Assembly: GCA_029547025.1 (NCBI GenBank)
Contig: JAKPQA010000194.1
Location: forward strand, 1 to 58,596
Direction: 5' to 3'
DNA: 58,596 nt
Source: Armatimonadota bacterium
Lineage (GTDB): Bacteria > Armatimonadota > Zipacnadia > UBA1398 > JAKPQA01
In this document: positions 1 to 58,596 of the stretch, piece after piece
Layout of the letters: every line of letters begins with the position of its first letter
How positions within the stretch are numbered: position 1 is the first letter of the stretch
Notes under the pieces: generated by a model
The model's database searches: none
Told to the model about the DNA's origin: nothing
Seen by the model: only the letters and a program-made list of their open reading frames with translations
Position numbers and translations under genes: made by a program

Positions 1-987
1 GAGGCCCGGGCGGTACGTGAGACGGCCGGCGTGTTCGATGTCAGTCACATGGGCATCCTCCGCTTCGGCGGGCCCCAAGTCCTCGACGCTCTCCAACGCC
101 TCTTCACCAACGACGCTTCCCTCCTCGCCCCCGGTCAGGCCCAGTATTCCCTCATGCTCAATGACGCCGGCGGCGTTGTCGATGACCTGATCGTCTACCG
201 CGACACGGATCCGGGCGACCAGTTCCTCGTCGTGGTCAATGCCTCCAACGCCGAGCGCGACGTGGCCTGGATCGCCGATCACCTCCCTCCCGGTGCCGCC
301 ATGGAGGACGTGTCCCAGAGCCTCGATATCATCGCGGTGCAGGGCCCCACATCCCTGGAGCTCGTGCGGGCCATCGCGGACGGGGATCCAAGCCAACTGG
401 CATCGATGTCGGGCGCTGCGATGCGCGTGGCCGGCGAGAAGTGCTTCGTGGCACGCAGCGGCTACACCGGCGAGGACGGTGTCGAGATCTTCTGCGGCCC
501 CGAGCACTCCGCCAAGCTGTTCCAGGCCGTACTCCAGGGCAATGGGCGGGCCGGCGCGCGCCCGTGCGGACTCGGCGCCAGAGACGTGCTGCGAATGGAA
601 GCGGGACTACCCCTTCACGGCGCCGAGCTCACGCCGGACTGCATCCCCGTGGGGGCCGGTGTCTCCTGGGCGGTGAAACCCGCGAAGGGCGACTTCATCG
701 GCGGCGGGCCGTACCGAGCCGCACTGGAGCGCGGCCCGAGCCAGATCCGGCGAGGCCTCAAGCTCCGCGGGAGGCGCATGGCGCACCCGGGCGCCCGGGT
801 ATTGGCGAACCAGGTCGCCGTGGGTACAATCACCAGCGGAACATTCTCACCCGCTCTTGGGTGCGCTATCGCGCAGTCCTATCTGGTGCCCGAGGCCAGC
901 CTCCCCGGCATGGTGGTCCAAGTCGAGATCGGAGAGGGCCTCTACGACGCCGATGTGATCCGGCTGCCCTTCGTCCGCCGCACCTAG
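1..987 (+). CDS. gcvT: Aminomethyltransferase (glycine cleavage T-protein), 5'-truncated by window edge
   Basis: T-protein of the glycine cleavage system. It takes the aminomethyl group from lipoylated GcvH and yields ammonia and methylene-tetrahydrofolate. The reading frame is open from base 1 and reads [18 protein letters not shown], the conserved N-terminal region of GcvT, so the true start lies before the window and the GTG at 31 is internal. The segment [13 protein letters not shown] and the C-terminal beta-barrel region are also typical of GcvT. It is followed after 25 bases by gcvH and heads the operon gcvT-gcvH-gcvPA-gcvPB-lipoyl transferase. Any glycine riboswitch would lie upstream, out of view. 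Confidence 0.95.
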
Positions 988-1012
988 ACCGGCACAAACA
1001 GGAGGAGACCGA

Positions 1013-1396
1013 ATGTACCCCGAGGATCTCAAGTACACCGAAACGCACGAGTGGGCCCGCGTCGAGGGCACCGAGGTCACCGTGGGCATCAGCAGCTACG
1101 CCGCCAATGAGCTGGGCGACATCGTGTTCGTCGACCTGCCCGAAGTGGGCGCCGCCGTGGCCGTCGGCGAGTCCATGGGGTCCATCGAGTCCGTCAAGGC
1201 CGTCGAAGAGCTTCGCGCCCCCGTGACCGGCACCGTCTCGGCCGTCAACGAGGGCTTGGCCGACACGCCCGAGGTCGTGAACTCCGATCCGTACGGCGAG
1301 GGCTGGATGGTCAAGATCACCCTATCGGACGCCAGCGAACTCGCGAAGCTTATGGATGCGGCGGCCTACAAGGCCACGATCGAAAGCGGCTCGTAA
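1013..1396 (+). CDS. gcvH: Glycine cleavage system H protein
   Basis: A 127-residue lipoyl carrier that shuttles the aminomethyl intermediate between GcvP, GcvT and the L-protein. The lipoylation site is clear: [12 protein letters not shown], with Lys62 as the attachment lysine. The N-terminus [13 protein letters not shown] is the standard H-protein start, and length matches the family (about 125-130). An SD (aggagg, about 1001-1006) precedes the ATG. It lies 25 bases after gcvT and 3 bases before gcvPA, so the genes are presumably co-transcribed. The protein is the obvious substrate for the lipoyl transferase at the end of this operon. Confidence 0.97.
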
Positions 1397-1399
1397 GCC

Positions 1400-2758
1400 A
1401 TGGCGCTCGCATCGTCCAGGGATGCGGACGCCATGGCCATGCTCGAAGCACTTGGCCTGGAATCCGTCGAAGAGCTGTTCTCCCCCATACCTACCGAGCT
1501 ACGCCTCGCCGGACCGCTCGCGATCCCGGGGCCGCTCTCGGATATCGAACTGACTCAGCACTGCCGGGAGCTCGCGTTCCAAGATCTCGACGGAACGCGG
1601 GCTCCCTGCTTCGCAGGCACCGGCGTCTACGACCACTTTGTGCCCTCGACGGTGGCCCATCTCGCCTACCGCGGCGAGTTCGCCACGGCGTACACCGCCT
1701 ACCAACCCGAACTCAGCCAGGGCATGCTGGCGGCCTTGTTCGAGTTCCAGACCATGGTCTGTGAACTCACGGCCATGGATGTGTCGAACTCGTCGGTCTA
1801 CGATGGCGGCACGGCCCTGACCGAGGCCGCCTTCGTCGCCGCGGCCTCGACCAAGCGGAAGCGCGTTCTCGTGGCCTCGACGGTGAACCCGCGCTATGTC
1901 GAGTGTTTGCGCACCGGGGCCGGCGCCGTGCTCGATATCGACATGGCGCCCGCCGAGGGTGGGGTCTCCTCCCCGGACGCGGTGGCGACTGCCCTGACCG
2001 CGGACCACGCGGCCCTCATCGTTCAGCATCCGAACTACTTCGGCTGCCTCGAGGACGTGCGAGCCCTGACGGAGGCAGCCCATGCGGCGGGCGCCCTGCT
2101 CGCGGTGAGCTTCGATCCCGTCTCGCTGGGCCTGCTCGAGCCCCCCGGTGCCTACGGCGCGGATATCGCCGTGGGAGAAGGCGGCTCCATGTGCGGGCCC
2201 ATGAGCCTGGGGGGGCCGGGGCTAGGCCTGTTCACGTGCCGAAAGAACCTGGTACGCTCCCTGCCGGGACGTGTGGTGGGCAAGACCGTCGACCACGATG
2301 GCCGTGTCGGCTACGTCAACACGCTTCAGACCCGCGAGCAGCATATCCGGCGCGACAAGGCCACGTCGAACATCTGCACCAACCAGGCGCTCTGCGCCGT
2401 GGCTGCCGGCGTCTACATGGCGACCATGGGACCATCGGGCATCCGCCGCGTTGGCGAGTTGTGCCTCCAGAAGGCGCACTACGCGGCCGATCGAATCGGG
2501 CATCTACCGGGCTTCGATCTGGCATTCGATGCGCCGTTCTTCAAGGAGTTCGTCGTGCGGTGCCCGCGACCCGCCGCCGAGCTGATCGCCACCGTCGGCG
2601 CATCGGGCACCGCCATCGCCGGCGTGGACGTATCGACGACCATCAGCGACGGTGGCAGCTACCTCGCCATCGCGGTGACCGAGAAGCGAACGCGTGCCGA
2701 GATCGACGCTCTGGTCCGCGCTCTGGCGACGGCCGCGGGGGTGAGTCCCGATGCTTGA
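1400..2758 (+). CDS. gcvPA: Glycine dehydrogenase (decarboxylating) subunit 1
   Basis: N-terminal half of the split P-protein (452 aa; the family is usually about 440-450). It pairs with GcvPB to decarboxylate glycine and load the residue on lipoyl-GcvH. Visible family segments are the N-terminal EELFSPIPTELR, the YxAYQPELSQG stretch near residues 92-102, and the glycine-rich GEGGSMCGPMSLGGPGLG region. It starts 3 bases after the gcvH stop. Its last 8 bases overlap the start of gcvPB, which suggests translational coupling of the two subunits. Confidence 0.96.
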   Translation: MALASSRDADAMAMLEALGLESVEELFSPIPTELRLAGPLAIPGPLSDIELTQHCRELAFQDLDGTRAPCFAGTGVYDHFVPSTVAHLAYRGEFATAYTAYQPELSQGMLAALFEFQTMVCELTAMDVSNSSVYDGGTALTEAAFVAAASTKRKRVLVASTVNPRYVECLRTGAGAVLDIDMAPAEGGVSSPDAVATALTADHAALIVQHPNYFGCLEDVRALTEAAHAAGALLAVSFDPVSLGLLEPPGAYGADIAVGEGGSMCGPMSLGGPGLGLFTCRKNLVRSLPGRVVGKTVDHDGRVGYVNTLQTREQHIRRDKATSNICTNQALCAVAAGVYMATMGPSGIRRVGELCLQKAHYAADRIGHLPGFDLAFDAPFFKEFVVRCPRPAAELIATVGASGTAIAGVDVSTTISDGGSYLAIAVTEKRTRAEIDALVRALATAAGVSPDA

Positions 2759-4205
2759 GGAACCGTTGGTGTTCGCCCGAAGCAACCCGGGCGCCGTCGC
2801 ATGCCGTCTGCCCCAGTGTGATGTGCCCGAATCGCCGGTCGACAGCCTGATCCCCCCGGAGCAGCAGCGCCAGTCCCGGCTGGCGCTACCCGAGCTGTAC
2901 GAGTGGGATGTGGTCCGGCACTACACCCGCCTCTCGCATCAGAGCTATGGCGTGGATGTGGGCATCTATCCGCTGGGCTCTTGCACCATGAAGTACAACC
3001 CACGGATCAACGAGGACATGGCGCGGCTGCCCGGACTGGCCGAGATCCATCCGGCACAGCCCGCGCAGCAACTTCAGGGCGCGCTGCGGCTGATGCTCGA
3101 ACTCGAACGGGCGTTGTGCGCCATCGGCGGCATGGACGCGGTCACTCTCCAACCGCCGGCGGGTGCCCAGGGCGAGTTCACGGCTCTCGCGTGTTTCCGC
3201 GCCTTCCACCGCGATCGCGGCCAGACCCAGCGGACGCGGATCATCGTCCCCGACTCGTCTCACGGGACGAACCCCGCCTCGGCCGCACGATGCGGCTTCA
3301 CCATCACCCAGATCGCATCGACGGCCGAGGGCCGGACCGATCTCGATGCCCTCGACCGAGCCCTCGGTGACGATGTGGCGGGGTTCATGCTCACGAACCC
3401 CAACACACTGGGTCTGTTCGAGAGTGGCGTCGCGCGCATATGTGAGATGGTGCATACGGCGGGCGGGTTGGTCTACTGCGACGGCGCGAACATGAACGCC
3501 CTGCTGGGAGTGGCCCGGCCCGGCGACATGGGCTTCGACGCCATGCACTTCAACCTGCACAAGACCTTCTCAACCCCGCACGGCGGTGGCGGGCCGGGCG
3601 CCGGCCCCATTGGCGTGAAGCGCCACCTCGAGCCGTACCTGCCAGTGCCACGCATCGTGGAGAAGCCCGATGGTACCCTGGGGCTCGACGAGGACCGGCC
3701 GAAGAGCATCGGACGGGTGCACAGCTTCTTTGGCAACTTCGGCGTTCTGGTCCGCGGATATGCCTACATTCTCAGCCACGGCCCCGAAGGGCTGGCCGAG
3801 GTCACCCGGCGAGCCGTGCTGAACGCCAACTACATGCGGCACCGGCTCGAGGGAGCCTACGAGATCCCGCATCCCGGCCCGTGCATGCACGAGTTCGTGC
3901 TATCGGCCGACCGGCAGAAGGCCCAGGGCTGCAAAGCGCTCGACATCGCCAAGCGGCTGATCGACCTGGGGTTGCACCCCCCCTCGGTGTACTTCCCGCT
4001 CATCGTCAGCGAGGCCATGATGATCGAGCCCACGGAGACCGAGACCAAGAGGGCGCTCGACCACTTGATCGAGGCATTCCTCCAGGTCGCGCGGGAGTGT
4101 GAGGACACGCCGGACGTGGTCCTGCACGCCCCCACGCAGGCGATCCGGTCGAGGCTCGACGAGGTGCGCGCCGCACGCGAGATGGTGCTGAGGGAGGAGC
4201 TCTAG
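2751..4205 (+). CDS. gcvPB: Glycine dehydrogenase (decarboxylating) subunit 2
   Basis: C-terminal half of the split P-protein (484 aa), the PLP-binding subunit. The PLP lysine is expected at Lys271 in MHFNLHKTFSTPHGGGGPG, which is followed by the glycine-rich loop typical of GcvP. The motif GSCTMKYNPRINE near residue 75 is another P-protein hallmark. The ATG overlaps the end of gcvPA by 8 bases. It is followed one base later by a lipoyl transferase gene. Confidence 0.97.
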   Translation: MLEEPLVFARSNPGAVACRLPQCDVPESPVDSLIPPEQQRQSRLALPELYEWDVVRHYTRLSHQSYGVDVGIYPLGSCTMKYNPRINEDMARLPGLAEIHPAQPAQQLQGALRLMLELERALCAIGGMDAVTLQPPAGAQGEFTALACFRAFHRDRGQTQRTRIIVPDSSHGTNPASAARCGFTITQIASTAEGRTDLDALDRALGDDVAGFMLTNPNTLGLFESGVARICEMVHTAGGLVYCDGANMNALLGVARPGDMGFDAMHFNLHKTFSTPHGGGGPGAGPIGVKRHLEPYLPVPRIVEKPDGTLGLDEDRPKSIGRVHSFFGNFGVLVRGYAYILSHGPEGLAEVTRRAVLNANYMRHRLEGAYEIPHPGPCMHEFVLSADRQKAQGCKALDIAKRLIDLGLHPPSVYFPLIVSEAMMIEPTETETKRALDHLIEAFLQVARECEDTPDVVLHAPTQAIRSRLDEVRAAREMVLREEL

Positions 4206-4206
4206 G

Positions 4207-5010
4207 GTGGCGGCCGGCGACGTGCTGGCCACTCGGTGGCGGTTCATCGATGATGGACCCCATCGTGGCGACGCCAACATGGGACGCGATCTGGCTCTGA
4301 TGGATGAGATCCGGGAGGACCCGGCCACTGCCTTGCCGACCCTCCGAGTGTACGCATGGGATCCCCCGTGCGTGTCGCTTGGGTTCCATCAGAGGACGGC
4401 AGAGCTCGATCTCGACCGGTGCCGGGCTCTCGGGTACGACGTTGTACGCCGTCCCACGGGCGGTCGTGCCGTGCTGCACGACCGGGAGATCACCTACAGC
4501 CTCGTTGTGCCCGAGTCCATCTTCGGCCGGGCGACATCGGTGATCGAGTCCTATCGCATCCTGTCGCAGGGCCTGATCGAGGGCTTGGCGCTCCTGGGCA
4601 TCACCACCCGGCTGGCGCCCGGGAGCGAACACGCGGGTCAAGGGGGCTCGGCCGCGTGCTTCGCCTCGGCGGCCCGGTGTGACCTCGTGCACGGAGACCG
4701 CAAGGTGGTCGGCAGCGCCCAGGTCCGGCGGCGGGGAGTGATTCTGCAGCACGGCTCCATTCCGCTGGTGGACCGCGAGGAGGCTGAACGGATGGCCATC
4801 CTCGGCGAGGACGCTGAGCCGATCACCGGGGTGACGGATCTGACCACGGCGGCAGGCCGGACAATCACCTACGCCGAAGCCGCCCAGGCCTTGCGCCAGG
4901 GATTCGCCGGCGCGTTCGGGCTCCAGTTCCTTGAGGCCGGCTTCGGGCCAGCATGGTGCGAGCGGGCCGAGAAGCATGCGGAACGTGCCCTGCTCGGCCG
5001 GGCGCTCTAG
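4207..5010 (+). CDS. lipM: Octanoyltransferase LipM-like / lipoate-protein ligase A family
   Basis: A BPL/LplA/LipB-fold transferase (267 aa) that would attach the octanoyl or lipoyl group to GcvH. The signature RRPTGGRAVLHDREITYS and the segment DRKVVGSAQVRRRGVILQHG are diagnostic of the LplA/LipM group. Cys151, in AACFASAARCDLVHG, falls where LipM-type octanoyltransferases carry their catalytic cysteine (Cys150 in Bacillus LipM). This favours transferase over ATP-dependent ligase, although that is inferred. The GTG start lies immediately after the gcvPB stop, making it the last gene of the glycine cleavage operon. LplA-type lipoate ligase remains the alternative. Confidence 0.8.
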   Translation: MAAGDVLATRWRFIDDGPHRGDANMGRDLALMDEIREDPATALPTLRVYAWDPPCVSLGFHQRTAELDLDRCRALGYDVVRRPTGGRAVLHDREITYSLVVPESIFGRATSVIESYRILSQGLIEGLALLGITTRLAPGSEHAGQGGSAACFASAARCDLVHGDRKVVGSAQVRRRGVILQHGSIPLVDREEAERMAILGEDAEPITGVTDLTTAAGRTITYAEAAQALRQGFAGAFGLQFLEAGFGPAWCERAEKHAERALLGRAL

Positions 5011-5268
5011 CCCGGAACCGGCGTCGCGGGTTGCGCTTTTTGCCGGGGAGGTAGGGAGGAGCGCGGAGGCGAACCCCCGAACGAGGTACTGAGCGATACG
5101 TGACCGCCCGACGAGGCCGGCGCCGCTGGATCCCGCATGTGGATTGCTGGCAGCGCGATGGCTCCGTGTTTCAGGGTCGTGGTGTCGTTTGACTCGGCCG
5201 TGCCGCGTGGCGGGACGTGCGCGGCAAGCCTGGTATGTGGTTGTTCCGCCGGGAGGAGTCCGGGAGCA
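5011..5268. other. Intergenic leader between lipM and the receiver gene
   Basis: About 258 bases without a convincing gene. An in-frame ATG at 5137 would extend the receiver protein by 44 residues, but that extension has no SD and is not homologous to receivers. A TTGACT hexamer occurs near 5189, without a good -10 at normal spacing. No clear terminator was seen after lipM. Confidence 0.4.
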
Positions 5269-5673
5269 ATGGCAAAGAAGAAGATCCTTGCCGTCGACGA
5301 TGAGAAGCACATTGTGCGCCTGGTCGAGGTGAACCTCCGCAAGGCCGGCTACGAAGTCGAGACGGCCTTCGACGGGCGCGAGGCCCTGGAGAAGGTGAAG
5401 AAGTCGCCCCCCGACCTCATCGTCCTCGATGTCATGATGCCCCAGCTCGATGGCTTCAGTGTGCTCAAGAAGCTGAGGCAGGATGCGGCCACACGGGAGA
5501 TCCCCGTCATCATGCTGACGGCCAAGGCTCAGGATGCCGATGTGTTCCGCGGATGGCAGTCGGGCGTCGACCTCTACCTGACCAAGCCCTTTAACCCCCT
5601 TGAACTCATCACATTCGTCGAACGCATCCTCGATAGTGCCGGGGATAGCGAAGACGGCATGGTCGACCTGTAG
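5269..5673 (+). CDS. Stand-alone response regulator receiver protein
   Basis: A single CheY-like receiver domain of 134 residues with no output domain. The acidic pair is Asp10-Asp11, the phospho-acceptor Asp54 (in LIVLDVMMP), the switch Thr84 (MLTAK) and the conserved Lys106 (TKPF). I chose ATG 5269 because GGAGGA sits 12 bases upstream and the domain begins directly at MAKKKILAVDDE; the longer frame from 5137 has no support. No histidine kinase is adjacent, so its partner is unknown. It is isolated from the next gene by a strong terminator hairpin. Confidence 0.93.
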   Translation: MAKKKILAVDDEKHIVRLVEVNLRKAGYEVETAFDGREALEKVKKSPPDLIVLDVMMPQLDGFSVLKKLRQDAATREIPVIMLTAKAQDADVFRGWQSGVDLYLTKPFNPLELITFVERILDSAGDSEDGMVDL

Positions 5674-5682
5674 GCTGGTGCC

Positions 5683-5718
5683 GAGAACAGCCGCTTCCTT
5701 ACGGAAGCGGCTGTTCTC
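5683..5718 (+). terminator. Strong hairpin terminator after the response regulator
   Basis: A perfect 16-bp stem (left arm 5683-5698, right arm 5703-5718) closed by a TTAC tetraloop, 10 bases after the receiver stop codon. There is no long U tract after it (GTCTGTGG), so it may be a weakly U-dependent or bidirectional terminator. Confidence 0.8.
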
Positions 5719-5805
5719 GTCTGTGGGGTATTCTGTTAGTCCTCGCTATTGCCTCGTAGCACCCGAAGCCTTCTGAAACCCTAACGAAAAGAGGTCGACG
5801 GCACC

Positions 5806-6813
5806 ATGGTGATCCGGGCCACCGCCCCCAACCGAATCGACCTGGCCGGGGGGACGCTCGACATCTGGCCGCTCTACGCCTTCCTCGGCGGCGGCTACAC
5901 CGTGAACGTGGCGATCAACCTCGGCAGTGAGGTCGTCGTCGAGACCCGCCGCGACCACAAGTTCGACCTCTACTCCGAAGACCTGGATGCCGGCGAAACA
6001 GCGGACTCGCTCAGCGAACTCAAGCCCGGTGGACCCATGGACCTGGTCGTCCGAGCCCTCCAGCACTATCGCCCCGAGATCGGACTCAACATCCGCACAC
6101 GCAACCGAGCTCCCAAAGGCACGGGCATCGGGTCCTCATCCACCCTCCTCATCGCTCTGTCGGGCGCCTTGTACCAGGTGCAGGGCAAGGAGATCGACCG
6201 AGAGCACATTATCGACACCGCCGCCAACATCGAAGCCATGCTGCTCGGCGTGCCCACGGGCAAGCAGGACTATTACGCCGCGGCATATGGCGGGGTGAAC
6301 GCCATCTGGTTCGGCCTCGGCGGGAACCGGGTCGAATCGCTTCTCGTCGAGGAGGAAGTGCTTCAGGTTCTCGACCGCAGGCTGGTGCTGACCTTCACGG
6401 GCGAATCGCGGTTCTCCGGAACCAGCAACTGGAACATGATGAAGGCCTTCGTCGAGGACGTGGGCGATACCCGGAAGAACCTGCGAGCTATCGCCGAGAC
6501 GTCCGACCGAATGCGCCGCTGCTTGCTCGTGGCCGACTTCGACGGGTTCGCCAAGGCGCTCGAGGAAGAGTGGGAGAACCGCAAGGGTCTTGCCGCGGGG
6601 GTCACCACCCCGCGGATCGATGCCCTGATGAACGCCGCCCGCAACGCCGGCGCACTGGCCAGCAAGATCTGCGGCGCAGGAGGCGGCGGATGTATGATCA
6701 CCTTCTGTGCCCCCGGCAGCGAGACACCCGTCGTGCGCGCGCTCACCGAGAGCGGCGCCCGGCATCTCGAGTACCACATCCAGCCGCAGGGCCTCAGGGT
6801 CGAGACCGCCTAG
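5806..6813 (+). CDS. GHMP-family sugar kinase (heptose/galactokinase-like)
   Basis: A 335-residue kinase of the GHMP superfamily, predicted to phosphorylate a sugar or sugar-like substrate with ATP. Motif 1 is near the N-terminus (APNRIDLAGGTLD), the ATP-binding motif 2 is PKGTGIGSSSTLL at about residues 103-115, and motif 3 is GAGGGGCMITF from about residue 290. Length and motifs resemble D-glycero-D-manno-heptose 7-phosphate kinase (HddA) and predicted kinases of that group, but the substrate cannot be told from sequence. It is monocistronic: a terminator lies upstream and a repeat-rich gap downstream. Confidence 0.85.
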   Translation: MVIRATAPNRIDLAGGTLDIWPLYAFLGGGYTVNVAINLGSEVVVETRRDHKFDLYSEDLDAGETADSLSELKPGGPMDLVVRALQHYRPEIGLNIRTRNRAPKGTGIGSSSTLLIALSGALYQVQGKEIDREHIIDTAANIEAMLLGVPTGKQDYYAAAYGGVNAIWFGLGGNRVESLLVEEEVLQVLDRRLVLTFTGESRFSGTSNWNMMKAFVEDVGDTRKNLRAIAETSDRMRRCLLVADFDGFAKALEEEWENRKGLAAGVTTPRIDALMNAARNAGALASKICGAGGGGCMITFCAPGSETPVVRALTESGARHLEYHIQPQGLRVETA

Positions 6814-6889
6814 GTCTCCGCGGAAGCTTGTTGGCGGTGACCTGGGCCCGGGCGGTGCTTGGAAGGCCCGTACACCGCAGTTCCCTCCC

Positions 6890-7012
6890 CTGTCTGCTGG
6901 AGGGGCCCCTGTCCTGAGCCGGTCGAAGGACCCGGTGGGCGCATGGCCGATGGAGCGCACCCGAACGCGGCGTGGCGCCGCTCCGCAACCCGGCCCATGG
7001 GCCGCCAGAGCC
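6890..7012. repeat. Dispersed GC-rich repeat, copy A
   Basis: Gap between the convergent GHMP kinase and amidohydrolase. Read on the minus strand, 6973-6990 gives the core GGTTGCGGAGCGGCGCCA, also found with one or two changes at 52734-52751 and 58330-58347. A second shared module, GGGGCCCCTGTCCTGAGCCG followed by GTCGAAGGACCCGGT, occupies 6902-6936 and recurs inverted at 52827-52860. All copies lie at gene 3' ends. Confidence 0.6.
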
Positions 7013-7855
7013 CTAAGTCACCGCCAGCGCCGGGGGAGCTAACCCCAGCACTTGCCTCGCGTTGCCAAAGGCGATGGCGTCACGCACCTCAGCCGGCACA
7101 CTCACGTCCTGCATCCACCGCAAGATCGGCGGCCGGTCGAGATGACATAGGTAGTCCGTGCCGAACAGCAGCTTCCTCCAATGACGTTCGACGAACCCTG
7201 CGGTGAAGTCAGGGTCGCGGGTGAGCGCGTTGTAGCCTGAGCCCGCCGAGATATCGGCATAGAGGTGATCGTACTCACTGAGGAGCCGGTCCAGTGCTCC
7301 GCCAGGCGTTACAGGCCCGGGTGGATACCCAACTCGAGGGTCGTCGCCCGAGATCGCGCTCCAGAACCCTGGCCCATGGCCACACCACCGGATGTGGGGA
7401 AACTGCTTGAGGCAACGCTCGAGGCGCGGCAGCCCGACCTCATCCCAACAGAGGTCGGTACTGATCTCGAAGTCCAGGGGCAGCTCGAGCTCATCGCACA
7501 CCGCGTAGAGGGCGAGGTTGCGCTCATCATCGAAGGCGAGTCCACACACGTGCTCGCCAAACCCCTTGCAGCCCCAGTCTTCCACCGCGCGACGGATCAG
7601 CCGAGCCGCGTTCGGGTACCGCGGGTCGACACAGACAAAGGCAATGAGGCGGTCCGGGTACTGATCCCGTGCCGCCACTGCGTCTTCGGTCAGGAAGTAA
7701 CCCCACGAACCCTCGGGGCTTTCCAGCGGCAACAGCACGCCCACGTCAATGCCGACACGGTTCATCCAGTCGACCAGCTGGTCCGGCCCCAGTGCCGGCC
7801 GCGCTGGATAGTCCTCACGGTACATGCGGCCGATGTGCAAGTGAAAGTCAATCAC
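7013..7855 (-). CDS. Amidohydrolase_2-type metal-dependent hydrolase
   Basis: A TIM-barrel amidohydrolase of the Amidohydro_2 (PF04909-like) family, about 280 residues. The metal-binding HxH is in MIDFHLHIG (His5 and His7 with this start), and a further conserved acidic site is LLFGTDYL near the C-terminus, followed by the usual NARQVLGL ending. The substrate is unknown. I set the start at GTG 7855 because GGAGG at 7863-7867 is 7 bases away; ATG 7861 is only one base from that SD, and a TTG at 7879 abuts the upstream stop. It is the second gene of a two-gene unit with the DegT aminotransferase. Confidence 0.82.
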   Translation of the reverse strand: MIDFHLHIGRMYREDYPARPALGPDQLVDWMNRVGIDVGVLLPLESPEGSWGYFLTEDAVAARDQYPDRLIAFVCVDPRYPNAARLIRRAVEDWGCKGFGEHVCGLAFDDERNLALYAVCDELELPLDFEISTDLCWDEVGLPRLERCLKQFPHIRWCGHGPGFWSAISGDDPRVGYPPGPVTPGGALDRLLSEYDHLYADISAGSGYNALTRDPDFTAGFVERHWRKLLFGTDYLCHLDRPPILRWMQDVSVPAEVRDAIAFGNARQVLGLAPPALAVT

Positions 7856-7879
7856 TAACATACCTCCGCTGCCGCGCAA

Positions 7880-9124
7880 TCAGAAAGCCTGGGCAAGCTC
7901 GGACCGATGCTCCCAGACCTTCTCGATGGCACCGGCGATGTCGTCCATGTCCGACGCGTCTCCCAGGAGAATCTGGTGGAAGATCCAGCAGGCTTCCTCG
8001 CAGAGGGTCTCGGCATTGGGGCACACGGCCTGCGTGTAGTCGACATGCCCTTGGTAGTAGGGGCACGACACCGGACAGCCGGCCGGTCCGTCGGCCTGGC
8101 GCTGGAAGAGCGGGTTCTTGTAGAGAGGGATGGGGTACCCCGCTGACGAGGGAATGCCTTCCGCATTCAGCGCCTCGAGGAACCGGTCGCGGGTGACGCC
8201 TCCCCACTGGTCACGGAGGAACCGGAAGGCATAGATGTGATAGCTCCGCCGCGTAACCCGCGGGTCGTCCCAATCGATGAGTGCGATGCCCGGGATGGCG
8301 GCAAGGCGCCGATTCAGCAGCCGAGCGTTGGCTTGCCGCCGCTCGGTCTGCTCCTCGAGGCGCGAGAGCTGAACGAGCAGGAGCGCCGCCTGGAGTTCGG
8401 TCATCCGCAGATTGGAGCCCAGGAGGAAGTGCTCATACCATCCGCCCGTCTTGGATCGCCCACAGTTCGAGAAGCCGCGGGCCTGGTCGGCCAGCTCCTC
8501 GTTGTCGGTGAGCATGATCCCGCCCTCGCCGGACGTGATGTTCTTGCTCATCTGGAAGCTAAAGACACCACAGTCGCCCAGGGCGCCGGTCCCCTTGCCG
8601 CGCCACTGACTGCCCCAGCTATGGCAGGCATCCTCGATGATCCGAAGCCCGTGCCTTGAGGCCAGGGCCGAAAAGGCATCCATATCCACCGGCAGGCCAC
8701 CGAAATGAACCGGGATGATGGCCTTAGTCCGATCGGTGATTCTCTGCTCAACATCGGATGGGTCCAGATTGCTCGTCGCCAGGTCAATGTCCGCGAAGAC
8801 CGGCACCCCATTGACGCGCAGCACGGCGCTGGCGGTGGCCATGAAGGTATAGGGGGGGACGATGACCTCATCCCCGGCACCGACGCCACAAGCCAAGAGC
8901 GCGATCTCGAGCGCCGTGGTGCCACTGGTGGCCGAGACCCCGAATGTGGCGCCCTGGAAGGCCGCAAAGGCTGCCTCGAACTCGCGCACCTTCTCCCCGT
9001 ACCACCACTTGCCACTGCGGACGACTTGGGTGACGGCCTCAACCTCACGCTCATCAGAGACCGGCCAGGATGGGAAGGGCCGCGTCCGCACGGCGGATCC
9101 GCCGGTCAGTGCGAGTCTGCCCAT
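7880..9124 (-). CDS. DegT/DnrJ/EryC1/StrS-family aminotransferase
   Basis: A PLP-dependent aminotransferase of 414 residues that typically makes amino-sugars or aminocyclitols from keto-sugars. The PLP lysine is Lys194 in FSFQMSKNITSGEGG and the cofactor-binding Asp165 is in RIIEDACHSWGS; both are standard for the family. Start ATG 9124 has the SD AAGGAG 10 bases upstream; the 29 residues of open frame before it are not family-like. It is followed directly by the amidohydrolase. A Cys-rich stretch near the C-terminus (CPVSCPYYQGHVDY, CPNAETLCEEAC) is unusual and may bind a metal or form disulfides. Confidence 0.9.
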   Translation of the reverse strand: MGRLALTGGSAVRTRPFPSWPVSDEREVEAVTQVVRSGKWWYGEKVREFEAAFAAFQGATFGVSATSGTTALEIALLACGVGAGDEVIVPPYTFMATASAVLRVNGVPVFADIDLATSNLDPSDVEQRITDRTKAIIPVHFGGLPVDMDAFSALASRHGLRIIEDACHSWGSQWRGKGTGALGDCGVFSFQMSKNITSGEGGIMLTDNEELADQARGFSNCGRSKTGGWYEHFLLGSNLRMTELQAALLLVQLSRLEEQTERRQANARLLNRRLAAIPGIALIDWDDPRVTRRSYHIYAFRFLRDQWGGVTRDRFLEALNAEGIPSSAGYPIPLYKNPLFQRQADGPAGCPVSCPYYQGHVDYTQAVCPNAETLCEEACWIFHQILLGDASDMDDIAGAIEKVWEHRSELAQAF

Positions 9125-9435
9125 CGATTGCACGCTCCTTCTATGCCAACTGCTGAGGCAACGGCCACCGGCACGTTGCAGAGACCTGAGACACTCACGG
9201 ATGATACGCACATGAGCCCCGCGGGCTCAGGTACGCCCATCAGATCCTGTAGCCGAGGCTTGAGCCTCGGATCATAACGCCATCGGGAGCGGGTCCGCGC
9301 GAGGCTGAAGCCCCGCCTACGGGTGGTCGTGCGCGGCCGTCGGGCCCTGTCAGAAGCCAGGCACGTACCATTCGAGACCGTCACCGGTTCCCGCCCCTAT
9401 GCTCGATTCCGAGGCCATAGGCTCCGGTCAGGCGC
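9125..9435. repeat. Intergenic region with a cluster of short hairpins
   Basis: A 311-base gap with no gene. It contains two perfect short hairpins: TGAGCCC/GGGCTCA at 9213-9229 (7-bp stem, 3-base loop) and CCGAGGCT/AGCCTCGG at 9253-9270 (8-bp stem, 2-base loop). An imperfect one (GAGGCTGAAGCCCCGCC) lies near 9302-9318. They look like REP-type elements. The aminotransferase promoter should also be here on the minus strand, but I could not pick one. Confidence 0.5.
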
Positions 9436-9606
9436 TCAGAACGACAGCAGGCAGTGCCAGATGTACGTGTACGCGAGGGAGTCCACGTCCTCCCAGACCC
9501 GTCGACACAGATCGGCGTCACCCCGGATCTCCGGAAGCTCCTTCAGCTTCTCCTGCCACGGGATGCACACACCGGGTTCCCGGTGAATCTCGGTGGGCTG
9601 ATCCAC
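9436..9606 (-). CDS. Small hypothetical protein (56 aa) downstream of the URO-D-like gene
   Basis: A short ORF of 56 codons plus stop, starting at GTG 9606. A purine-rich SD (GGGGGGAG) lies 6-7 bases upstream, and the start is 15 bases after the URO-D-like stop. The product is acidic-basic mixed and rich in W, C and Y: it begins MDQPTEIHREPGVCIPWQEK and ends with SLAYTYIWHCLLSF. Its codons have G or C in most third positions, like neighbouring genes, which supports real coding. No family was recognised. It could be a small partner of the corrinoid/URO-D-like protein or a remnant of a larger gene. Confidence 0.5.
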   Translation of the reverse strand: MDQPTEIHREPGVCIPWQEKLKELPEIRGDADLCRRVWEDVDSLAYTYIWHCLLSF

Positions 9607-9621
9607 GGGCCGCTCCCCCCA

Positions 9622-10818
9622 TCAGTACGTGCCGTATTCGCGCGTGGCCTCGACCATGGCCCGCACGTTCTCGACTCGCGCGTCGTTCTGCACGATGGCA
9701 CTCGCATCCATGACATACCCGCCGTCACGACCGACCCGTTCGATCAGGGCCTTGCAGCGCTCGCGAACCTGGTCGGGCGTGCCATAGCTGAGCAGGAAGT
9801 TGGGCATGCCTCCGCTGATGCAGAACTTGTGCCCAAGTACGCGGTGCGCCTCCAGGATGTCGCCCATGTCCACGTGGTAGATGATGCTCGCTTCGGGCAG
9901 CTCCGCGAAGGCCGGCAAGTGGCGGTCCCAGTTACCCTCGGCGTAGAACAACACCTGGTGCCCGCGCGACCAGATCTCCTCGATGATGGGCTTCAGTGTG
10001 GCCCAGTAGAGACCGTCGAACTGAGCCGGCGAGATGAACGGCGTGCAGCCCCGGTGCATCCAGATGGTGATGGGCACCTGCTTCGCCGGATCGGCACCCG
10101 ATAGCGCGACATGGGTCAGGTGGGGCATCAGGGCCTCACAGGCGGCCCGGACCTTGTCCGGCCTCTCGAACAGATCCATGGTTAGGCCGAGGAACCCGCG
10201 CAGCTTGTCGGCCAGGATGTCGAACGGGGCCTTGAGAATCCCCGCGATAGCTCCGGGCATCCCGCACTCGGTCCGCATCCGCTGAGCCTGAGTGCCGAAC
10301 CCCGCAAAGTACTGCATCATAGCCATGCCGCCCTTGAGGAAGGACAGGTTACTGCGGAAGGTCGATGGGGCGCCAATCGGCACGACGTCGCGCGAGACCC
10401 GCGGCAGCCACACGTTGAGGAGGAAGCCGGTTGGATCTTCGATGAGCGCGTCATACTCCTCCGGCTTCATGTAGGCTCGCTCTTCCGATGGCTCCCGATA
10501 CTGGAACCCGGTATCCGGTTCCACATCGATACCCGGGATGGCGTAGTACTCGAGGCCGATGGCCTGCGTCAGACCCGTCCACACATAGACCATGTTGCCG
10601 ACCATGGCGTCGAAGTCGAAATCCGTGGCGGTCCGAAGCACCGCGTCGAATGCCTTGGTGAAGTCGTGGGTCACCTCTTGGGCCGTGTACCCCGTGTATT
10701 TGGCGCAGAACTCCGCCAGAAATGGGCGGATGGGCACGCAGTCCGCCTTCTCATTCCGCAGGGCTGTCACATAACGCGTCAGGCGCTGGTCATAGCGCTG
10801 CTCGAGGTCGGTCGCCAT
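9622..10818 (-). CDS. Uroporphyrinogen decarboxylase-fold protein (URO-D/methyltransferase superfamily)
   Basis: A 398-residue URO-D superfamily protein. No heme genes are near. In lineages with many paralogs such proteins are often corrinoid-linked methyltransferases (MtaA/MtbA/CmuA-like), so that role is possible but unproven. The C-terminal half has the family pattern, including WMHRGCTPFISPAQFDGLY and ILEAHRVLGHKFCISGGMP, where the His and Cys residues are candidate metal ligands. The ATG at 10818 has a good SD (GAGAGGTGG). It lies in a minus-strand run: SLH protein, UPF0173 hydrolase, this gene, the 56-aa ORF. Confidence 0.82.
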   Translation of the reverse strand: MATDLEQRYDQRLTRYVTALRNEKADCVPIRPFLAEFCAKYTGYTAQEVTHDFTKAFDAVLRTATDFDFDAMVGNMVYVWTGLTQAIGLEYYAIPGIDVEPDTGFQYREPSEERAYMKPEEYDALIEDPTGFLLNVWLPRVSRDVVPIGAPSTFRSNLSFLKGGMAMMQYFAGFGTQAQRMRTECGMPGAIAGILKAPFDILADKLRGFLGLTMDLFERPDKVRAACEALMPHLTHVALSGADPAKQVPITIWMHRGCTPFISPAQFDGLYWATLKPIIEEIWSRGHQVLFYAEGNWDRHLPAFAELPEASIIYHVDMGDILEAHRVLGHKFCISGGMPNFLLSYGTPDQVRERCKALIERVGRDGGYVMDASAIVQNDARVENVRAMVEATREYGTY

Positions 10819-10868
10819 GCAAGTCCACCTCTCGGGGGGTGAATCCGTCAGGCGAGTGACGCCGCCAC

Positions 10869-11546
10869 TCAGGCTTCCGTGGTCTCCCCGGGCTGGAGGA
10901 CGACGACCTCGGCCGCCGGCCCCACCGCCCGCGCGAATGCATCCGTGTCTGCCTCGATGCCGGGGAAAGTCCCGAAGTGCATGGGGACGACTCGACGGGG
11001 CCGCAGCATCCGCACCGCCTCGGCGGCATCGTCGACGCCCATGGTGTAGTTGTCGCCCACCGGCACGAAGGCCAGATGGATCTCATTCCGCCGGCCGATG
11101 AGCTCCATCTCAGCCGAGAGCCCGGTGTCGCCGGCGTGGTAGATGAGCCTTCCTCCCATGCGGACCAGGAAACCACACGGGTTGCCGGTGTAGACGGTAC
11201 TCTCTCCCATCGCAGCCGACCCATGAAGGGCGGGCGTCAGCTTCACCCATCCAAAGTCGAACTGGTGCGCGCCACCGATGTGCATGGCGTGCGTCTTCAC
11301 GCCCTGCCGGGCAAGCCATCCGGCGAGCTCGGAAGGCGCCACGACCCACGCGCTGTTGGCTTGGGCGATGGCCACCGTGTCGCCCACGTGGTCGCCGTGC
11401 CCGTGGGTGACCAGCACGGCGTCGACGCGCAGATCCTCGGGGCGCACGGGGGAGCGCTGACCTGTGAGAAATGGATCAATGATCACGGCATGCGGCGCGG
11501 ACTCAATCCGGACGGCTGCGTGTCCCAGGTACGTGGCGCGTGCCAC
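10869..11546 (-). CDS. UPF0173-type metallo-beta-lactamase-fold hydrolase
   Basis: A 225-residue MBL-fold metal-dependent hydrolase resembling the UPF0173 family (YtkL-like). The metal motif THGHGDHVGD gives His48, His50, Asp52 and His53; further ligands are in HAGDTGL and the C-terminal PMHFGTFPG. Length matches the family (about 225-230). The GTG start at 11546 has GGAGG about 10 bases upstream. It sits 44 bases after the SLH protein gene and 50 bases before the URO-D-like gene, so probably in one unit. The physiological substrate is not known for this family. Confidence 0.85.
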   Translation of the reverse strand: MARATYLGHAAVRIESAPHAVIIDPFLTGQRSPVRPEDLRVDAVLVTHGHGDHVGDTVAIAQANSAWVVAPSELAGWLARQGVKTHAMHIGGAHQFDFGWVKLTPALHGSAAMGESTVYTGNPCGFLVRMGGRLIYHAGDTGLSAEMELIGRRNEIHLAFVPVGDNYTMGVDDAAEAVRMLRPRRVVPMHFGTFPGIEADTDAFARAVGPAAEVVVLQPGETTEA

Positions 11547-11590
11547 ACTGCATCGCCTCCCCCATGGGCGAGGTCGTTGAACGCATCCAC

Positions 11591-12181
11591 TTACTCGTGT
11601 GGCGGATGGTCTCCCGGCGCGATGGGGCCGCTCTGGCCGTCGAACTCCCAGTCGGGCGCGTCGGTCTCGGAGGGCACCAGAGCCACGGGCGCGCGCTTCT
11701 GGGCCGCTTCCACTCGGGCGAGGACCCGGGCCACGACCTCGGCGACGCCGTAGCGCGTCAATCCCTCTGTTGCCGCCAGGAACTCCTTGGCCTGGTCGGG
11801 TTCGACCTGCCGGACGAACACGTGGGCGGCATAGTCGGGGTGCGTCTCGGGGACGGGGACGCCATCCACGGGAGGTGGCATCGCGGCCGACCGCCCCCGC
11901 ACATAGAGGTCCAGGGGGGTCGTGGAGTCCTCCCGTACCAGCCGGAGCGACACGAAGGCGATCAAGCGAGCGCCAACCGCCACAAGGAAGTCGCTATCGG
12001 CCACCATCTCGCCCTGGAATGCGCCACCTGTCGGCGTCAGAATCCCGGCGCCCACGAGGCGCGTGATGGCGGCAGCCGCCGGATGTCCGTCCGGAACGTC
12101 AGTGAAAGGCGCCCCCCAGCTCGGCGACAGCAGCGGCAGAAGGAGGACCATCGAGGCAACCACGAACTGTGGGGTTCGCAT
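11591..12181 (-). CDS. Secreted protein with a single SLH-like domain
   Basis: A 196-residue exported protein. It begins MRTPQFVVASMVLLLPLLSP, a signal peptide, with cleavage likely near SWGA-PF. Residues about 25-60 (FTDVPDGHPAAAAITRLVGA...) match the S-layer homology domain pattern (FxDVPxxHxAxxAIxxLxxxGI). The rest is unassigned. I chose ATG 12181 because GAGGGG lies 5 bases upstream; the 142 extra open codons before it are out of character. One SLH domain is fewer than the three usual in cell-wall anchors; Armatimonadota-like genomes carry such single-domain forms. It is divergent from the prepilin gene. Confidence 0.68.
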   Translation of the reverse strand: MRTPQFVVASMVLLLPLLSPSWGAPFTDVPDGHPAAAAITRLVGAGILTPTGGAFQGEMVADSDFLVAVGARLIAFVSLRLVREDSTTPLDLYVRGRSAAMPPPVDGVPVPETHPDYAAHVFVRQVEPDQAKEFLAATEGLTRYGVAEVVARVLARVEAAQKRAPVALVPSETDAPDWEFDGQSGPIAPGDHPPHE

Positions 12182-12595
12182 ATCGCCCCTCGCTTCGACA
12201 CAGGATGGGTGCTCGATGGTGGTCTTCGCCAAGCCGGGGCGGTCTCCTTGTCGACGCCATCGCCGCGCGGCCATTGCGCACGAAACAATATGCCCACGCG
12301 AGCGTCCAATCTGCCAAGCCACCGGTGTTTGCGATGCTGTCACAATGGGTATAGGACGATAAGGACCAAAGTGAATCCATGTGGGTGGGGACGCGAGGGG
12401 GTGGTCGGGACGCCGGATGGGGCACAGGCAGCGGCTTTCGGACCGGCGCCGGGACAGAGACCGGATCGTCCCGTGTGGTTGGCTGCGGAGCGCGTTGCGT
12501 GGTGGCCGCTTACCGGCTAGGATTCGCCCTACTGGGTCTGGGTGTCGTTCACCGCGCGCCACCGGGTGCGGGTGTGCGATCGAGAGGAGAAACAT
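12182..12595. promoter_or_regulatory. Divergent intergenic region, SLH protein / prepilin
   Basis: A 414-base gap between divergent genes, so it must hold promoters in both directions. The best plus-strand candidate is TTTGCG, 16 bases, TATAGG at about 12328-12355, some 240 bases before the prepilin ATG; it is only a weak sigma-70 match. No ORF in the gap has an SD and coding-like composition. Confidence 0.3.
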
Positions 12596-13246
12596 ATGCG
12601 GCGTCACGACACGGGCTTCACCCTTATTGAGCTGCTCGTTGTCATCGCGATCATCGCGATCCTGGCAGCGATCCTGTTTCCGGTCTTCGCCAAAGCAAGG
12701 GAGAAGGCCGAGCAGACCTCATGCCTGGCCAACATGAAACAGATCGCGCTCGCCATGAACATGTACTGCACCAGTTGGGACCAGCGGTTCCCGATTGGCT
12801 ATGAGGCTGGCGGCGACTGGGGGCTCGCCTTGCAGCCCTACATGCAGAACCTCCAGATCCTGGTGTGCCCGGGCGCGTACCCCAGCCCTAACGGCCAGGG
12901 TGCGTCGAGCTACGTGGTGAGCACCGGGACACTCGTGGGCTCTGACACCCACACGGGAGTCATGCCGGGTGGGTGGACATGGGCCGCGGGTCGACCACTG
13001 ACGAACTTCAAGAAGTCATCCTACTCGATCCTGCTCTACGAGGAGGATACGGTGGCTGACGCCTACAAGCACGGCACCAACTGGGTACAGGCCGAAGGAT
13101 CGGCCACCTCGCCCTACACCCCCATCCACATGTCCGGCGCCAACTATGCGTTCGTGGACAGCCACGCCAAGTGGATCATCGGCGGAACGCAGCCTGGCGG
13201 CGGGGCCCCCGGCTCGACCTTCAGCCACGGCTGTAACCCGCTCTAG
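12596..13246 (+). CDS. Prepilin-like protein of the H-X9-DG class (type II/IV pseudopilin)
   Basis: A 216-residue type IV pilin-like protein. The N-terminus [19 protein letters not shown] is a class III prepilin peptidase signal: cleavage after Gly7, Phe8 becoming the methylated N-terminus. It is followed by one hydrophobic helix and [11 protein letters not shown], a stretch typical of Armatimonadota prepilins. Near the C-terminus His178 and Asp188 form H-X9-D in [17 protein letters not shown]; the usual following Gly is Ser. ATG 12596 has the SD GAGGAGA. It stands alone with its own terminator; no pilus assembly genes are near. Confidence 0.88.
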
Positions 13247-13272
13247 CCCCTCGGGGATGAGTTCAGGATGCG

Positions 13273-13300
13273 AAGCCCAGCCGACTCCCCGGCTGGGCTT
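13273..13300. terminator. Bidirectional terminator between prepilin and tamB
   Basis: A perfect 10-bp stem AAGCCCAGCC / GGCTGGGCTT with an 8-base loop, followed by TTGCTGTT on the plus strand and preceded by purines that read as pyrimidines on the minus strand. It lies between convergent genes and could serve both. Confidence 0.65.
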
Positions 13301-13340
13301 TGCTGTTGGCGTGCCGAGACGCTTCGGAGTCGCGTCGCAC

Positions 13341-16300
13341 TCAGAACGGCGTCTGGTAGCGGAGCTCCACGCGCCGCGTCAGGGTCTCGTTGATGGCGAA
13401 CCCCCCGCGCAGGTGGTCGGTCAGATCATAGGTGATGCCCAAGTGGTAGCGCCGGTACCGTGGGCTCGCGGTCAGCATCCAGCCTTCGAGGTACAGCTTG
13501 TCCGTGATGGCGCGATCGATGCCGAATGTGTTGATGCCCGTGCGCGGGTTCCACTCGAGTGTGAGTCCATTGAGGCCCAGTAGGTCGCTGACCTGGGAGA
13601 CGAAGCTACCCACAAAGGTGCTCGCCAGCGCCTCGAACACGTTCGTCGATAGAACCTTGGTGTAGTCCGTCTGCCCCTCGCGCGCCAGCCCAGGAACGTA
13701 GCCCTGGCCCAAGAGCTGGAGGATCTCACGCTGCGGGAGCGGCGGCTCCGACCGGAGCGTGAGCTGCAGGGGACCCGTGTTGATGGGCTGGTCGTCGCCA
13801 TAGGGAGATGCAAGGCGGGCCACATATCGGACACGTCCCGCGATCAATGACTCGCCCGCCAGGGGCCCCTCAATGTGAACCAGGATTCGGGTGCGCACGC
13901 CCTTCGAGATCACCGACGTGTTTCCATCGGCGGTCAGGTAGGCTTTGAACTCGTCCATCTCGCCGCCGCTCCCCGGCAGACTCGACCAGTCGAGGGTCAC
14001 GATCAGCGACGTGACGTTGATGCGCACGGTGTAGTACGAGACTTCACCCTTCTGCCCGACGAGCATTCCCTGCAGCTTCACGTCTCCGGCGCGGCTGTAC
14101 AGGGACGCGAGGCCACGCAGCTCCGTCTGGTAGGCGGGTACCTGCACGTTGTTGCCCACGTTGACGTCGATCGCGATGTCGAAGTCGTCGCGCTGAGGGA
14201 ACCGGAAGGCTCTGCGCGCCGGCACGGTCGCCACAGCGGTGGTCGCGGCGGCTGGCGGGGCGCTCCGGTCCTCTTCCTCGAACGCAGGGATGTTGACTCT
14301 GGCATCACTGATGCGAAGCCCCACCCCCCGTATCTGGGTGGGGTCCCCCTCGCCCTTGCCTGTGGCAACCACCTTGCCGTCCAGCCGCGCGAAGCCGAAG
14401 TCGGCCACATGCACGCTCTGGGGGTCAACGAGCGTGGCGGACTCCCGGCCGCCCTGAGCCTCCGCTTGCCGCCGCTCGGCCTCTCCCACGCGCACGATCC
14501 GCTCGATGCCGCCCGCATCGACGGGCAGGTGACGCACATCCGCGGTCACGTTCCAACGGTTCAGGCCGAGGCGCGCGAAGCTGAAGCCGTTGCGCTGGGC
14601 GTCGACGAGCACCACACGCCCGTCGGCAAACGAGATGCGGCCTTGGTCCGCTCCTTCGCCCAGCGTCATCCCCGCCTTCTCGATGACGACGCATGGGGCT
14701 CCTCCCTCCTCGGTGATACGTGCATCCAGCTCCTCCAGGGCCAGCAGGTCGCTGTCGCCGCGCGGGTCGCCATAGAGCTTGTGCCGCAGCCCGCTGGCGC
14801 GTAGCCTCATGTCCCAGCCGCGCAGCCCGCTGGTGTCGGCCAGTGAGGCAACCTCGACGGTGCCATCGGCACGCACTTGGCCGCCCAGAACGTCTGCGCT
14901 ACCCGTCAGCGAGACCACGTTGGCGTCCACCGAGGGCTGCCGGGACACCCGAATGGCGGCGTTGGCTCCCTCAATCGGGATCCGGGTCTGGCGGAGCAAC
15001 GCACGCAGGTAGGGGTCGGTGTTGTCGATGACGAAACGCGCATTTCGAAGCTGAAAGTCACCGTCGATGCTGGGGCGGTCCAGAGTCCCCGACAGGCGCA
15101 GCGAACCGCCCACATGCCCCTCCATCGACTCAGGTGGGAAGCCGAACACGCTGGCGAGAGCCGACAGGTCCTGTTCGGGCACATCGACCACCAGCACCAG
15201 AGGGTCGTTCTTGGGGGCCGCCACGCCTGACCAGGAGAACGGGATGCGCGCATCCTTGATCGAGGCGGAGGTGCCACCGGATCTGGCCTCCAGCGAAGCC
15301 ACCTGCGCGGCGCCCTCGCGGACCGATATTCCGTCCGCCTGGACGCTGTCGACGCGCGCCAGCCGGTGCTGTGAGCGAGGAACGTGTGTGTTCTCGTAGT
15401 CCAGGTCTACCAGGACGTCGCGTGCTCTCAGGCCACCTTCGAGAACGGGGTTGGCAGTAGGGCCCCGGACGACGATGTGCGCCTCACCCGTGCCTTCGGT
15501 GATGATCGGCCGGGCGGCGAACATCTCGGCGAACGGCGCCAGTCGTACCCCGGTGGCGGTCAGGTTCCCGAGAATGGTCCCTCCGGGACCCAGATCGGCC
15601 CAGACCGATCCGCTGGCCGTCCCGTTGGGGTCAGCAAGCGATAGCTCGTGGACCTCCACCGTCTGTCCCTGGTACCGCAACGAGCCCGCCAGCGCCGGAA
15701 TGGGCTGGCCCCGGTAGGTTGCGTCAGCCAGCTCGATCCGTTGGGCGCGGACCTCGAGATCATCGACGGGGCCGGACACCTCGAAGCGGCCCGAGACCGC
15801 GCCGCCCAAGGAACGCACCAGGTTCGCCACTCGGCGCTGCGCTTCGGTCTCCTGACCCCGTCGAGCCGCCTCGAACAGATAGGCACGGGTGACCGATGAC
15901 AGCGGCCCGGTGGCGATGCCCTCCATCCGCCCCGTCGCCGAGATCCGCCGGGCGTTCAGCTCATACTCGCACTCGGCCTGCAGCACGCCGCCGCCCACAT
16001 GGGCCACCAGAGGGTTCGGGTACCCCAGCCAAAGGACGTGCTCCTGATCGGACGGGTCGACGAAGTACTGCATCTCGAGCCGGACGTTGGTGAACTCCTC
16101 GCCCTGGAGCCACACTGAGTCGCTCTCAGCCGACGCGGTGATGACCGGGGCCTGAATGGGGCCGTCAACGCCTCCCATGGCCGACGCAATGCCGCGCAGC
16201 CCGTGGGCGCGGCGCACGTTGGCATCGATGCGCGCAAGCGAGATCCGATCGGCCCTCCATGCCACTCCGACGAACTCGGGCGCGGTCCGGAACTGCGCCA

Positions 16301-19028
16301 CGCGGCCCTCGCCATCGACACGGGTCTCCTCGACCCGCGCACTGAAGTCCTCGATCACCAGGTCGTCGCCCTGTGTGAGAACGGCGGCCGAGGCGTACTC
16401 CACGCCGTAACCATGCATGGTGGCATCCGCCAGCCGAACCTCGCCGGCAAACTGGTAGTCCTGTGCCTGACCAGCAACCATCCCGCGCTCCAGTGAGAGC
16501 AGCCCGTCCACCTGCGTGGCCTCGGCAATGCCGAGGACCTGGCTCACCTCGCCGGCGGGCAGATCCTGGGCCTCGAGGCCCATGCCGAAGCGCACTGTGC
16601 CGTCATCCTCGAACCCAACGAAGGGTGCCAGCGCCATCCCCTGGGGCACCCATACGGGCAGAACACGGACCCGGCCCGGCCCCCGTCGCAGCTCGGCGTC
16701 GGCCAGCGAGATGACCCGGTCGTGGTACTCGAAGCGGGCCTGGGCCGAATCGAAATAGACCACGCTCGGCTGCCCGGGCCGGCTGAGGGAAGCGGGGATC
16801 AAAGCGCCGTCGGCGGCGCGAGCCCACGACACGCACCCGTTGAGCGCTTGGGCCGCACCCACGACTCGCGGCGAGTCTAGTGTGCCCTGCACCGATCCAC
16901 GAACCAACCCCTCCCCATCCAAGGAGAGAGCCGTGATGTTCCTGCTGAACTCGGCCAGGTCGATGGTGCCGCTCTCGAAGGCAAGGTCCAAAGTGCGTTC
17001 ATCGCCGAACAAAGGCACAGTACCACTCGCCTCGAAGTGCCCAAACTGCCCGGAGGATGAGAGCTGCGTCACCTCGACTCGGCCGTTGTCCAGGAGCTGA
17101 GCGGTGGCCACCACCTGGCCCAGGTCGTAGCGGTCGACAAGCACGGCCGGCGACCGGGCCTTCAGGGCGACGTCGGGCATCGGATCGCCCGGGGTCGCCG
17201 AGACGACCAGTGTGCCGAAGGCCCTCCCCTCCAGCGGCAGATTCGTGACCTCGACCGAACGGTTGAGCTGGGCCAGGTCGACATCCTCCAGTCGCGTCGT
17301 GAGCGCCCAGGTGACCTCTCCGTCCATAACCTCGACGGCCGCCGCCCCGCGAACGCTCCCTTCGAGCACCTGTGACTCGAGGTCGCTCAGGCGCACCAGC
17401 CAGCGGGTGGCCGGAAGCGGAGATTGGCTTTCCGACGCGGGTGGCACCTCGGAACCCGGAGGGACCGGAGCCTGCACGGCCTCGACTCGGCCCCGCAACT
17501 GGGTCAGGCCAATCCCGAGGGCTGAGGCCGATGCCAACCTCAGATCGCCCACGATGCGCGGGGATGACAGCGGTCCGGTCACCCGGGCCGCCATCAGGCC
17601 ACTGGCCCTAACCTCCCGGCTCGGCGGCGCCTCGCCAGGATGCCGGGGCCCCATGTAGGGCAGTCCCTCGGGCACCCGGACACTCATCCGGCTGGGGGGA
17701 ATCGTCAGGTCAGCCAGGTACTCACCCTTGCAGAGCAACTGACCCTCGATGTCCATGGGCGGAGCCGAGACCTCCCACCCGTTCGTGGTCTTGGCGTACA
17801 AAGCTCCCAGGCGGATCCGGCCGTCGACGACCACCTCCTCGACCGACCCAACGACCCTCAGATCGGCCGAGCCCGTGTCGGCCGTCACGAAACGTTCGAA
17901 GGTCTCCCTGGGCAGAGGGCGCTCTTGCAGGATCTCCCCGAAGTCCATGCTCTTCGAGCTGATCTCGAGGTCGATACGGGCCGGCCCCTTGGGCTCCTTC
18001 TGGCTGTTGAGGCCGAGCACGCTGCCCGAGACGAAGGCCCGCGAGTGGCCGTAGGTGAGCCACAGCCTATCGCTGGCGACGTGGTCCGAAGTCGCCACCA
18101 GATCGCCCTCAACGGCGAAAGGCTGTGCTCCCACACCGGGGAGCTCGAAGGACATCCCGTCGACCTCGCCCCGCGCGAAGTACTCGAGCGACGCGCGGTC
18201 TGACCACGTAAAGCCGGCCCGGACGTGGGGGATGGTGCCGGCCAGGAACCGGAAGCTCGGATCGTCGTCCGCCACCACCCAGTTGAACAGGGCATCACCC
18301 CGCAGACCATCGGCGTCCACGAGGATGTCAATGACATGGCCCTGGGAGAGGTACCGAGCAGTCAGGGTCGCCCGGTCGGCGACATCCACGACGGCCATGG
18401 TGGCGGTGCCTTGCGTCAGACCGACTTCGTGGCAGTCCACGATGGCGTCGATACCCGTACCACGGTAGTCCAGGCCACGGCCGCCGGGACCGGGTGGTGT
18501 GGACTCGTCACAGAAGCGCAGGTCGCCCTGGTATACCTGAACGATGCCAGCGAAACGGTCGGCCGTCCTGGGCCTCTTCTTCTTGGGCTGTCGGACATAC
18601 CGGGCCAGCTGCCACGAGCCATCCTTGAGCTTGCGGATCTCGCCTTGCGGCCGATGAACCTCGATGCGCTCGATCGAACGCTGGAAGCTGACCCGACCAC
18701 GAAGCACCGCCCACAGCGAATAGCGGATCACCACCCGCTGCGCCGTGAGCAAGTCGCCCGCCCCGCCATCCGCAGCCACCCGGCCGATGCTCAGGCCATG
18801 TAGCGTGATCCCGCGGAACACATTACCGGTGATCCGGCCCATCCGCACCGGCCGTCCCAGGGCGGCACTCGCCTCTTGCTCGGCGAAGGGCCGGAGGTCC
18901 TCGAGGTCCCACTCGACCGCACGTCCGCGGACATACACGACGGACGCCACACCACAGATCGCGGCAGCAACGGCCACGATCCGGCTCGACAGGATCCGCG
19001 AGAGCAGCAACCAGGAGCCCCCCACCAT
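13341..19028 (-). CDS. tamB: TamB-like protein (AsmA/DUF490 family, envelope lipid bridge)
   Basis: A very long (about 1,895 aa) inner-membrane-anchored protein of the TamB/AsmA-like superfamily, thought to span the periplasm as a hydrophobic-grooved beta structure and move phospholipids or assist outer-membrane assembly. Visible are an N-terminal membrane helix (SSRIVAVAAAICGVASVVYV), then repeated beta-rich AsmA-like stretches, and a C-terminal DUF490 region ending YHLGITYDLTDHLRGGFAI...ELRYQTPF, the usual TamB ending. The start is uncertain: ATG 19028 begins just before the membrane helix but no SD is clear; a TTG at 19097 would add 23 residues. No BamA/TamA gene lies beside it. Confidence 0.83.
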   Translation of the reverse strand: MVGGSWLLLSRILSSRIVAVAAAICGVASVVYVRGRAVEWDLEDLRPFAEQEASAALGRPVRMGRITGNVFRGITLHGLSIGRVAADGGAGDLLTAQRVVIRYSLWAVLRGRVSFQRSIERIEVHRPQGEIRKLKDGSWQLARYVRQPKKKRPRTADRFAGIVQVYQGDLRFCDESTPPGPGGRGLDYRGTGIDAIVDCHEVGLTQGTATMAVVDVADRATLTARYLSQGHVIDILVDADGLRGDALFNWVVADDDPSFRFLAGTIPHVRAGFTWSDRASLEYFARGEVDGMSFELPGVGAQPFAVEGDLVATSDHVASDRLWLTYGHSRAFVSGSVLGLNSQKEPKGPARIDLEISSKSMDFGEILQERPLPRETFERFVTADTGSADLRVVGSVEEVVVDGRIRLGALYAKTTNGWEVSAPPMDIEGQLLCKGEYLADLTIPPSRMSVRVPEGLPYMGPRHPGEAPPSREVRASGLMAARVTGPLSSPRIVGDLRLASASALGIGLTQLRGRVEAVQAPVPPGSEVPPASESQSPLPATRWLVRLSDLESQVLEGSVRGAAAVEVMDGEVTWALTTRLEDVDLAQLNRSVEVTNLPLEGRAFGTLVVSATPGDPMPDVALKARSPAVLVDRYDLGQVVATAQLLDNGRVEVTQLSSSGQFGHFEASGTVPLFGDERTLDLAFESGTIDLAEFSRNITALSLDGEGLVRGSVQGTLDSPRVVGAAQALNGCVSWARAADGALIPASLSRPGQPSVVYFDSAQARFEYHDRVISLADAELRRGPGRVRVLPVWVPQGMALAPFVGFEDDGTVRFGMGLEAQDLPAGEVSQVLGIAEATQVDGLLSLERGMVAGQAQDYQFAGEVRLADATMHGYGVEYASAAVLTQGDDLVIEDFSARVEETRVDGEGRVAQFRTAPEFVGVAWRADRISLARIDANVRRAHGLRGIASAMGGVDGPIQAPVITASAESDSVWLQGEEFTNVRLEMQYFVDPSDQEHVLWLGYPNPLVAHVGGGVLQAECEYELNARRISATGRMEGIATGPLSSVTRAYLFEAARRGQETEAQRRVANLVRSLGGAVSGRFEVSGPVDDLEVRAQRIELADATYRGQPIPALAGSLRYQGQTVEVHELSLADPNGTASGSVWADLGPGGTILGNLTATGVRLAPFAEMFAARPIITEGTGEAHIVVRGPTANPVLEGGLRARDVLVDLDYENTHVPRSQHRLARVDSVQADGISVREGAAQVASLEARSGGTSASIKDARIPFSWSGVAAPKNDPLVLVVDVPEQDLSALASVFGFPPESMEGHVGGSLRLSGTLDRPSIDGDFQLRNARFVIDNTDPYLRALLRQTRIPIEGANAAIRVSRQPSVDANVVSLTGSADVLGGQVRADGTVEVASLADTSGLRGWDMRLRASGLRHKLYGDPRGDSDLLALEELDARITEEGGAPCVVIEKAGMTLGEGADQGRISFADGRVVLVDAQRNGFSFARLGLNRWNVTADVRHLPVDAGGIERIVRVGEAERRQAEAQGGRESATLVDPQSVHVADFGFARLDGKVVATGKGEGDPTQIRGVGLRISDARVNIPAFEEEDRSAPPAAATTAVATVPARRAFRFPQRDDFDIAIDVNVGNNVQVPAYQTELRGLASLYSRAGDVKLQGMLVGQKGEVSYYTVRINVTSLIVTLDWSSLPGSGGEMDEFKAYLTADGNTSVISKGVRTRILVHIEGPLAGESLIAGRVRYVARLASPYGDDQPINTGPLQLTLRSEPPLPQREILQLLGQGYVPGLAREGQTDYTKVLSTNVFEALASTFVGSFVSQVSDLLGLNGLTLEWNPRTGINTFGIDRAITDKLYLEGWMLTASPRYRRYHLGITYDLTDHLRGGFAINETLTRRVELRYQTPF

Positions 19029-19411
19029 CGTTGGCGGGCCGCGAAGCAGCCAGAAAGGTATATTCGCACTGCGAGGAGGGGCCCCTACAGAGGCCAACGC
19101 CGCCAGACCGGCTCAGCTCCGGGTGTCGACGTGGCGCTCCCCGTCGAAGACCACGCCCAGCAACTGGCTCGGGCGGTCACGAAGCACCTCGTAGGCGCCA
19201 ATGCCCGCTCCACAGGTAATACGTTTGAGACGGTGGGCGGGGTCCGGACGCGGCCTCCGCGCACGCGATGAGCCGGCCGGCCCAAGTCGTCGAGACCGAA
19301 GTGGCACGAGAACTCGACAAATGGCACGGCGCCGTGAGGCGGGGAACTCGATGCCAGCGGTGCGTATGGCCGCTCCTCGCACCGGTTCGCGGCACGGCAC
19401 GCCTCGGCAGC
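19029..19411. other. Unassigned gap upstream of tamB
   Basis: About 380 bases between two minus-strand genes, which should hold the tamB promoter. Minus-strand frames here contain short protein-like stretches, for example one ending GAYEVLRDRPSQLLGVVFDG at about 19113-19210. None has a start with an SD and an uninterrupted coding pattern, so no gene is called. Confidence 0.3.
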
Positions 19412-21334
19412 CTACGCGCCGTTCGCGGGCTCCATGGGCCCGGTGGACGTCAGGGCCGGACACGGCTGCCAGTGGGCGTCGAACCAACCAAAGCAGAGAA
19501 CGGTATCCGCCTGGAACTCGCTGCCCGAAGCTTTGAAGATCACGATGTCAGTCAAGACGTCGAGTCGGTGGTTCGGCTCAATGAAGCGCCGGTTCTCGCC
19601 CCAGAACGCCCCGGCATGAACCACCAGCAGACGTCTTGGGTTGAGGGGGTTCGGATAGACCAACACCGCGCCCACATCTGGGCCGGTGTACTCGATGCCC
19701 TGGTACTCGAATCCCCCCTCGATGAACCGGAGCGGCAGTGAGGGGGCGGCTTTGGCGACAATCAGGTTGGTCTCGGGACGGCCGAACGCGATGAGGTTCC
19801 GGCTGGCGATGACGTCGTCGCTGACGGCCGAATCATCGAGCACCGGGGGCAGCCCGTCGGCGTAGTCGTCCCAGTGCCGCACGTTCCAGTCGACGATCCG
19901 GGCCAGCGCCGAGCGCTCAGCGTCCGACCCCTGGGTGCCGCGCACCATGACGAACGGCTGGCAGTAGGCGTTCTCCACGGGTCCCACCAGCGTGGCGGTC
20001 TTGTACGGTGCGTCAGCGGGCGGGTCCTGGGGGAGGCCCGTCACGTCCCAGGGCTCACCGTCGGCGGGCTCCGGCAGGTGCAGCTGGAGGCGGCCCACGT
20101 TCTCGGTCTTGAGTGCCACGGTGTGGGGGCCCGTGATCTGAGCGTCGACACGGATGGGCGCCCCGAACTCCCGGACCTGCTGTACCTCGACCCAGTATGC
20201 CCGGTTGTACTTCGGCGAGAAGCTCGTGTAGGTCACGCGCGGCGGCATTGCGTCGCGGCGATGGCTGAGCAGCCGCGTCCAGAGTGTCTTGTCCCGGAGC
20301 AATGTGTCCCAGATCCGATGCCCTCCCTCCGGATCCTCGGTATAGCGACTGAGGCCGAAGGCCTCCAGGGCGCGGAACATACGCGAGGACTGGGTGGGCG
20401 GTATGTACGGGTCTCGAGCGCCGTGGTAGATGTCCACTGGCAACGATCTGAGGTTCTCCGCCACCAGGATGGGGCTGTTGATGGCGATGCCCAACTCGCG
20501 CGGCTTCGCCGCTTCGCCCGGCTGGAACCCCTTCCAAAGATAGTAATCGGTGCGGCCGCAGATGGGCGTGATGGCCGCCCATAGGTGCGGGTAGTGCGTG
20601 GCCAGCGTCCATACGCCGGAGGCCCCGGCCGAGACACCAGTGAGGTAAACGCGGTCCGAATCGACGCGGAACGTCCGGCAGACCTGCTGGAGCACCTCGA
20701 GCACGTCGAGCTCCCCCGGACCCAGGAAGTCGGTGTTGCGGCGTCCATAGGGGATCACGAAAAGGGCGTCGATCTCGTCGACCACGGACTGGAAGCGTTC
20801 GGGGACCCAGGGGAAGATCTTGGTGGTGTACGGGTCATATCCATGGCAGAAGAGAATGGCGGGTGTGGGCCGCGCCGGATCGTAGCCGTCCGGCACAAAC
20901 ACGTGGTAGCACTGAACGGTTCCATCGTTGGAGGCGAAGTAGGCACGTTCGAGCAACTCGCCCGGCACGATAGGCAGCGGCTTGTGGTCGCGTGCCAGAT
21001 CCAGTGCGGCCGCGGCCGACGAGAGGCGCCCATCGACGTATTCGGCGCCATAGAGGCTCCAGTAGGGGCTCTCGACGGCCATCCTCGCCTCGATGACCGC
21101 AAGCTGGGCCAGGGCCAAGCAGTCATCGGCCTCCGGACTGGTTCCCTGCAGTTCGGCCCGGGCCCGGGCGATCGCAGGCTCTTGGGCCTCGACGCGTGTC
21201 AGCAGCTCGGCCCGCGTTGGTGTATCCTTGCCCCCACGGGGTTCGCCTTGGCCCCCGGCCGCCGAGACGGCCAGGACCATGGCCAGGGCGAGGGTGTGAC
21301 GTGGCGGAGGCGAGGGACGCGCACGGTATCGCAT
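19412..21334 (-). CDS. Secreted alpha/beta hydrolase (esterase / prolyl oligopeptidase-like)
   Basis: A 640-residue exported alpha/beta hydrolase. It starts with a signal peptide (RHTLALAMVLAVSAAGGQG). The catalytic centre is around residues 220-345: nucleophile Ser in LTGVSAGASGVW (GxSxG, near 236), Asp in YHGARDPYIPP (near 306) and His in EGGHRIWD (near 342). The local layout resembles feruloyl-esterase/PHB-depolymerase-like and peptidase S9 proteins. The C-terminal 300 residues are a beta-rich region without a recognised domain. ATG 21334 has GGAG 7 bases upstream; the longer frame to 21442 is unlikely. It is divergent from the lipoprotein gene at 21504. Confidence 0.8.
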   Translation of the reverse strand: MRYRARPSPPPRHTLALAMVLAVSAAGGQGEPRGGKDTPTRAELLTRVEAQEPAIARARAELQGTSPEADDCLALAQLAVIEARMAVESPYWSLYGAEYVDGRLSSAAAALDLARDHKPLPIVPGELLERAYFASNDGTVQCYHVFVPDGYDPARPTPAILFCHGYDPYTTKIFPWVPERFQSVVDEIDALFVIPYGRRNTDFLGPGELDVLEVLQQVCRTFRVDSDRVYLTGVSAGASGVWTLATHYPHLWAAITPICGRTDYYLWKGFQPGEAAKPRELGIAINSPILVAENLRSLPVDIYHGARDPYIPPTQSSRMFRALEAFGLSRYTEDPEGGHRIWDTLLRDKTLWTRLLSHRRDAMPPRVTYTSFSPKYNRAYWVEVQQVREFGAPIRVDAQITGPHTVALKTENVGRLQLHLPEPADGEPWDVTGLPQDPPADAPYKTATLVGPVENAYCQPFVMVRGTQGSDAERSALARIVDWNVRHWDDYADGLPPVLDDSAVSDDVIASRNLIAFGRPETNLIVAKAAPSLPLRFIEGGFEYQGIEYTGPDVGAVLVYPNPLNPRRLLVVHAGAFWGENRRFIEPNHRLDVLTDIVIFKASGSEFQADTVLCFGWFDAHWQPCPALTSTGPMEPANGA

Positions 21335-21503
21335 GGGCAGGCTCCGGTCTTGGGCTGTGTGGAGAGCGTTCGGTGCGGGCAAGCGCCCGTCCTGCGGATC
21401 CGCGAGCGGAGCCACAGGAGGCCCAGAACACAGGACACACACAGGGCGAGGCGGTTGCGGGGCGTGCCGTGGATTGCCAGTCAGGAGTGCGAGTCACTTG
21501 GGA

Positions 21504-22754
21504 ATGTTGGCTAAACACCACTCCATAGTCCGCATTGCCGGTGTCTGTGCCGTCGTGGCCCTTCCGTTGGGTGCGATGGGGTGTTCGCGGGCCGCCGTCC
21601 GGCCGACCGAGGCGATCTCCGAGGTCGCCATCCCCATCGCCGAGGGCCAGGGCGCCGAAGGCTGGAACGCCTATGTTTTGGCCGTCCGACAGGTTCGGGA
21701 CGAGAACACCATCCGCACCCTGTACGGTGACGCCCAGCGCCTGGCGCCGGTCCTGGATGCTAGCGATCAGGGCCGTCTGGGCTCCCCCCGGCTCTCTCCG
21801 GCCATCGCGAAGGTCTTGGCCTCGAACGCCGCGGCACTCCGCCTCATCCACGAGGGCCTCGAGAAGCCCTGCCGCGTGCCGAACCTCGAGCTCCGCGGAC
21901 CGTCCGATGTCGGGGCCGCCGGTGGCATGAAGGCGCTCGGGGTGCTGCTCCTGCTTGAGGGCCGACAGCGGGAGCTCGAGCGGCAACCGGCCCGCGCCTT
22001 CGAGTCGTATCAGGCCGTGATCCGCTTGGGGCAGCAGTTGCGGGCCACGGCAGTGGGCGCGTTGCTGGTGAGCACCCGATCCATCGTGGAGGACGGCTGC
22101 CGGGAGATGAGGACCAGTCTGCGGACGGGCGTTCCCATGACGGACGGCCAGATCGAGCAGAACATATCATTCATTGACAAGACCATCGCGGCAATGCCGT
22201 CGATCGCGTCGCTCCTGACGCGGGAGAGGGACGCCGCGCTCGGCTGGGTCCAGGTTGCGGTCCCACAGAAGTCCGAGGTGCTGGCCGATGCTCGCGAGCA
22301 GGGCGGACCCGACTACCGACCCGACCTCCAGGTGATCACCCGGCAGATTCGCGAGTACTATGCCGCCGCCATGCGGTCAGCCGCACTGCCGTGCGCTGAG
22401 GCGCTGGCGAACGGAGTTCCGCGACCTTCGGACCCCATTGCCGCTGCCGTGTGTGACGATTACCGCACGCTCGTCTACGGTGAGCACCGGCTGCGTGCGG
22501 CGCTGCTGGCCACGCGGCTGTGCTTCGCCGTGCGCCGCTACCAGGAGACCAACCGCTTCGCACCCCGCAGCCTCGAGGCGATGGTTCCGTCCTTCCTGAG
22601 TGCCGTCCCGGCCGACCCGATCAGTGGCGAGCCGTTCCGTATCCGCTCCGAGGGAGAGCGCTATCTGGTGTACAGCGTGGGCCCCGACGGCCAGGATGAC
22701 GGAGGCAAGGTTATGGCCGTCGCGTATGGTCAGAAGGGTGACTTCATCTACTGA
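21504..22754 (+). CDS. Putative lipoprotein, function unknown
   Basis: A 416-residue exported protein. The N-terminus has a hydrophobic stretch ending ALPLGAMGCSR, a fair lipobox with Cys at about residue 27, so it is probably a lipoprotein. The middle is helical. The C-terminus FLSAVPADPISGEPFRIRSE...YLVYSVGPDGQDDGG matches a recurrent tail in planctomycete-like and armatimonad-like exported proteins (a pseudopilin C-terminal type region), whose role is unknown. The start is ATG 21504; TTG 21498 would have a better-spaced SD (AGGAG). It is convergent with fliS, 29 bases apart, and probably unrelated to it. Confidence 0.6.
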   Translation: MLAKHHSIVRIAGVCAVVALPLGAMGCSRAAVRPTEAISEVAIPIAEGQGAEGWNAYVLAVRQVRDENTIRTLYGDAQRLAPVLDASDQGRLGSPRLSPAIAKVLASNAAALRLIHEGLEKPCRVPNLELRGPSDVGAAGGMKALGVLLLLEGRQRELERQPARAFESYQAVIRLGQQLRATAVGALLVSTRSIVEDGCREMRTSLRTGVPMTDGQIEQNISFIDKTIAAMPSIASLLTRERDAALGWVQVAVPQKSEVLADAREQGGPDYRPDLQVITRQIREYYAAAMRSAALPCAEALANGVPRPSDPIAAAVCDDYRTLVYGEHRLRAALLATRLCFAVRRYQETNRFAPRSLEAMVPSFLSAVPADPISGEPFRIRSEGERYLVYSVGPDGQDDGGKVMAVAYGQKGDFIY

Positions 22755-22783
22755 CAGCGGGTCAGGCGTTCCCGCCGCCCGGT

Positions 22784-23233
22784 TCACGAGACCACCGAGA
22801 ACCCGCCGTTCTCGCCCGGGGGCTCCGGGCCCTCAAGTGCCTGCCGATTGCGGTCGGCGGTCTCCTCGCTCACCGCGCGGTCCCACGCTTCTCGCAGTGT
22901 GCGCACCAGGTCGACCACTTCGTCGACGGGCTCGGCCGACTTGCGGAAGTTCGCGTCGACGAGCTGCATGAACATGAACTCGTAGATCGCCAGGAGATTC
23001 CGCGCAATCTCACCGCCCTGATCCAGATCGAGTGAGGCCATCAGCTCCGACAGGACATTCTGGGCTTTGATGAGAGCGAAGTGTGCCTCCTTGGGCTTCC
23101 GTTCCGCGAGCTCGGTCCTGGCCTGCTCGAGGAAACGGAGCAGTCCATCGTAAAGCAACAGAATGAGCCGGCCGCGCGACGCGGTTTCCACGGCGGTTCG
23201 CCGGTAGTTCTGGTAGGCCTTCGGTACACTCAT
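22784..23233 (-). CDS. fliS: Flagellar export chaperone FliS
   Basis: A FliS-type chaperone, 149 residues, which binds the flagellin C-terminus and prevents its polymerisation before export. The N-terminus SVPKAYQNYRRTAVETAS and LILLLYDGLLRFLEQA are clear FliS signatures. The last 25 residues (DRNRQALEGPEPPGENGGFS...) form an extra Gly/Pro-rich tail. Start ATG 23233 has GAGG 4 bases upstream; GTG 23242 is possible. It follows fliD after 64 bases on the same strand. Its clients would be the three unusually large flagellins encoded divergently. Confidence 0.93.
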   Translation of the reverse strand: MSVPKAYQNYRRTAVETASRGRLILLLYDGLLRFLEQARTELAERKPKEAHFALIKAQNVLSELMASLDLDQGGEIARNLLAIYEFMFMQLVDANFRKSAEPVDEVVDLVRTLREAWDRAVSEETADRNRQALEGPEPPGENGGFSVVS

Positions 23234-23297
23234 CAACCTCACCCGTCACATGCGTTGTCACGAGCCCGGCCCCATGCCAGAGCCCGGCTCACCGTGG

Positions 23298-26200
23298 CTA
23301 GCTACTGCCCGAACTCTGTTTGCTGGCGCTCGAGAGCGTGCTGAGCACGTAATCCCCCTGCGATTGAAGCTGTGAGAGCATCGACTCCATGGCCGTGAAC
23401 TGCCGGTTCAGGGCCTCCTCGCGAGCCTTCAGGCGGGCTTCATACGCCGTGATGCTGTCCTCGACGCGATCAATGTCCTTCTCGATGGTGCCATCGGTCT
23501 TGACCCGGTAGCCGAGCACTCCGTCGGACTTGAGGGCGGTGCTGAGCAGGTCGGTCAGCGCACGCGAGAGCCCCTTGCCGTCCGACGAGATGTCGATCCC
23601 GAACACGGTGGCCAGTGTGTTGGTCCCGCGGCTGTCATCCCGGAGCACGACCTGGTAGCGTGAATCGCCTGAGCCCGTGCACCTGAGCAACAGCCGGCCC
23701 TGGGAATCGAAGGAGGCCGTAACTCTGACGCGGTCGCCGAAGTCGTCGCCATCGCCCACGTTGAGACCCGCGCGGTCGAGCAGCTCCAGAATCTGCGCCT
23801 GGGTATAGGTGCGGCCCGCCTGCAGGGTAATGCTCGAAGACTGGTTGATGCCGTCTCCCACACGGAACGAGAGGGCCTGACCATCGGCCGGCACCATCAG
23901 CCCCGAATCGCGGTCCACCAGATAGGTGGCCAGCACGCTGGTCCCGCTGCCCGTGTACTCCTCGGATGCGAACAGCTGGAGGATCGCGTCTTCCCGGGTC
24001 CGTAGCATCTCCTCAAGATCGCCGATGTCGCCGAGCTTCTTGAGGATCTCGTCTTTGTCGGTCGAGTCGTAGACCAGCGTGCCGTCCGTGACGACCTTGC
24101 CGGGGGCCAAGTAGGTGTCGATGCCCAGGTCAATGAGCCCATTCATGGACTCGGGCAACCCGCTGACCGAACTGGTGACGGCCCGCCGCAGAGCGAGCAT
24201 GATGCGCCGCAAGGCCGAATCGGTCCGGATCAGCTCCTGCCGGCGGTACTTCTCGTACAGAGTCGTGTACGTCTCAATCTCCGTGTACGTCATGTTGGCA
24301 CGGTCTTCATCAGTCAACGGCGTCAGGTACTTCTTCTGGTCGTCCGTCAACTTCGCCGGGTTGAGGAGGTCGACAATCTCGTTGTACTTGGCGACGAAGT
24401 CCGCCAGCGCGTTCATGCCGCGATCGGTGTCGACTTCGACGTTGATCGTCAGGGTCTTGTCGCTGGCCGCGAGCAGCGTCAGGGTCAGTCCCTCGACCAG
24501 GTTGGTGACCGTGTTGCTGACACGGGTGTAGGTGGTGCCATCAAAGGTGAACTTCGCATCCGTGCCAGCCTCGCCGACATATCGCGTAGTCTGCTGCTGC
24601 GATGCCGTGCCGATGTGAAGCGCTTGGAGGATGTTCGACGAGTCGCCCGCCGCGCCCACCCGGATGCGGGTCGTGTTGGTCGTGGTCGACTCATCATCCA
24701 TATCGCTCTGCAGCACGAACCGGTCGGTGGACGAGTCATAGGATGCTTTGACATGAGCGCCTGACCCGTTGATGCGGTCGATGACGTCCTGGAGGGTGTC
24801 CTTGGACGCGTCCACGTAGAGCGTCACGCCGTTGATCGTGAACGTGCCCGAAGTGACGGGGGTGGTCAGGTTGGTTGAGGCCGTTCCCAGCTGGGTGGTC
24901 AGGCTAACGTTGTTATTGTCGACTCCGGCAACAGCCGTGCCTCCCGTCGTCGTGGTGAGCTTCGCGATCTGCAGGAAGTTGCTCGAGTCCGTGTTCGACC
25001 CGAGCAACACGGTCCCCGAGGACCCGATGGTGGTCGAGGCCACGATGAACCGGTCGTCCCGGCTGTCATAGCGGGCCACGACTCCCGCGCCCGAGCCGTT
25101 GATCTTGGCCAGGATGCTCTCGACGGTCTCGGTGGTGTAGTCCGAGATCTGGATGGCCACACCATTGATGGTGAAGACCCCGTTGGTTGCTGTGGTCGCC
25201 GGCGTGGCGAAGCCCGCGTCTGCGAGAGAGGCGCTGGTGTCCAGTTTGAGCACGAACTCGAAGGTCTGACCCGATGCCGGCGGCCCCGCGCCGGGGTAGG
25301 TGTGGGTGAAGGTGCTCCCCGCCAGATCCGAGTCGATGTAGGACGCGAAGGTGGCGGGGGTGGTGCTGCTCCCGAGCACCCCGTTTCCCTGGACCTCGCC
25401 GTCGGCGTTCAGAATGCGATAGTGCCAGGCCGAGGGGGCACCATCGTAGTTGTACTCGATGGTGTAGCGGCCCGCCTTGGCGTCGGGGAAGATGCTGCGG
25501 GCGACAAGCGTCGACGACGGCTCGGTCACCAGCGACGTCCCGCTGCTGCCGACGTTGTAGCCGCCGTCAACGCGGGCCGCCGTGTCGACTCCGGCCGAGA
25601 TCTCGGCGCTGGTGTACAGACTCTCCTCGCCATTCACAAAGGACCGATTGATGCCGGTTCCGTAGAGAATGCCTCCGGTGAAGAGATAGTCGAGGCCTGT
25701 TCCCTCGGCCCCGGTGGCCGTGTGGAATGAGGGAGAGCCCCCGTGCAACGGTATCACCGTATCGGCCACGGTGTACTCATCGGTCGAGGCGGCCGTCACC
25801 ACGGCGGTGCCCGATGGTTGCGACTGGGTGAACTGGGCGGCATTGAGGCCGAAGAGAACCTTGGTAATGGTCCCCGTCGTGAGGCCCCCGGCCTCACCGA
25901 GTCCAAAGTCCTTGCGAGGGTCCTCGGCGTAGACCTGAAGCCGCCCGCCCACCAGGGCGGCCTTCATGCCATCGACGGCCTCCAGGTTGTCTAGCAGCTC
26001 CTGGAGCGTGGCGGGCGTGGCCACGTCGGTGACGACGTTCTCGAGATTGGTCATCAGGCTGTTGGCGGTCGTCACACCGAGACTGGCCAAGCTCGTGTTC
26101 AGCAGGTCACCGACGCCGTTGGCCGTGGAGAGCGGCGTGAGTTTGATGTTGTCCCAGAAGACGGCTTCGCCGTCATCGTCCGTCCGCACGGTGGCCTGGC

Positions 26201-28964
26201 CCGCCGCCAGGTCACCGACGCCCGTCACTTGGTCGCTGACCACGCCGAGAAGAGTGCCGTCGACATAAGCACGGATGTTCTTCCCCTCGACCTCGACGCG
26301 GTACGTGTGCTGGGTGGAGATGTCGAACCCAGTGGGGATCGCGAGTGTGCCCAGCAGTGTGTCGCCGCCGCCGGTGTTGTAGTAGATGTGCACACCTTCA
26401 CCGAGGGCGTGGCTCGCGTCCGCAAAGTCCACCCGGTAGCTGTTCCCGGTGGCACTGTCGTAGCGCACCTCGGCCGTCACCGCGTGGTTGATGGTGGTGG
26501 CGACCCGGGCGTTGAACTCGATGGCGTAGTCGGTGAGCGAGGCGTCGCCGAAGATGGCCCGGTCCGTATCGGCGCCGGCGGCAGCGGCGGCCTTGTAGAG
26601 TTGCTGAGAGCTCACCGAGTACTGGGTCTCATCGCCGGAGCTGAAGGTGATGGCCCCGCCGGCGGTCGGGTCGCCGTCGGCGAAGTCGGCGCTGAGAAGG
26701 TAGATCTCGGTGCCCACGATCTGGCTGCCGGTGCTGGCCGAGGTGACCCGAGCATTGCCTGAGGACGGCAAGATCGTCGACTGACCCCGGGTGAGTCCGA
26801 ACAGCTCGCCGGCGATGGTGCCGACATAGTCACGATCGGCCACCGAGAAGTTCATTCCCACCGAGGTTGCCGCCAGCTCCACGGCCCCGTTGGCGGTCAG
26901 CGCGGCCCGTACGCCCGTGACCTGTGCGTTCACCGCGTCGATGAACTGTCCGACCGTCGGCGGGGTGCTGGTGAACTGGAGCGTGGTGCTTGTCCCGTCC
27001 GCCAGCGTAATGGTGAACCAGTCGGTGTCGGTGATGCCGCCTCCGAACCCGGCCCCCAGTATGTCCGACCGCGTCAGCCCGGTCACGGCGCTGGTGATGG
27101 TGGCCACCGAGGACCGGATGCCGGTGAACCCCAGGACATTGCCGACGACCCCGTCATCGTAGTAGCCGGTGTCGTAGAGGGTCACGTTGCCGTTGTTGTC
27201 CTCGGCCTCGATGACCAGATGCCCATCATCGAGGTAGGCGTTGACGGGAGCGCCCGAGTCCTCGATGGCGGCGATGAGGTCGTTGACGGTGCTGGCCGTT
27301 GTCAAGCCGGCGATGCCGTAGGAGACGTCATCGACCCAGAGCCCGAGTGTGTTGGTTCGCGCGTCCGTGGTGATGCCCAGTGCACCCAGGGTGGTCGTGC
27401 CGGTCAGACCACCCACCGCCCCCACGATCTTGCCGCGCTTGCCGGCCGCCGCCGCGGACACAATGGGCGCCGTGGCTCCGCCGCGAGGGCTGTCCGCGGT
27501 GGACTGCGCGGCGGTGATGCCCAGCGCGCAGGTCGCGACACCGTTGGTGTAGTTGGCGTCGGACACCGTGAAGTTGCGGCCGCCATCGTTGGCGGTCAGC
27601 AGGAGCCGTCCCGTGACGATTTGGGCGGTCACGTTGGACTGGCCGGCGTTGATCGCGTCGACCAGGTCCTGCAGCGAACTCGACGTGTTCAGTCCGGACA
27701 CCGTGAAGGAACTCCCGCCCTCGACCGTGATGGTCAAGCCGTTGGCGGTGCCGACACCCAGAGACCGGAGTGTGGTGGACGCCGTCACGCCGGCGACCCC
27801 TCCGAGGATCCGTGCACCGGATGCGGCCGCGGTCACCAGGGCGTTCCCTGCCCCCCGGGCTTGCGTACTCTGGCGTCCCGATAGTCCGAACACCTTGGAC
27901 GCGATGTCGTCCGAGTAGTTGTCGTCGGCCAGGGTGAAGCCCACCCCGACCAGATCGGACCGCAGAGCCAGACGCCCGTCGGCAGTGAGCTCGGCCGAGA
28001 CGCCAGGCGCGTCGGCCTCGATGGCGGCCATCAGCGTGGCGATGGTGGTGCTGGCGTTGAAGGGGCCCCCGGTGGAGAGCGACATCCGCTGCCCGCCGAT
28101 GATGATGCCGAACTGGTCGAAGGTGCTTACCCCAATCTCGCCCAGGGTCGTGCTAGCTGTAAGGCCCTGGACTCCACCGACCACCTCGGCCACCGAGGCC
28201 GTCTCGGCCGAGAAGCCGAGGACCTTGGCCAGAATCCCGCTCGTGTAGTTGGTGTCGGATACGCTGAAGTCGCAGTCGCCTTGGGCGGCCGTGAGAACCA
28301 ATCGCCCGCTGACCAACTCGGCCCGAACCAATGGAACGCCCGTGTTGATCAGGTTGATGAGCTCGTTGACTGTGGTGGTGGACTTCACCGAAGTGAGCCG
28401 CCCCGTAACGCCCTGTAGGCTGAAGCGGAGCCCGTTGAGTACCGTGGCACCCAGGTCGGCCATGGTCTCGTCGCCGGTCAAGTCGGTGACGCGTCCCACG
28501 ATGCGCCCACCCCGCCCGCTGGTGAACGTGAGCGAGTGAGTCCCCTCGGTGGTGCCCGTGGCGGTTCCCCCCGCCTGGGCGAGTCCGGCCGTCCCCGTTA
28601 CATCGGTGCGGCTGTAGGTGGTGACGACCTCGCTCTCGGCCCGAGCGGCTTCGGCCACCTGACTGATCTTTACGATATGGGTTCCCCGGGCGGCAGCCGC
28701 CGTTGCGGTCGCGCGGAGAACGGCCTCGTCGGATGAGGTGACGATCTTCGTTTTGAACGTCGACTCCAGGCGCAGGGCCAGGGCGACTTGCTGAAGCTCG
28801 TATAACTTGCTGTTGACGTCGCGGAATGCTTCTTGCTCGAACAACAGCTCATCGCGCTGGTCGTAGAGCTTGTCGACGCGGTCCTGCTCGGTCTGCAGCA
28901 GCGCCTTGATCAGGCTTGCGGTGTCGATGCCCGAGACCAGGCCGTCGATGCGGGTGGAGGACAT
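23298..28964 (-). CDS. fliD: Giant flagellar cap protein FliD (hook-associated protein 2)
   Basis: FliD, the filament cap that directs flagellin folding and insertion. It is 1,888 residues; usual FliD is about 450-700. The N-terminus STRIDGLVSGIDTASLIKAL and the C-terminal coiled coil (SITAYEARLKAREEALNRQ...SMLSQLQSQ) are canonical. Between them: five IN-like repeats of 110-130 residues (about 150-743), a lectin-like jelly-roll insert (745-940), a sixth repeat (944-1058), a beta-rich segment, two FlgIN motifs (about 1255-1302 and 1372-1422) and the FliD C domain from about 1470. ATG 28964 begins the conserved N-terminus; the SD is weak. A sigma-28-type promoter lies about 50 bases upstream. 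Confidence 0.93.
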   Translation of the reverse strand: MSSTRIDGLVSGIDTASLIKALLQTEQDRVDKLYDQRDELLFEQEAFRDVNSKLYELQQVALALRLESTFKTKIVTSSDEAVLRATATAAAARGTHIVKISQVAEAARAESEVVTTYSRTDVTGTAGLAQAGGTATGTTEGTHSLTFTSGRGGRIVGRVTDLTGDETMADLGATVLNGLRFSLQGVTGRLTSVKSTTTVNELINLINTGVPLVRAELVSGRLVLTAAQGDCDFSVSDTNYTSGILAKVLGFSAETASVAEVVGGVQGLTASTTLGEIGVSTFDQFGIIIGGQRMSLSTGGPFNASTTIATLMAAIEADAPGVSAELTADGRLALRSDLVGVGFTLADDNYSDDIASKVFGLSGRQSTQARGAGNALVTAAASGARILGGVAGVTASTTLRSLGVGTANGLTITVEGGSSFTVSGLNTSSSLQDLVDAINAGQSNVTAQIVTGRLLLTANDGGRNFTVSDANYTNGVATCALGITAAQSTADSPRGGATAPIVSAAAAGKRGKIVGAVGGLTGTTTLGALGITTDARTNTLGLWVDDVSYGIAGLTTASTVNDLIAAIEDSGAPVNAYLDDGHLVIEAEDNNGNVTLYDTGYYDDGVVGNVLGFTGIRSSVATITSAVTGLTRSDILGAGFGGGITDTDWFTITLADGTSTTLQFTSTPPTVGQFIDAVNAQVTGVRAALTANGAVELAATSVGMNFSVADRDYVGTIAGELFGLTRGQSTILPSSGNARVTSASTGSQIVGTEIYLLSADFADGDPTAGGAITFSSGDETQYSVSSQQLYKAAAAAGADTDRAIFGDASLTDYAIEFNARVATTINHAVTAEVRYDSATGNSYRVDFADASHALGEGVHIYYNTGGGDTLLGTLAIPTGFDISTQHTYRVEVEGKNIRAYVDGTLLGVVSDQVTGVGDLAAGQATVRTDDDGEAVFWDNIKLTPLSTANGVGDLLNTSLASLGVTTANSLMTNLENVVTDVATPATLQELLDNLEAVDGMKAALVGGRLQVYAEDPRKDFGLGEAGGLTTGTITKVLFGLNAAQFTQSQPSGTAVVTAASTDEYTVADTVIPLHGGSPSFHTATGAEGTGLDYLFTGGILYGTGINRSFVNGEESLYTSAEISAGVDTAARVDGGYNVGSSGTSLVTEPSSTLVARSIFPDAKAGRYTIEYNYDGAPSAWHYRILNADGEVQGNGVLGSSTTPATFASYIDSDLAGSTFTHTYPGAGPPASGQTFEFVLKLDTSASLADAGFATPATTATNGVFTINGVAIQISDYTTETVESILAKINGSGAGVVARYDSRDDRFIVASTTIGSSGTVLLGSNTDSSNFLQIAKLTTTTGGTAVAGVDNNNVSLTTQLGTASTNLTTPVTSGTFTINGVTLYVDASKDTLQDVIDRINGSGAHVKASYDSSTDRFVLQSDMDDESTTTNTTRIRVGAAGDSSNILQALHIGTASQQQTTRYVGEAGTDAKFTFDGTTYTRVSNTVTNLVEGLTLTLLAASDKTLTINVEVDTDRGMNALADFVAKYNEIVDLLNPAKLTDDQKKYLTPLTDEDRANMTYTEIETYTTLYEKYRRQELIRTDSALRRIMLALRRAVTSSVSGLPESMNGLIDLGIDTYLAPGKVVTDGTLVYDSTDKDEILKKLGDIGDLEEMLRTREDAILQLFASEEYTGSGTSVLATYLVDRDSGLMVPADGQALSFRVGDGINQSSSITLQAGRTYTQAQILELLDRAGLNVGDGDDFGDRVRVTASFDSQGRLLLRCTGSGDSRYQVVLRDDSRGTNTLATVFGIDISSDGKGLSRALTDLLSTALKSDGVLGYRVKTDGTIEKDIDRVEDSITAYEARLKAREEALNRQFTAMESMLSQLQSQGDYVLSTLSSASKQSSGSS
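25790..28515 (-). repeat. Tandem protein repeats in FliD (six IN-like units)
   Basis: Coding repeats of about 330-390 bases with the pattern (V/L)xGVxGLTxxTTLxxLGV, then DLIxAIN, then VxAxLxxGRLxLTAxD, then NFTVxDxNYxxG and a final xLGxxxxQS. Approximate units: 28185-28515, 27815-28185, 27425-27815, 27090-27425, 26735-27090 and 25790-26135. The last unit is separated from the others by the jelly-roll insert at about 26135-26735. Confidence 0.75.
26135..26735 (-). other. Predicted lectin/LamG-like jelly-roll domain inside FliD
   Basis: About 195 residues inserted between repeats 5 and 6 of FliD. The pattern DYAIEFNARVATTINHAVTA, then NSYRVDFADASHALGEGVHI, then HTYRVEVEGKNIRAYVDGTL and finally EAVFWDNIKL is that of concanavalin-like/LamG or DUF1080-type jelly-rolls (VxFRxxxxxNxYxV, HxxxVxVxGxxIxxYVDGxL, G-FDNIxV). 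Such folds commonly bind carbohydrate. The assignment is from pattern only. Confidence 0.55.
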
Positions 28965-29011
28965 AGCAGGACCAACTCCGATGGCGGCATTCGGCCATGC
29001 GCCAGTAAGGC

Positions 29012-29039
29012 TTATCGGCAACCAGGGTCCGGAGCTTGA
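29012..29039 (-). promoter_or_regulatory. Sigma-28 (FliA)-type promoter for fliD-fliS
   Basis: On the minus strand a perfect -10 GCCGATAA (plus coordinates 29012-29019) is preceded, 16 bases upstream, by TCAA (29036-29039), against the consensus TAAA-N15/16-GCCGATAA. Transcription would start about 40 bases before the fliD ATG. Confidence 0.65.
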
Positions 29040-29642
29040 CTGGAGAGGATCCGGCACCGGGCCTGGGCTGGCAGCCAAGCCGAGGGCGCTGGGTGGACCT
29101 GTTGCATCTCGTTCAGGCCCGGTAACCGGAAGTTATCGCCGATGGCCCTAAAGTCCGGAGCCCATTCGGCCAACAACCAAAGCGGAGTATCTGGCACTCA
29201 GTCCAGAATCCGTGTCGTGGGAGGTGCTGCTCCCGCCGTTCCGGACTCACGGAGGGGCCCGGAGTGTAGACGAGGTATCTCGCGGCAACTGCCTGCGGCT
29301 AGGCCCCGACGGGGTCGGGCACCCTTACAGGGATGGAGGGGTGCCCGAGCCCGGGGTCCTGAGCCCGGGGCCCGTTGAGGCCCGATCGGACAGTGGCGTT
29401 GCCGTCCTCTCTCTCCGCGGATCGTTGCCGCGATCTCGTGGAGAGCTCTCCTCTGGGATGCGGTGCGCTCCCTCACCCGTGGTATCGGCAGTGCGGGCGA
29501 AGCCCTTGACCCATTCGGCGTATTCCCCTGCAGGACGCGACACGGATGACAGGAGGTGTGTGAGACACGACCCGGACTAGGCGCTTTGGGGGGCGCCCGG
29601 GGCCGGGTGCCGCGCCCCGATGTCTCAGGGGGCGTGCCAACG

Positions 29643-29683
29643 CCCGCATGGATGCGGGGGTCTGACACTGCGTCTCATGGAGG
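29643..29683 (+). promoter_or_regulatory. Flagellin 1 leader: GGA hairpin plus SD, putative CsrA sites
   Basis: A perfect 6-bp hairpin CCCGCA-TGGA-TGCGGG (29643-29658) displays GGA in its tetraloop. The SD CATGGAGG (29676-29683) contains a second A-N-GGA. The hairpin begins 50 bases before the ATG. The sequence GCATGGATGC is close to the CsrA SELEX core ACARGGAUGU. The same layout precedes flagellins 2 and 3. Confidence 0.6.
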
Positions 29684-29692
29684 AAACGCTGA

Positions 29693-32600
29693 ATGGGTAT
29701 CAGAATCAACAATAACCTCGCGGCCCTGACGGCGGACCGGTATCTTGAGATGAACCGGGCCAGCGTCGAGAAGTCCATCGAGAAACTCTCATCGGGTCTG
29801 CGGATCAACCGCGCCAGCGATGACGCCGCCGGCCTCACGATCAGTGAGAAGTTGCGCGCACAGGTCAATGGCCTCAACCGCGCGTCACTCAACGCTCAGG
29901 ACGGGATCTCGCTGCTGAACACGGCAGAGGGCGCACTCTCCGAGGTGCACTCGATGCTCCAGCGCATGCGCGAGCTGGCTGTCCAGGCCGCGAACGACAC
30001 GCTGACCCAGAACGATCGCATCGAGATCCAAAAAGAGATCGACCAGCTGAAGAACGAGATCAACCGCACGGCGAGCACGACCGAGTTCAACACGAAGAAG
30101 CTGCTGGATGGGTCGGCCACAGCGCTGTGGAGCACCGACACGCCGTCGGATCTGCAGGCGATCATCCGTGACGTGGTTGCCGAGGGCAACTACAAGATCA
30201 CCAAGCAGATGCAGCCCGGTGTTGCGCAGGTTCTGAAGACTGATGTCTTCAACCTGGTGGCCAACAGCAAGAACCCCAGCGGCACACGGGGTCTTGCGAG
30301 CGACTTCGCGACCAACGACAGCGTGTTCACCGGAGTGGGGCAGCAGTTCCGTTCGCAGGACCTGACGGACTTCCAGAACTTCGAGTTCTCGCAGAACGTC
30401 GGCGCGGGGACGAACCTACAGCGCGACTTCCGGCTGGAGGTCACTCGGCTGACGGCCGACAACCAGGACCAGTTCGCCGTGGTGGCGCATCAGTTTGGCA
30501 CGGCGGGCGGCAAGGGCGGCTTCGCCATCACGAACAACGCCACGGCCGCGCTGGGTGACTCGGGCTACTACGAAGTCGAAGTTACCACGGTTCTGTCGAA
30601 CAACGGCGTCATCAACTCGGCCGGCATGGGCGCGTCGGACCTGTACCAGCTGACGGTCCGGCACCTCAATAGCGCTGGCACCGTGGTGGAGACCAAGTCG
30701 TTCAACATCACCCACTCGCAGGCTGCCGCGGGGACCGACATCCTGGGCACCGGCTATGCGGCCATGGTGACGGGTGGCGCCACGGCGATCCAGATGGGGA
30801 GCGACGGCGCGCAGTGGGCGGTGGGCGACAAGTTCCTGCTGACCCTGAATGCGGCGGAGGACACCCGGGCGGGCTCGAACGTCTATGTCCAGCAGCTCCA
30901 GCAGGACATGGGCGACAACGGGTTCCAGGTCGACACCACCGGCGCGGGCGTGGCCAACGACACGGTGGAGGACCGCGTGGGCCTCTACACGAGCCTGGGG
31001 CAGAACACGCCGGCCATCGACGGCGCGACCTATGGCGCCACCCTGATCTACTACGATAGCGCGGGGAACCGCCAGGTGGGCTCGGGCAACGTCCGCTACG
31101 GCGCCAATGGGTGGAACGTGGATCCAGCGGGTGGCCATGCGGACTTCTACATGACGAGCACCACCCTGGCCGAGCGCACGACCCAGCTCAGTAACATCGA
31201 CAAGTTCGCCGGTCTGTTTGATCTTGGCGCTCAGACCCTGACCATCTACAACGCATCGGGCGAGAGTGCCAACGTGGTTCTGAACGGCAGCGACACGCTC
31301 CAGGGCGCGGCGGAGAAGATCCGCGACGCCATCATCAAGCCCGTGGCCCAGGGCGGCCTGGGAATGGGCGTGGATGGTGACCTTAGCGCCAATGGCGTCG
31401 ATGGCAATGTGGCCGTGTTCGTCTCCGACGCGGTCGAGAACAGCGATGAAGCCGTGGCGGGCACTATCGTGGTCCGCTCGACGGTGGCGGGCAGCCAGGG
31501 TCGCCTCGCGTTCTCTGGCGACCAGAAGCTGCTGGATGCCCTGAGCATCGCGCAGATCCGGGACCCCAACGACCCGCTGGAGGTCACGGTGACCGATGCC
31601 CACACGGGCGAGATCATCGGCAAGACGATCGTGGATGACAACATGGTTCGTAACATCATCCAGGGCGTCGACCTGAAGATTGACAGCCGGGTGGACACGG
31701 TGGTGCGCTACGTCCCGGCCGGTGTCTCCCTGGTCACGGGCGACATCCTCGAGGGTGGATCCGCCGGCGCGACGGCCAGTGCGACGACGGACATCCTGGC
31801 GGGCGCCGACACGTTCGTGCAGGGTAACTTCACCGCCTTCCAGGGCGTCGAGCCCGACTCGGGCCCGGCGGGCGGCGCGAATGTCCGGGCCGACTACGAG
31901 TTGCGGACGCTGACCGCGGCCGACCAGTTCTCGGTGGCGGACTTCCGCTTCATGGCGGAGGCGGGCGCCGACAAGACCGGCTTCGCGCTGTCGGCACCAA
32001 CGATCTCGGCCAACACCGCCGCCGGCTACTTCGAGCTCGAGGTTCTTGGCATCGACTCGGACGCCGACGGCGTGCTCGAGACCACGGCAGGTACGGGCGG
32101 CACGTTGACCAACGCTGATGCCAACGGATCGGGAGGCATCCAGCTCGCGCTGCGCAAGTACGACAGCGCGGGCACGCTGCTGGAGGAAGCCACCGTGACG
32201 TTGGGCGATGACACGGCCAACGGCACGGCGGTCGACAACGTCGCGCTGAACCTGTTCGAGACTGCCATCGGTGGTGTTGCCAACAGCGGTCTGAGCGCGG
32301 CCAATGCCGTGGCGGCGGCCGACACGGCGAACATCACTCTCGGCAACGGCGCGACGTACTATGTGGGGGACAAGATCACGTTCGCCATCGCGAACGGCAG
32401 CGGGACGAACATGGCGGTCCTTCACAACGACAAGACCGACGCCGGCTTCGCCAACGTCACCGCCTACGGCGACGACACGAACTACCACGCGAACATCGCC
32501 GGTCTGGGCGCGAACACGACCAGCGCGGGGATTCGCGTCGGCCTGGCCACCCAGCTCGGCGCGTACTCGACTCTGGCGGGGTCGACGGTGGATGCAACCA

Positions 32601-33178
32601 TCGGCTACTACGATTCGTCGGGCAACTTCGTGGTCGGTGGCGGATCGGTGACGCTGGGCCAGACGGGCATGACGGTGCAGTCCGGCACGGTGAGGTTCTC
32701 GCTGACCCAGGAGACCTCGACCGGGCCCGGGTTCGTCTTCGAGTCGGCGCCGGGTGCGGCCGTCGAGTACCTGCACCTGGTGGACAACCGGATCACGCTC
32801 CAGATCGGGGCGAATGCCGGCCAGACGTTGACCACGAGCATCGCGGCCATGGATACCACGGCCCTGGGCGTGAACGACATGCTGGTCATCAGCCGTGACC
32901 TGGCGGCCGAAGCGATCAGCAAGGCCGACACGGCCATCAACCTGGTGTCCAGCGAGCGGGCCAAGCTCGGAGCCTACGTCAACCGGCTCGAGCACACCAT
33001 GAACGTGTTGGACATCCAGTCGGAGAACCTGCTGGCTGCCGAGAGCCGGATCCGTGACCTCGACATGGCGAAAGAGACCATCGCCTTCACGCGGAACCAG
33101 ATTCTCATGCAGTCGGGCATCGCTCTCCTGGCTCAGGCCAATGCTCTGCCGCAGAACGTGCTGTCCCTGTTGCGGTAG
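29693..33178 (+). CDS. fliC: Giant flagellin 1
   Basis: Filament subunit of 1,161 residues; common flagellins are about 270-550. The N-terminal D0/D1 region ([20 protein letters not shown], then [20 protein letters not shown]) and the C-terminal D1/D0 region ([20 protein letters not shown]...[16 protein letters not shown]) are canonical. The roughly 850-residue middle holds two related modules (about 204-488 and 698-1006) that each contain GYYEVEV/GYFELEV, VGDKF/VGDKI and YYDSxGN-VxGxG segments. They are separated by a FlgIN-like stretch ([20 protein letters not shown]). No cysteine was seen. It is divergent from fliD and followed by a hairpin and flaG. Confidence 0.95.
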
Positions 33179-33189
33179 TCGTGCGGCGG

Positions 33190-33233
33190 GCGGCGGCCTG
33201 CTCTGGGCCTGCTGGGCCCAAGTGGGCCGCCGC
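33190..33233 (+). terminator. Large hairpin after flagellin 1
   Basis: Arms GCGGCGGCC (33190-33198) and GGCCGCCGC (33225-33233) pair perfectly, and the intervening bases contain a second small stem (TGGGCC/GGCCCA). It begins 12 bases after the stop codon and is followed by TTCGCTCG. It may terminate or stabilise the abundant flagellin mRNA. Confidence 0.55.
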
Positions 33234-33339
33234 CGCTTCGCTCGTCGGCACGTAACGGAGCACTGGTGGCTCGGGATGCTGTGAACCGATGGTGCTCCGG
33301 AGCGGGCGGCGGGCGGTGCGGCCACAGGAGGTGGTGGGT

Positions 33340-33720
33340 ATGGCTGCGGGCGATCTGGGGCGGGCTGCGGCCGTCGACGTGGCTCAGCGAGCGTCGGCAA
33401 CGCAAGCCGCGGAGTGGGCAGACCGTGCGACCCACCCGGAGAGCGCTGGTGATGCCGCACAGGAGAAGCCCGAGGCGGATCCGGAGGACTTCTGGAGCGA
33501 TCGGGAAGTCCGGCGGGCTGCCGACGATTTCAACCGGGCGTTCACCCTGTTCGACATCCAGGCCAAGTTCTCGGTCCATGAGGCCAGTGGCTCCATCATC
33601 GTGGACGTGATTGACACGCGGACCGGTGACGTGATCCGCGAGATCCCGCCGCGGGAGCTTCTCGACCGGTGGGCACAGATGATGGATATCATGGGGCTCT
33701 TCGTCGACAGACGGGCCTAG
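33340..33720 (+). CDS. flaG: FlaG family flagellar protein
   Basis: A 126-residue FlaG protein. The C-terminal half has the family pattern NRAFTLFDIQAKFSVHEASG, then VDVIDTRTGDVIREIPPREL. The N-terminal 50 residues are Ala/Glu-rich and probably disordered. FlaG proteins are linked to filament length in other bacteria. ATG 33340 has AGGAGGT about 8 bases upstream; the longer frame from 33289 is not needed. It is placed between flagellin 1 and the methyltransferase genes, all on the plus strand. Confidence 0.88.
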   Translation: MAAGDLGRAAAVDVAQRASATQAAEWADRATHPESAGDAAQEKPEADPEDFWSDREVRRAADDFNRAFTLFDIQAKFSVHEASGSIIVDVIDTRTGDVIREIPPRELLDRWAQMMDIMGLFVDRRA

Positions 33721-33741
33721 CTCGGTGCCCCGAGAAGGCGG

Positions 33742-33778
33742 ACGGGCGCTCCTTCGCGTGAGGCGGAGGGGCGCCCGT
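33742..33778 (+). terminator. Hairpin terminator after flaG
   Basis: Arms ACGGGCGC (33742-33749) and GCGCCCGT (33771-33778) pair, extended by TCC/GGA with bulges, followed by TGCTGTCTGTC. It probably separates flaG from the methyltransferase cassette. Confidence 0.5.
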
Positions 33779-33861
33779 TGCTGTCTGTCGCGCTCTCTCG
33801 CTAAGGCCCCGGCGGTCTGGGACCGAAGACCCAACCGGAGTTGCCGGAGCGGAGGGATCGC

Positions 33862-35187
33862 ATGTCGGCGACAGCGGAGGCGGCGGAGGCCGCCGCCGTG
33901 ACCGAGCCTATCGCGTCCCAAGACGTGGGCGTCCTGGACGAGGTCACCCGGCGCGTTCAGGAGCAGTACCGCCAGTACCCATATCCCCGGTTTGCCGAGG
34001 AGAGCATCGTCGATGGACGGCGCCTGGTCTCGGTGGACTATCTGCGCTACATGCAGATCGCGGCGTGGCCGAAGCGCCGCAACCTGTCGGGTTTGCGCGT
34101 GCTGGACGCGGGATGCGGCACAGGGCAAGTGCTGACGCAGATAGCCGAGTGTCACCCCGAGGTCCAACTACTGGGCATTGACCTGAGCGACACGTCGCTT
34201 GGAATCGCGCAGCGCCAGCTCGATCGTGTCGGGGCGACCAATGTCGAGCTCCGGGTGTTCCAGATCTACGATCTCGAGCGTCTCGGCGAGACGTTCGATG
34301 TGGTGATCTGCGGCGGGGTTCTGCACCATCTCTCGGACCCCGTGCGGGGCCTGAAGTGCTTGCGCTCGGTGCTCAAAGACGATGGTGTCCTCTCGATCAT
34401 GGTGTACGGCCGCTATGGCCGCACGGGCGTGTACGTGCTGCAGGACCTGATCCGGATGGTCTCCGGCGGGCGCTCGCAGTCCGAACTGGCCCCCTGGACC
34501 CGGAAACTCGTTGGCGCCCTGCCGCCGGCACACGCCTTCCATCGGCGCAAGTTCGGCGACCTCGACATGGCGGGCGATTCCGGGCTGGTGGACCTGTTGC
34601 TGCACCCCCAGGACCGCAGCTACACGGTGCCCGAGATCTACGAGTGGCTGGAGCAGGCATCGCTGGAGCTGCTGCAGTGGTGTCCGCGTCGCCAGTATGA
34701 GCCAGCGTTGTACGTGCGCGACCATGACGTGCGCGACTCGCTGTCGGCGTTGAGCGAACGTGACCGGGCCATCGCGGCCGAGCTGCTGTCGTCCGATCAC
34801 GCCAAACACCACTTTCTGGCCTGCAAGCCCGGTTTCCGCGTGGAGCGGCCCTCGATCGACGACGCGGACTGGCTCTCGAGCCGGCCGGTCTCGAACCCAC
34901 ACTGGGCCCTCCACCAGGAAGGCGAACCGGGCCCCGACGGATCGGTGACCCGAGGCCGGCTTTCGGCGATCAACCTCGTCGCCGGCGTCGCCCTGCGTGT
35001 CGATCTGGCCGAAGAGGAAGCGCGGATACTTCGACTCTGCAACGGTGACCATACGGCCGGCGAGATCGCCGACAGCCGCGAACTCCGCCGCCGCTTCAGC
35101 CGCATCGGGTCCGAAGGCCGTCGACAGCTGCTGCGGCGGTTCCTCCGCCGCGCCATCGAACACGAGTTGGTGTACCTATGTCCGTGA
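33862..35187 (+). CDS. SAM-dependent methyltransferase 1 of a flagellar triplet
   Basis: A class I SAM methyltransferase of 441 residues. An N-terminal motif QYRQYPYPRF precedes the Rossmann domain; motif I is LDAGCGTGQVL (about residues 81-91), with GIDLS as the acidic strand and VVICGGVLHHLSDP as the post-motif. The C-terminal ~130 residues contain LLSSDHAKHHFLACKPGF and a helical end (ARILRLCNGDHTAGEIADS...FLRRAIEHELVYL) resembling a winged helix; both are shared with the two following genes. SD GGAGGG before ATG 33862. Its last 10 bases overlap gene 2. Placement between flagellin genes suggests flagellin modification; the target is inferred. Confidence 0.82.
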   Translation: MSATAEAAEAAAVTEPIASQDVGVLDEVTRRVQEQYRQYPYPRFAEESIVDGRRLVSVDYLRYMQIAAWPKRRNLSGLRVLDAGCGTGQVLTQIAECHPEVQLLGIDLSDTSLGIAQRQLDRVGATNVELRVFQIYDLERLGETFDVVICGGVLHHLSDPVRGLKCLRSVLKDDGVLSIMVYGRYGRTGVYVLQDLIRMVSGGRSQSELAPWTRKLVGALPPAHAFHRRKFGDLDMAGDSGLVDLLLHPQDRSYTVPEIYEWLEQASLELLQWCPRRQYEPALYVRDHDVRDSLSALSERDRAIAAELLSSDHAKHHFLACKPGFRVERPSIDDADWLSSRPVSNPHWALHQEGEPGPDGSVTRGRLSAINLVAGVALRVDLAEEEARILRLCNGDHTAGEIADSRELRRRFSRIGSEGRRQLLRRFLRRAIEHELVYLCP

Positions 35188-36494
35188 TCGCGGAGCTGGC
35201 CATGGATTCGCCCGTCGCCATCGGCGGTTCCCCGCCGCATTGGCTGCCGCTTGCTGCCGGCGACCGCCTGGGCGACCTTGCGCGTCACTATGACGAGTAC
35301 CCGCACCCTCCCTATGCCGACCACGCGCCGCACCGAGGCGTGCCGCCACGAGATCTGCTCGATCTGGCGCGGTATGTACTGTGGCCACGGCGCAAGGTGC
35401 TGGCCGACGCCCGAGTGCTGGATGCCGGCTGCGGCACGGGCGCGCAGCTCGCGGCCATGGGCATGCGTCACCCGGATGTGGAGCTCTGGGGCGTGGATGT
35501 GAGCGCACGGTCGCTCGACGACGCGGCCGACCGCGCCCGGCGCTGCAATGTCGGCTCGGTCCATCTCCGCCAGCTTCCCGTCGAGCGAGTGGGGGAGCTG
35601 GGGCTCGAGTTCGACCTCGTGGTACTCCAGGGCGTCCTGTCGGCGAGCTCGGACCCACGGGCCACACTCAGCGCCGCGGCCTCGGTGGTTCGTCCGGAGG
35701 GCGGGATACTGGTCTCTGTGGCGGCACCCTACGGCCGGCTCGGTGCCGAGGGCTTCCGCGAACTGGTCGACCTCGCCCGAGGCGGGCAGCCGCGCGCCGA
35801 GCGGCTGCGGTTCGCCCGGAAGCTCCGGGCCAGCCGAGAGTGGCACTCGAGACTGCTCGAGGCCGTGCTCGACTCGCGCGAGGAGGATGACGCGTCTCTG
35901 GCCGAACTGGCGGTGCTCGATCCCCCCTTGCGAGCGTACTCGGTGCCTGAGTTAACCGGTCTGCTGGCGTCGGCCGGCCTGCGGATCTGGCGCTTCCATC
36001 CGAGGACGCCTTACGAGCCCGAGCGCTACCTGCCGGCGCCCCACCATGGGTGCCTCCGCGCTGTGCCGGAAGTGCTTCGACCTGCGGTCGCCGAGCTACT
36101 CCATTCGGCGATGCACACCCACTGCTTCTTCGCAGTGCGGGAGGGCTTCGAACCCGAACGCGTGGACCTGGACGGTGAGGACTGGCTCGATCTACAGCCC
36201 ATTGCCAACGGGCTATGGGACTTCGCAGCCTCCGATGGGCCCGTGCCGGAGCAGGCTGGGCGCGCCGGAGTGGCAACTCGCGAGTTCTGCGGGCGGTGCG
36301 AGTGCATTGCGCTCACGCCGTGGCAGCGGATCGCTCTGGAGCTGTGTGAATCCGGCACGCGTGTGCGCGACATTCTGAGGTCCAGGCGGCTCCGGCAGGA
36401 GTTGGCGGGGCTCGGTCGGGGCGACTATTGCGAGGCGGTCCGGTCATTCCTGCGCCGCGCGGCGCACGACGAACTCGTCTACCTGGTTGGCTAG
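35178..36494 (+). CDS. SAM-dependent methyltransferase 2 of a flagellar triplet
   Basis: Paralog of the preceding gene, 438 residues. Same architecture: HYDEYPHPPYADH at the N-terminus, motif I LDAGCGTGAQL (about 81-91), GVDVSARSLDDA, then the shared C-terminal pieces LLHSAMHTHCFFAVREGFEP and LRRAAHDELVYLVG. The post-motif is VVLQGVLSASSDP, lacking the HH of gene 1. ATG 35178 lies inside the end of gene 1 (10-base overlap), implying translational coupling. The three genes may act on different residues or on different flagellins. Confidence 0.82.
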   Translation: MSVIAELAMDSPVAIGGSPPHWLPLAAGDRLGDLARHYDEYPHPPYADHAPHRGVPPRDLLDLARYVLWPRRKVLADARVLDAGCGTGAQLAAMGMRHPDVELWGVDVSARSLDDAADRARRCNVGSVHLRQLPVERVGELGLEFDLVVLQGVLSASSDPRATLSAAASVVRPEGGILVSVAAPYGRLGAEGFRELVDLARGGQPRAERLRFARKLRASREWHSRLLEAVLDSREEDDASLAELAVLDPPLRAYSVPELTGLLASAGLRIWRFHPRTPYEPERYLPAPHHGCLRAVPEVLRPAVAELLHSAMHTHCFFAVREGFEPERVDLDGEDWLDLQPIANGLWDFAASDGPVPEQAGRAGVATREFCGRCECIALTPWQRIALELCESGTRVRDILRSRRLRQELAGLGRGDYCEAVRSFLRRAAHDELVYLVG

Positions 36495-36519
36495 GCCAGA
36501 GGCAAGGGAGAACACAGAC

Positions 36520-37788
36520 ATGGCAGTGACGCCGGTGGTCAGCGCCCCTGGGGGCCTGAGCGACGCGGTCCTCGCCCAGTATGAGGCCTATCCGTGCCCG
36601 GGGCACCCACCCGGGACGGCGGAGCCAGAGGTGCCGGACTGGTTGGGCTATCTCCGTCCCCTGCTGTGGCCCCGTCGGCAGGATCTATCGGGGCTGAAGG
36701 TGTTGGACGCCGGTTGTGGGACCGGTGCGATGACCTCGGGGCTCGCCCGCTGCCATCCCGAAGTGAACGTACTGGCCATCGACATCAGTGCGCGGTCGCT
36801 CGAGGTGGCCGCCCGGCGCCTGGGCGGCTGCCAGGGCGGGAATGTGCGACTCCGTCAGCTTCCGATCGAGCGGGCGAACGAGCTCGATGAGCGCTTTGAC
36901 CTGATCGTGGTCTGGGATGTGCTGCACTGTGTTATCGACGCCCCGCGAGTCTTGCGGACACTGGGTGATCTCTTGACGCCCGATGGCGCGCTCATCGCGT
37001 CGGTGCGGGCCCCGCACGGGCGCGCGGGGGCGGTGGCGCTCCGGTCTCTCATGGAGGCACTGGGCCTGGGGCTCGAGTGCCCCGAGGCGATCCCGCGGGC
37101 GCGATCCATCATCGACAATCTCTCGGCCACTCACCTGTTCCAGCGGTCCGAATGGCAACAGGACCTGGCAGCCGGCGGGGACGCGGCGGTGGTGGATCTG
37201 CTGCTGCCGGCGCGTCAGCGGCTTTACAACGCGCTCGAGGTCTTCGAACTCGTGGCCGAGTCGGGGCTGGAGTTTCTGCGGTGGTTCTGCCCGAACATGT
37301 ACTGCCCACGCCGCTACCTGGCCGATGCCGACCTGCTGAGGCCGTTCGAGGCGCTGGGAAGCGCCGAGCAGGCCCGGGCGGCTGAACTGCTGCATTCGCG
37401 CATGCGCAACCATGTGTTCGTCGCAGTCCGGCCCGGGCATATGCCGGACTCGCCGCAGATCGATGGGGACAACTGGCTCGAGGCCATCGCGGTGCCCAGT
37501 CCGCTGTTTCGATGGCGGGACGCGCGGCAGGAGACCGGGCAGCACGGTGAGACCGTGTTCGCGGTCACCTCTGAGTGGGAGGGCACCCGGGCCACCGTCC
37601 GGCTGCAGAGCTGGGAGGCATTGATCGTCCACGTCTGCGCCACCGGACAGTGTCTACGGGACGTGTGCGAGCACCCGAAACTGGTCTCGGGGCTCGGGCC
37701 GCTGTCGGCCGCGCAGCGCGCGGAGCTGGTCCGCGGGTTTCTGCGACGGGCGATCGCGGACGACTACGTGCTCCTCGCATGGGCCTAG
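36520..37788 (+). CDS. SAM-dependent methyltransferase 3 of a flagellar triplet
   Basis: Third paralog, 422 residues. N-terminal QYEAYPCPGHPPG, motif I LDAGCGTGAMT (about 61-71), AIDISARSLEVAARRL, post-motif VVWDVLHCVIDAP, and the shared C-terminal LLHSRMRNHVFVAVRPGHMP and FLRRAIADDYVLLAWA. ATG 36520 has GGGAG 8 bases upstream; the frame from 36487 overlaps gene 2 but has no SD. It ends 117 bases before giant flagellin 2. Motif I is intact in all three copies, so none looks like a dead enzyme. Confidence 0.82.
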   Translation: MAVTPVVSAPGGLSDAVLAQYEAYPCPGHPPGTAEPEVPDWLGYLRPLLWPRRQDLSGLKVLDAGCGTGAMTSGLARCHPEVNVLAIDISARSLEVAARRLGGCQGGNVRLRQLPIERANELDERFDLIVVWDVLHCVIDAPRVLRTLGDLLTPDGALIASVRAPHGRAGAVALRSLMEALGLGLECPEAIPRARSIIDNLSATHLFQRSEWQQDLAAGGDAAVVDLLLPARQRLYNALEVFELVAESGLEFLRWFCPNMYCPRRYLADADLLRPFEALGSAEQARAAELLHSRMRNHVFVAVRPGHMPDSPQIDGDNWLEAIAVPSPLFRWRDARQETGQHGETVFAVTSEWEGTRATVRLQSWEALIVHVCATGQCLRDVCEHPKLVSGLGPLSAAQRAELVRGFLRRAIADDYVLLAWA

Positions 37789-37856
37789 GCCCTCTGAGGG
37801 AGTGCGCCAGGGAGGGGGGATGGGATCGCCCGAGTCTGAACAGAAGTACTGAGTTA

Positions 37857-37897
37857 CCCGCGAGCAAGGATGCGAGCGGGGTGTCCATTCAAGGAGG
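37857..37897 (+). promoter_or_regulatory. Flagellin 2 leader: GGA hairpin plus SD, putative CsrA sites
   Basis: CCCGC (37857-37861) pairs with GCGGG (37876-37880), and GCA (37864-37866) with TGC (37871-37873), leaving tandem GA/GA in between and an AGGA tetraloop (37867-37870). The loop region GCAAGGATGC is an 8 of 10 match to the CsrA core. The SD TTCAAGGAGG (37888-37897) holds a second site. The hairpin begins 49 bases before the ATG. Confidence 0.65.
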
Positions 37898-37905
37898 AAG
37901 AACCC

Positions 37906-40900
37906 ATGGGCGTGCGCATCTACAGCAACGTCTCGGCACTGACGGCGCTGCGCCACCTGGACCGGAGCACCGAACGGCTGTCGACATCGATCGAACGGCT
38001 TTCTTCCGGTCTGCGCATCAACCGCGCCGGGGATGACCCGGCAGGGTTGGCCATCAGCGAGAAGTTGCGGAACCAAGTCCTGGGCCTGCGGCGGGCCACG
38101 CTGAACGCTCAGGACGGCACCTCCCTCCTCCAGACGGCGGAGGGAGCCCTCTCAGAGGTCCACACGATCCTGCAGCGGATGCGGGAGCTGGCGGTTCAGG
38201 CGGCCAACGACACGCTGACCCAGGCCGACCGTATCGAGATCCAGCGCGAGATCGATCAGCTCAAAGAGGAAGTCAACCGCATCTCGGCCACGACCGAGTT
38301 TAACGAGAAGAACCTGCTCGACGGGTCGGCAACGGCTCTGGCCAGCTCGGATGATGCCAAGAACGTGCGGGTCGTCATCCGCGATGTGGTTCAGGAAGGC
38401 AACTACAAGATCACCAAGCAGAACAGCCCCGGCCATGCCCAGGTGCTTAAGAGTGCTACGTTCAACTTGGTGGCGAACTCGAAGAACCCCAACGGAACGC
38501 GCGGCAGGGCCACGGACTTCGGAACGAGCAGCATCTTCCAGGGCGTCGGGGAGAGTCTGAAGAGCGGTAACCTGACGGGGTTCACCAACCTCGAGTTCTC
38601 GTCGAGCATTGGCGGCACCAACAACCAGCTTCGAGACTTCCGGCTCAGCGTCATACCGGTCTCGGCGGCGAGTACGGACCAGGTGGCGATCGCCGATCAC
38701 TACTTCTCCGCCTCGGGCGGCAAGTCGGGTTTCCTGTTGACCAACAACAACACCGCGGGCCCGGGGGATTCGGGCTACTACGAAGTCGAGGTCACCTCGG
38801 TATACGGCAACGACGGTGTGATCGAGACGGCCCTGGGCAGTGAACGCTTGTATGAGCTAACCGTGCGCGAGATCGACGCCAAAGGCAGCGTGATCCGCTC
38901 GACGTCCGTGAACCTCTCACACACCCAGGCCTCAGCGGCCACCGACGTGCTGGGCACGGGTTACGCCGAGATGGTCACGGGAGGGGCTACCGCCATCACC
39001 ATGGGCGGAGACCAGGCCAAGTGGAGTGTGGGCGACAAGTTCATCGTCGTCATCAACGCCAACGAGGACTTCCCAGGCGTGGCCCACTACGTCCAGCAAC
39101 TCCACCAGGATACCGGGGATAACGGGTTCCAGGTGGACACGGTCGGCTCGGGCGTGCGCAACGATGCGGCGGAGGACCGCGTGGGTCTGTACACTAGCCT
39201 GGGGACGGATGTAACGGCCATCGACGGGTCGTCCTTCGCCACCTCGCTCCTGTACTACGACGCATCGGGGAACCGCCAGCTCGGCACGGGCACGGTGCAG
39301 TACGGCGAGAATGGCTACTCGGTCAACGCATCGGGTGGCTCGGTCGACTTCTACCTCGAAGAGACGACGCTGGCGGAGAGGACTACGCGTCTCGCCGACG
39401 TGGATGCCTTCGCGGGCCTGTTCTCGCAGGGCGGCCAGGTGCTCGACATCTACAACGGCCGGGGCGACCACACATCGCTGGTGCTCAATGCCAGCGACAC
39501 CATGGAGACCGTGGCGGCGAAGATCCGCGACGCGATCATCCGGTCGACGGTGCAGGGCGGCCTGGGCATGGGCGTCGATGGCAATCTGAGCCGGCTGACT
39601 GGCGTCGACGGCAACGTGTGTGTGTTCGTGAGTGAACCAGCGGAGAACACGGACGAAGCCGTGCCATCGACCTTCATCATCCGGTCGACGGTGCCGGGTG
39701 CCGAGGGGCGCCTCGTCTTCTCCGGGGCACAGCAGATCCTGGACGCTTTCAGCCTGGCCCAGATCACCGATCCGGATGACCCCATGCAGGTCACCGTGAC
39801 CGACGCCCACACCGGCGCACTGGTCGGAACCGCCACGGTGGATGACGGCGTGGTCCGCAACCTGATCCAGGGCGTCGACCTGTTCATCGATCAGCGGCTG
39901 GACACCCTGGTGCGCTTCGTGCCCGGAGGGGAGGTGCTGACGCCGGGGGACCTGATGGAGGGCGGTGCGGAGAATCCACCGGGAACGGCCAGCGACCCGC
40001 GGGACATCATCGCGGGCAACTCGACGTTCGCCGCCAACATGCTGCAGAACTTCAAGGGACTTGAGGCCGATCCGGGATCGGTGGGTTCGCCCGTCAACAA
40101 CATCGCCAACTTCGAGCTCCGGACCAACGACGCGACCAGCGACCAGTTCTGCGTGGCCGACTACCAGTTCGTGACAGCCGCGGCCAAGGCAGGCTTCACG
40201 CTCCCCACGGGCGCTGGTCTGAGTATCTCGGCCAATACCACTGCGGGCTACTACGAGCTCCAGGTTGTAGCCATCAACGGCGTGACCACGGCGGGCACGT
40301 CCTCGACGCTGACCGCTGTAGACGCGGCGGCCAACGGGATGGACCTCCGGCTCACCAAGTACGACCGGAACGGCACCATGCTCGAGCAGGCCACGGTGCG
40401 CGTCGGCAACACGGCAGCTGGCATCTCGGTAGCCAACGTGGCACGGGCCTACTTCGGAGAGACCTTCGCCGGCGGGACCGGACTGGCGAGCACCGGCATT
40501 GACGCGGCGGACTCAGCGAGCATCAACCTGGGACTGGGCACGACGACGTACGCGGTGGGTGACCGGATCACGTTCGCCGTTGCCGACACGGCCGGCCATG
40601 TGACGGCCAATCTGCGCAACGACACGAGCGACACCGGTTTCGCGGGACCCTATGGCCTGAATCAGGACGCGGGTGTGTCCACGCTGGCGCAGCAGAGCGC
40701 GGCGGTCCGGGTGGGACTGATCGAGGATCTGGGCGCCAACAACTTCAGCAACGTAGCCGGCCAGAAGGCCGATGTGACCCTGGGCTACTACGACGCCGGC
40801 GGGAATTTCACCGTGGGCGGCGGCTCCGTGATCCTGGGCCAGCCTGGCGACACCATCCAGGCGGGCACCCTGCGATTCACGACGACCGTCGAGTCGGCGG

Positions 40901-41358
40901 CAGGGCCGGGATTCGCCTTCGAGTCAGCCCCCGGCGCGTCCATCAGCTATGTGCACCTGGTGGACAACCGGATCTCACTCCAAGTGGGTGCGAACGAGGG
41001 CCAGACGATGACGGCGGCCATCAGTCAGCTTGACACCACGGCCCTGGGGCTGGACAGCGTGCTGGTCATCAGCCGCCAGTTCGCCCAGGAGGCCCTGGCC
41101 AAAGTGGATGCCGCGGTCAACATCGTGTCCTCGCAGCGGGCCAAACTGGGCGCACTGATCAATCGGCTCGAGGCCACCCGGAGCGTACTCCAGATCCAGG
41201 CCGAGAACCTGCTCAACTCCGAGAGCCGGATCCGCGACCTGGACATCGCCTCGGAGACGGTGGACTTCACGCGCGACCAGATCCTGTCACAAGCGGGCAC
41301 GGCGATGCTGGCTCAAGCCAATGCCATCCCGCAGTCAGTGCTGCAGCTGCTGCAGTAG
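37906..41358 (+). CDS. fliC: Giant flagellin 2
   Basis: Flagellin of 1,150 residues, close paralog of flagellin 3 and more distant from flagellin 1. Canonical ends: MGVRIYSNVSALTALRHL, then [18 protein letters not shown], and C-terminal [20 protein letters not shown]. Two related internal modules lie at about 204-485 and 697-996 with GYYEVEV/GYYELQV, VGDKF/VGDRI and YYDASGN/YYDAGGN landmarks. It contains at least two cysteines (in GNVCVFVSEP and DQFCVADYQF), unusual because most flagellins lack Cys. ATG 37906 has the SD AAGGAGG; the 12 codons of open frame before it are the leader hairpin, not protein. Confidence 0.95.
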   Translation: MGVRIYSNVSALTALRHLDRSTERLSTSIERLSSGLRINRAGDDPAGLAISEKLRNQVLGLRRATLNAQDGTSLLQTAEGALSEVHTILQRMRELAVQAANDTLTQADRIEIQREIDQLKEEVNRISATTEFNEKNLLDGSATALASSDDAKNVRVVIRDVVQEGNYKITKQNSPGHAQVLKSATFNLVANSKNPNGTRGRATDFGTSSIFQGVGESLKSGNLTGFTNLEFSSSIGGTNNQLRDFRLSVIPVSAASTDQVAIADHYFSASGGKSGFLLTNNNTAGPGDSGYYEVEVTSVYGNDGVIETALGSERLYELTVREIDAKGSVIRSTSVNLSHTQASAATDVLGTGYAEMVTGGATAITMGGDQAKWSVGDKFIVVINANEDFPGVAHYVQQLHQDTGDNGFQVDTVGSGVRNDAAEDRVGLYTSLGTDVTAIDGSSFATSLLYYDASGNRQLGTGTVQYGENGYSVNASGGSVDFYLEETTLAERTTRLADVDAFAGLFSQGGQVLDIYNGRGDHTSLVLNASDTMETVAAKIRDAIIRSTVQGGLGMGVDGNLSRLTGVDGNVCVFVSEPAENTDEAVPSTFIIRSTVPGAEGRLVFSGAQQILDAFSLAQITDPDDPMQVTVTDAHTGALVGTATVDDGVVRNLIQGVDLFIDQRLDTLVRFVPGGEVLTPGDLMEGGAENPPGTASDPRDIIAGNSTFAANMLQNFKGLEADPGSVGSPVNNIANFELRTNDATSDQFCVADYQFVTAAAKAGFTLPTGAGLSISANTTAGYYELQVVAINGVTTAGTSSTLTAVDAAANGMDLRLTKYDRNGTMLEQATVRVGNTAAGISVANVARAYFGETFAGGTGLASTGIDAADSASINLGLGTTTYAVGDRITFAVADTAGHVTANLRNDTSDTGFAGPYGLNQDAGVSTLAQQSAAVRVGLIEDLGANNFSNVAGQKADVTLGYYDAGGNFTVGGGSVILGQPGDTIQAGTLRFTTTVESAAGPGFAFESAPGASISYVHLVDNRISLQVGANEGQTMTAAISQLDTTALGLDSVLVISRQFAQEALAKVDAAVNIVSSQRAKLGALINRLEATRSVLQIQAENLLNSESRIRDLDIASETVDFTRDQILSQAGTAMLAQANAIPQSVLQLLQ

Positions 41359-41665
41359 CGGCGCTGACCTCACTCCATACCGAAGCGGAGCCGCTGGCGC
41401 TTGCCTGACTGGGCCCGGGGTACCGACTCGTGCCCCTGGCCGGACGAGGTCAAGCCGGCTGTCTGGTCCGCCGGGCCTCGGTGACCGGCGGAGCATGCGA
41501 GCGGGTTGAGGCGGCTGCCTGCAAGGAGGTGGGCCGGAACATCCTGGGGCTGCGGCATGCCCGGCGCGGGCACGGGTTCCGGCGCCGGTGAGGCGCAGCC
41601 GGCGGTAGTACCGACGACCCGCGAGCACGGACGCGGGCGGGATGACCACTCAAGGAGGATGCTTA
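41359..41665. other. Intergenic region between flagellins 2 and 3
   Basis: 307 bases with no gene. It ends with the flagellin 3 leader hairpin (41618-41637) and SD. A very weak sigma-28-like pattern (GTCAAGC, then CTGGTCC-GCCGGG, near 41450-41480) resembles the fliD promoter in its flanks but matches only GCCG of the -10, so flagellin 3 may instead depend on read-through from flagellin 2. Confidence 0.35.
41618..41658 (+). promoter_or_regulatory. Flagellin 3 leader: GGA hairpin plus SD, putative CsrA sites
   Basis: CCCGCG (41618-41623) pairs perfectly with CGCGGG (41632-41637) around the loop AGCACGGA, exposing ACGGA. The SD CAAGGAGG (41651-41658) carries the second GGA, 25 bases after the first. 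The hairpin begins 48 bases before the ATG, matching the geometry of flagellins 1 and 2. Confidence 0.6.
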
Positions 41666-44600
41666 ATGGGACTGCGTATCTACAACAACGTCACGGCGCT
41701 GACGGCGTTGCGGAATCTCGGTCGGTCCAGCGAACGGCTGGGCACATCGATCGAGCGTCTGTCCTCGGGACTGCGCATCAACACGGCGGGTGATGACCCG
41801 GCGGGGTTGGCCATCAGTGAGAAGTTGCACAACCAGGTGCTGGGGCTGCAACGGGCGACGCTCAACGCTCAGGACGGGGCATCGCTGCTACAGACGGCCG
41901 AAGGCGCGCTGTCCGAGGTGCATAGCATCCTGCAGCGGATGCGGCAATTGGCTGTTCAGGCGGCCAACGACACGCTAACGCAGCAGGACCGGGTCGAGAT
42001 CCAGAGGGAAATCGACCAGCTCAATGAGGAGATCAACCGGATCTCGAGGACCACCGAGTTCAACACGAAGTCGCTGCTGGATGGATCCGCCACGGCGCTG
42101 GCCAGTACGGACAGCCCCAACGAGATGCAGGTGATCATCCGGGACGTGGTCCAGGAGGGCAACTACCAGATCACCAAGCAGAACGTACCCGGCCAGGCTC
42201 AGGTCCTCAAGAGCGACATCTTCAACCTGGTTGCGACGAGCAAGAATCCCAGTGGCACTCGCGGGCTGGCCAGAGACTGGGGGGCATCCACACTCTTCCA
42301 GGGCGTGGGCGAAGCGCTCTCCGCGAGTGACCTGACCTCGTGGCGCAACTTCGAGTTCTCTCATAACATCGGCGGGGAGAACAACCTCGTCCGGGACTTC
42401 CGGATCGAGGTGAAGCAAGTCGCGGGCGCGGCCGACAGCCAGGTGGCCATTGTGGACCACTACTTCAAGACCCAGGGTGGCAAGTCGGGCTTCGCACTGG
42501 CCACCACGGGAACTCTGGGAGCGGGCGATTCGGGGTACTACGAGATCGAAGTTGCCTCGGTGTACAGCAACGATGGAGTGATCGACACAAGCCTGGGAAG
42601 CGCCAACCTGTACGAGCTCACGGCCCGCGAGCTCGACGCCAAGGGCGGTGTGATCCGAACGGTGCACTTCGACGTCACACACGCTCAGGCCTCGACCGCT
42701 CAGGATTTGCTCGGGACGAACATGGCCGGCCTCATCACGGGAGGCGTCACATCCATCACCATGGGGACGGACCAGTGCAAGTGGGCCGTCGGTGACAAGT
42801 TCCTGGTCGTCGTGAACTCAGCAGCTGACTTCGCGGGCACCCCGTACGTGCAGCAGGTCAAGCAGGACATGGCCGACAACGGGTTCCAGGTGGACACCAC
42901 GGGCTCCGGAATCCGCAACGACGCCGCCGAGGATCGAGTGGGGCTTTACACGAGCCTGGGCACCGACCTTAACGCCATCGATGGCTCAACGTACAGCACG
43001 TCGATGGCGTACTACGACTCCTCAGGCAACCGCCAGATGGGTACGGGCGACATCCGCTATGGTGAGAGCGGGTACACGGTCCGCAGCGCTGGGGGATCGG
43101 TGGACTTCTACCTCGAGGAATCCACGCTAGCGGAACGCACGACGACGCTGTCGCAGGTCGACAAGTTCCAGGACGCGTTCATCCATGGTGGCCAGGTTGT
43201 GACGATCTACAATGGCAAGGGGGCCTCGGCATCGTTCACACTCAACGGCTCGGATACGCTCGAGAAGGTGGCCGAGAAGATACGCGATGCCATCATCAAA
43301 CCGATCTCCCAAGGCGGTCTGGGGATGGGCATCGACGGGGACCTGAGCCGGAGCACAGGCGTCGACGGCAATGTGTGCGTCTTCGTCAGCGAGCCCAAGG
43401 AGGCAACCGACGAGGCTCTCCCGGCCACCTTCGTGATCCGGTCCACGGTACCGGGCAAGGGGGGCCGGCTGGTCTTCTCGGCGGACCAGGGCGTGCTGGA
43501 CGCTTTCAGTCTCGCGCAGATCCAGGACCCTGAGGACCCGATGCAGGTTACGGTTACCGATGCACACACCGGGGCTCTAGTCGGGACGACGACCGTCGAC
43601 GATGGCGTCGTTCGGAACCTCATCAAGGGCGTGGACCTGGTCATCGACCAGCGAACGGACAGCCTGGTGCGTTTCGTGCCCGGCGGGATCACCCTCAAGC
43701 CGGGAGATGTCACCGAAGGTGGCAGCGCACTGGCGGGCACGGCTAGCGCGGCCGTCGATATCGTGGCCGGATCGGCAACCTTCGCTCGGAACATGTTCCA
43801 GAACTTCAAAGGTCTGGATGCCGATGCGGGCCCCGTGGGCTCGCCACTGAACTCGGTCGCGAACTTCGAGCTGGCAACCAATGGGGCTGCGGGCGACCAG
43901 TTCTCGGTGGCGGACTTCCTGTTCATGGCGAGTCCCCCCTCGGCCAAGACGGGCCTGGCTCTCGGAGTGCCGGCCATATCGGCGAACACCACGGCGGGGT
44001 ACTACACCCTGGAGGTCGTGGCCATCAACGGCGTCACCGCGGCGGGGACCAGCGATACCCTGACCAACATCGACACCGCCGCGAGTGGCATGGACGTCCG
44101 ACTCAGCAAGTATGACCGGAATGGCACGCTGCTCGAGCAGGCGACGGTGAATGTGGGCGACACGTCAGCCGGCATCGCGGTCACCAATACGCCCCTGGAG
44201 TTGTTCCGCAGGAACTTTGCGGGGGGGACCGGCCTGGTCACAGAGGGCATCGCCAACGCCGACTCAGCCACCGTGAATCTGGGCGTGGGGGCGGACCGGT
44301 ACTACGTCGGCGACCGGATTGCCTTCGCCATCGCCAACGCGAGCGGCAGCACGACGGCCATGCTGCGGAATGACACCACCGACACGGGGTTCTTCGGCAC
44401 CAGCGGCCTCACGTACGACGGCGGCGTGACGGGCGCGGTCTCGGGGGCTCCGGTACGAACCGGACTGGTGGAGGTACTGGGGGCCGCCGACTTCTCCGCG
44501 GCGGCGGGCACCAAGGCCGACGTGACCGTGGGCTACTATGACTCGGCGGGCAACTTCCTGGTGGGAGGGGGATCGGTCCTGCTGGGGCAGCCTGGCGACA

Positions 44601-45106
44601 CCATCCAGGCCGGCACCGTGCAGTTCTCCCTGACGGCCGACCAGACGGCGGGGCCCGGCTTCGTGTTCGAGTCGGCCCCCGGTGCGGCGGTCGAGTTCGT
44701 GCACCTCGTCGACAACCGCATCAGCCTCCAGGTGGGCGCCAACGAAGGCCAGAGCATGATCGCGGCCATCTCCCAGCTCGATACGACCGCCCTCGGCCTG
44801 GACGACCTGCTGGTCATCAGCCGAGTGTTCGCCCAGGAGGCGCTCGCCAAGGTGGACAACGCGGTCAACGTGGTGTCCAGCCAGCGGGCGAAGCTCGGGG
44901 CACTGATCAACCGGCTCGAGGCCACGCGCAGTGTGCTTCAGATCCAGTCCGAGAACCTGCTGGCCTCGGAGAGCCGCATCCGTGACCTGGACATCGCGAG
45001 CCAGACCATCGAGTTCACCCGGGACCAGATCCTGACCCAGGCGGGCACGGCGTTGTTGGCACAAGCCAATGCGCTGCCCCAGTCGGTGCTCCAGCTCCTC
45101 CAGTAG
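41666..45106 (+). CDS. fliC: Giant flagellin 3
   Basis: Flagellin of 1,146 residues, tandem paralog of flagellin 2. N-terminus MGLRIYNNVTALTALRNL and C-terminus [20 protein letters not shown]...LPQSVLQLLQ are canonical D0/D1. Internal modules are at about 204-485 and 695-992. Cysteines occur in GTDQCKWAVGDKF and GNVCVFVSEP; the second is at the same place as in flagellin 2. ATG 41666 has the SD AAGGAGG 7 bases upstream. It is the last gene of the plus-strand flagellar block, followed by a hairpin and a convergent unrelated gene. Confidence 0.95.
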   Translation: MGLRIYNNVTALTALRNLGRSSERLGTSIERLSSGLRINTAGDDPAGLAISEKLHNQVLGLQRATLNAQDGASLLQTAEGALSEVHSILQRMRQLAVQAANDTLTQQDRVEIQREIDQLNEEINRISRTTEFNTKSLLDGSATALASTDSPNEMQVIIRDVVQEGNYQITKQNVPGQAQVLKSDIFNLVATSKNPSGTRGLARDWGASTLFQGVGEALSASDLTSWRNFEFSHNIGGENNLVRDFRIEVKQVAGAADSQVAIVDHYFKTQGGKSGFALATTGTLGAGDSGYYEIEVASVYSNDGVIDTSLGSANLYELTARELDAKGGVIRTVHFDVTHAQASTAQDLLGTNMAGLITGGVTSITMGTDQCKWAVGDKFLVVVNSAADFAGTPYVQQVKQDMADNGFQVDTTGSGIRNDAAEDRVGLYTSLGTDLNAIDGSTYSTSMAYYDSSGNRQMGTGDIRYGESGYTVRSAGGSVDFYLEESTLAERTTTLSQVDKFQDAFIHGGQVVTIYNGKGASASFTLNGSDTLEKVAEKIRDAIIKPISQGGLGMGIDGDLSRSTGVDGNVCVFVSEPKEATDEALPATFVIRSTVPGKGGRLVFSADQGVLDAFSLAQIQDPEDPMQVTVTDAHTGALVGTTTVDDGVVRNLIKGVDLVIDQRTDSLVRFVPGGITLKPGDVTEGGSALAGTASAAVDIVAGSATFARNMFQNFKGLDADAGPVGSPLNSVANFELATNGAAGDQFSVADFLFMASPPSAKTGLALGVPAISANTTAGYYTLEVVAINGVTAAGTSDTLTNIDTAASGMDVRLSKYDRNGTLLEQATVNVGDTSAGIAVTNTPLELFRRNFAGGTGLVTEGIANADSATVNLGVGADRYYVGDRIAFAIANASGSTTAMLRNDTTDTGFFGTSGLTYDGGVTGAVSGAPVRTGLVEVLGAADFSAAAGTKADVTVGYYDSAGNFLVGGGSVLLGQPGDTIQAGTVQFSLTADQTAGPGFVFESAPGAAVEFVHLVDNRISLQVGANEGQSMIAAISQLDTTALGLDDLLVISRVFAQEALAKVDNAVNVVSSQRAKLGALINRLEATRSVLQIQSENLLASESRIRDLDIASQTIEFTRDQILTQAGTALLAQANALPQSVLQLLQ

Positions 45107-45150
45107 CTGAGGGCGGATCCCACCGGGTCCGCGCGAGGCCGTGACGCGGC

Positions 45151-45178
45151 AGGGGGCGCTCCTACTCGGGGCGCCCCT
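45151..45178 (+). terminator. Hairpin terminator after flagellin 3
   Basis: AGGGGGCGC (45151-45159) pairs with GCGCCCCT (45171-45178) with one bulged G, followed by CTGGCG. It lies 45 bases after the flagellin stop and before the convergent beta-helix gene. Confidence 0.5.
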
Positions 45179-45222
45179 CTGGCGTACGCATCATGAGCAT
45201 GATGGTCGCCGTCGCCCGGTGG

Positions 45223-47727
45223 TCACGCCGGCGCAGGCCCGACGGTCACCCGGCGAACCTGCGCGCTATCGCCGAGGCGGAGGACGAGGGTGTCCAGGGC
45301 CTCGAGGGGAGGAGACCACATTCCCGCCCGGGCCAGAGCCACACCGCCGGCGGGTGTGACGTCGACCTCCTGAGCGAGTGCAGTCAGGTCACGAAGATAC
45401 AGCCTGCAGGCCGTTGAGTCGGCGGCCACGACGAGGCGGACGCGGTACCAGTGGCCGAGGGTCAGCCGGGCGCCCGAGAGGATGCGGGGCCCGGCGCCGT
45501 CCTGTCGGACTCCGAGGGCCGTGGGGGTTCCGTCCTGCGCGCCGGCCACGATGGCCGGACCGAAAGCAGCGTCGGAGTGAATCCCGCCCGCGTTGAGGTA
45601 GAGCTCGAAGGACGAGTTGGGCCCGGGATTGTCGGTAATGCGCGCCTCGAGCTCCAGCGTGAAGCCCTGGGTGGGCGAGAGGACGGCACCGTGCCTTGCT
45701 GCGGCCCAAGAGTCGGTACCGCCCGCGACGGCGACCGTCACACCGCCGTCATCCTCGACGCCGATGCCCGGACCCGGGCCGAACCACTCCCATGCGCCCT
45801 GGCCTGGAAGAGGACCGGGCCGCAGGCCACCGAACTCGCCGGAGAACACGGACGGCTCCGTCGCGACCGCTGCCCCGCCTGGCCTGCGCCAGTCGGGGCC
45901 CGCGGCTTGGGCGATGGCCGCGATCATCTGCCGAGCCAAAGCGCGGATCTCCGGTGTGGCCTGTCCGGGCGCCGGGAAGTAGTTGTCAACTAGCCTAGGG
46001 TGCGCTCCGCTGCCACCAAACGGCGACGCCGAGTCGATCACCACATTCCCCTGCACGAGCACATCGTCGAACTCGGCGTCGAGGTAGATGGCCAGGCAGT
46101 GGGCCCGGTAGACGAGGTTGTCGCGGAACACGTTCCCGAGCCCTTGGCCAAAGCCGTAGATGGCGCCCCCGTCGGCCGGGAGCTGCCACAGCACGTCGTG
46201 AACCACGTTGTGCTCGACCACATTGTCGCGGCCGTGGAGGAAGGGCTTGACGCTCTCGGGCGTGAGGGGATTGTCGTCGGGGATCTCATCCCACCGGAAG
46301 TTGTACTTGGCTCGGCCCACGCCCTCGCCCCGCTCGCGGTACTGGTTGAAGTAGCTCGTGTGAGCGCCGCTGATGCAGATGCCGGTGTAGGGCATGTCGT
46401 GAACCCAGTTGCAGGCGATGTGGTTGTGGCCGCTCTGGCGGACGTCGACGGCGCCGGCGTGCCAGAAGTCGGTCGAGCTGTGGTGGATGTGGTTCCGCGA
46501 GATCTGGTGGCCGTGGTTGACATCGAGCGTGCCGGGGCCGTAGCCGCCGGCCTGAAGGCCCCCGCAGCCCGCGCCGACGACCTCGTTGCCGACGAAGCGA
46601 CAGTCCTGACACCAACGGTCAAATCGGGCCGCGAAGCCGCCGACATCCTCAAAGAGGCAGCTCTCAACGGCGCACCGCGCGGCACCGGCGAGGTAGACGG
46701 CGCTGTCGAGGGCGTGCAGGTTGGCCTCATCCTCGGCCGGGTGTTCGTGCCAGCGTGAGCGGTCACCGTGCCGGAAGGTCAGGCCGCGGAACGCCACGTC
46801 ATGCACCGTGTCCGCAGGGCGATCACTGCCCACGAGGCGGATGAGCTGCTTGAGAGCCGGCGCGACAACCTCAGCGGCCTTCATGTCGACGCCGGACAGG
46901 GGCAGGTAGTAGACGGTGCCTCGTTCCGAGTTCAGACACCATTCCCCGGGCTCGTCGATGGCCTCGAGCGTGTTCTCGACCCGAAATGGATCCCCGGGCG
47001 CGAAGTTGTAGTAGGCCATGGACTTGAGCACGGCCAGCGAATGCGCCTCATCGACCGACTCGAGCGATGAGATGAAGTTGGCATAGCGGAACGATGGCAG
47101 GCTGTTGATCTCGACATCGAGCGTGTTCTCGCACCGCGGGATTGTCCCGGGCGGGAAGTAGAACTGGCGGCTCCCCATGCCTTCGGGCGCATCGGGCTCG
47201 GGCTCTCCTCCTCGGGTCACCCGGAACCACTGCGCCCAGACATCGGTGTCGGGTTCGCGGGAGCGCGTCTGCTTCTCGCCGTTCACGAACAGCCGGGTGA
47301 AGTACCATCCACGGGGCACCTTGGCCATCCATAGACCCCCGCCCGCGCGGTGCCAGCCGGCGATGCGGCGGCCGCCACTGATGACGGGATGCTCGTTGGG
47401 GAACGCCTGGTAGACGACAGGGGCAGCTTCGGAGCCCGAGTCCTCGGGCGAGAGGGCCAGCGGCTCGCTGAGCACGTATGTGCCACCGCGGACCAGGACG
47501 GTGACCGGGCCGAGGCGACGATTCGCGCGCAGCGCGCGCAGCCGGTCCCGCGCACCGGCGAGCGTGGCCAGCGGTCCGTCGGTCCGCGCCGGGTTCGGGG
47601 CCGCCAGGCGACCGGTCCAGGTGTCCCGCCCGTCGGGAGAGACGAAGAGACTCACTGGTGGCTCCGAGGCGGGCGCAACGGCGGTAAGGGCGGCCAGAGC
47701 GAGGAGGTTTCCGAGGGCTCGTGTCAT
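45223..47727 (-). CDS. Secreted right-handed parallel beta-helix protein with C-terminal jelly-roll
   Basis: An 834-residue exported protein. The signal peptide is in MTRALGNLLALAALTAVAPA. Residues about 28-120 (VSLFVSPDGRDTWTGRL, then LATLAGARDRLRALR, VTVLVRGGTYVLSEPLAL) match the start of right-handed beta-helix proteins in polysaccharide-degrading sets. The middle has helix rungs rich in HNxVHD, NHIHHSS and DNLVYRA. The C-terminal 150 residues (FTLELEARITDNPGPNSS...HWYRVRLVV) look like a LamG-type jelly-roll. ATG 47727 has GGAGG 6 bases upstream. A polysaccharide lyase or hydrolase role is likely but the substrate is unknown. Confidence 0.8.
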   Translation of the reverse strand: MTRALGNLLALAALTAVAPASEPPVSLFVSPDGRDTWTGRLAAPNPARTDGPLATLAGARDRLRALRANRRLGPVTVLVRGGTYVLSEPLALSPEDSGSEAAPVVYQAFPNEHPVISGGRRIAGWHRAGGGLWMAKVPRGWYFTRLFVNGEKQTRSREPDTDVWAQWFRVTRGGEPEPDAPEGMGSRQFYFPPGTIPRCENTLDVEINSLPSFRYANFISSLESVDEAHSLAVLKSMAYYNFAPGDPFRVENTLEAIDEPGEWCLNSERGTVYYLPLSGVDMKAAEVVAPALKQLIRLVGSDRPADTVHDVAFRGLTFRHGDRSRWHEHPAEDEANLHALDSAVYLAGAARCAVESCLFEDVGGFAARFDRWCQDCRFVGNEVVGAGCGGLQAGGYGPGTLDVNHGHQISRNHIHHSSTDFWHAGAVDVRQSGHNHIACNWVHDMPYTGICISGAHTSYFNQYRERGEGVGRAKYNFRWDEIPDDNPLTPESVKPFLHGRDNVVEHNVVHDVLWQLPADGGAIYGFGQGLGNVFRDNLVYRAHCLAIYLDAEFDDVLVQGNVVIDSASPFGGSGAHPRLVDNYFPAPGQATPEIRALARQMIAAIAQAAGPDWRRPGGAAVATEPSVFSGEFGGLRPGPLPGQGAWEWFGPGPGIGVEDDGGVTVAVAGGTDSWAAARHGAVLSPTQGFTLELEARITDNPGPNSSFELYLNAGGIHSDAAFGPAIVAGAQDGTPTALGVRQDGAGPRILSGARLTLGHWYRVRLVVAADSTACRLYLRDLTALAQEVDVTPAGGVALARAGMWSPPLEALDTLVLRLGDSAQVRRVTVGPAPA

Positions 47728-48091
47728 GGGGGGCCTCCGGAGTGAGTGAGTCGAGAACCGCTTCCGAGGAAGGCGGTATCTCGCAATCCGTTTGCCTTTC
47801 CGCGAAGCGGGCTGCTTCTCCTGCGGCGACGCGCCCGGCGGGTTCGCCATGCCGCCTGATCGGCCGAGGAGAGTTCCGGGGCCCACCGCCCTCCGTCACG
47901 CGGCTGCACGCCGCGTTTCCCGGACGCTGGGACTGGGGGATACGCGACTGCGGGCGACAGAGCCCGTCGCCGGCGGGGCTTGCCGAGTGCCCGAGGAGGC
48001 GCGGGCGCCGCGCCCAGGCCTTGGTCCGGCGGCGAGGCCCAGGGGCCAAGGCGGTGCAGGGCCGTGTGGCGAAGCACGTGAGGACGATCCG
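47728..48091. other. Divergent intergenic region, beta-helix protein / URO-D-like protein
   Basis: 364 bases without a supported gene. An imperfect hairpin ACCGCTTCC/GGAAGGCGGT lies at 47757-47777. The plus-strand frame is open from 47792 but its composition is not coding-like and no SD precedes it. Promoters for both divergent genes are expected here; none is convincing. Confidence 0.35.
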
Positions 48092-49264
48092 ATGGATGGG
48101 GGCCGGGTGCGGATGGCAGGCATGGTTGACTTCGCGGCCCACAATGAGGATGTCCGCGAGGTCTGGCGTCGCTATCACGAAGGCAATCCGAGCCGGGTGC
48201 CGATGATCATCGGCACGTCGGTGCGTTTCACACTGCTCGACCGGAGCATCAATGAGACCGGCGCCGACTTCGAGCGGTTCTTCAACGACCCCGACGTCAT
48301 GTTCGAGCGGCATCTGTTCCACCAGTGGTGGATCCGTCATCATCTACCACAAGATGCGGAGATGGGGCTGCCCGAGGCGTGGACGGTCAGCGTGGACTTT
48401 CAGAACTCGTACGAAGCCATGTGGTTCGGCGCGCCGATCCGCTACTTCGCCGATGACGTGCCCGACTGCCCACCGATCGTGACCGACGAGAACAAGTGGA
48501 CCTTCATCGACCACGGCCCACCCGAACCGTTCTCCGGTTGGATGGGGCGGGCGTGGGAGTACTGGGAATACTTCCGCGAGAAGGCCAGAAGCTACGAGTA
48601 CCGCGGGCGGCCGGTCCATGTGGGCGGTGTACCGGGTTGTGGCACAGACGGACCATTCACCACCGCTTGCGCGCTGCGCGGGGCGACTGAGATCTGCCTG
48701 GACATGTACGCCGACCCCGACTTCTACCACGCGCTGATGACGCTCATCGTCGACGCGACCATCGGGCGGATGAGGGCCTTCCGCAAACGCCTCGGGGTGC
48801 CTGTGGATTCGACCGTCTGGGGCTTCGCCGATGACAGCATTCAACTCCTGTCCACGAGGACCTACGAGGAGCTTGTGCTGCCCTACCATGAACGCCTGAC
48901 GGCGGAGTTCGGGGCAGAGGGGCCAAACTCGGTTCATCTGTGCGGTGACGCGACACGGCACTTCCGTGTGATCCGCGACCGGCTGAAAGTGAACTCCTTC
49001 GATACGGGTTTCCCGGTGGACTTTGGTGCTCTGCGGGCTGACCTGGGCCCCGATGTGCAGATCTACGGCGGGCCGCCAGTTGCCCTGCTGCTCTCCGGGA
49101 CGCCGCAGGCTATCCGCCAGGAGGTGCGCCGCATCCTCGGCACCGGCGTGACCGAGGGCGGCAGGTTCGTGCTGCGCGAGGCCAACAACCTGGCCCCGGG
49201 GACTCCCATGGCGAACGTGGCTGCGATGTACGATGCATGCAAGGAGTTCGGGAGGTACGAGTAG
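48092..49264 (+). CDS. Uroporphyrinogen decarboxylase-fold protein (second copy)
   Basis: A 390-residue URO-D superfamily protein, related in fold but not close to the one at 9622. Family landmarks are VHVGGVPGCGTDGPFTTACA, SVHLCGDATRHFRVI and a C-terminal VLREANNLAPGTPMANVAAM. The H-x-C and glycine-rich ending resemble methylcobamide-type methyltransferases (MtaA/MtbA-like), so a methyl-transfer role is more likely than heme synthesis; this is inference. I chose ATG 48092 because GAGGA lies 7 bases upstream; ATGs at 48113 and 48122 are alternatives. It is monocistronic and convergent with recJ. Confidence 0.82.
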   Translation: MDGGRVRMAGMVDFAAHNEDVREVWRRYHEGNPSRVPMIIGTSVRFTLLDRSINETGADFERFFNDPDVMFERHLFHQWWIRHHLPQDAEMGLPEAWTVSVDFQNSYEAMWFGAPIRYFADDVPDCPPIVTDENKWTFIDHGPPEPFSGWMGRAWEYWEYFREKARSYEYRGRPVHVGGVPGCGTDGPFTTACALRGATEICLDMYADPDFYHALMTLIVDATIGRMRAFRKRLGVPVDSTVWGFADDSIQLLSTRTYEELVLPYHERLTAEFGAEGPNSVHLCGDATRHFRVIRDRLKVNSFDTGFPVDFGALRADLGPDVQIYGGPPVALLLSGTPQAIRQEVRRILGTGVTEGGRFVLREANNLAPGTPMANVAAMYDACKEFGRYE

Positions 49265-49345
49265 GCGCTGAGTCGGTTGTCATGGGGGCGGGGGTGAACC
49301 ATCGGTCCGACGGCCCGGAGTGTCCTGACGGCTCGCAGCCACCGC

Positions 49346-51166
49346 CTACTCACGCCGACTCCCCCCGCTCTCGATGAACCGGGGGTATTCGTCATGCCGA
49401 TCGTGGTATTCGCTCCGGCGCGAGCGGTCGGTATCGCTGGCCTGCCTGGCTGCGGGGCGGATTCCCCGAACCAGCATTTGGGGCAGGACCGTCCCGTTCC
49501 ACTCGTTGGCCTGGGCGGAGAAGCACATCTCGACCGTGTCGCCCACGTGGAACTCTTCGGCGAGGTCGCCCATGGAGAAGGCAATGCCCTCGACCAGCAT
49601 GGATGAGGTGGGACCCGATACACGCAGCTTGAGGTGTGAGCCATCGCCCACGCGCTTGAGCAGCTCGATGCGGGCCTGGCGGCAGAGGAACACGGGTTCG
49701 GGGTTGCCGGTCCCAAAGGGTGCGAGGCGTGCCAGTTCGTTGCAGAGCCGCAGGCTGACATCCTCGGGGTTGAGCTCGCCATCCACTGTCCGGACGGGGC
49801 GCAGGAGCTCGTCGGGCATCGTTTGCCGGGCGTAGGCGTTGATCTCCTGGCGGAATCGGTCGAGGAGCTCGAGCCGGAGTTCGAGGCCGGCCGCCATGGC
49901 GTGGCCGCCGTGGCGGAGCAGCAGGCCCCGGGTCGAGTCCAGCGCGGCGGAGATGTCAAAGCCTTCGATTGAGCGGCAAGATCCCTTCGCGATGCCCTCG
50001 AGTTCGACCAGCACGATAGCCGGACGGTAGACGCGCTCACGGACGCGTGAGGCGACGATGCCCACCACGCCCGGGTGCCAGTCCGGGGCGCTCACGACCA
50101 CGATGCGCTCCTGATCGAGGTCGATCCGGTCGTCCACCTGGGCCAGGGCCTGTTCGGTGGTGCGCTGCTCCTCCTGCCGCCTCTCGTAGTTCACCTCGTC
50201 GAGCTGACGCGCCAGGCCATCGGCCTCGGTGCGGTCCTGGGTGAGCAGCAGCCGGAGGGCCGTCTCCCCGGTGTCGAGGCGGCCCACCGCGTTCAGGCGG
50301 GGCCCGAGGCCGAAGCCGACGGCGAAGGCATCGATGGCCTTGTTCTCGTAGCCCGCCACGCGGATGAGCGCCCGCAGGCCCGTCTTTCGCGTGTGCCTGA
50401 GGCAGTCGAGGCCGTAACGGACCAGGACGCGGTTCTCGCCGAGCACCGGGACTACGTCGGCTACCGTGCCCAGAGCGACGAGATCGAGATAGCCGCGGAA
50501 GAAGCTGGTGAGCGGGAGCCCACGCTTCTCGACGAGTGCTTGGGCGAGCTTCATGGCGACGCCGACACCGGCCAGGTCGCGGAAGGGGTAGGCGGAATCG
50601 TGTCGCTTGGGGTTCAGCACCGCCAGGGCGGGAGGGAGCGACTGTCCCGGCTCGTGGTGGTCGGTGACGATCACATCGATCCCGGCCGCACGGGCCTGCG
50701 AGATGGCGTGGGCGTCGCGGGTGCCACAATCGACCGTGATGATCAGGCGGATGCCGCTCTCCTTGGCCTGCCGAATCGCCGTGGTCCCCAGGCCATAGCC
50801 CTCCTCGATGCGGTGGGGTATGTACTGTGAGACATCGGCATCGAGGCGTGTCAGGAATCCGGTGAGTAACGCCGTAGCCGAGAGGCCATCGACGTCGTAG
50901 TCGCCGTGTATGAGGATGGGCTCGCGGGAATCGATCGCTTGGCCCACCCGCTCGACGGCTGGGGCCATGTCGGGGATGCGCCACGGCGAGTGGAGTGCAC
51001 TGAGGGGCGTGTCGACGAACTCAGAGGCCTGATCGGCAGTCCGGACGCCGCGCTGCACCAGCACCCTCACGGTTGGTTCGAGGAGACCGGTCTCGGCCGT
51101 CAGCCGCCGTACGGCTCCTTCGTCACAAGCGCGAGGCACCCAGTCCTCGCGAAGCCGAGCACGCAT
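49346..51166 (-). CDS. recJ: Single-stranded-DNA-specific exonuclease RecJ
   Basis: RecJ, 606 residues, a 5'-3' ssDNA exonuclease used in recombination and mismatch repair. DHH-phosphoesterase motifs: ILIHGDYDVDGLSATALL (near residue 88), the DHH motif itself in IVTDHHEPGQSLP (near 169), and the DHHA1 glycine-rich motif RHGGHAMAAGLEL (near 419), followed by an OB-fold-like C-terminus. ATG 51166 has AGGGG 6 bases upstream. It is divergent from the gene at 51282, sharing a 115-base spacer that contains an AT-rich TATACT. Confidence 0.93.
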   Translation of the reverse strand: MRARLREDWVPRACDEGAVRRLTAETGLLEPTVRVLVQRGVRTADQASEFVDTPLSALHSPWRIPDMAPAVERVGQAIDSREPILIHGDYDVDGLSATALLTGFLTRLDADVSQYIPHRIEEGYGLGTTAIRQAKESGIRLIITVDCGTRDAHAISQARAAGIDVIVTDHHEPGQSLPPALAVLNPKRHDSAYPFRDLAGVGVAMKLAQALVEKRGLPLTSFFRGYLDLVALGTVADVVPVLGENRVLVRYGLDCLRHTRKTGLRALIRVAGYENKAIDAFAVGFGLGPRLNAVGRLDTGETALRLLLTQDRTEADGLARQLDEVNYERRQEEQRTTEQALAQVDDRIDLDQERIVVVSAPDWHPGVVGIVASRVRERVYRPAIVLVELEGIAKGSCRSIEGFDISAALDSTRGLLLRHGGHAMAAGLELRLELLDRFRQEINAYARQTMPDELLRPVRTVDGELNPEDVSLRLCNELARLAPFGTGNPEPVFLCRQARIELLKRVGDGSHLKLRVSGPTSSMLVEGIAFSMGDLAEEFHVGDTVEMCFSAQANEWNGTVLPQMLVRGIRPAARQASDTDRSRRSEYHDRHDEYPRFIESGGSRRE

Positions 51167-51281
51167 GCAGAACCCCTTCCGCCCCTCAAGCAACCCTCAG
51201 GTTATACTCTCGGCGTCTGGTTTTCCCCTCGGAGAAGGGGTGAGGAGCCCTAGTTCTCCCCCTTTCCCTTGCATCGGGAGT

Positions 51282-52706
51282 GTGAGTGTCTTGAGGTGCG
51301 TACTGGCGGCAGCGCTGGCCGCCTGTGTGGTCGGCGCGGCCCCGTGTGGGGCGAATGGTGAGGCACCACCCGGGGCGGCGTCCCAGCCTTCGGGTACTGA
51401 GGCGGTCGTTCGCGCCTGCTACGCCAAGGCGGCCGTGGCGCTCTCCTCGGGGAAAGCTGACGAGTTCGCCCGGTTCCTGGCCGCCGACTACATCGGGCCG
51501 GGAGGGGCGACTCGGCAAGCGTTGCAGGAGGAGCTCGCGGCGCTGTTGGCGAGGCTTGTGGAGCCCGAAGCGGTGTTCACGGTGGAGAGCGTGCTCGCGA
51601 CGGAGCAGGACGCGCTCGCGGTGGTGCGGCTCGTGCTGACGGGTTTTGACACGACGCTGGCGCTGCCTGTCGAACGGGTGTGGCATGAGCTGCACCGTTG
51701 GCAGCCCATCGATGGGGGATGGACCCTCGTGCGGGCGTCTGCTCTGGCCGGTTCGCCGGTGTCCGGGGCTCAGGGAGCCGTGTACTCGGACGCCTCGACC
51801 GGGATGCGCGTTCCCGTGCCACCTGGATGGACCGCGTTCCCGTGTGCGCTGACTGCGGGTAGTCAGGTGACACTGGTCTCTCCCGACCTCGCCGTCGACT
51901 TTGACGTCATGGCGACGAAGTTGCCGCAAGAGATGGAGCCTGGCTACGTGGCACTGATCGGTGCCCGAGCCATGCGCGAGGCCATCCCCGGCTATGAGCT
52001 TCAGGACATGGCCCAGACCCAGCTGGGTCAGTGGCCAGCCGTGCGGACGCGATCCGTCTACACACGGGGGGGCCGCATGGTGCAGGCCGACGGTCTACTG
52101 GCCGTTCACGGCCGCCAGCTCTATAGCGTCGGCGTGGCGACTTGCCCGGCGGAGCGGGCTCGTGACTATCGGGCTCAGACCGACCAGGCGACGGCGGCGA
52201 TCCAGTGGGGTACGCCCCGCACCGGACCACTGCCGGATCCGCGCGGCCTCATCAACGATGTCCGGTTCTCGCACGAGGGGCTGGGGCTCAGCGTTCCGAT
52301 CCCCGAGGGCTGGAAGGCGGCTGCCGGCCCGTTCTGGTCGGCCGAGGTGGTCTTCGAGGGGTACGAGGGTCAGGCACGCATCGTGCTCGGGTGCCGTGAG
52401 CGCTCCGGCGCCGCTACGGCGGAGGACGTGCTCAACGAGCTCGACGACGCCGTGCGGCGTCAGGCGTCTGCGTTCCGTCAACTGTCGGTCGAGGACACAA
52501 GCTTGGGCGAGATCTCCGCTGTACAGAGCCTGGGTGAGTTCACGGTGGGGGACACATCGCGCAAGCGAATCCTGACGTGCGCCGTTACCGGGGACGTGCA
52601 GGTGTTTGTGGCCTGCGACGCCGCTCCGGCGAAGGCGTTTGATCGGATCGAGCCGGCGTTCCGCGAGCTGCTCAAGCGCGTGCAGCTGAAGGCGCAGGCG
52701 GAGTGA
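51282..52706 (+). CDS. Exported protein with NTF2-like and tandem PsbP/DcrB-like domains
   Basis: About 474 residues, function unknown. The N-terminus (LRCVLAAALAACVVGAAPC) is a signal peptide; LAAC may be a lipobox. Residues about 45-140 resemble an NTF2/SnoaL-like domain (AVVRACYAKAAVALSSGKAD...). Two later segments, STGMRVPVPPGWTAFPCAL and EGLGLSVPIPEGWKAAAGPF, begin similar beta-rich domains of the PsbP/DcrB type, so the C-terminal two-thirds is probably a duplication. The start is unsure: GTG 51282 or TTG 51291, both near GGGAG. A repeat element lies downstream. Confidence 0.65.
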   Translation: MSVLRCVLAAALAACVVGAAPCGANGEAPPGAASQPSGTEAVVRACYAKAAVALSSGKADEFARFLAADYIGPGGATRQALQEELAALLARLVEPEAVFTVESVLATEQDALAVVRLVLTGFDTTLALPVERVWHELHRWQPIDGGWTLVRASALAGSPVSGAQGAVYSDASTGMRVPVPPGWTAFPCALTAGSQVTLVSPDLAVDFDVMATKLPQEMEPGYVALIGARAMREAIPGYELQDMAQTQLGQWPAVRTRSVYTRGGRMVQADGLLAVHGRQLYSVGVATCPAERARDYRAQTDQATAAIQWGTPRTGPLPDPRGLINDVRFSHEGLGLSVPIPEGWKAAAGPFWSAEVVFEGYEGQARIVLGCRERSGAATAEDVLNELDDAVRRQASAFRQLSVEDTSLGEISAVQSLGEFTVGDTSRKRILTCAVTGDVQVFVACDAAPAKAFDRIEPAFRELLKRVQLKAQAE

Positions 52707-52730
52707 CCGTGGGGCGCGGGTAGCACACGT

Positions 52731-52865
52731 CGGGGTTGCGGAGGGGTGCCATGGGGCGAACCACGCGGGTTCCCAGCGTGGTGGGCCCCCAACGCGCCCG
52801 AAGTTGCCCGTGTGGGCCTGCGGCCGACCGGGTCCTCCGACAGGCTCAGGGCAGGGGCCCCGCGC
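52731..52865 (+). repeat. Dispersed GC-rich repeat, copy B
   Basis: Located between convergent genes. The core GGTTGCGGAGGGGTGCCA (52734-52751) is followed by a hairpin ACCACGC/GCGTGGT (52760-52782). From 52775 about 28 bases (starting CAGCGTGGTGGGCCCCCAAC) are identical to copy C at about 58370. The inverted third module (52827-52860) matches 6902-6936. The palindromic hairpin suggests a REP-like or terminator role. Confidence 0.65.
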
Positions 52866-52915
52866 CGGCGCTCGCCATGGCAGATGGCTCGGTCTCCGTC
52901 GCACTGAACCGGTCA

Positions 52916-53863
52916 TCAGTCGGGCAGCGTGATGCCGCGCTCCGCCAGGAAGGTCGCGACCTCGGCGAGGGTCGGAATGCCCCGTCTTCCGCCGAGGCGG
53001 GTGCACTTGATCGCCGAGACAGCGGTGGCGAACTGGGCCGCCAGACGGGGCTCCCAGGCGCGCAGGAGCGCCACCGCGTAGGCACCGTGGAACACGTCGC
53101 CCGCGCCGGTGGTGTCGGCGACCGGAACCGTGAAGGCCGGGGTATGGAAGTCACCTTCGGCTGTGATGGTGGTGCTTCCGTTGGCCCCGTCGGTCTCCAC
53201 AACGAGACGCGGGCCCAGAGCCAGCGCCTGGCGGCCGGCCCGGCGCACGTCGGGCTCACCTGTCAGGCAGCGCAGGAAGCCTGAGCCGCTGATGAGCACG
53301 TCGGTCAGACCGAGCAGTTCCAGCAAGTCGGGCGCCACAGGCCCGGGGCTGCTGGTCCGCGAGCAGTCGATGCACACCGTCCTCCCCGCCTCACGCATCC
53401 ACCGGGCGGCCTGCAGCGCCGCCGCGCGGTTGAACTCGTCGAGGTGCAGGATCTGGGCCGAGGTGATGTAGTCGCGGTCGAGAGCCTCGGGCTGCACGTC
53501 GTACCGCGCAAACCCGGTGAGCGGGGAAAAGATCCGCTCACCTGTGGCTTCGTCGACGTAGACGATCATCACGTTGGGCTCGGGGCCGGGGCGGACGACG
53601 AGCCGGCTCAGATCGACGCCGCACTCGACGAAGGACCGCAGCTTCATCTGCGCCGAGAGGTCATCGCCCGCCGTGCCGATGAAGCCCACGCTGGCCCCCA
53701 GCCGGGCCGCGGCGCAGCACGCGGTGCCGACCATCCCGCCGCCGTCGAGGCCAAAGGATGTGACCCAGGCTGGATCGTCCCATGTGGCCATCCGCGGCAC
53801 GCGGAGAAGCACATCGAGGGTTGCCAGACCCAAGCCGACGATATCGGGAGGCGCCGAGCTCAC
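52916..53863 (-). CDS. PfkB-family carbohydrate kinase
   Basis: A 315-residue ribokinase-family (PfkB) sugar kinase. Signature 1 lies near FGLDGGGMVGTACCAAARLG, and signature 2 is DTTGAGDVFHGAYAVALL near residue 250, where Asp of GAGD is the catalytic base. Length is normal. The GTG start is 4 bases after the stop of the isomerase-like gene, so it is the last gene of a three-gene operon. The specific sugar cannot be read from sequence; with an aldose-ketose isomerase upstream, a ketose product such as L-fuculose or a related sugar is plausible. Confidence 0.88.
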   Translation of the reverse strand: MSSAPPDIVGLGLATLDVLLRVPRMATWDDPAWVTSFGLDGGGMVGTACCAAARLGASVGFIGTAGDDLSAQMKLRSFVECGVDLSRLVVRPGPEPNVMIVYVDEATGERIFSPLTGFARYDVQPEALDRDYITSAQILHLDEFNRAAALQAARWMREAGRTVCIDCSRTSSPGPVAPDLLELLGLTDVLISGSGFLRCLTGEPDVRRAGRQALALGPRLVVETDGANGSTTITAEGDFHTPAFTVPVADTTGAGDVFHGAYAVALLRAWEPRLAAQFATAVSAIKCTRLGGRRGIPTLAEVATFLAERGITLPD

Positions 53864-53867
53864 GGCC

Positions 53868-55313
53868 TCAGCCGACCCGTACCGGCCTGATGCCCAGGAA
53901 CTTGCAGGCGAGCATCAGGGCCTGGACATGATCGCCATGGGCCATGCTGGCATGGTGGATGAAACCCTCCTCGACCAGCACGCGGTAGAGCCGGTCGTGA
54001 TCGGGCACGCGTACCCACGCCCAAGTGCCGGCGAGCGTCTCGTCCGACGGGACGATCTCGCCCGCGGCGATCAGCATCTTCCACTCGCCCTCGTACTCCA
54101 CCAGCCGGCAGATGGTGACCGGCCCGGGCTTGAGCTGGAACTGGGCCAGTCCGGCCATGTGGTCTCCCGGCTCGACTGGGAGCTCGCCGGTCATGTTGGC
54201 ACGCGAGCGGAGCGCTCGCTCGCCAGGTGTGCGCGCGAGGCATGGCGGCGCATTGCCGCAGTGCCACGCCAGCAGGCAGTTGGGATCCTCGCGGTGGCGG
54301 ATGGTCCAGTCGATGAAATGGGGCACGGTCTCGCCCATGGCGGCCAGATCGCTAACGAGCATCGACACGGCGCCGAGCACATCGGTCTCGCATGCTGTCA
54401 GAAGATGCTGTTGCGTGAGGCGGCCATAGATGGCGCACAGCGAGATGCCGAGCGTGCGGAAGACCGTGGGCCAGCACTGCACGCCCATGGCGACGATCCG
54501 GTTTTCCTCGGCGAAGGCCAGTAGCGCCGTCTCGAGCTTGGCGGCCTTCAGCAGGTAGTCGTCGGCCACGGTGATGTGAGGGATCGTCTGCCGGATATCC
54601 GCGATCACAGCCCGTACCTTTGGGTCGTCGTCGGCCATGGCCTTGGCGTCATCGACAATGTCCTCGAGGTTGACCGGGACCACCGTCTGACCGAACTTGC
54701 GGGCCATGGCGATCTCGTCGTAGGCGACCGTCTCGAATGCGGCCGGGCGCGTGCCCACGTGGCCAATGCGGGCGTTCCGCAGGCCCTTGGCCACCGCCAC
54801 GGCGCGCGCGAACGCGTCGAGATCGGCCGCGAGTTCGGGCTCGGTGGGAAAGTAGAGGCCGGCGTAGTGGAAGGCGATGCGCCGCCGCAGCAGGCCCGCC
54901 GCGATGGACAGCGTGCCGCAGTACGAGTCTGAGACTCTCTCGAGTGAGGCGCTCGGAGGCGCCGGCGGCTCCTTGGTGGCCAGCAGGAGTGTCGGCACCT
55001 GCAGGAGCTCGGCCACCTTGCACGCCGACCGCTCATCGCCAAAGTCGGTCGGGCAGATGACCAGGCCGTCGATCTTCTGTTGGGCGAAATACCCGGCTAC
55101 GGCCTCGGCCTGATCGAGCGTCTGGACGGCGCCGTAGGGTGTGATCCCGGCTCCCGCGTCTGCTCGGCCATCGGTCGATGGCGATGGCACCACGACCTCA
55201 ACGCCACGCGTGGCCGCCATGACCGCCAGGGTCTCATCCCTCATCTGCTGGGTCCACGGCGTCCACGTAAAGCGGAACGATGGCACGAGGCCCAGTCTCA
55301 CGTTCGTCGGCAT
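53868..55313 (-). CDS. L-fucose/L-arabinose isomerase-like protein
   Basis: A 481-residue member of the FucI/AraA-fold group. The N-terminal domain has LGLVPSFRFTWTPWTQQM, LVICPTDFGDERSACKVAEL and a linker typical of the family. The C-terminal half contains IVAMGVQCWPTVF, ACETDVLGAVSMLVSDLAA and a final HHASMAHGDHVQALM, where Glu, Asp and His would bind the metal, by analogy with FucI. ATG 55313 has GAGG 8 bases upstream; the 42 earlier codons overlap the ThuA gene and are not used. It lies 10 bases after the ThuA-like stop and 4 bases before the PfkB gene. Confidence 0.8.
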   Translation of the reverse strand: MPTNVRLGLVPSFRFTWTPWTQQMRDETLAVMAATRGVEVVVPSPSTDGRADAGAGITPYGAVQTLDQAEAVAGYFAQQKIDGLVICPTDFGDERSACKVAELLQVPTLLLATKEPPAPPSASLERVSDSYCGTLSIAAGLLRRRIAFHYAGLYFPTEPELAADLDAFARAVAVAKGLRNARIGHVGTRPAAFETVAYDEIAMARKFGQTVVPVNLEDIVDDAKAMADDDPKVRAVIADIRQTIPHITVADDYLLKAAKLETALLAFAEENRIVAMGVQCWPTVFRTLGISLCAIYGRLTQQHLLTACETDVLGAVSMLVSDLAAMGETVPHFIDWTIRHREDPNCLLAWHCGNAPPCLARTPGERALRSRANMTGELPVEPGDHMAGLAQFQLKPGPVTICRLVEYEGEWKMLIAAGEIVPSDETLAGTWAWVRVPDHDRLYRVLVEEGFIHHASMAHGDHVQALMLACKFLGIRPVRVG

Positions 55314-55323
55314 TGCGCTTGCC

Positions 55324-56343
55324 TCACATTCCGTTCGCGAAGTCAGTGGGGACGAGCCGGTGGTCGCGCGGCCGCACGCCGCGCTTGTGGCCACCCAAAC
55401 CGATGGGCGTCGGCTCGTAGCGGCCGACCAGCGCCACATCCGCGCGAGTCGGGATCTGCTCCTCGAGCCCGACCGCCCAGTAGACGGCGTTCACCAGGAG
55501 CCGGCGGAACCCCTCGCTGACCAGGTCGCCGGCATGCCCCATGGTCGTGGTGAACACACGGCTCGGCTTCCCCTGGGTACCGGTGTAGGTCTTCGTCCAC
55601 GCCACGGGCACCAGCTGTCTGTCCGGGTTGGGTGGATCGGCCGGGTCCATACCCGTGAGCACCTGGCCCATGATGACCGGCTCGCTGTCGCCAGTGAGTG
55701 TGGTGATCTGGTAGACGTCCGAAGGCCCCCAGATGTCCTCACAGCCCCGCACGATAGGATGGCCCTCCATCCCGGGCGCTACGAGGCCGCGCGTGCTCTC
55801 CTTCTGGTGGACGCCGTAGTGGTTGACCCAGGTCTCGCCGAGCACCTGACGGCCGTAGCCGCCGTCGAAGTCGCCCGTGGCTCGGAAGCTCCAGCAGGCG
55901 TAAGGGCTGTCGAGGTGCTTGGTGTAGTTGAATGGGTGTGTTGCGGTGCGTAGCGCGATGATGGGCCGGCCCGAGTTCGTGTAGTCGATGATGTGCCTCA
56001 TCTGCTCGTCCGGAAGCTCGCGGAATCGCGTGAACAGCACCATCAGGTCGGCGGAGTCCAGTGCCTCCAGCCCCGGGATGTGGTCGACGACCGTGGGGTC
56101 GATCTCACCCGTCTCCGGGGTCACGGCGAACAGCACGGTGCATCGGAAACCGTGCCGAGCGGCCAGGATTCGAGCGAGCTGGGGCATCGACTCCTCCGAA
56201 CGGTACTCCTCGTCGCCGGTGATGAGAACGACATGCCTGCCCTCTCCGGGCCCCTGGAAGCCGTCGAAAGTCACCCAGGGCTCGTCGGCACCCCAGGCGA
56301 CGACTGAACTCAGGATCGCCACGGCGATCAGCTCCTTGTGCAC
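55324..56343 (-). CDS. Exported ThuA-like protein
   Basis: A 339-residue ThuA-domain protein (glutamine-amidotransferase-like fold, often tied to sugar use). The N-terminus VHKELIAVAILSSVVAWGAD is a signal peptide. ThuA landmarks: HVVLITGDEEYRSEESMPQL, ADLMVLFTRFRELPDEQM, and TTTMGHAGDLVSEGFRRLLV near the C-terminus. GTG 56343 has GAGGTG 6 bases upstream; the longer ORF to 56547 adds unlike sequence. It is the first gene of the sugar operon and divergent from the antiporter, about 136 bases away. Confidence 0.82.
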   Translation of the reverse strand: MHKELIAVAILSSVVAWGADEPWVTFDGFQGPGEGRHVVLITGDEEYRSEESMPQLARILAARHGFRCTVLFAVTPETGEIDPTVVDHIPGLEALDSADLMVLFTRFRELPDEQMRHIIDYTNSGRPIIALRTATHPFNYTKHLDSPYACWSFRATGDFDGGYGRQVLGETWVNHYGVHQKESTRGLVAPGMEGHPIVRGCEDIWGPSDVYQITTLTGDSEPVIMGQVLTGMDPADPPNPDRQLVPVAWTKTYTGTQGKPSRVFTTTMGHAGDLVSEGFRRLLVNAVYWAVGLEEQIPTRADVALVGRYEPTPIGLGGHKRGVRPRDHRLVPTDFANGM

Positions 56344-56479
56344 CGCGATCACCTCACGCGGCCCCACCATGCAGCATGACCTTGCGGGGACCGCCTGTTC
56401 CGGAGTTACGTTGCGGCGACCTGCCCGTGCTGGCGAGGATAACGGGCGCAGGTTCCGGAATCGCTGGCGGGGGTGGGTC

Positions 56480-58207
56480 ATGGTTCTCCCCATGCTCACG
56501 AACGTCGTGTCGGTGATCGGTCTGGCCATTCTGGTCGTCTGCATCACACAACGGCTGCGCGCGCCGTCGATCGTCGGGTATCTGCTTACTGGAGTTCTGG
56601 TCGGCTCAGGCGGGTTGGGGATAGTTCAGTCGCACAAGGACGTCGAGTTCCTGGCCGAGATGGGCGTGGTTGCGCTCCTCTTCACCATCGGCCTCGAGTT
56701 CTCGGTGGCCCGCCTGTGGGAGATGCGACGGTCCCTGCTGATCTCGGGCGGGGCCCAGGTGGCTCTGACCGCTGCCGGGGTGGCGCTTATCGTCTGGCGC
56801 CTGGGTATGGGGCCCCGGTCGGCTCTCTTCGTGGGGTTCGCCGTGGCGCTCAGCAGCACCGCGGTGGTCTTGTCGCTCCTCGAGCGGCGAGCCGAAGTTC
56901 ACACGCCACACGGCCGCGTTATCCTCGGCGCGCTGCTGTTTCAGGATGTGGCCGTGGTGCCCATGATGCTGGCCGTGCCGCTCTTGGCCGGCCAGCGCGA
57001 TGAGGCATCGCCAGCCCTTCTGCCCCTGCTGGCCAAGGGATTGGCGGTGCTGGCGCTGTTCATCATCGCCGGCCGCTGGTTCGTGCCTCCGCTGCTCTAC
57101 CGGGTCGCACGCTCGCGCGAGCGCGAGCTCTTCATGCTCACCGTGATCTTCCTGGCCCTCGGTGTCGCTTGGCTGACATCGCAGGCCGGGTTGTCGTTGG
57201 CTCTTGGCGCATTTCTGGCCGGGCTCATCGTCTCAGAGTCGGAGTACAGTCAGAGGGCGCTGGGCAGCATCATGCCGCTGCGCGACGTCTTCACCAGCTT
57301 CTTTTTCATCTCCGTGGGCATGTTGCTCGATGTGTCCGTGATCCTCCAGTACCCGTGGCTTGTGCTGGGGCTGACTGTTGGAGTCATCGGGCTCAAGTCG
57401 GCCCTGGCGGGCGTCGGCGTGGCCCTGCTTGGGTTGCCTCTCCGCACTCTCATCCTCAGTGGCATGGCTCTCGCGCAGATCGGCGAGTTCTCCTTCGTGC
57501 TCTACAGTGCCGGCATGGCGTATGGGCTCCTCGACGAGGTCCAGGGGGCCATCTTCCTCGCGGTGGCTGTCGGCACTCTGGTGTTGACTCCCGCGTGCAT
57601 ATCGGTAGCACCCTGGGTGGCCTCGCTGGCCCAGCGGCTGCCCCTGCCGGCCCGCTGGCAGGGCGTGCATGCCCCCGAGTACGATGGTCCCCCCGGGGCC
57701 CTCTCGGACCACTTGGTCATCATCGGGTTCGGCTTCAACGGCGCGCATCTGGCTCAGGTCGCGCAGGAGGCGGGTATCGCCTACGTTGTCCTCGAGATGA
57801 ACCCGGACACCGTGCGGCGTGAACGCCAGCGCGGCCTTCCCATCACACTGGGGGATGCCACCCAGGAGGCGACGCTGCGGCACCTCCACATCGAGAGGGC
57901 TCGCATGGTGGTCGTGGCCATCTCGGACGCCGCGGCCAGTCGGCGCGCTACCGAGCTGGCCCGCCGCCTGAGCCCGGGCTGCCGCCTCGTTGTCCGCACC
58001 CGGTTCCTGGGGGATGTGGACACATTGAAGCAGCTCGGGGCCGACGAGGTGATCCCCGCCGAGTTCGAGACCGCCGTCGCCATCTTTCGCCGCGTGCTCG
58101 AGTGCTACTGCGTGCCGGAGGAGCGCATTACGAGCCTGGTTGCGCAGATCCGGGCCGACAACTACCACCTGCTGCGCTCGGACCAGCCCTTGGCGCCTCC
58201 GCGGTAG
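56480..58207 (+). CDS. Monovalent cation:proton antiporter, CPA2 family, with RCK domain
   Basis: A 575-residue KefB/KefC-like transporter that exchanges K+ or Na+ for protons across the inner membrane. Residues 1-390 have about 12 hydrophobic segments, with LFTIGLEFSV and FVGFAVALSSTAVVLSLLE typical of CPA2. From about 409 an NAD-binding TrkA-N/RCK domain begins (HLVIIGFGFNGAHLAQVAQE, GxGxxG present) and continues to about 540. ATG 56480 follows GGGGGTGGG; ATG 56492 is an alternative. It is monocistronic, with repeats and a terminator downstream. Confidence 0.9.
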   Translation: MVLPMLTNVVSVIGLAILVVCITQRLRAPSIVGYLLTGVLVGSGGLGIVQSHKDVEFLAEMGVVALLFTIGLEFSVARLWEMRRSLLISGGAQVALTAAGVALIVWRLGMGPRSALFVGFAVALSSTAVVLSLLERRAEVHTPHGRVILGALLFQDVAVVPMMLAVPLLAGQRDEASPALLPLLAKGLAVLALFIIAGRWFVPPLLYRVARSRERELFMLTVIFLALGVAWLTSQAGLSLALGAFLAGLIVSESEYSQRALGSIMPLRDVFTSFFFISVGMLLDVSVILQYPWLVLGLTVGVIGLKSALAGVGVALLGLPLRTLILSGMALAQIGEFSFVLYSAGMAYGLLDEVQGAIFLAVAVGTLVLTPACISVAPWVASLAQRLPLPARWQGVHAPEYDGPPGALSDHLVIIGFGFNGAHLAQVAQEAGIAYVVLEMNPDTVRRERQRGLPITLGDATQEATLRHLHIERARMVVVAISDAAASRRATELARRLSPGCRLVVRTRFLGDVDTLKQLGADEVIPAEFETAVAIFRRVLECYCVPEERITSLVAQIRADNYHLLRSDQPLAPPR

Positions 58208-58268
58208 CTGCCCCGGGCCCCTGCGAGGCCATTGTCGGCGACTCAGAGCTCGAGCAGCCCCTGGGCCC

Positions 58269-58380
58269 GGTTGGGGAGGGGCGCCATGGGCATTGGCGGT
58301 AACTGAGGGCTCCCGTGGCCCATCAGCCTGGTTGCGGAGGGGCGCCATGGGGGGAACCACGCGTCTCCCAGCGTGGTGGG
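58269..58380 (+). repeat. Dispersed GC-rich repeat, copy C, with a second degenerate core
   Basis: The core GGTTGCGGAGGGGCGCCA at 58330-58347, and a degenerate copy GGTTGGGGAGGGGCGCCA at 58269-58286, are followed by the hairpin ACCACGC/GCGTGGT (58356-58377) and the sequence identical to copy B. The 389-base tail of the window (58208-58596) holds no supported gene. Confidence 0.65.
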
Positions 58381-58402
58381 CCCCCAACGCGCCCGATCTG
58401 GA

Positions 58403-58436
58403 GGCCGGGATGCGGCAGGAAGCCGCATCCCGGGCC
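58403..58436 (+). terminator. Strong terminator hairpin near window end
   Basis: GGCCGGGATGCGGC (58403-58416) pairs with GCCGCATCCCGGGCC (58422-58436) with one bulged G, around the loop AGGAA, and is followed by GCTTTGTCGTC. It lies about 195 bases after the antiporter stop, beyond the repeat. It may serve that gene or an unseen neighbour. Confidence 0.7.
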
Positions 58437-58596
58437 GCTTTGTCGTCGTCCGGCCGACTGGGCCGGTCAGGGGCCCCGCGCCCTCTGGGCGCACCCCTGT
58501 GCGGCCCCTCCGAAAGACCAGGCGGGCGGTCCGCGCGACCTTCGCGAGACCCAGCTGGTCGGCCCCAGGCCGGCCGTACCGGTCGGCTGTGAGGTG

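Follow-up and report, generated by a model that had tools for sequence, protein, structure and literature searches.

Three tandem, overlapping genes for class I methyltransferases (MT1, MT2 and MT3) occupy positions 33862-37788 of the forward strand in a 58,596-nucleotide contig of an Armatimonadota bacterium (GCA_029547025.1, JAKPQA010000194.1; this whole stretch is the window referred to below). Their neighbors are flaG on one side and the second of three flagellin genes on the other, which raises the question of what they methylate. The reading that we favor, and consider somewhat better than an even prospect, is a filament-dedicated protein-methylation cassette, in which enzymes of the Rv2067c/PKMT type would modify flagellin in the cytosol, with lysines as the most likely acceptors.

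Three tandem methyltransferase genes in a filament gene cluster

The cluster is organized as fliS-fliD on one side and, divergently, fla1-flaG-MT1-MT2-MT3-fla2-fla3 on the other, with the following features:

22784..23242, reverse strand: FliS flagellin chaperone (Pfam FliS, E 9e-39)
23298..29078, reverse strand: FliD filament cap, 1926 aa, on the divergent side of the cluster (FliD_C E 4e-32, FliD_N E 1e-20, five Flagellin_IN matches)
29693..33178, forward strand: flagellin 1, 1161 aa, 27 Lys, candidate substrate (Flagellin_N E 2e-44, Flagellin_C E 2e-27)
33289..33720, forward strand: FlaG, upstream neighbor of MT1 (Pfam FlaG, E 9e-22)
33721..33790, forward strand: hairpin 3' of flaG (-48.3 kcal/mol, z -4.5, 0 of 200 shuffles), with no U-tract
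33862..35187, forward strand: MT1, 441 aa, Rv2067c-type class I protein methyltransferase; GVLHHL kept
35178..36494, forward strand: MT2, 438 aa, same Rv2067c-type family; GVLSAS instead of GVLHHL
36487..37788, forward strand: MT3, 432-433 aa, same Rv2067c-type family; DVLHCV instead of GVLHHL
37906..41358, forward strand: flagellin 2, 1150 aa, 20 Lys, candidate substrate (Flagellin_N E 2e-44)
41666..45106, forward strand: flagellin 3, 1146 aa, 27 Lys, candidate substrate (Flagellin_N E 4.5e-44)

The initial annotation had described three adjacent, overlapping genes with an intact SAM motif I and one shared architecture between flaG and flagellin 2, and the open reading frames bear this out. 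MT1 and MT2 overlap by 10 bp and MT2 and MT3 by 8 bp, every copy retains an undamaged motif I (VLDAGCGTG), and the proteins are 33-37% identical in pairs over nearly their full length. Each carries an N-terminal YxxYPxP motif (YRQYPYP in MT1, YDEYPHP in MT2, YEAYPCP in MT3) and Pfam methyltransferase domains with E values of 1e-15 to 2e-21 (Methyltransf_12/31/25 above cut-off; Methyltransf_12 in MT1 at E 2e-21). MT1 begins at an ATG preceded by GGAGGGA, with an in-frame TTG at 33841, and MT3 begins at a TTG with an alternative in-frame ATG downstream. Their coding status is supported by a GC3 of 0.81-0.83 and by the existence of homologs. By family profile search, MT1-MT3 are the only full-length members in the 6.3-Mb genome, and MT2 and MT3 are sisters in the tree (support 97/96). 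MT2 has lost the conserved HH of GVLHHL, and its catalysis may be altered.

The hairpin at 33721..33790 is a probable transcript end, and MT1-MT3 therefore probably begin a separate transcript. The gap between MT3 and fla2 holds no strong hairpin (fold z +1.9). Consensus searches yielded no sigma-28 promoter upstream of MT1, flaG, fla2 or fla3, and a sigma-70 scan was empty. Between 22784 and 45106 there are no glycosyltransferase, nonulosonate or sugar-biosynthesis genes, and no gene other than those listed lies inside the cluster, so that the locus has the form of a flagellin methylation island, that is, methyltransferase genes within a filament locus that lacks glycan genes.

Relationship to Rv2067c and Rickettsia PKMT1/2

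The closest solved relatives of MT1-MT3, ahead of every other methyltransferase, are Rv2067c of Mycobacterium tuberculosis (8hkr) and Rickettsia PKMT1/2, an assignment well supported by sequence comparison and predicted models. A family profile matched 8hkr with E 9e-73 (profile 10-414 of 418 on 8hkr 12-403; runner-up E 1.5e-29), and phmmer reached the same structure from MT1 (E 5e-39), MT2 (E 4.5e-26) and MT3 (E 1e-25), each of which also matched PKMT2. Structure prediction and comparison, as the initial annotation had recommended, gave the same answer: the AlphaFold2 models of MT1 (pLDDT 83.6, pTM 0.84) and MT2 (pLDDT 72.4, pTM 0.75) both match Rv2067c and PKMT1/2 best. The top ten Foldseek PDB matches consist only of these proteins for MT1 (Rv2067c and PKMT1/2, E 8e-27 to 1.4e-15; next 5e-11) and likewise for MT2 (8hkr and PKMT1/2, E 8e-23 to 1e-14; next 3e-10). 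Homology to Rv2067c is full-length, including the dimerization insertions and the C-terminal domain, with Foldseek TM scores to the target of 0.66-0.80.

The YxxYPxP motif had been called unusual; it is instead a signature of the widespread Rv2067c-type family, recurring across it and not restricted to this locus. Its second Tyr is present in MT1-MT3 and aligns to 8hkr chain position 23, most likely the SAM-facing Tyr20 of Rv2067c, assuming a numbering offset of three. The AdoMet-contacting Asp (Asp74 of RtPKMT2) is kept as Asp107, invariant in alignments A2 and A4 and aligned to the Asp of 5doo. The AdoMet-contacting His (RtPKMT2 His118) is replaced by Gly in MT1, Gln in MT2 and Trp in MT3; Rv2067c has Thr. 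Also absent are the long middle and C-terminal domain of the outer-membrane (OM) PKMTs (516-553 aa proteins, versus 432-441 aa for MT1-MT3; target-normalized TM 0.48-0.55).

The earlier statement that these proteins do not resemble FliB stands: across the full set of Pfam hits up to E 0.1, none of the three matches the FliB-type CxxCxxCC domain, which rules out FliB homology. The genome contains two weak CxxCxxCC matches, both on other contigs. No PqqD/RRE-like C-terminal domain was found in MT1-MT3, and a PDB comparison gave no match; 8HKR is included in an RRE reference set (PMC12710340). One relative elsewhere (L029) shows a weak PqqD/RRE-like match (E 0.002, below cut-off), which is a hint.

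Relatives in other genomes lie away from flagellin genes

Flagellin genes were sought in the available DNA flanking 32 relatives elsewhere, comprising 13 that score above 150 bits and 19 from Planctomycetota. None was found beside either group (0/13 and 0/19), with a profile that detects all 20 of 20 tested phylum flagellin loci and a divergent Aminicenantes flagellin. The Aminicenantes relatives lie within nonribosomal peptide synthetase (NRPS) clusters, and others occur near aromatic amino acid genes, sulfatases or at varied Planctomycetota loci. The single relative from the same order (G002) is on a 3.4-kb contig without flagellin. The search beside flagellins in other genomes, proposed with the initial annotation, thus went against it, and flagellin linkage is ruled out as a family-wide property. 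This result excludes a family-wide flagellin function and not a locus-specific one, because the known members differ in substrate.

A phylum-wide link between flagella and these enzymes is likewise ruled out. Flagellin occurs in 194 of 291 genomes, versus two with a full-length relative (the present genome and G002), and one of 20 flagellin neighborhoods in the phylum has a methyltransferase match, a weak one. Relatives fused to TPR domains were seen in Azospirillum and on Caulobacterales plasmids. FlmG-like TPR targeting was not seen.

Candidate substrates

The suggestion of a dedicated filament modification system survives in part. Homologs occur away from flagellin genes; enzymes of this type are known to methylate lysine residues in large proteins of the cell surface, and this relatedness makes the idea more specific. 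PKMT1/2 methylate many OmpB lysines (PMC10739865), and the related KmtA methylates more than 130 lysines on a giant surface fiber protein (PMC11784438). The enzyme type is well supported, and the case for flagellin as substrate comes from gene order in one genome: three copies lie inside a set of filament genes only, without glycan genes. Against it, the flagellin link is known from the present genome alone, the RtPKMT2 His is missing (as in Rv2067c), MT2 lacks the HH, and the flagellins contain few lysines (20-27 in about 1150 residues), which are not specially conserved, K being less conserved among the three flagellins than R, D or G.

Those sparse lysines could also mean that flagellin is methylated on other residues, such as Arg, Gln, Asn or the N terminus, and the family profiles are silent on the acceptor residue. 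We regard this as improbable, the characterized nearest relatives all being lysine methyltransferases (PMC10739865, PMC11784438). A less remote alternative, still unlikely, is that these are protein methyltransferases with a non-filament substrate, their position being incidental or merely a matter of co-regulation. The varied contexts of the relatives, the flagellin-free flanking DNA of all 32 and the strong hairpin separating flaG from MT1 favor it; opposed to it are the three successive copies between flaG and a flagellin gene, the lack of any other non-filament gene in the cluster and of a strong hairpin before fla2.

The initial annotation had also considered a glycan on flagellin as target, which is less likely because the cluster has no glycosylation genes. 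More broadly, the target of the enzymes might be a glycan, or a small-molecule precursor, with which flagellin is decorated. Such methyltransferases are common in flagellin glycosylation islands: they occur in those of Enterobacteriaceae (PMC4875605) and in the Shewanella flagellin glycan cluster as sfmD (PMC3765264), while the flagellin sugar of C. difficile carries a phosphorylated N-methyl-L-threonine (PMC4441256); the relatives in NRPS clusters would fit as well. Nevertheless, the nearest sugar-type genes, a DegT aminotransferase and a GHMP kinase, are 14-17 kb past FliS, the genome has no MptE/MAF-like match (by a model that gives signal only in archaeal controls), and fold and sequence indicate protein methyltransferases first. 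We therefore give this explanation a small share, below that of a non-filament substrate and above that of a non-lysine acceptor.

In the protein-methylation cassette that we infer, MT1-MT3 would work in the cytosol as SAM-dependent protein methyltransferases with a seven-beta-strand fold of the Rv2067c/PKMT type. Each would most likely combine helical dimerization insertions and a C-terminal alpha+beta domain with an N-terminal catalytic domain that bears the YPxP active-site motif. Methylation of H3K79 by Rv2067c requires H3 to be free and extended, and the enzyme has a trough like that of PKMT1/2 (PMC10739865); flagellin would similarly be bound in extended form in the trough before export, and lysine side chains in the three very large flagellins would receive the methyl groups. 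The filament surface would become more hydrophobic and less reactive; in Salmonella, flagellin lysine methylation alters filament hydrophobicity (PMC7181671). MT2 and MT3 would be products of local duplication, perhaps preferring different sites or different flagellins, and MT2 may be weakened, or a partner subunit. More tentatively, and with less than even confidence, the three paralogs may carry out FliB-independent lysine methylation by sharing out sites or methylation degrees among the three flagellins.

Comparison with known systems and implications

Rv2067c resembles MT1-MT3 in near-full-length homology, best fold match, YP motif, C-terminal alpha+beta domain and size (407 aa versus 432-441 aa), but is only about 25% identical and is reportedly secreted, with histone H3 of the host as its substrate. 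It is encoded by one gene, in a species that has no flagella. Rickettsia PKMT1/PKMT2 (5dnk, 5do0, 5doo, 5dpl) and Acinetobacter KmtA share the catalytic and dimerization fold and the acidic AdoMet-binding residue, and target many lysines on giant surface proteins; unlike MT1-MT3, they are about 100 residues longer, with differing middle and C-terminal domains and the AdoMet-contacting His, and their substrates are outer-membrane autotransporters. FliB of Salmonella performs the job proposed here, cytosolic flagellin lysine methylation before export, but is an unrelated [4Fe-4S] enzyme with CX4CX3CC.

Whether the system is undescribed has a divided answer. Flagellin islands with a methyltransferase only are already known in Enterobacteriaceae (PMC4875605): FMI (fliB) and FMI2 (smtA, likened here by description) also place a methyltransferase in a filament locus free of glycan genes, with one such gene versus three here. 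What is probably new is the use of Rv2067c-type enzymes, in three copies beside flagellins, as a candidate cassette. In the sfmABCDE cluster of Shewanella oneidensis, where flagellins carry methyl-lysines, SfmD is also a SAM methyltransferase (about 395 aa; likened by description) in a flagellin modification cluster, but it lies beside NeuB and other glycan genes, and its authors assign it a glycan role.

If the proposal is true, flagellin methylation has at least two evolutionary origins, in the chemically unrelated [4Fe-4S] FliB and Rossmann-fold PKMT enzymes. The idea also bears on the flagellins of Shewanella and Aeromonas, in which methyl-lysines are present and the responsible enzyme is unsettled (PMC3765264, PMC9290775). 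It would, moreover, provide a natural bacterial substrate for a widespread family best known from Rv2067c, described as a histone-methylating virulence factor.

A methyltransferase trio among giant flagellins

The three tandem class I methyltransferase genes MT1, MT2 and MT3 are the only genes in a 22-kb filament cluster that do not code for filament proteins.

22784-23242, fliS, beyond fliD on the divergent side
23298-29078, fliD (1926 aa), divergent from flagellin 1
29693-33178, flagellin 1, on the fliS-fliD side of the trio
33289-33720, flaG, preceding MT1
33862-35187, + strand, MT1, overlapping MT2
35178-36494, + strand, MT2, overlapping MT1 and MT3
36487-37788, + strand, MT3, overlapping MT2
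37906-41358, flagellin 2, after MT3 and followed by flagellin 3

The trio recognized in the initial annotation is a real feature: the genes overlap, their codon-position GC agrees with coding, motif I and the N-terminal YxxYPxP motif are intact in every copy, and pairwise identity is 33-37%. No other full-length family member was found in the genome. Phylogenetic analysis joined MT2 and MT3 (support 97/96) without resolving the placement of MT1, and this sister relationship indicates at least one local duplication. The GVLHHL sequence kept in MT1 is replaced by DVLHCV in MT3 and by GVLSAS in MT2, so that activity, particularly that of MT2, may be altered.

The flagellins themselves are 1146-1161 aa long, with mutual identities of 58-71%. 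FliD, itself long and with five Flagellin_IN matches, makes for a filament cap that is enlarged as the flagellins are. A fourth, divergent flagellin (841-aa open frame) lies on another contig (G000 contig C120; locus L016, ~9700-10190).

Very stable hairpins, all without a U-tract, follow flagellin 1 (33179-33250, z -4.8), flaG (33721-33790, z -4.5) and flagellin 3 (45107-45200, z -3.6). These are likely transcript ends missed by a consensus scan in a GC-rich genome; the terminator scan did not pick up the flaG hairpin. Given this hairpin and a gap between MT3 and flagellin 2 that shows no unusually stable fold (z +1.9), MT1-3 probably have their own transcript, separate from that of flaG and possibly extending on into flagellin 2. 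Flagellins 2 and 3 each have, immediately before the ribosome-binding site, one copy of a 24-nt palindromic element, CCCGCGAGCAnGGAnGCGnGCGGG (37857-37880 and 41618-41641; chance expectation 0), a possible 5'-UTR control element common to both genes.

Structural type of the enzymes

A family profile built from MT1-3 plus six relatives matched Rv2067c of M. tuberculosis (PDB 8hkr) over its whole length with an E-value of 9e-73, versus 1.5e-29 for the next solved protein, and single-copy searches with MT1, MT2 and MT3 each returned 8hkr first. AlphaFold2 models of MT1 (pLDDT 83.6, pTM 0.84) and MT2 (pLDDT 72.4, pTM 0.75; low confidence at 213-249 and 350-363) gave top ten PDB matches exclusively to Rv2067c and to PKMT1/2, the OmpB lysine methyltransferases of Rickettsia; for both models the next fold was worse by some four orders of magnitude or more. 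These computations establish, with high confidence, that MT1-3 are of the Rv2067c/PKMT structural type.

Rv2067c forms dimers and has a catalytic domain, helical dimerisation insertions and a C-terminal domain; it methylates H3 only in free, extended form, has a trough like that of PKMT1/2, and its Tyr20, described as highly conserved, faces SAM (PMC10739865). In our alignment, the second Tyr of YxxYPxP falls on 8hkr chain position 23, which would be Tyr20 if the chain has three extra residues (410 versus 407 aa). In that case the motif, earlier called unusual, most likely marks the active site instead of being an oddity of the flagellin locus.

Genomic context of relatives

We examined flanks reaching at most 10 kb, less where some contigs ended, and found no flagellin beside any of 13 relatives scoring >150 bits in several phyla, nor beside any of 19 from 392 Planctomycetota genomes. 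Within the window genome's own phylum, flagellin is present in 194 of 291 genomes, and a full-length relative only in the MT1-3 genome and in G002, a genome of the same order, where its contig, 3.4 kb long, carries no flagellin. Some relatives have a clearly different context, NRPS clusters in Aminicenantes being one example. Given these varied contexts and the lack of flanking flagellins, the family is substrate-diverse, with the flagellin link local to the window genome.

Several neighborhoods had further features. In Aminicenantes (L027:2734-4843 and L028:9992-12097), the full-length relative is followed by a truncated second one without the usual motif I, in NRPS-type clusters containing phosphopantetheinyl transferase, thioesterase and NRPS. 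One relative (L208 / L213 ~9600-10400, genome G876) has a single in-frame TAG, reflecting a broken gene or possibly recoding. Arylsulfatase-like genes occur near a relative in two unrelated genomes (L185, G566; L213, G876). A 2776-codon open frame directly after another relative (L250:9146-18876, G1045) itself weakly matches the methyltransferase profile.

Proposed role in flagellin modification

Known members of this type act on protein lysines, H3K79 for Rv2067c and OmpB for PKMT1/2, and in the giant fibre protein AtaA the related KmtA methylates >130 lysines (PMC11784438). Together with the position of the trio among three giant fibre-forming flagellins, this makes lysine methylation of flagellin the simplest reading. 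A glycan target has precedents, mainly Shewanella SfmD and, in glycosylation islands, the sugar-substituent methyltransferases (PMC3765264, PMC4875605); the filament cluster contains no glycan genes. The flagellins are lysine-poor (20-27 each), and their 12 invariant lysine columns do not exceed expectation from overall conservation. Because of these few, unremarkable lysines and the absence of flagellins in the flanks examined beside relatives elsewhere, we regard flagellin, suggested as substrate by gene position only, as likely by a small margin over even chances.

If this reading is right, MT1-3 do the same job as the [4Fe-4S] enzyme FliB, but they are not FliB. Enterobacteriaceae have flagellin islands of the methyltransferase-only kind, among them FMI2 with SmtA, that are alike in plan (PMC4875605), whereas the window trio is made up of three paralogs that belong to another, structurally defined type; our literature search found no paper in which flagellins are paired with an enzyme of the Rv2067c type. 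Salmonella filaments become more hydrophobic through FliB-dependent methylation, which also helps adhesion and leaves swimming unaffected (PMC7181671). Flagellin methylation by MT1-3 is likely, although unproven, and would take place on lysines in the cytosol, ahead of export.
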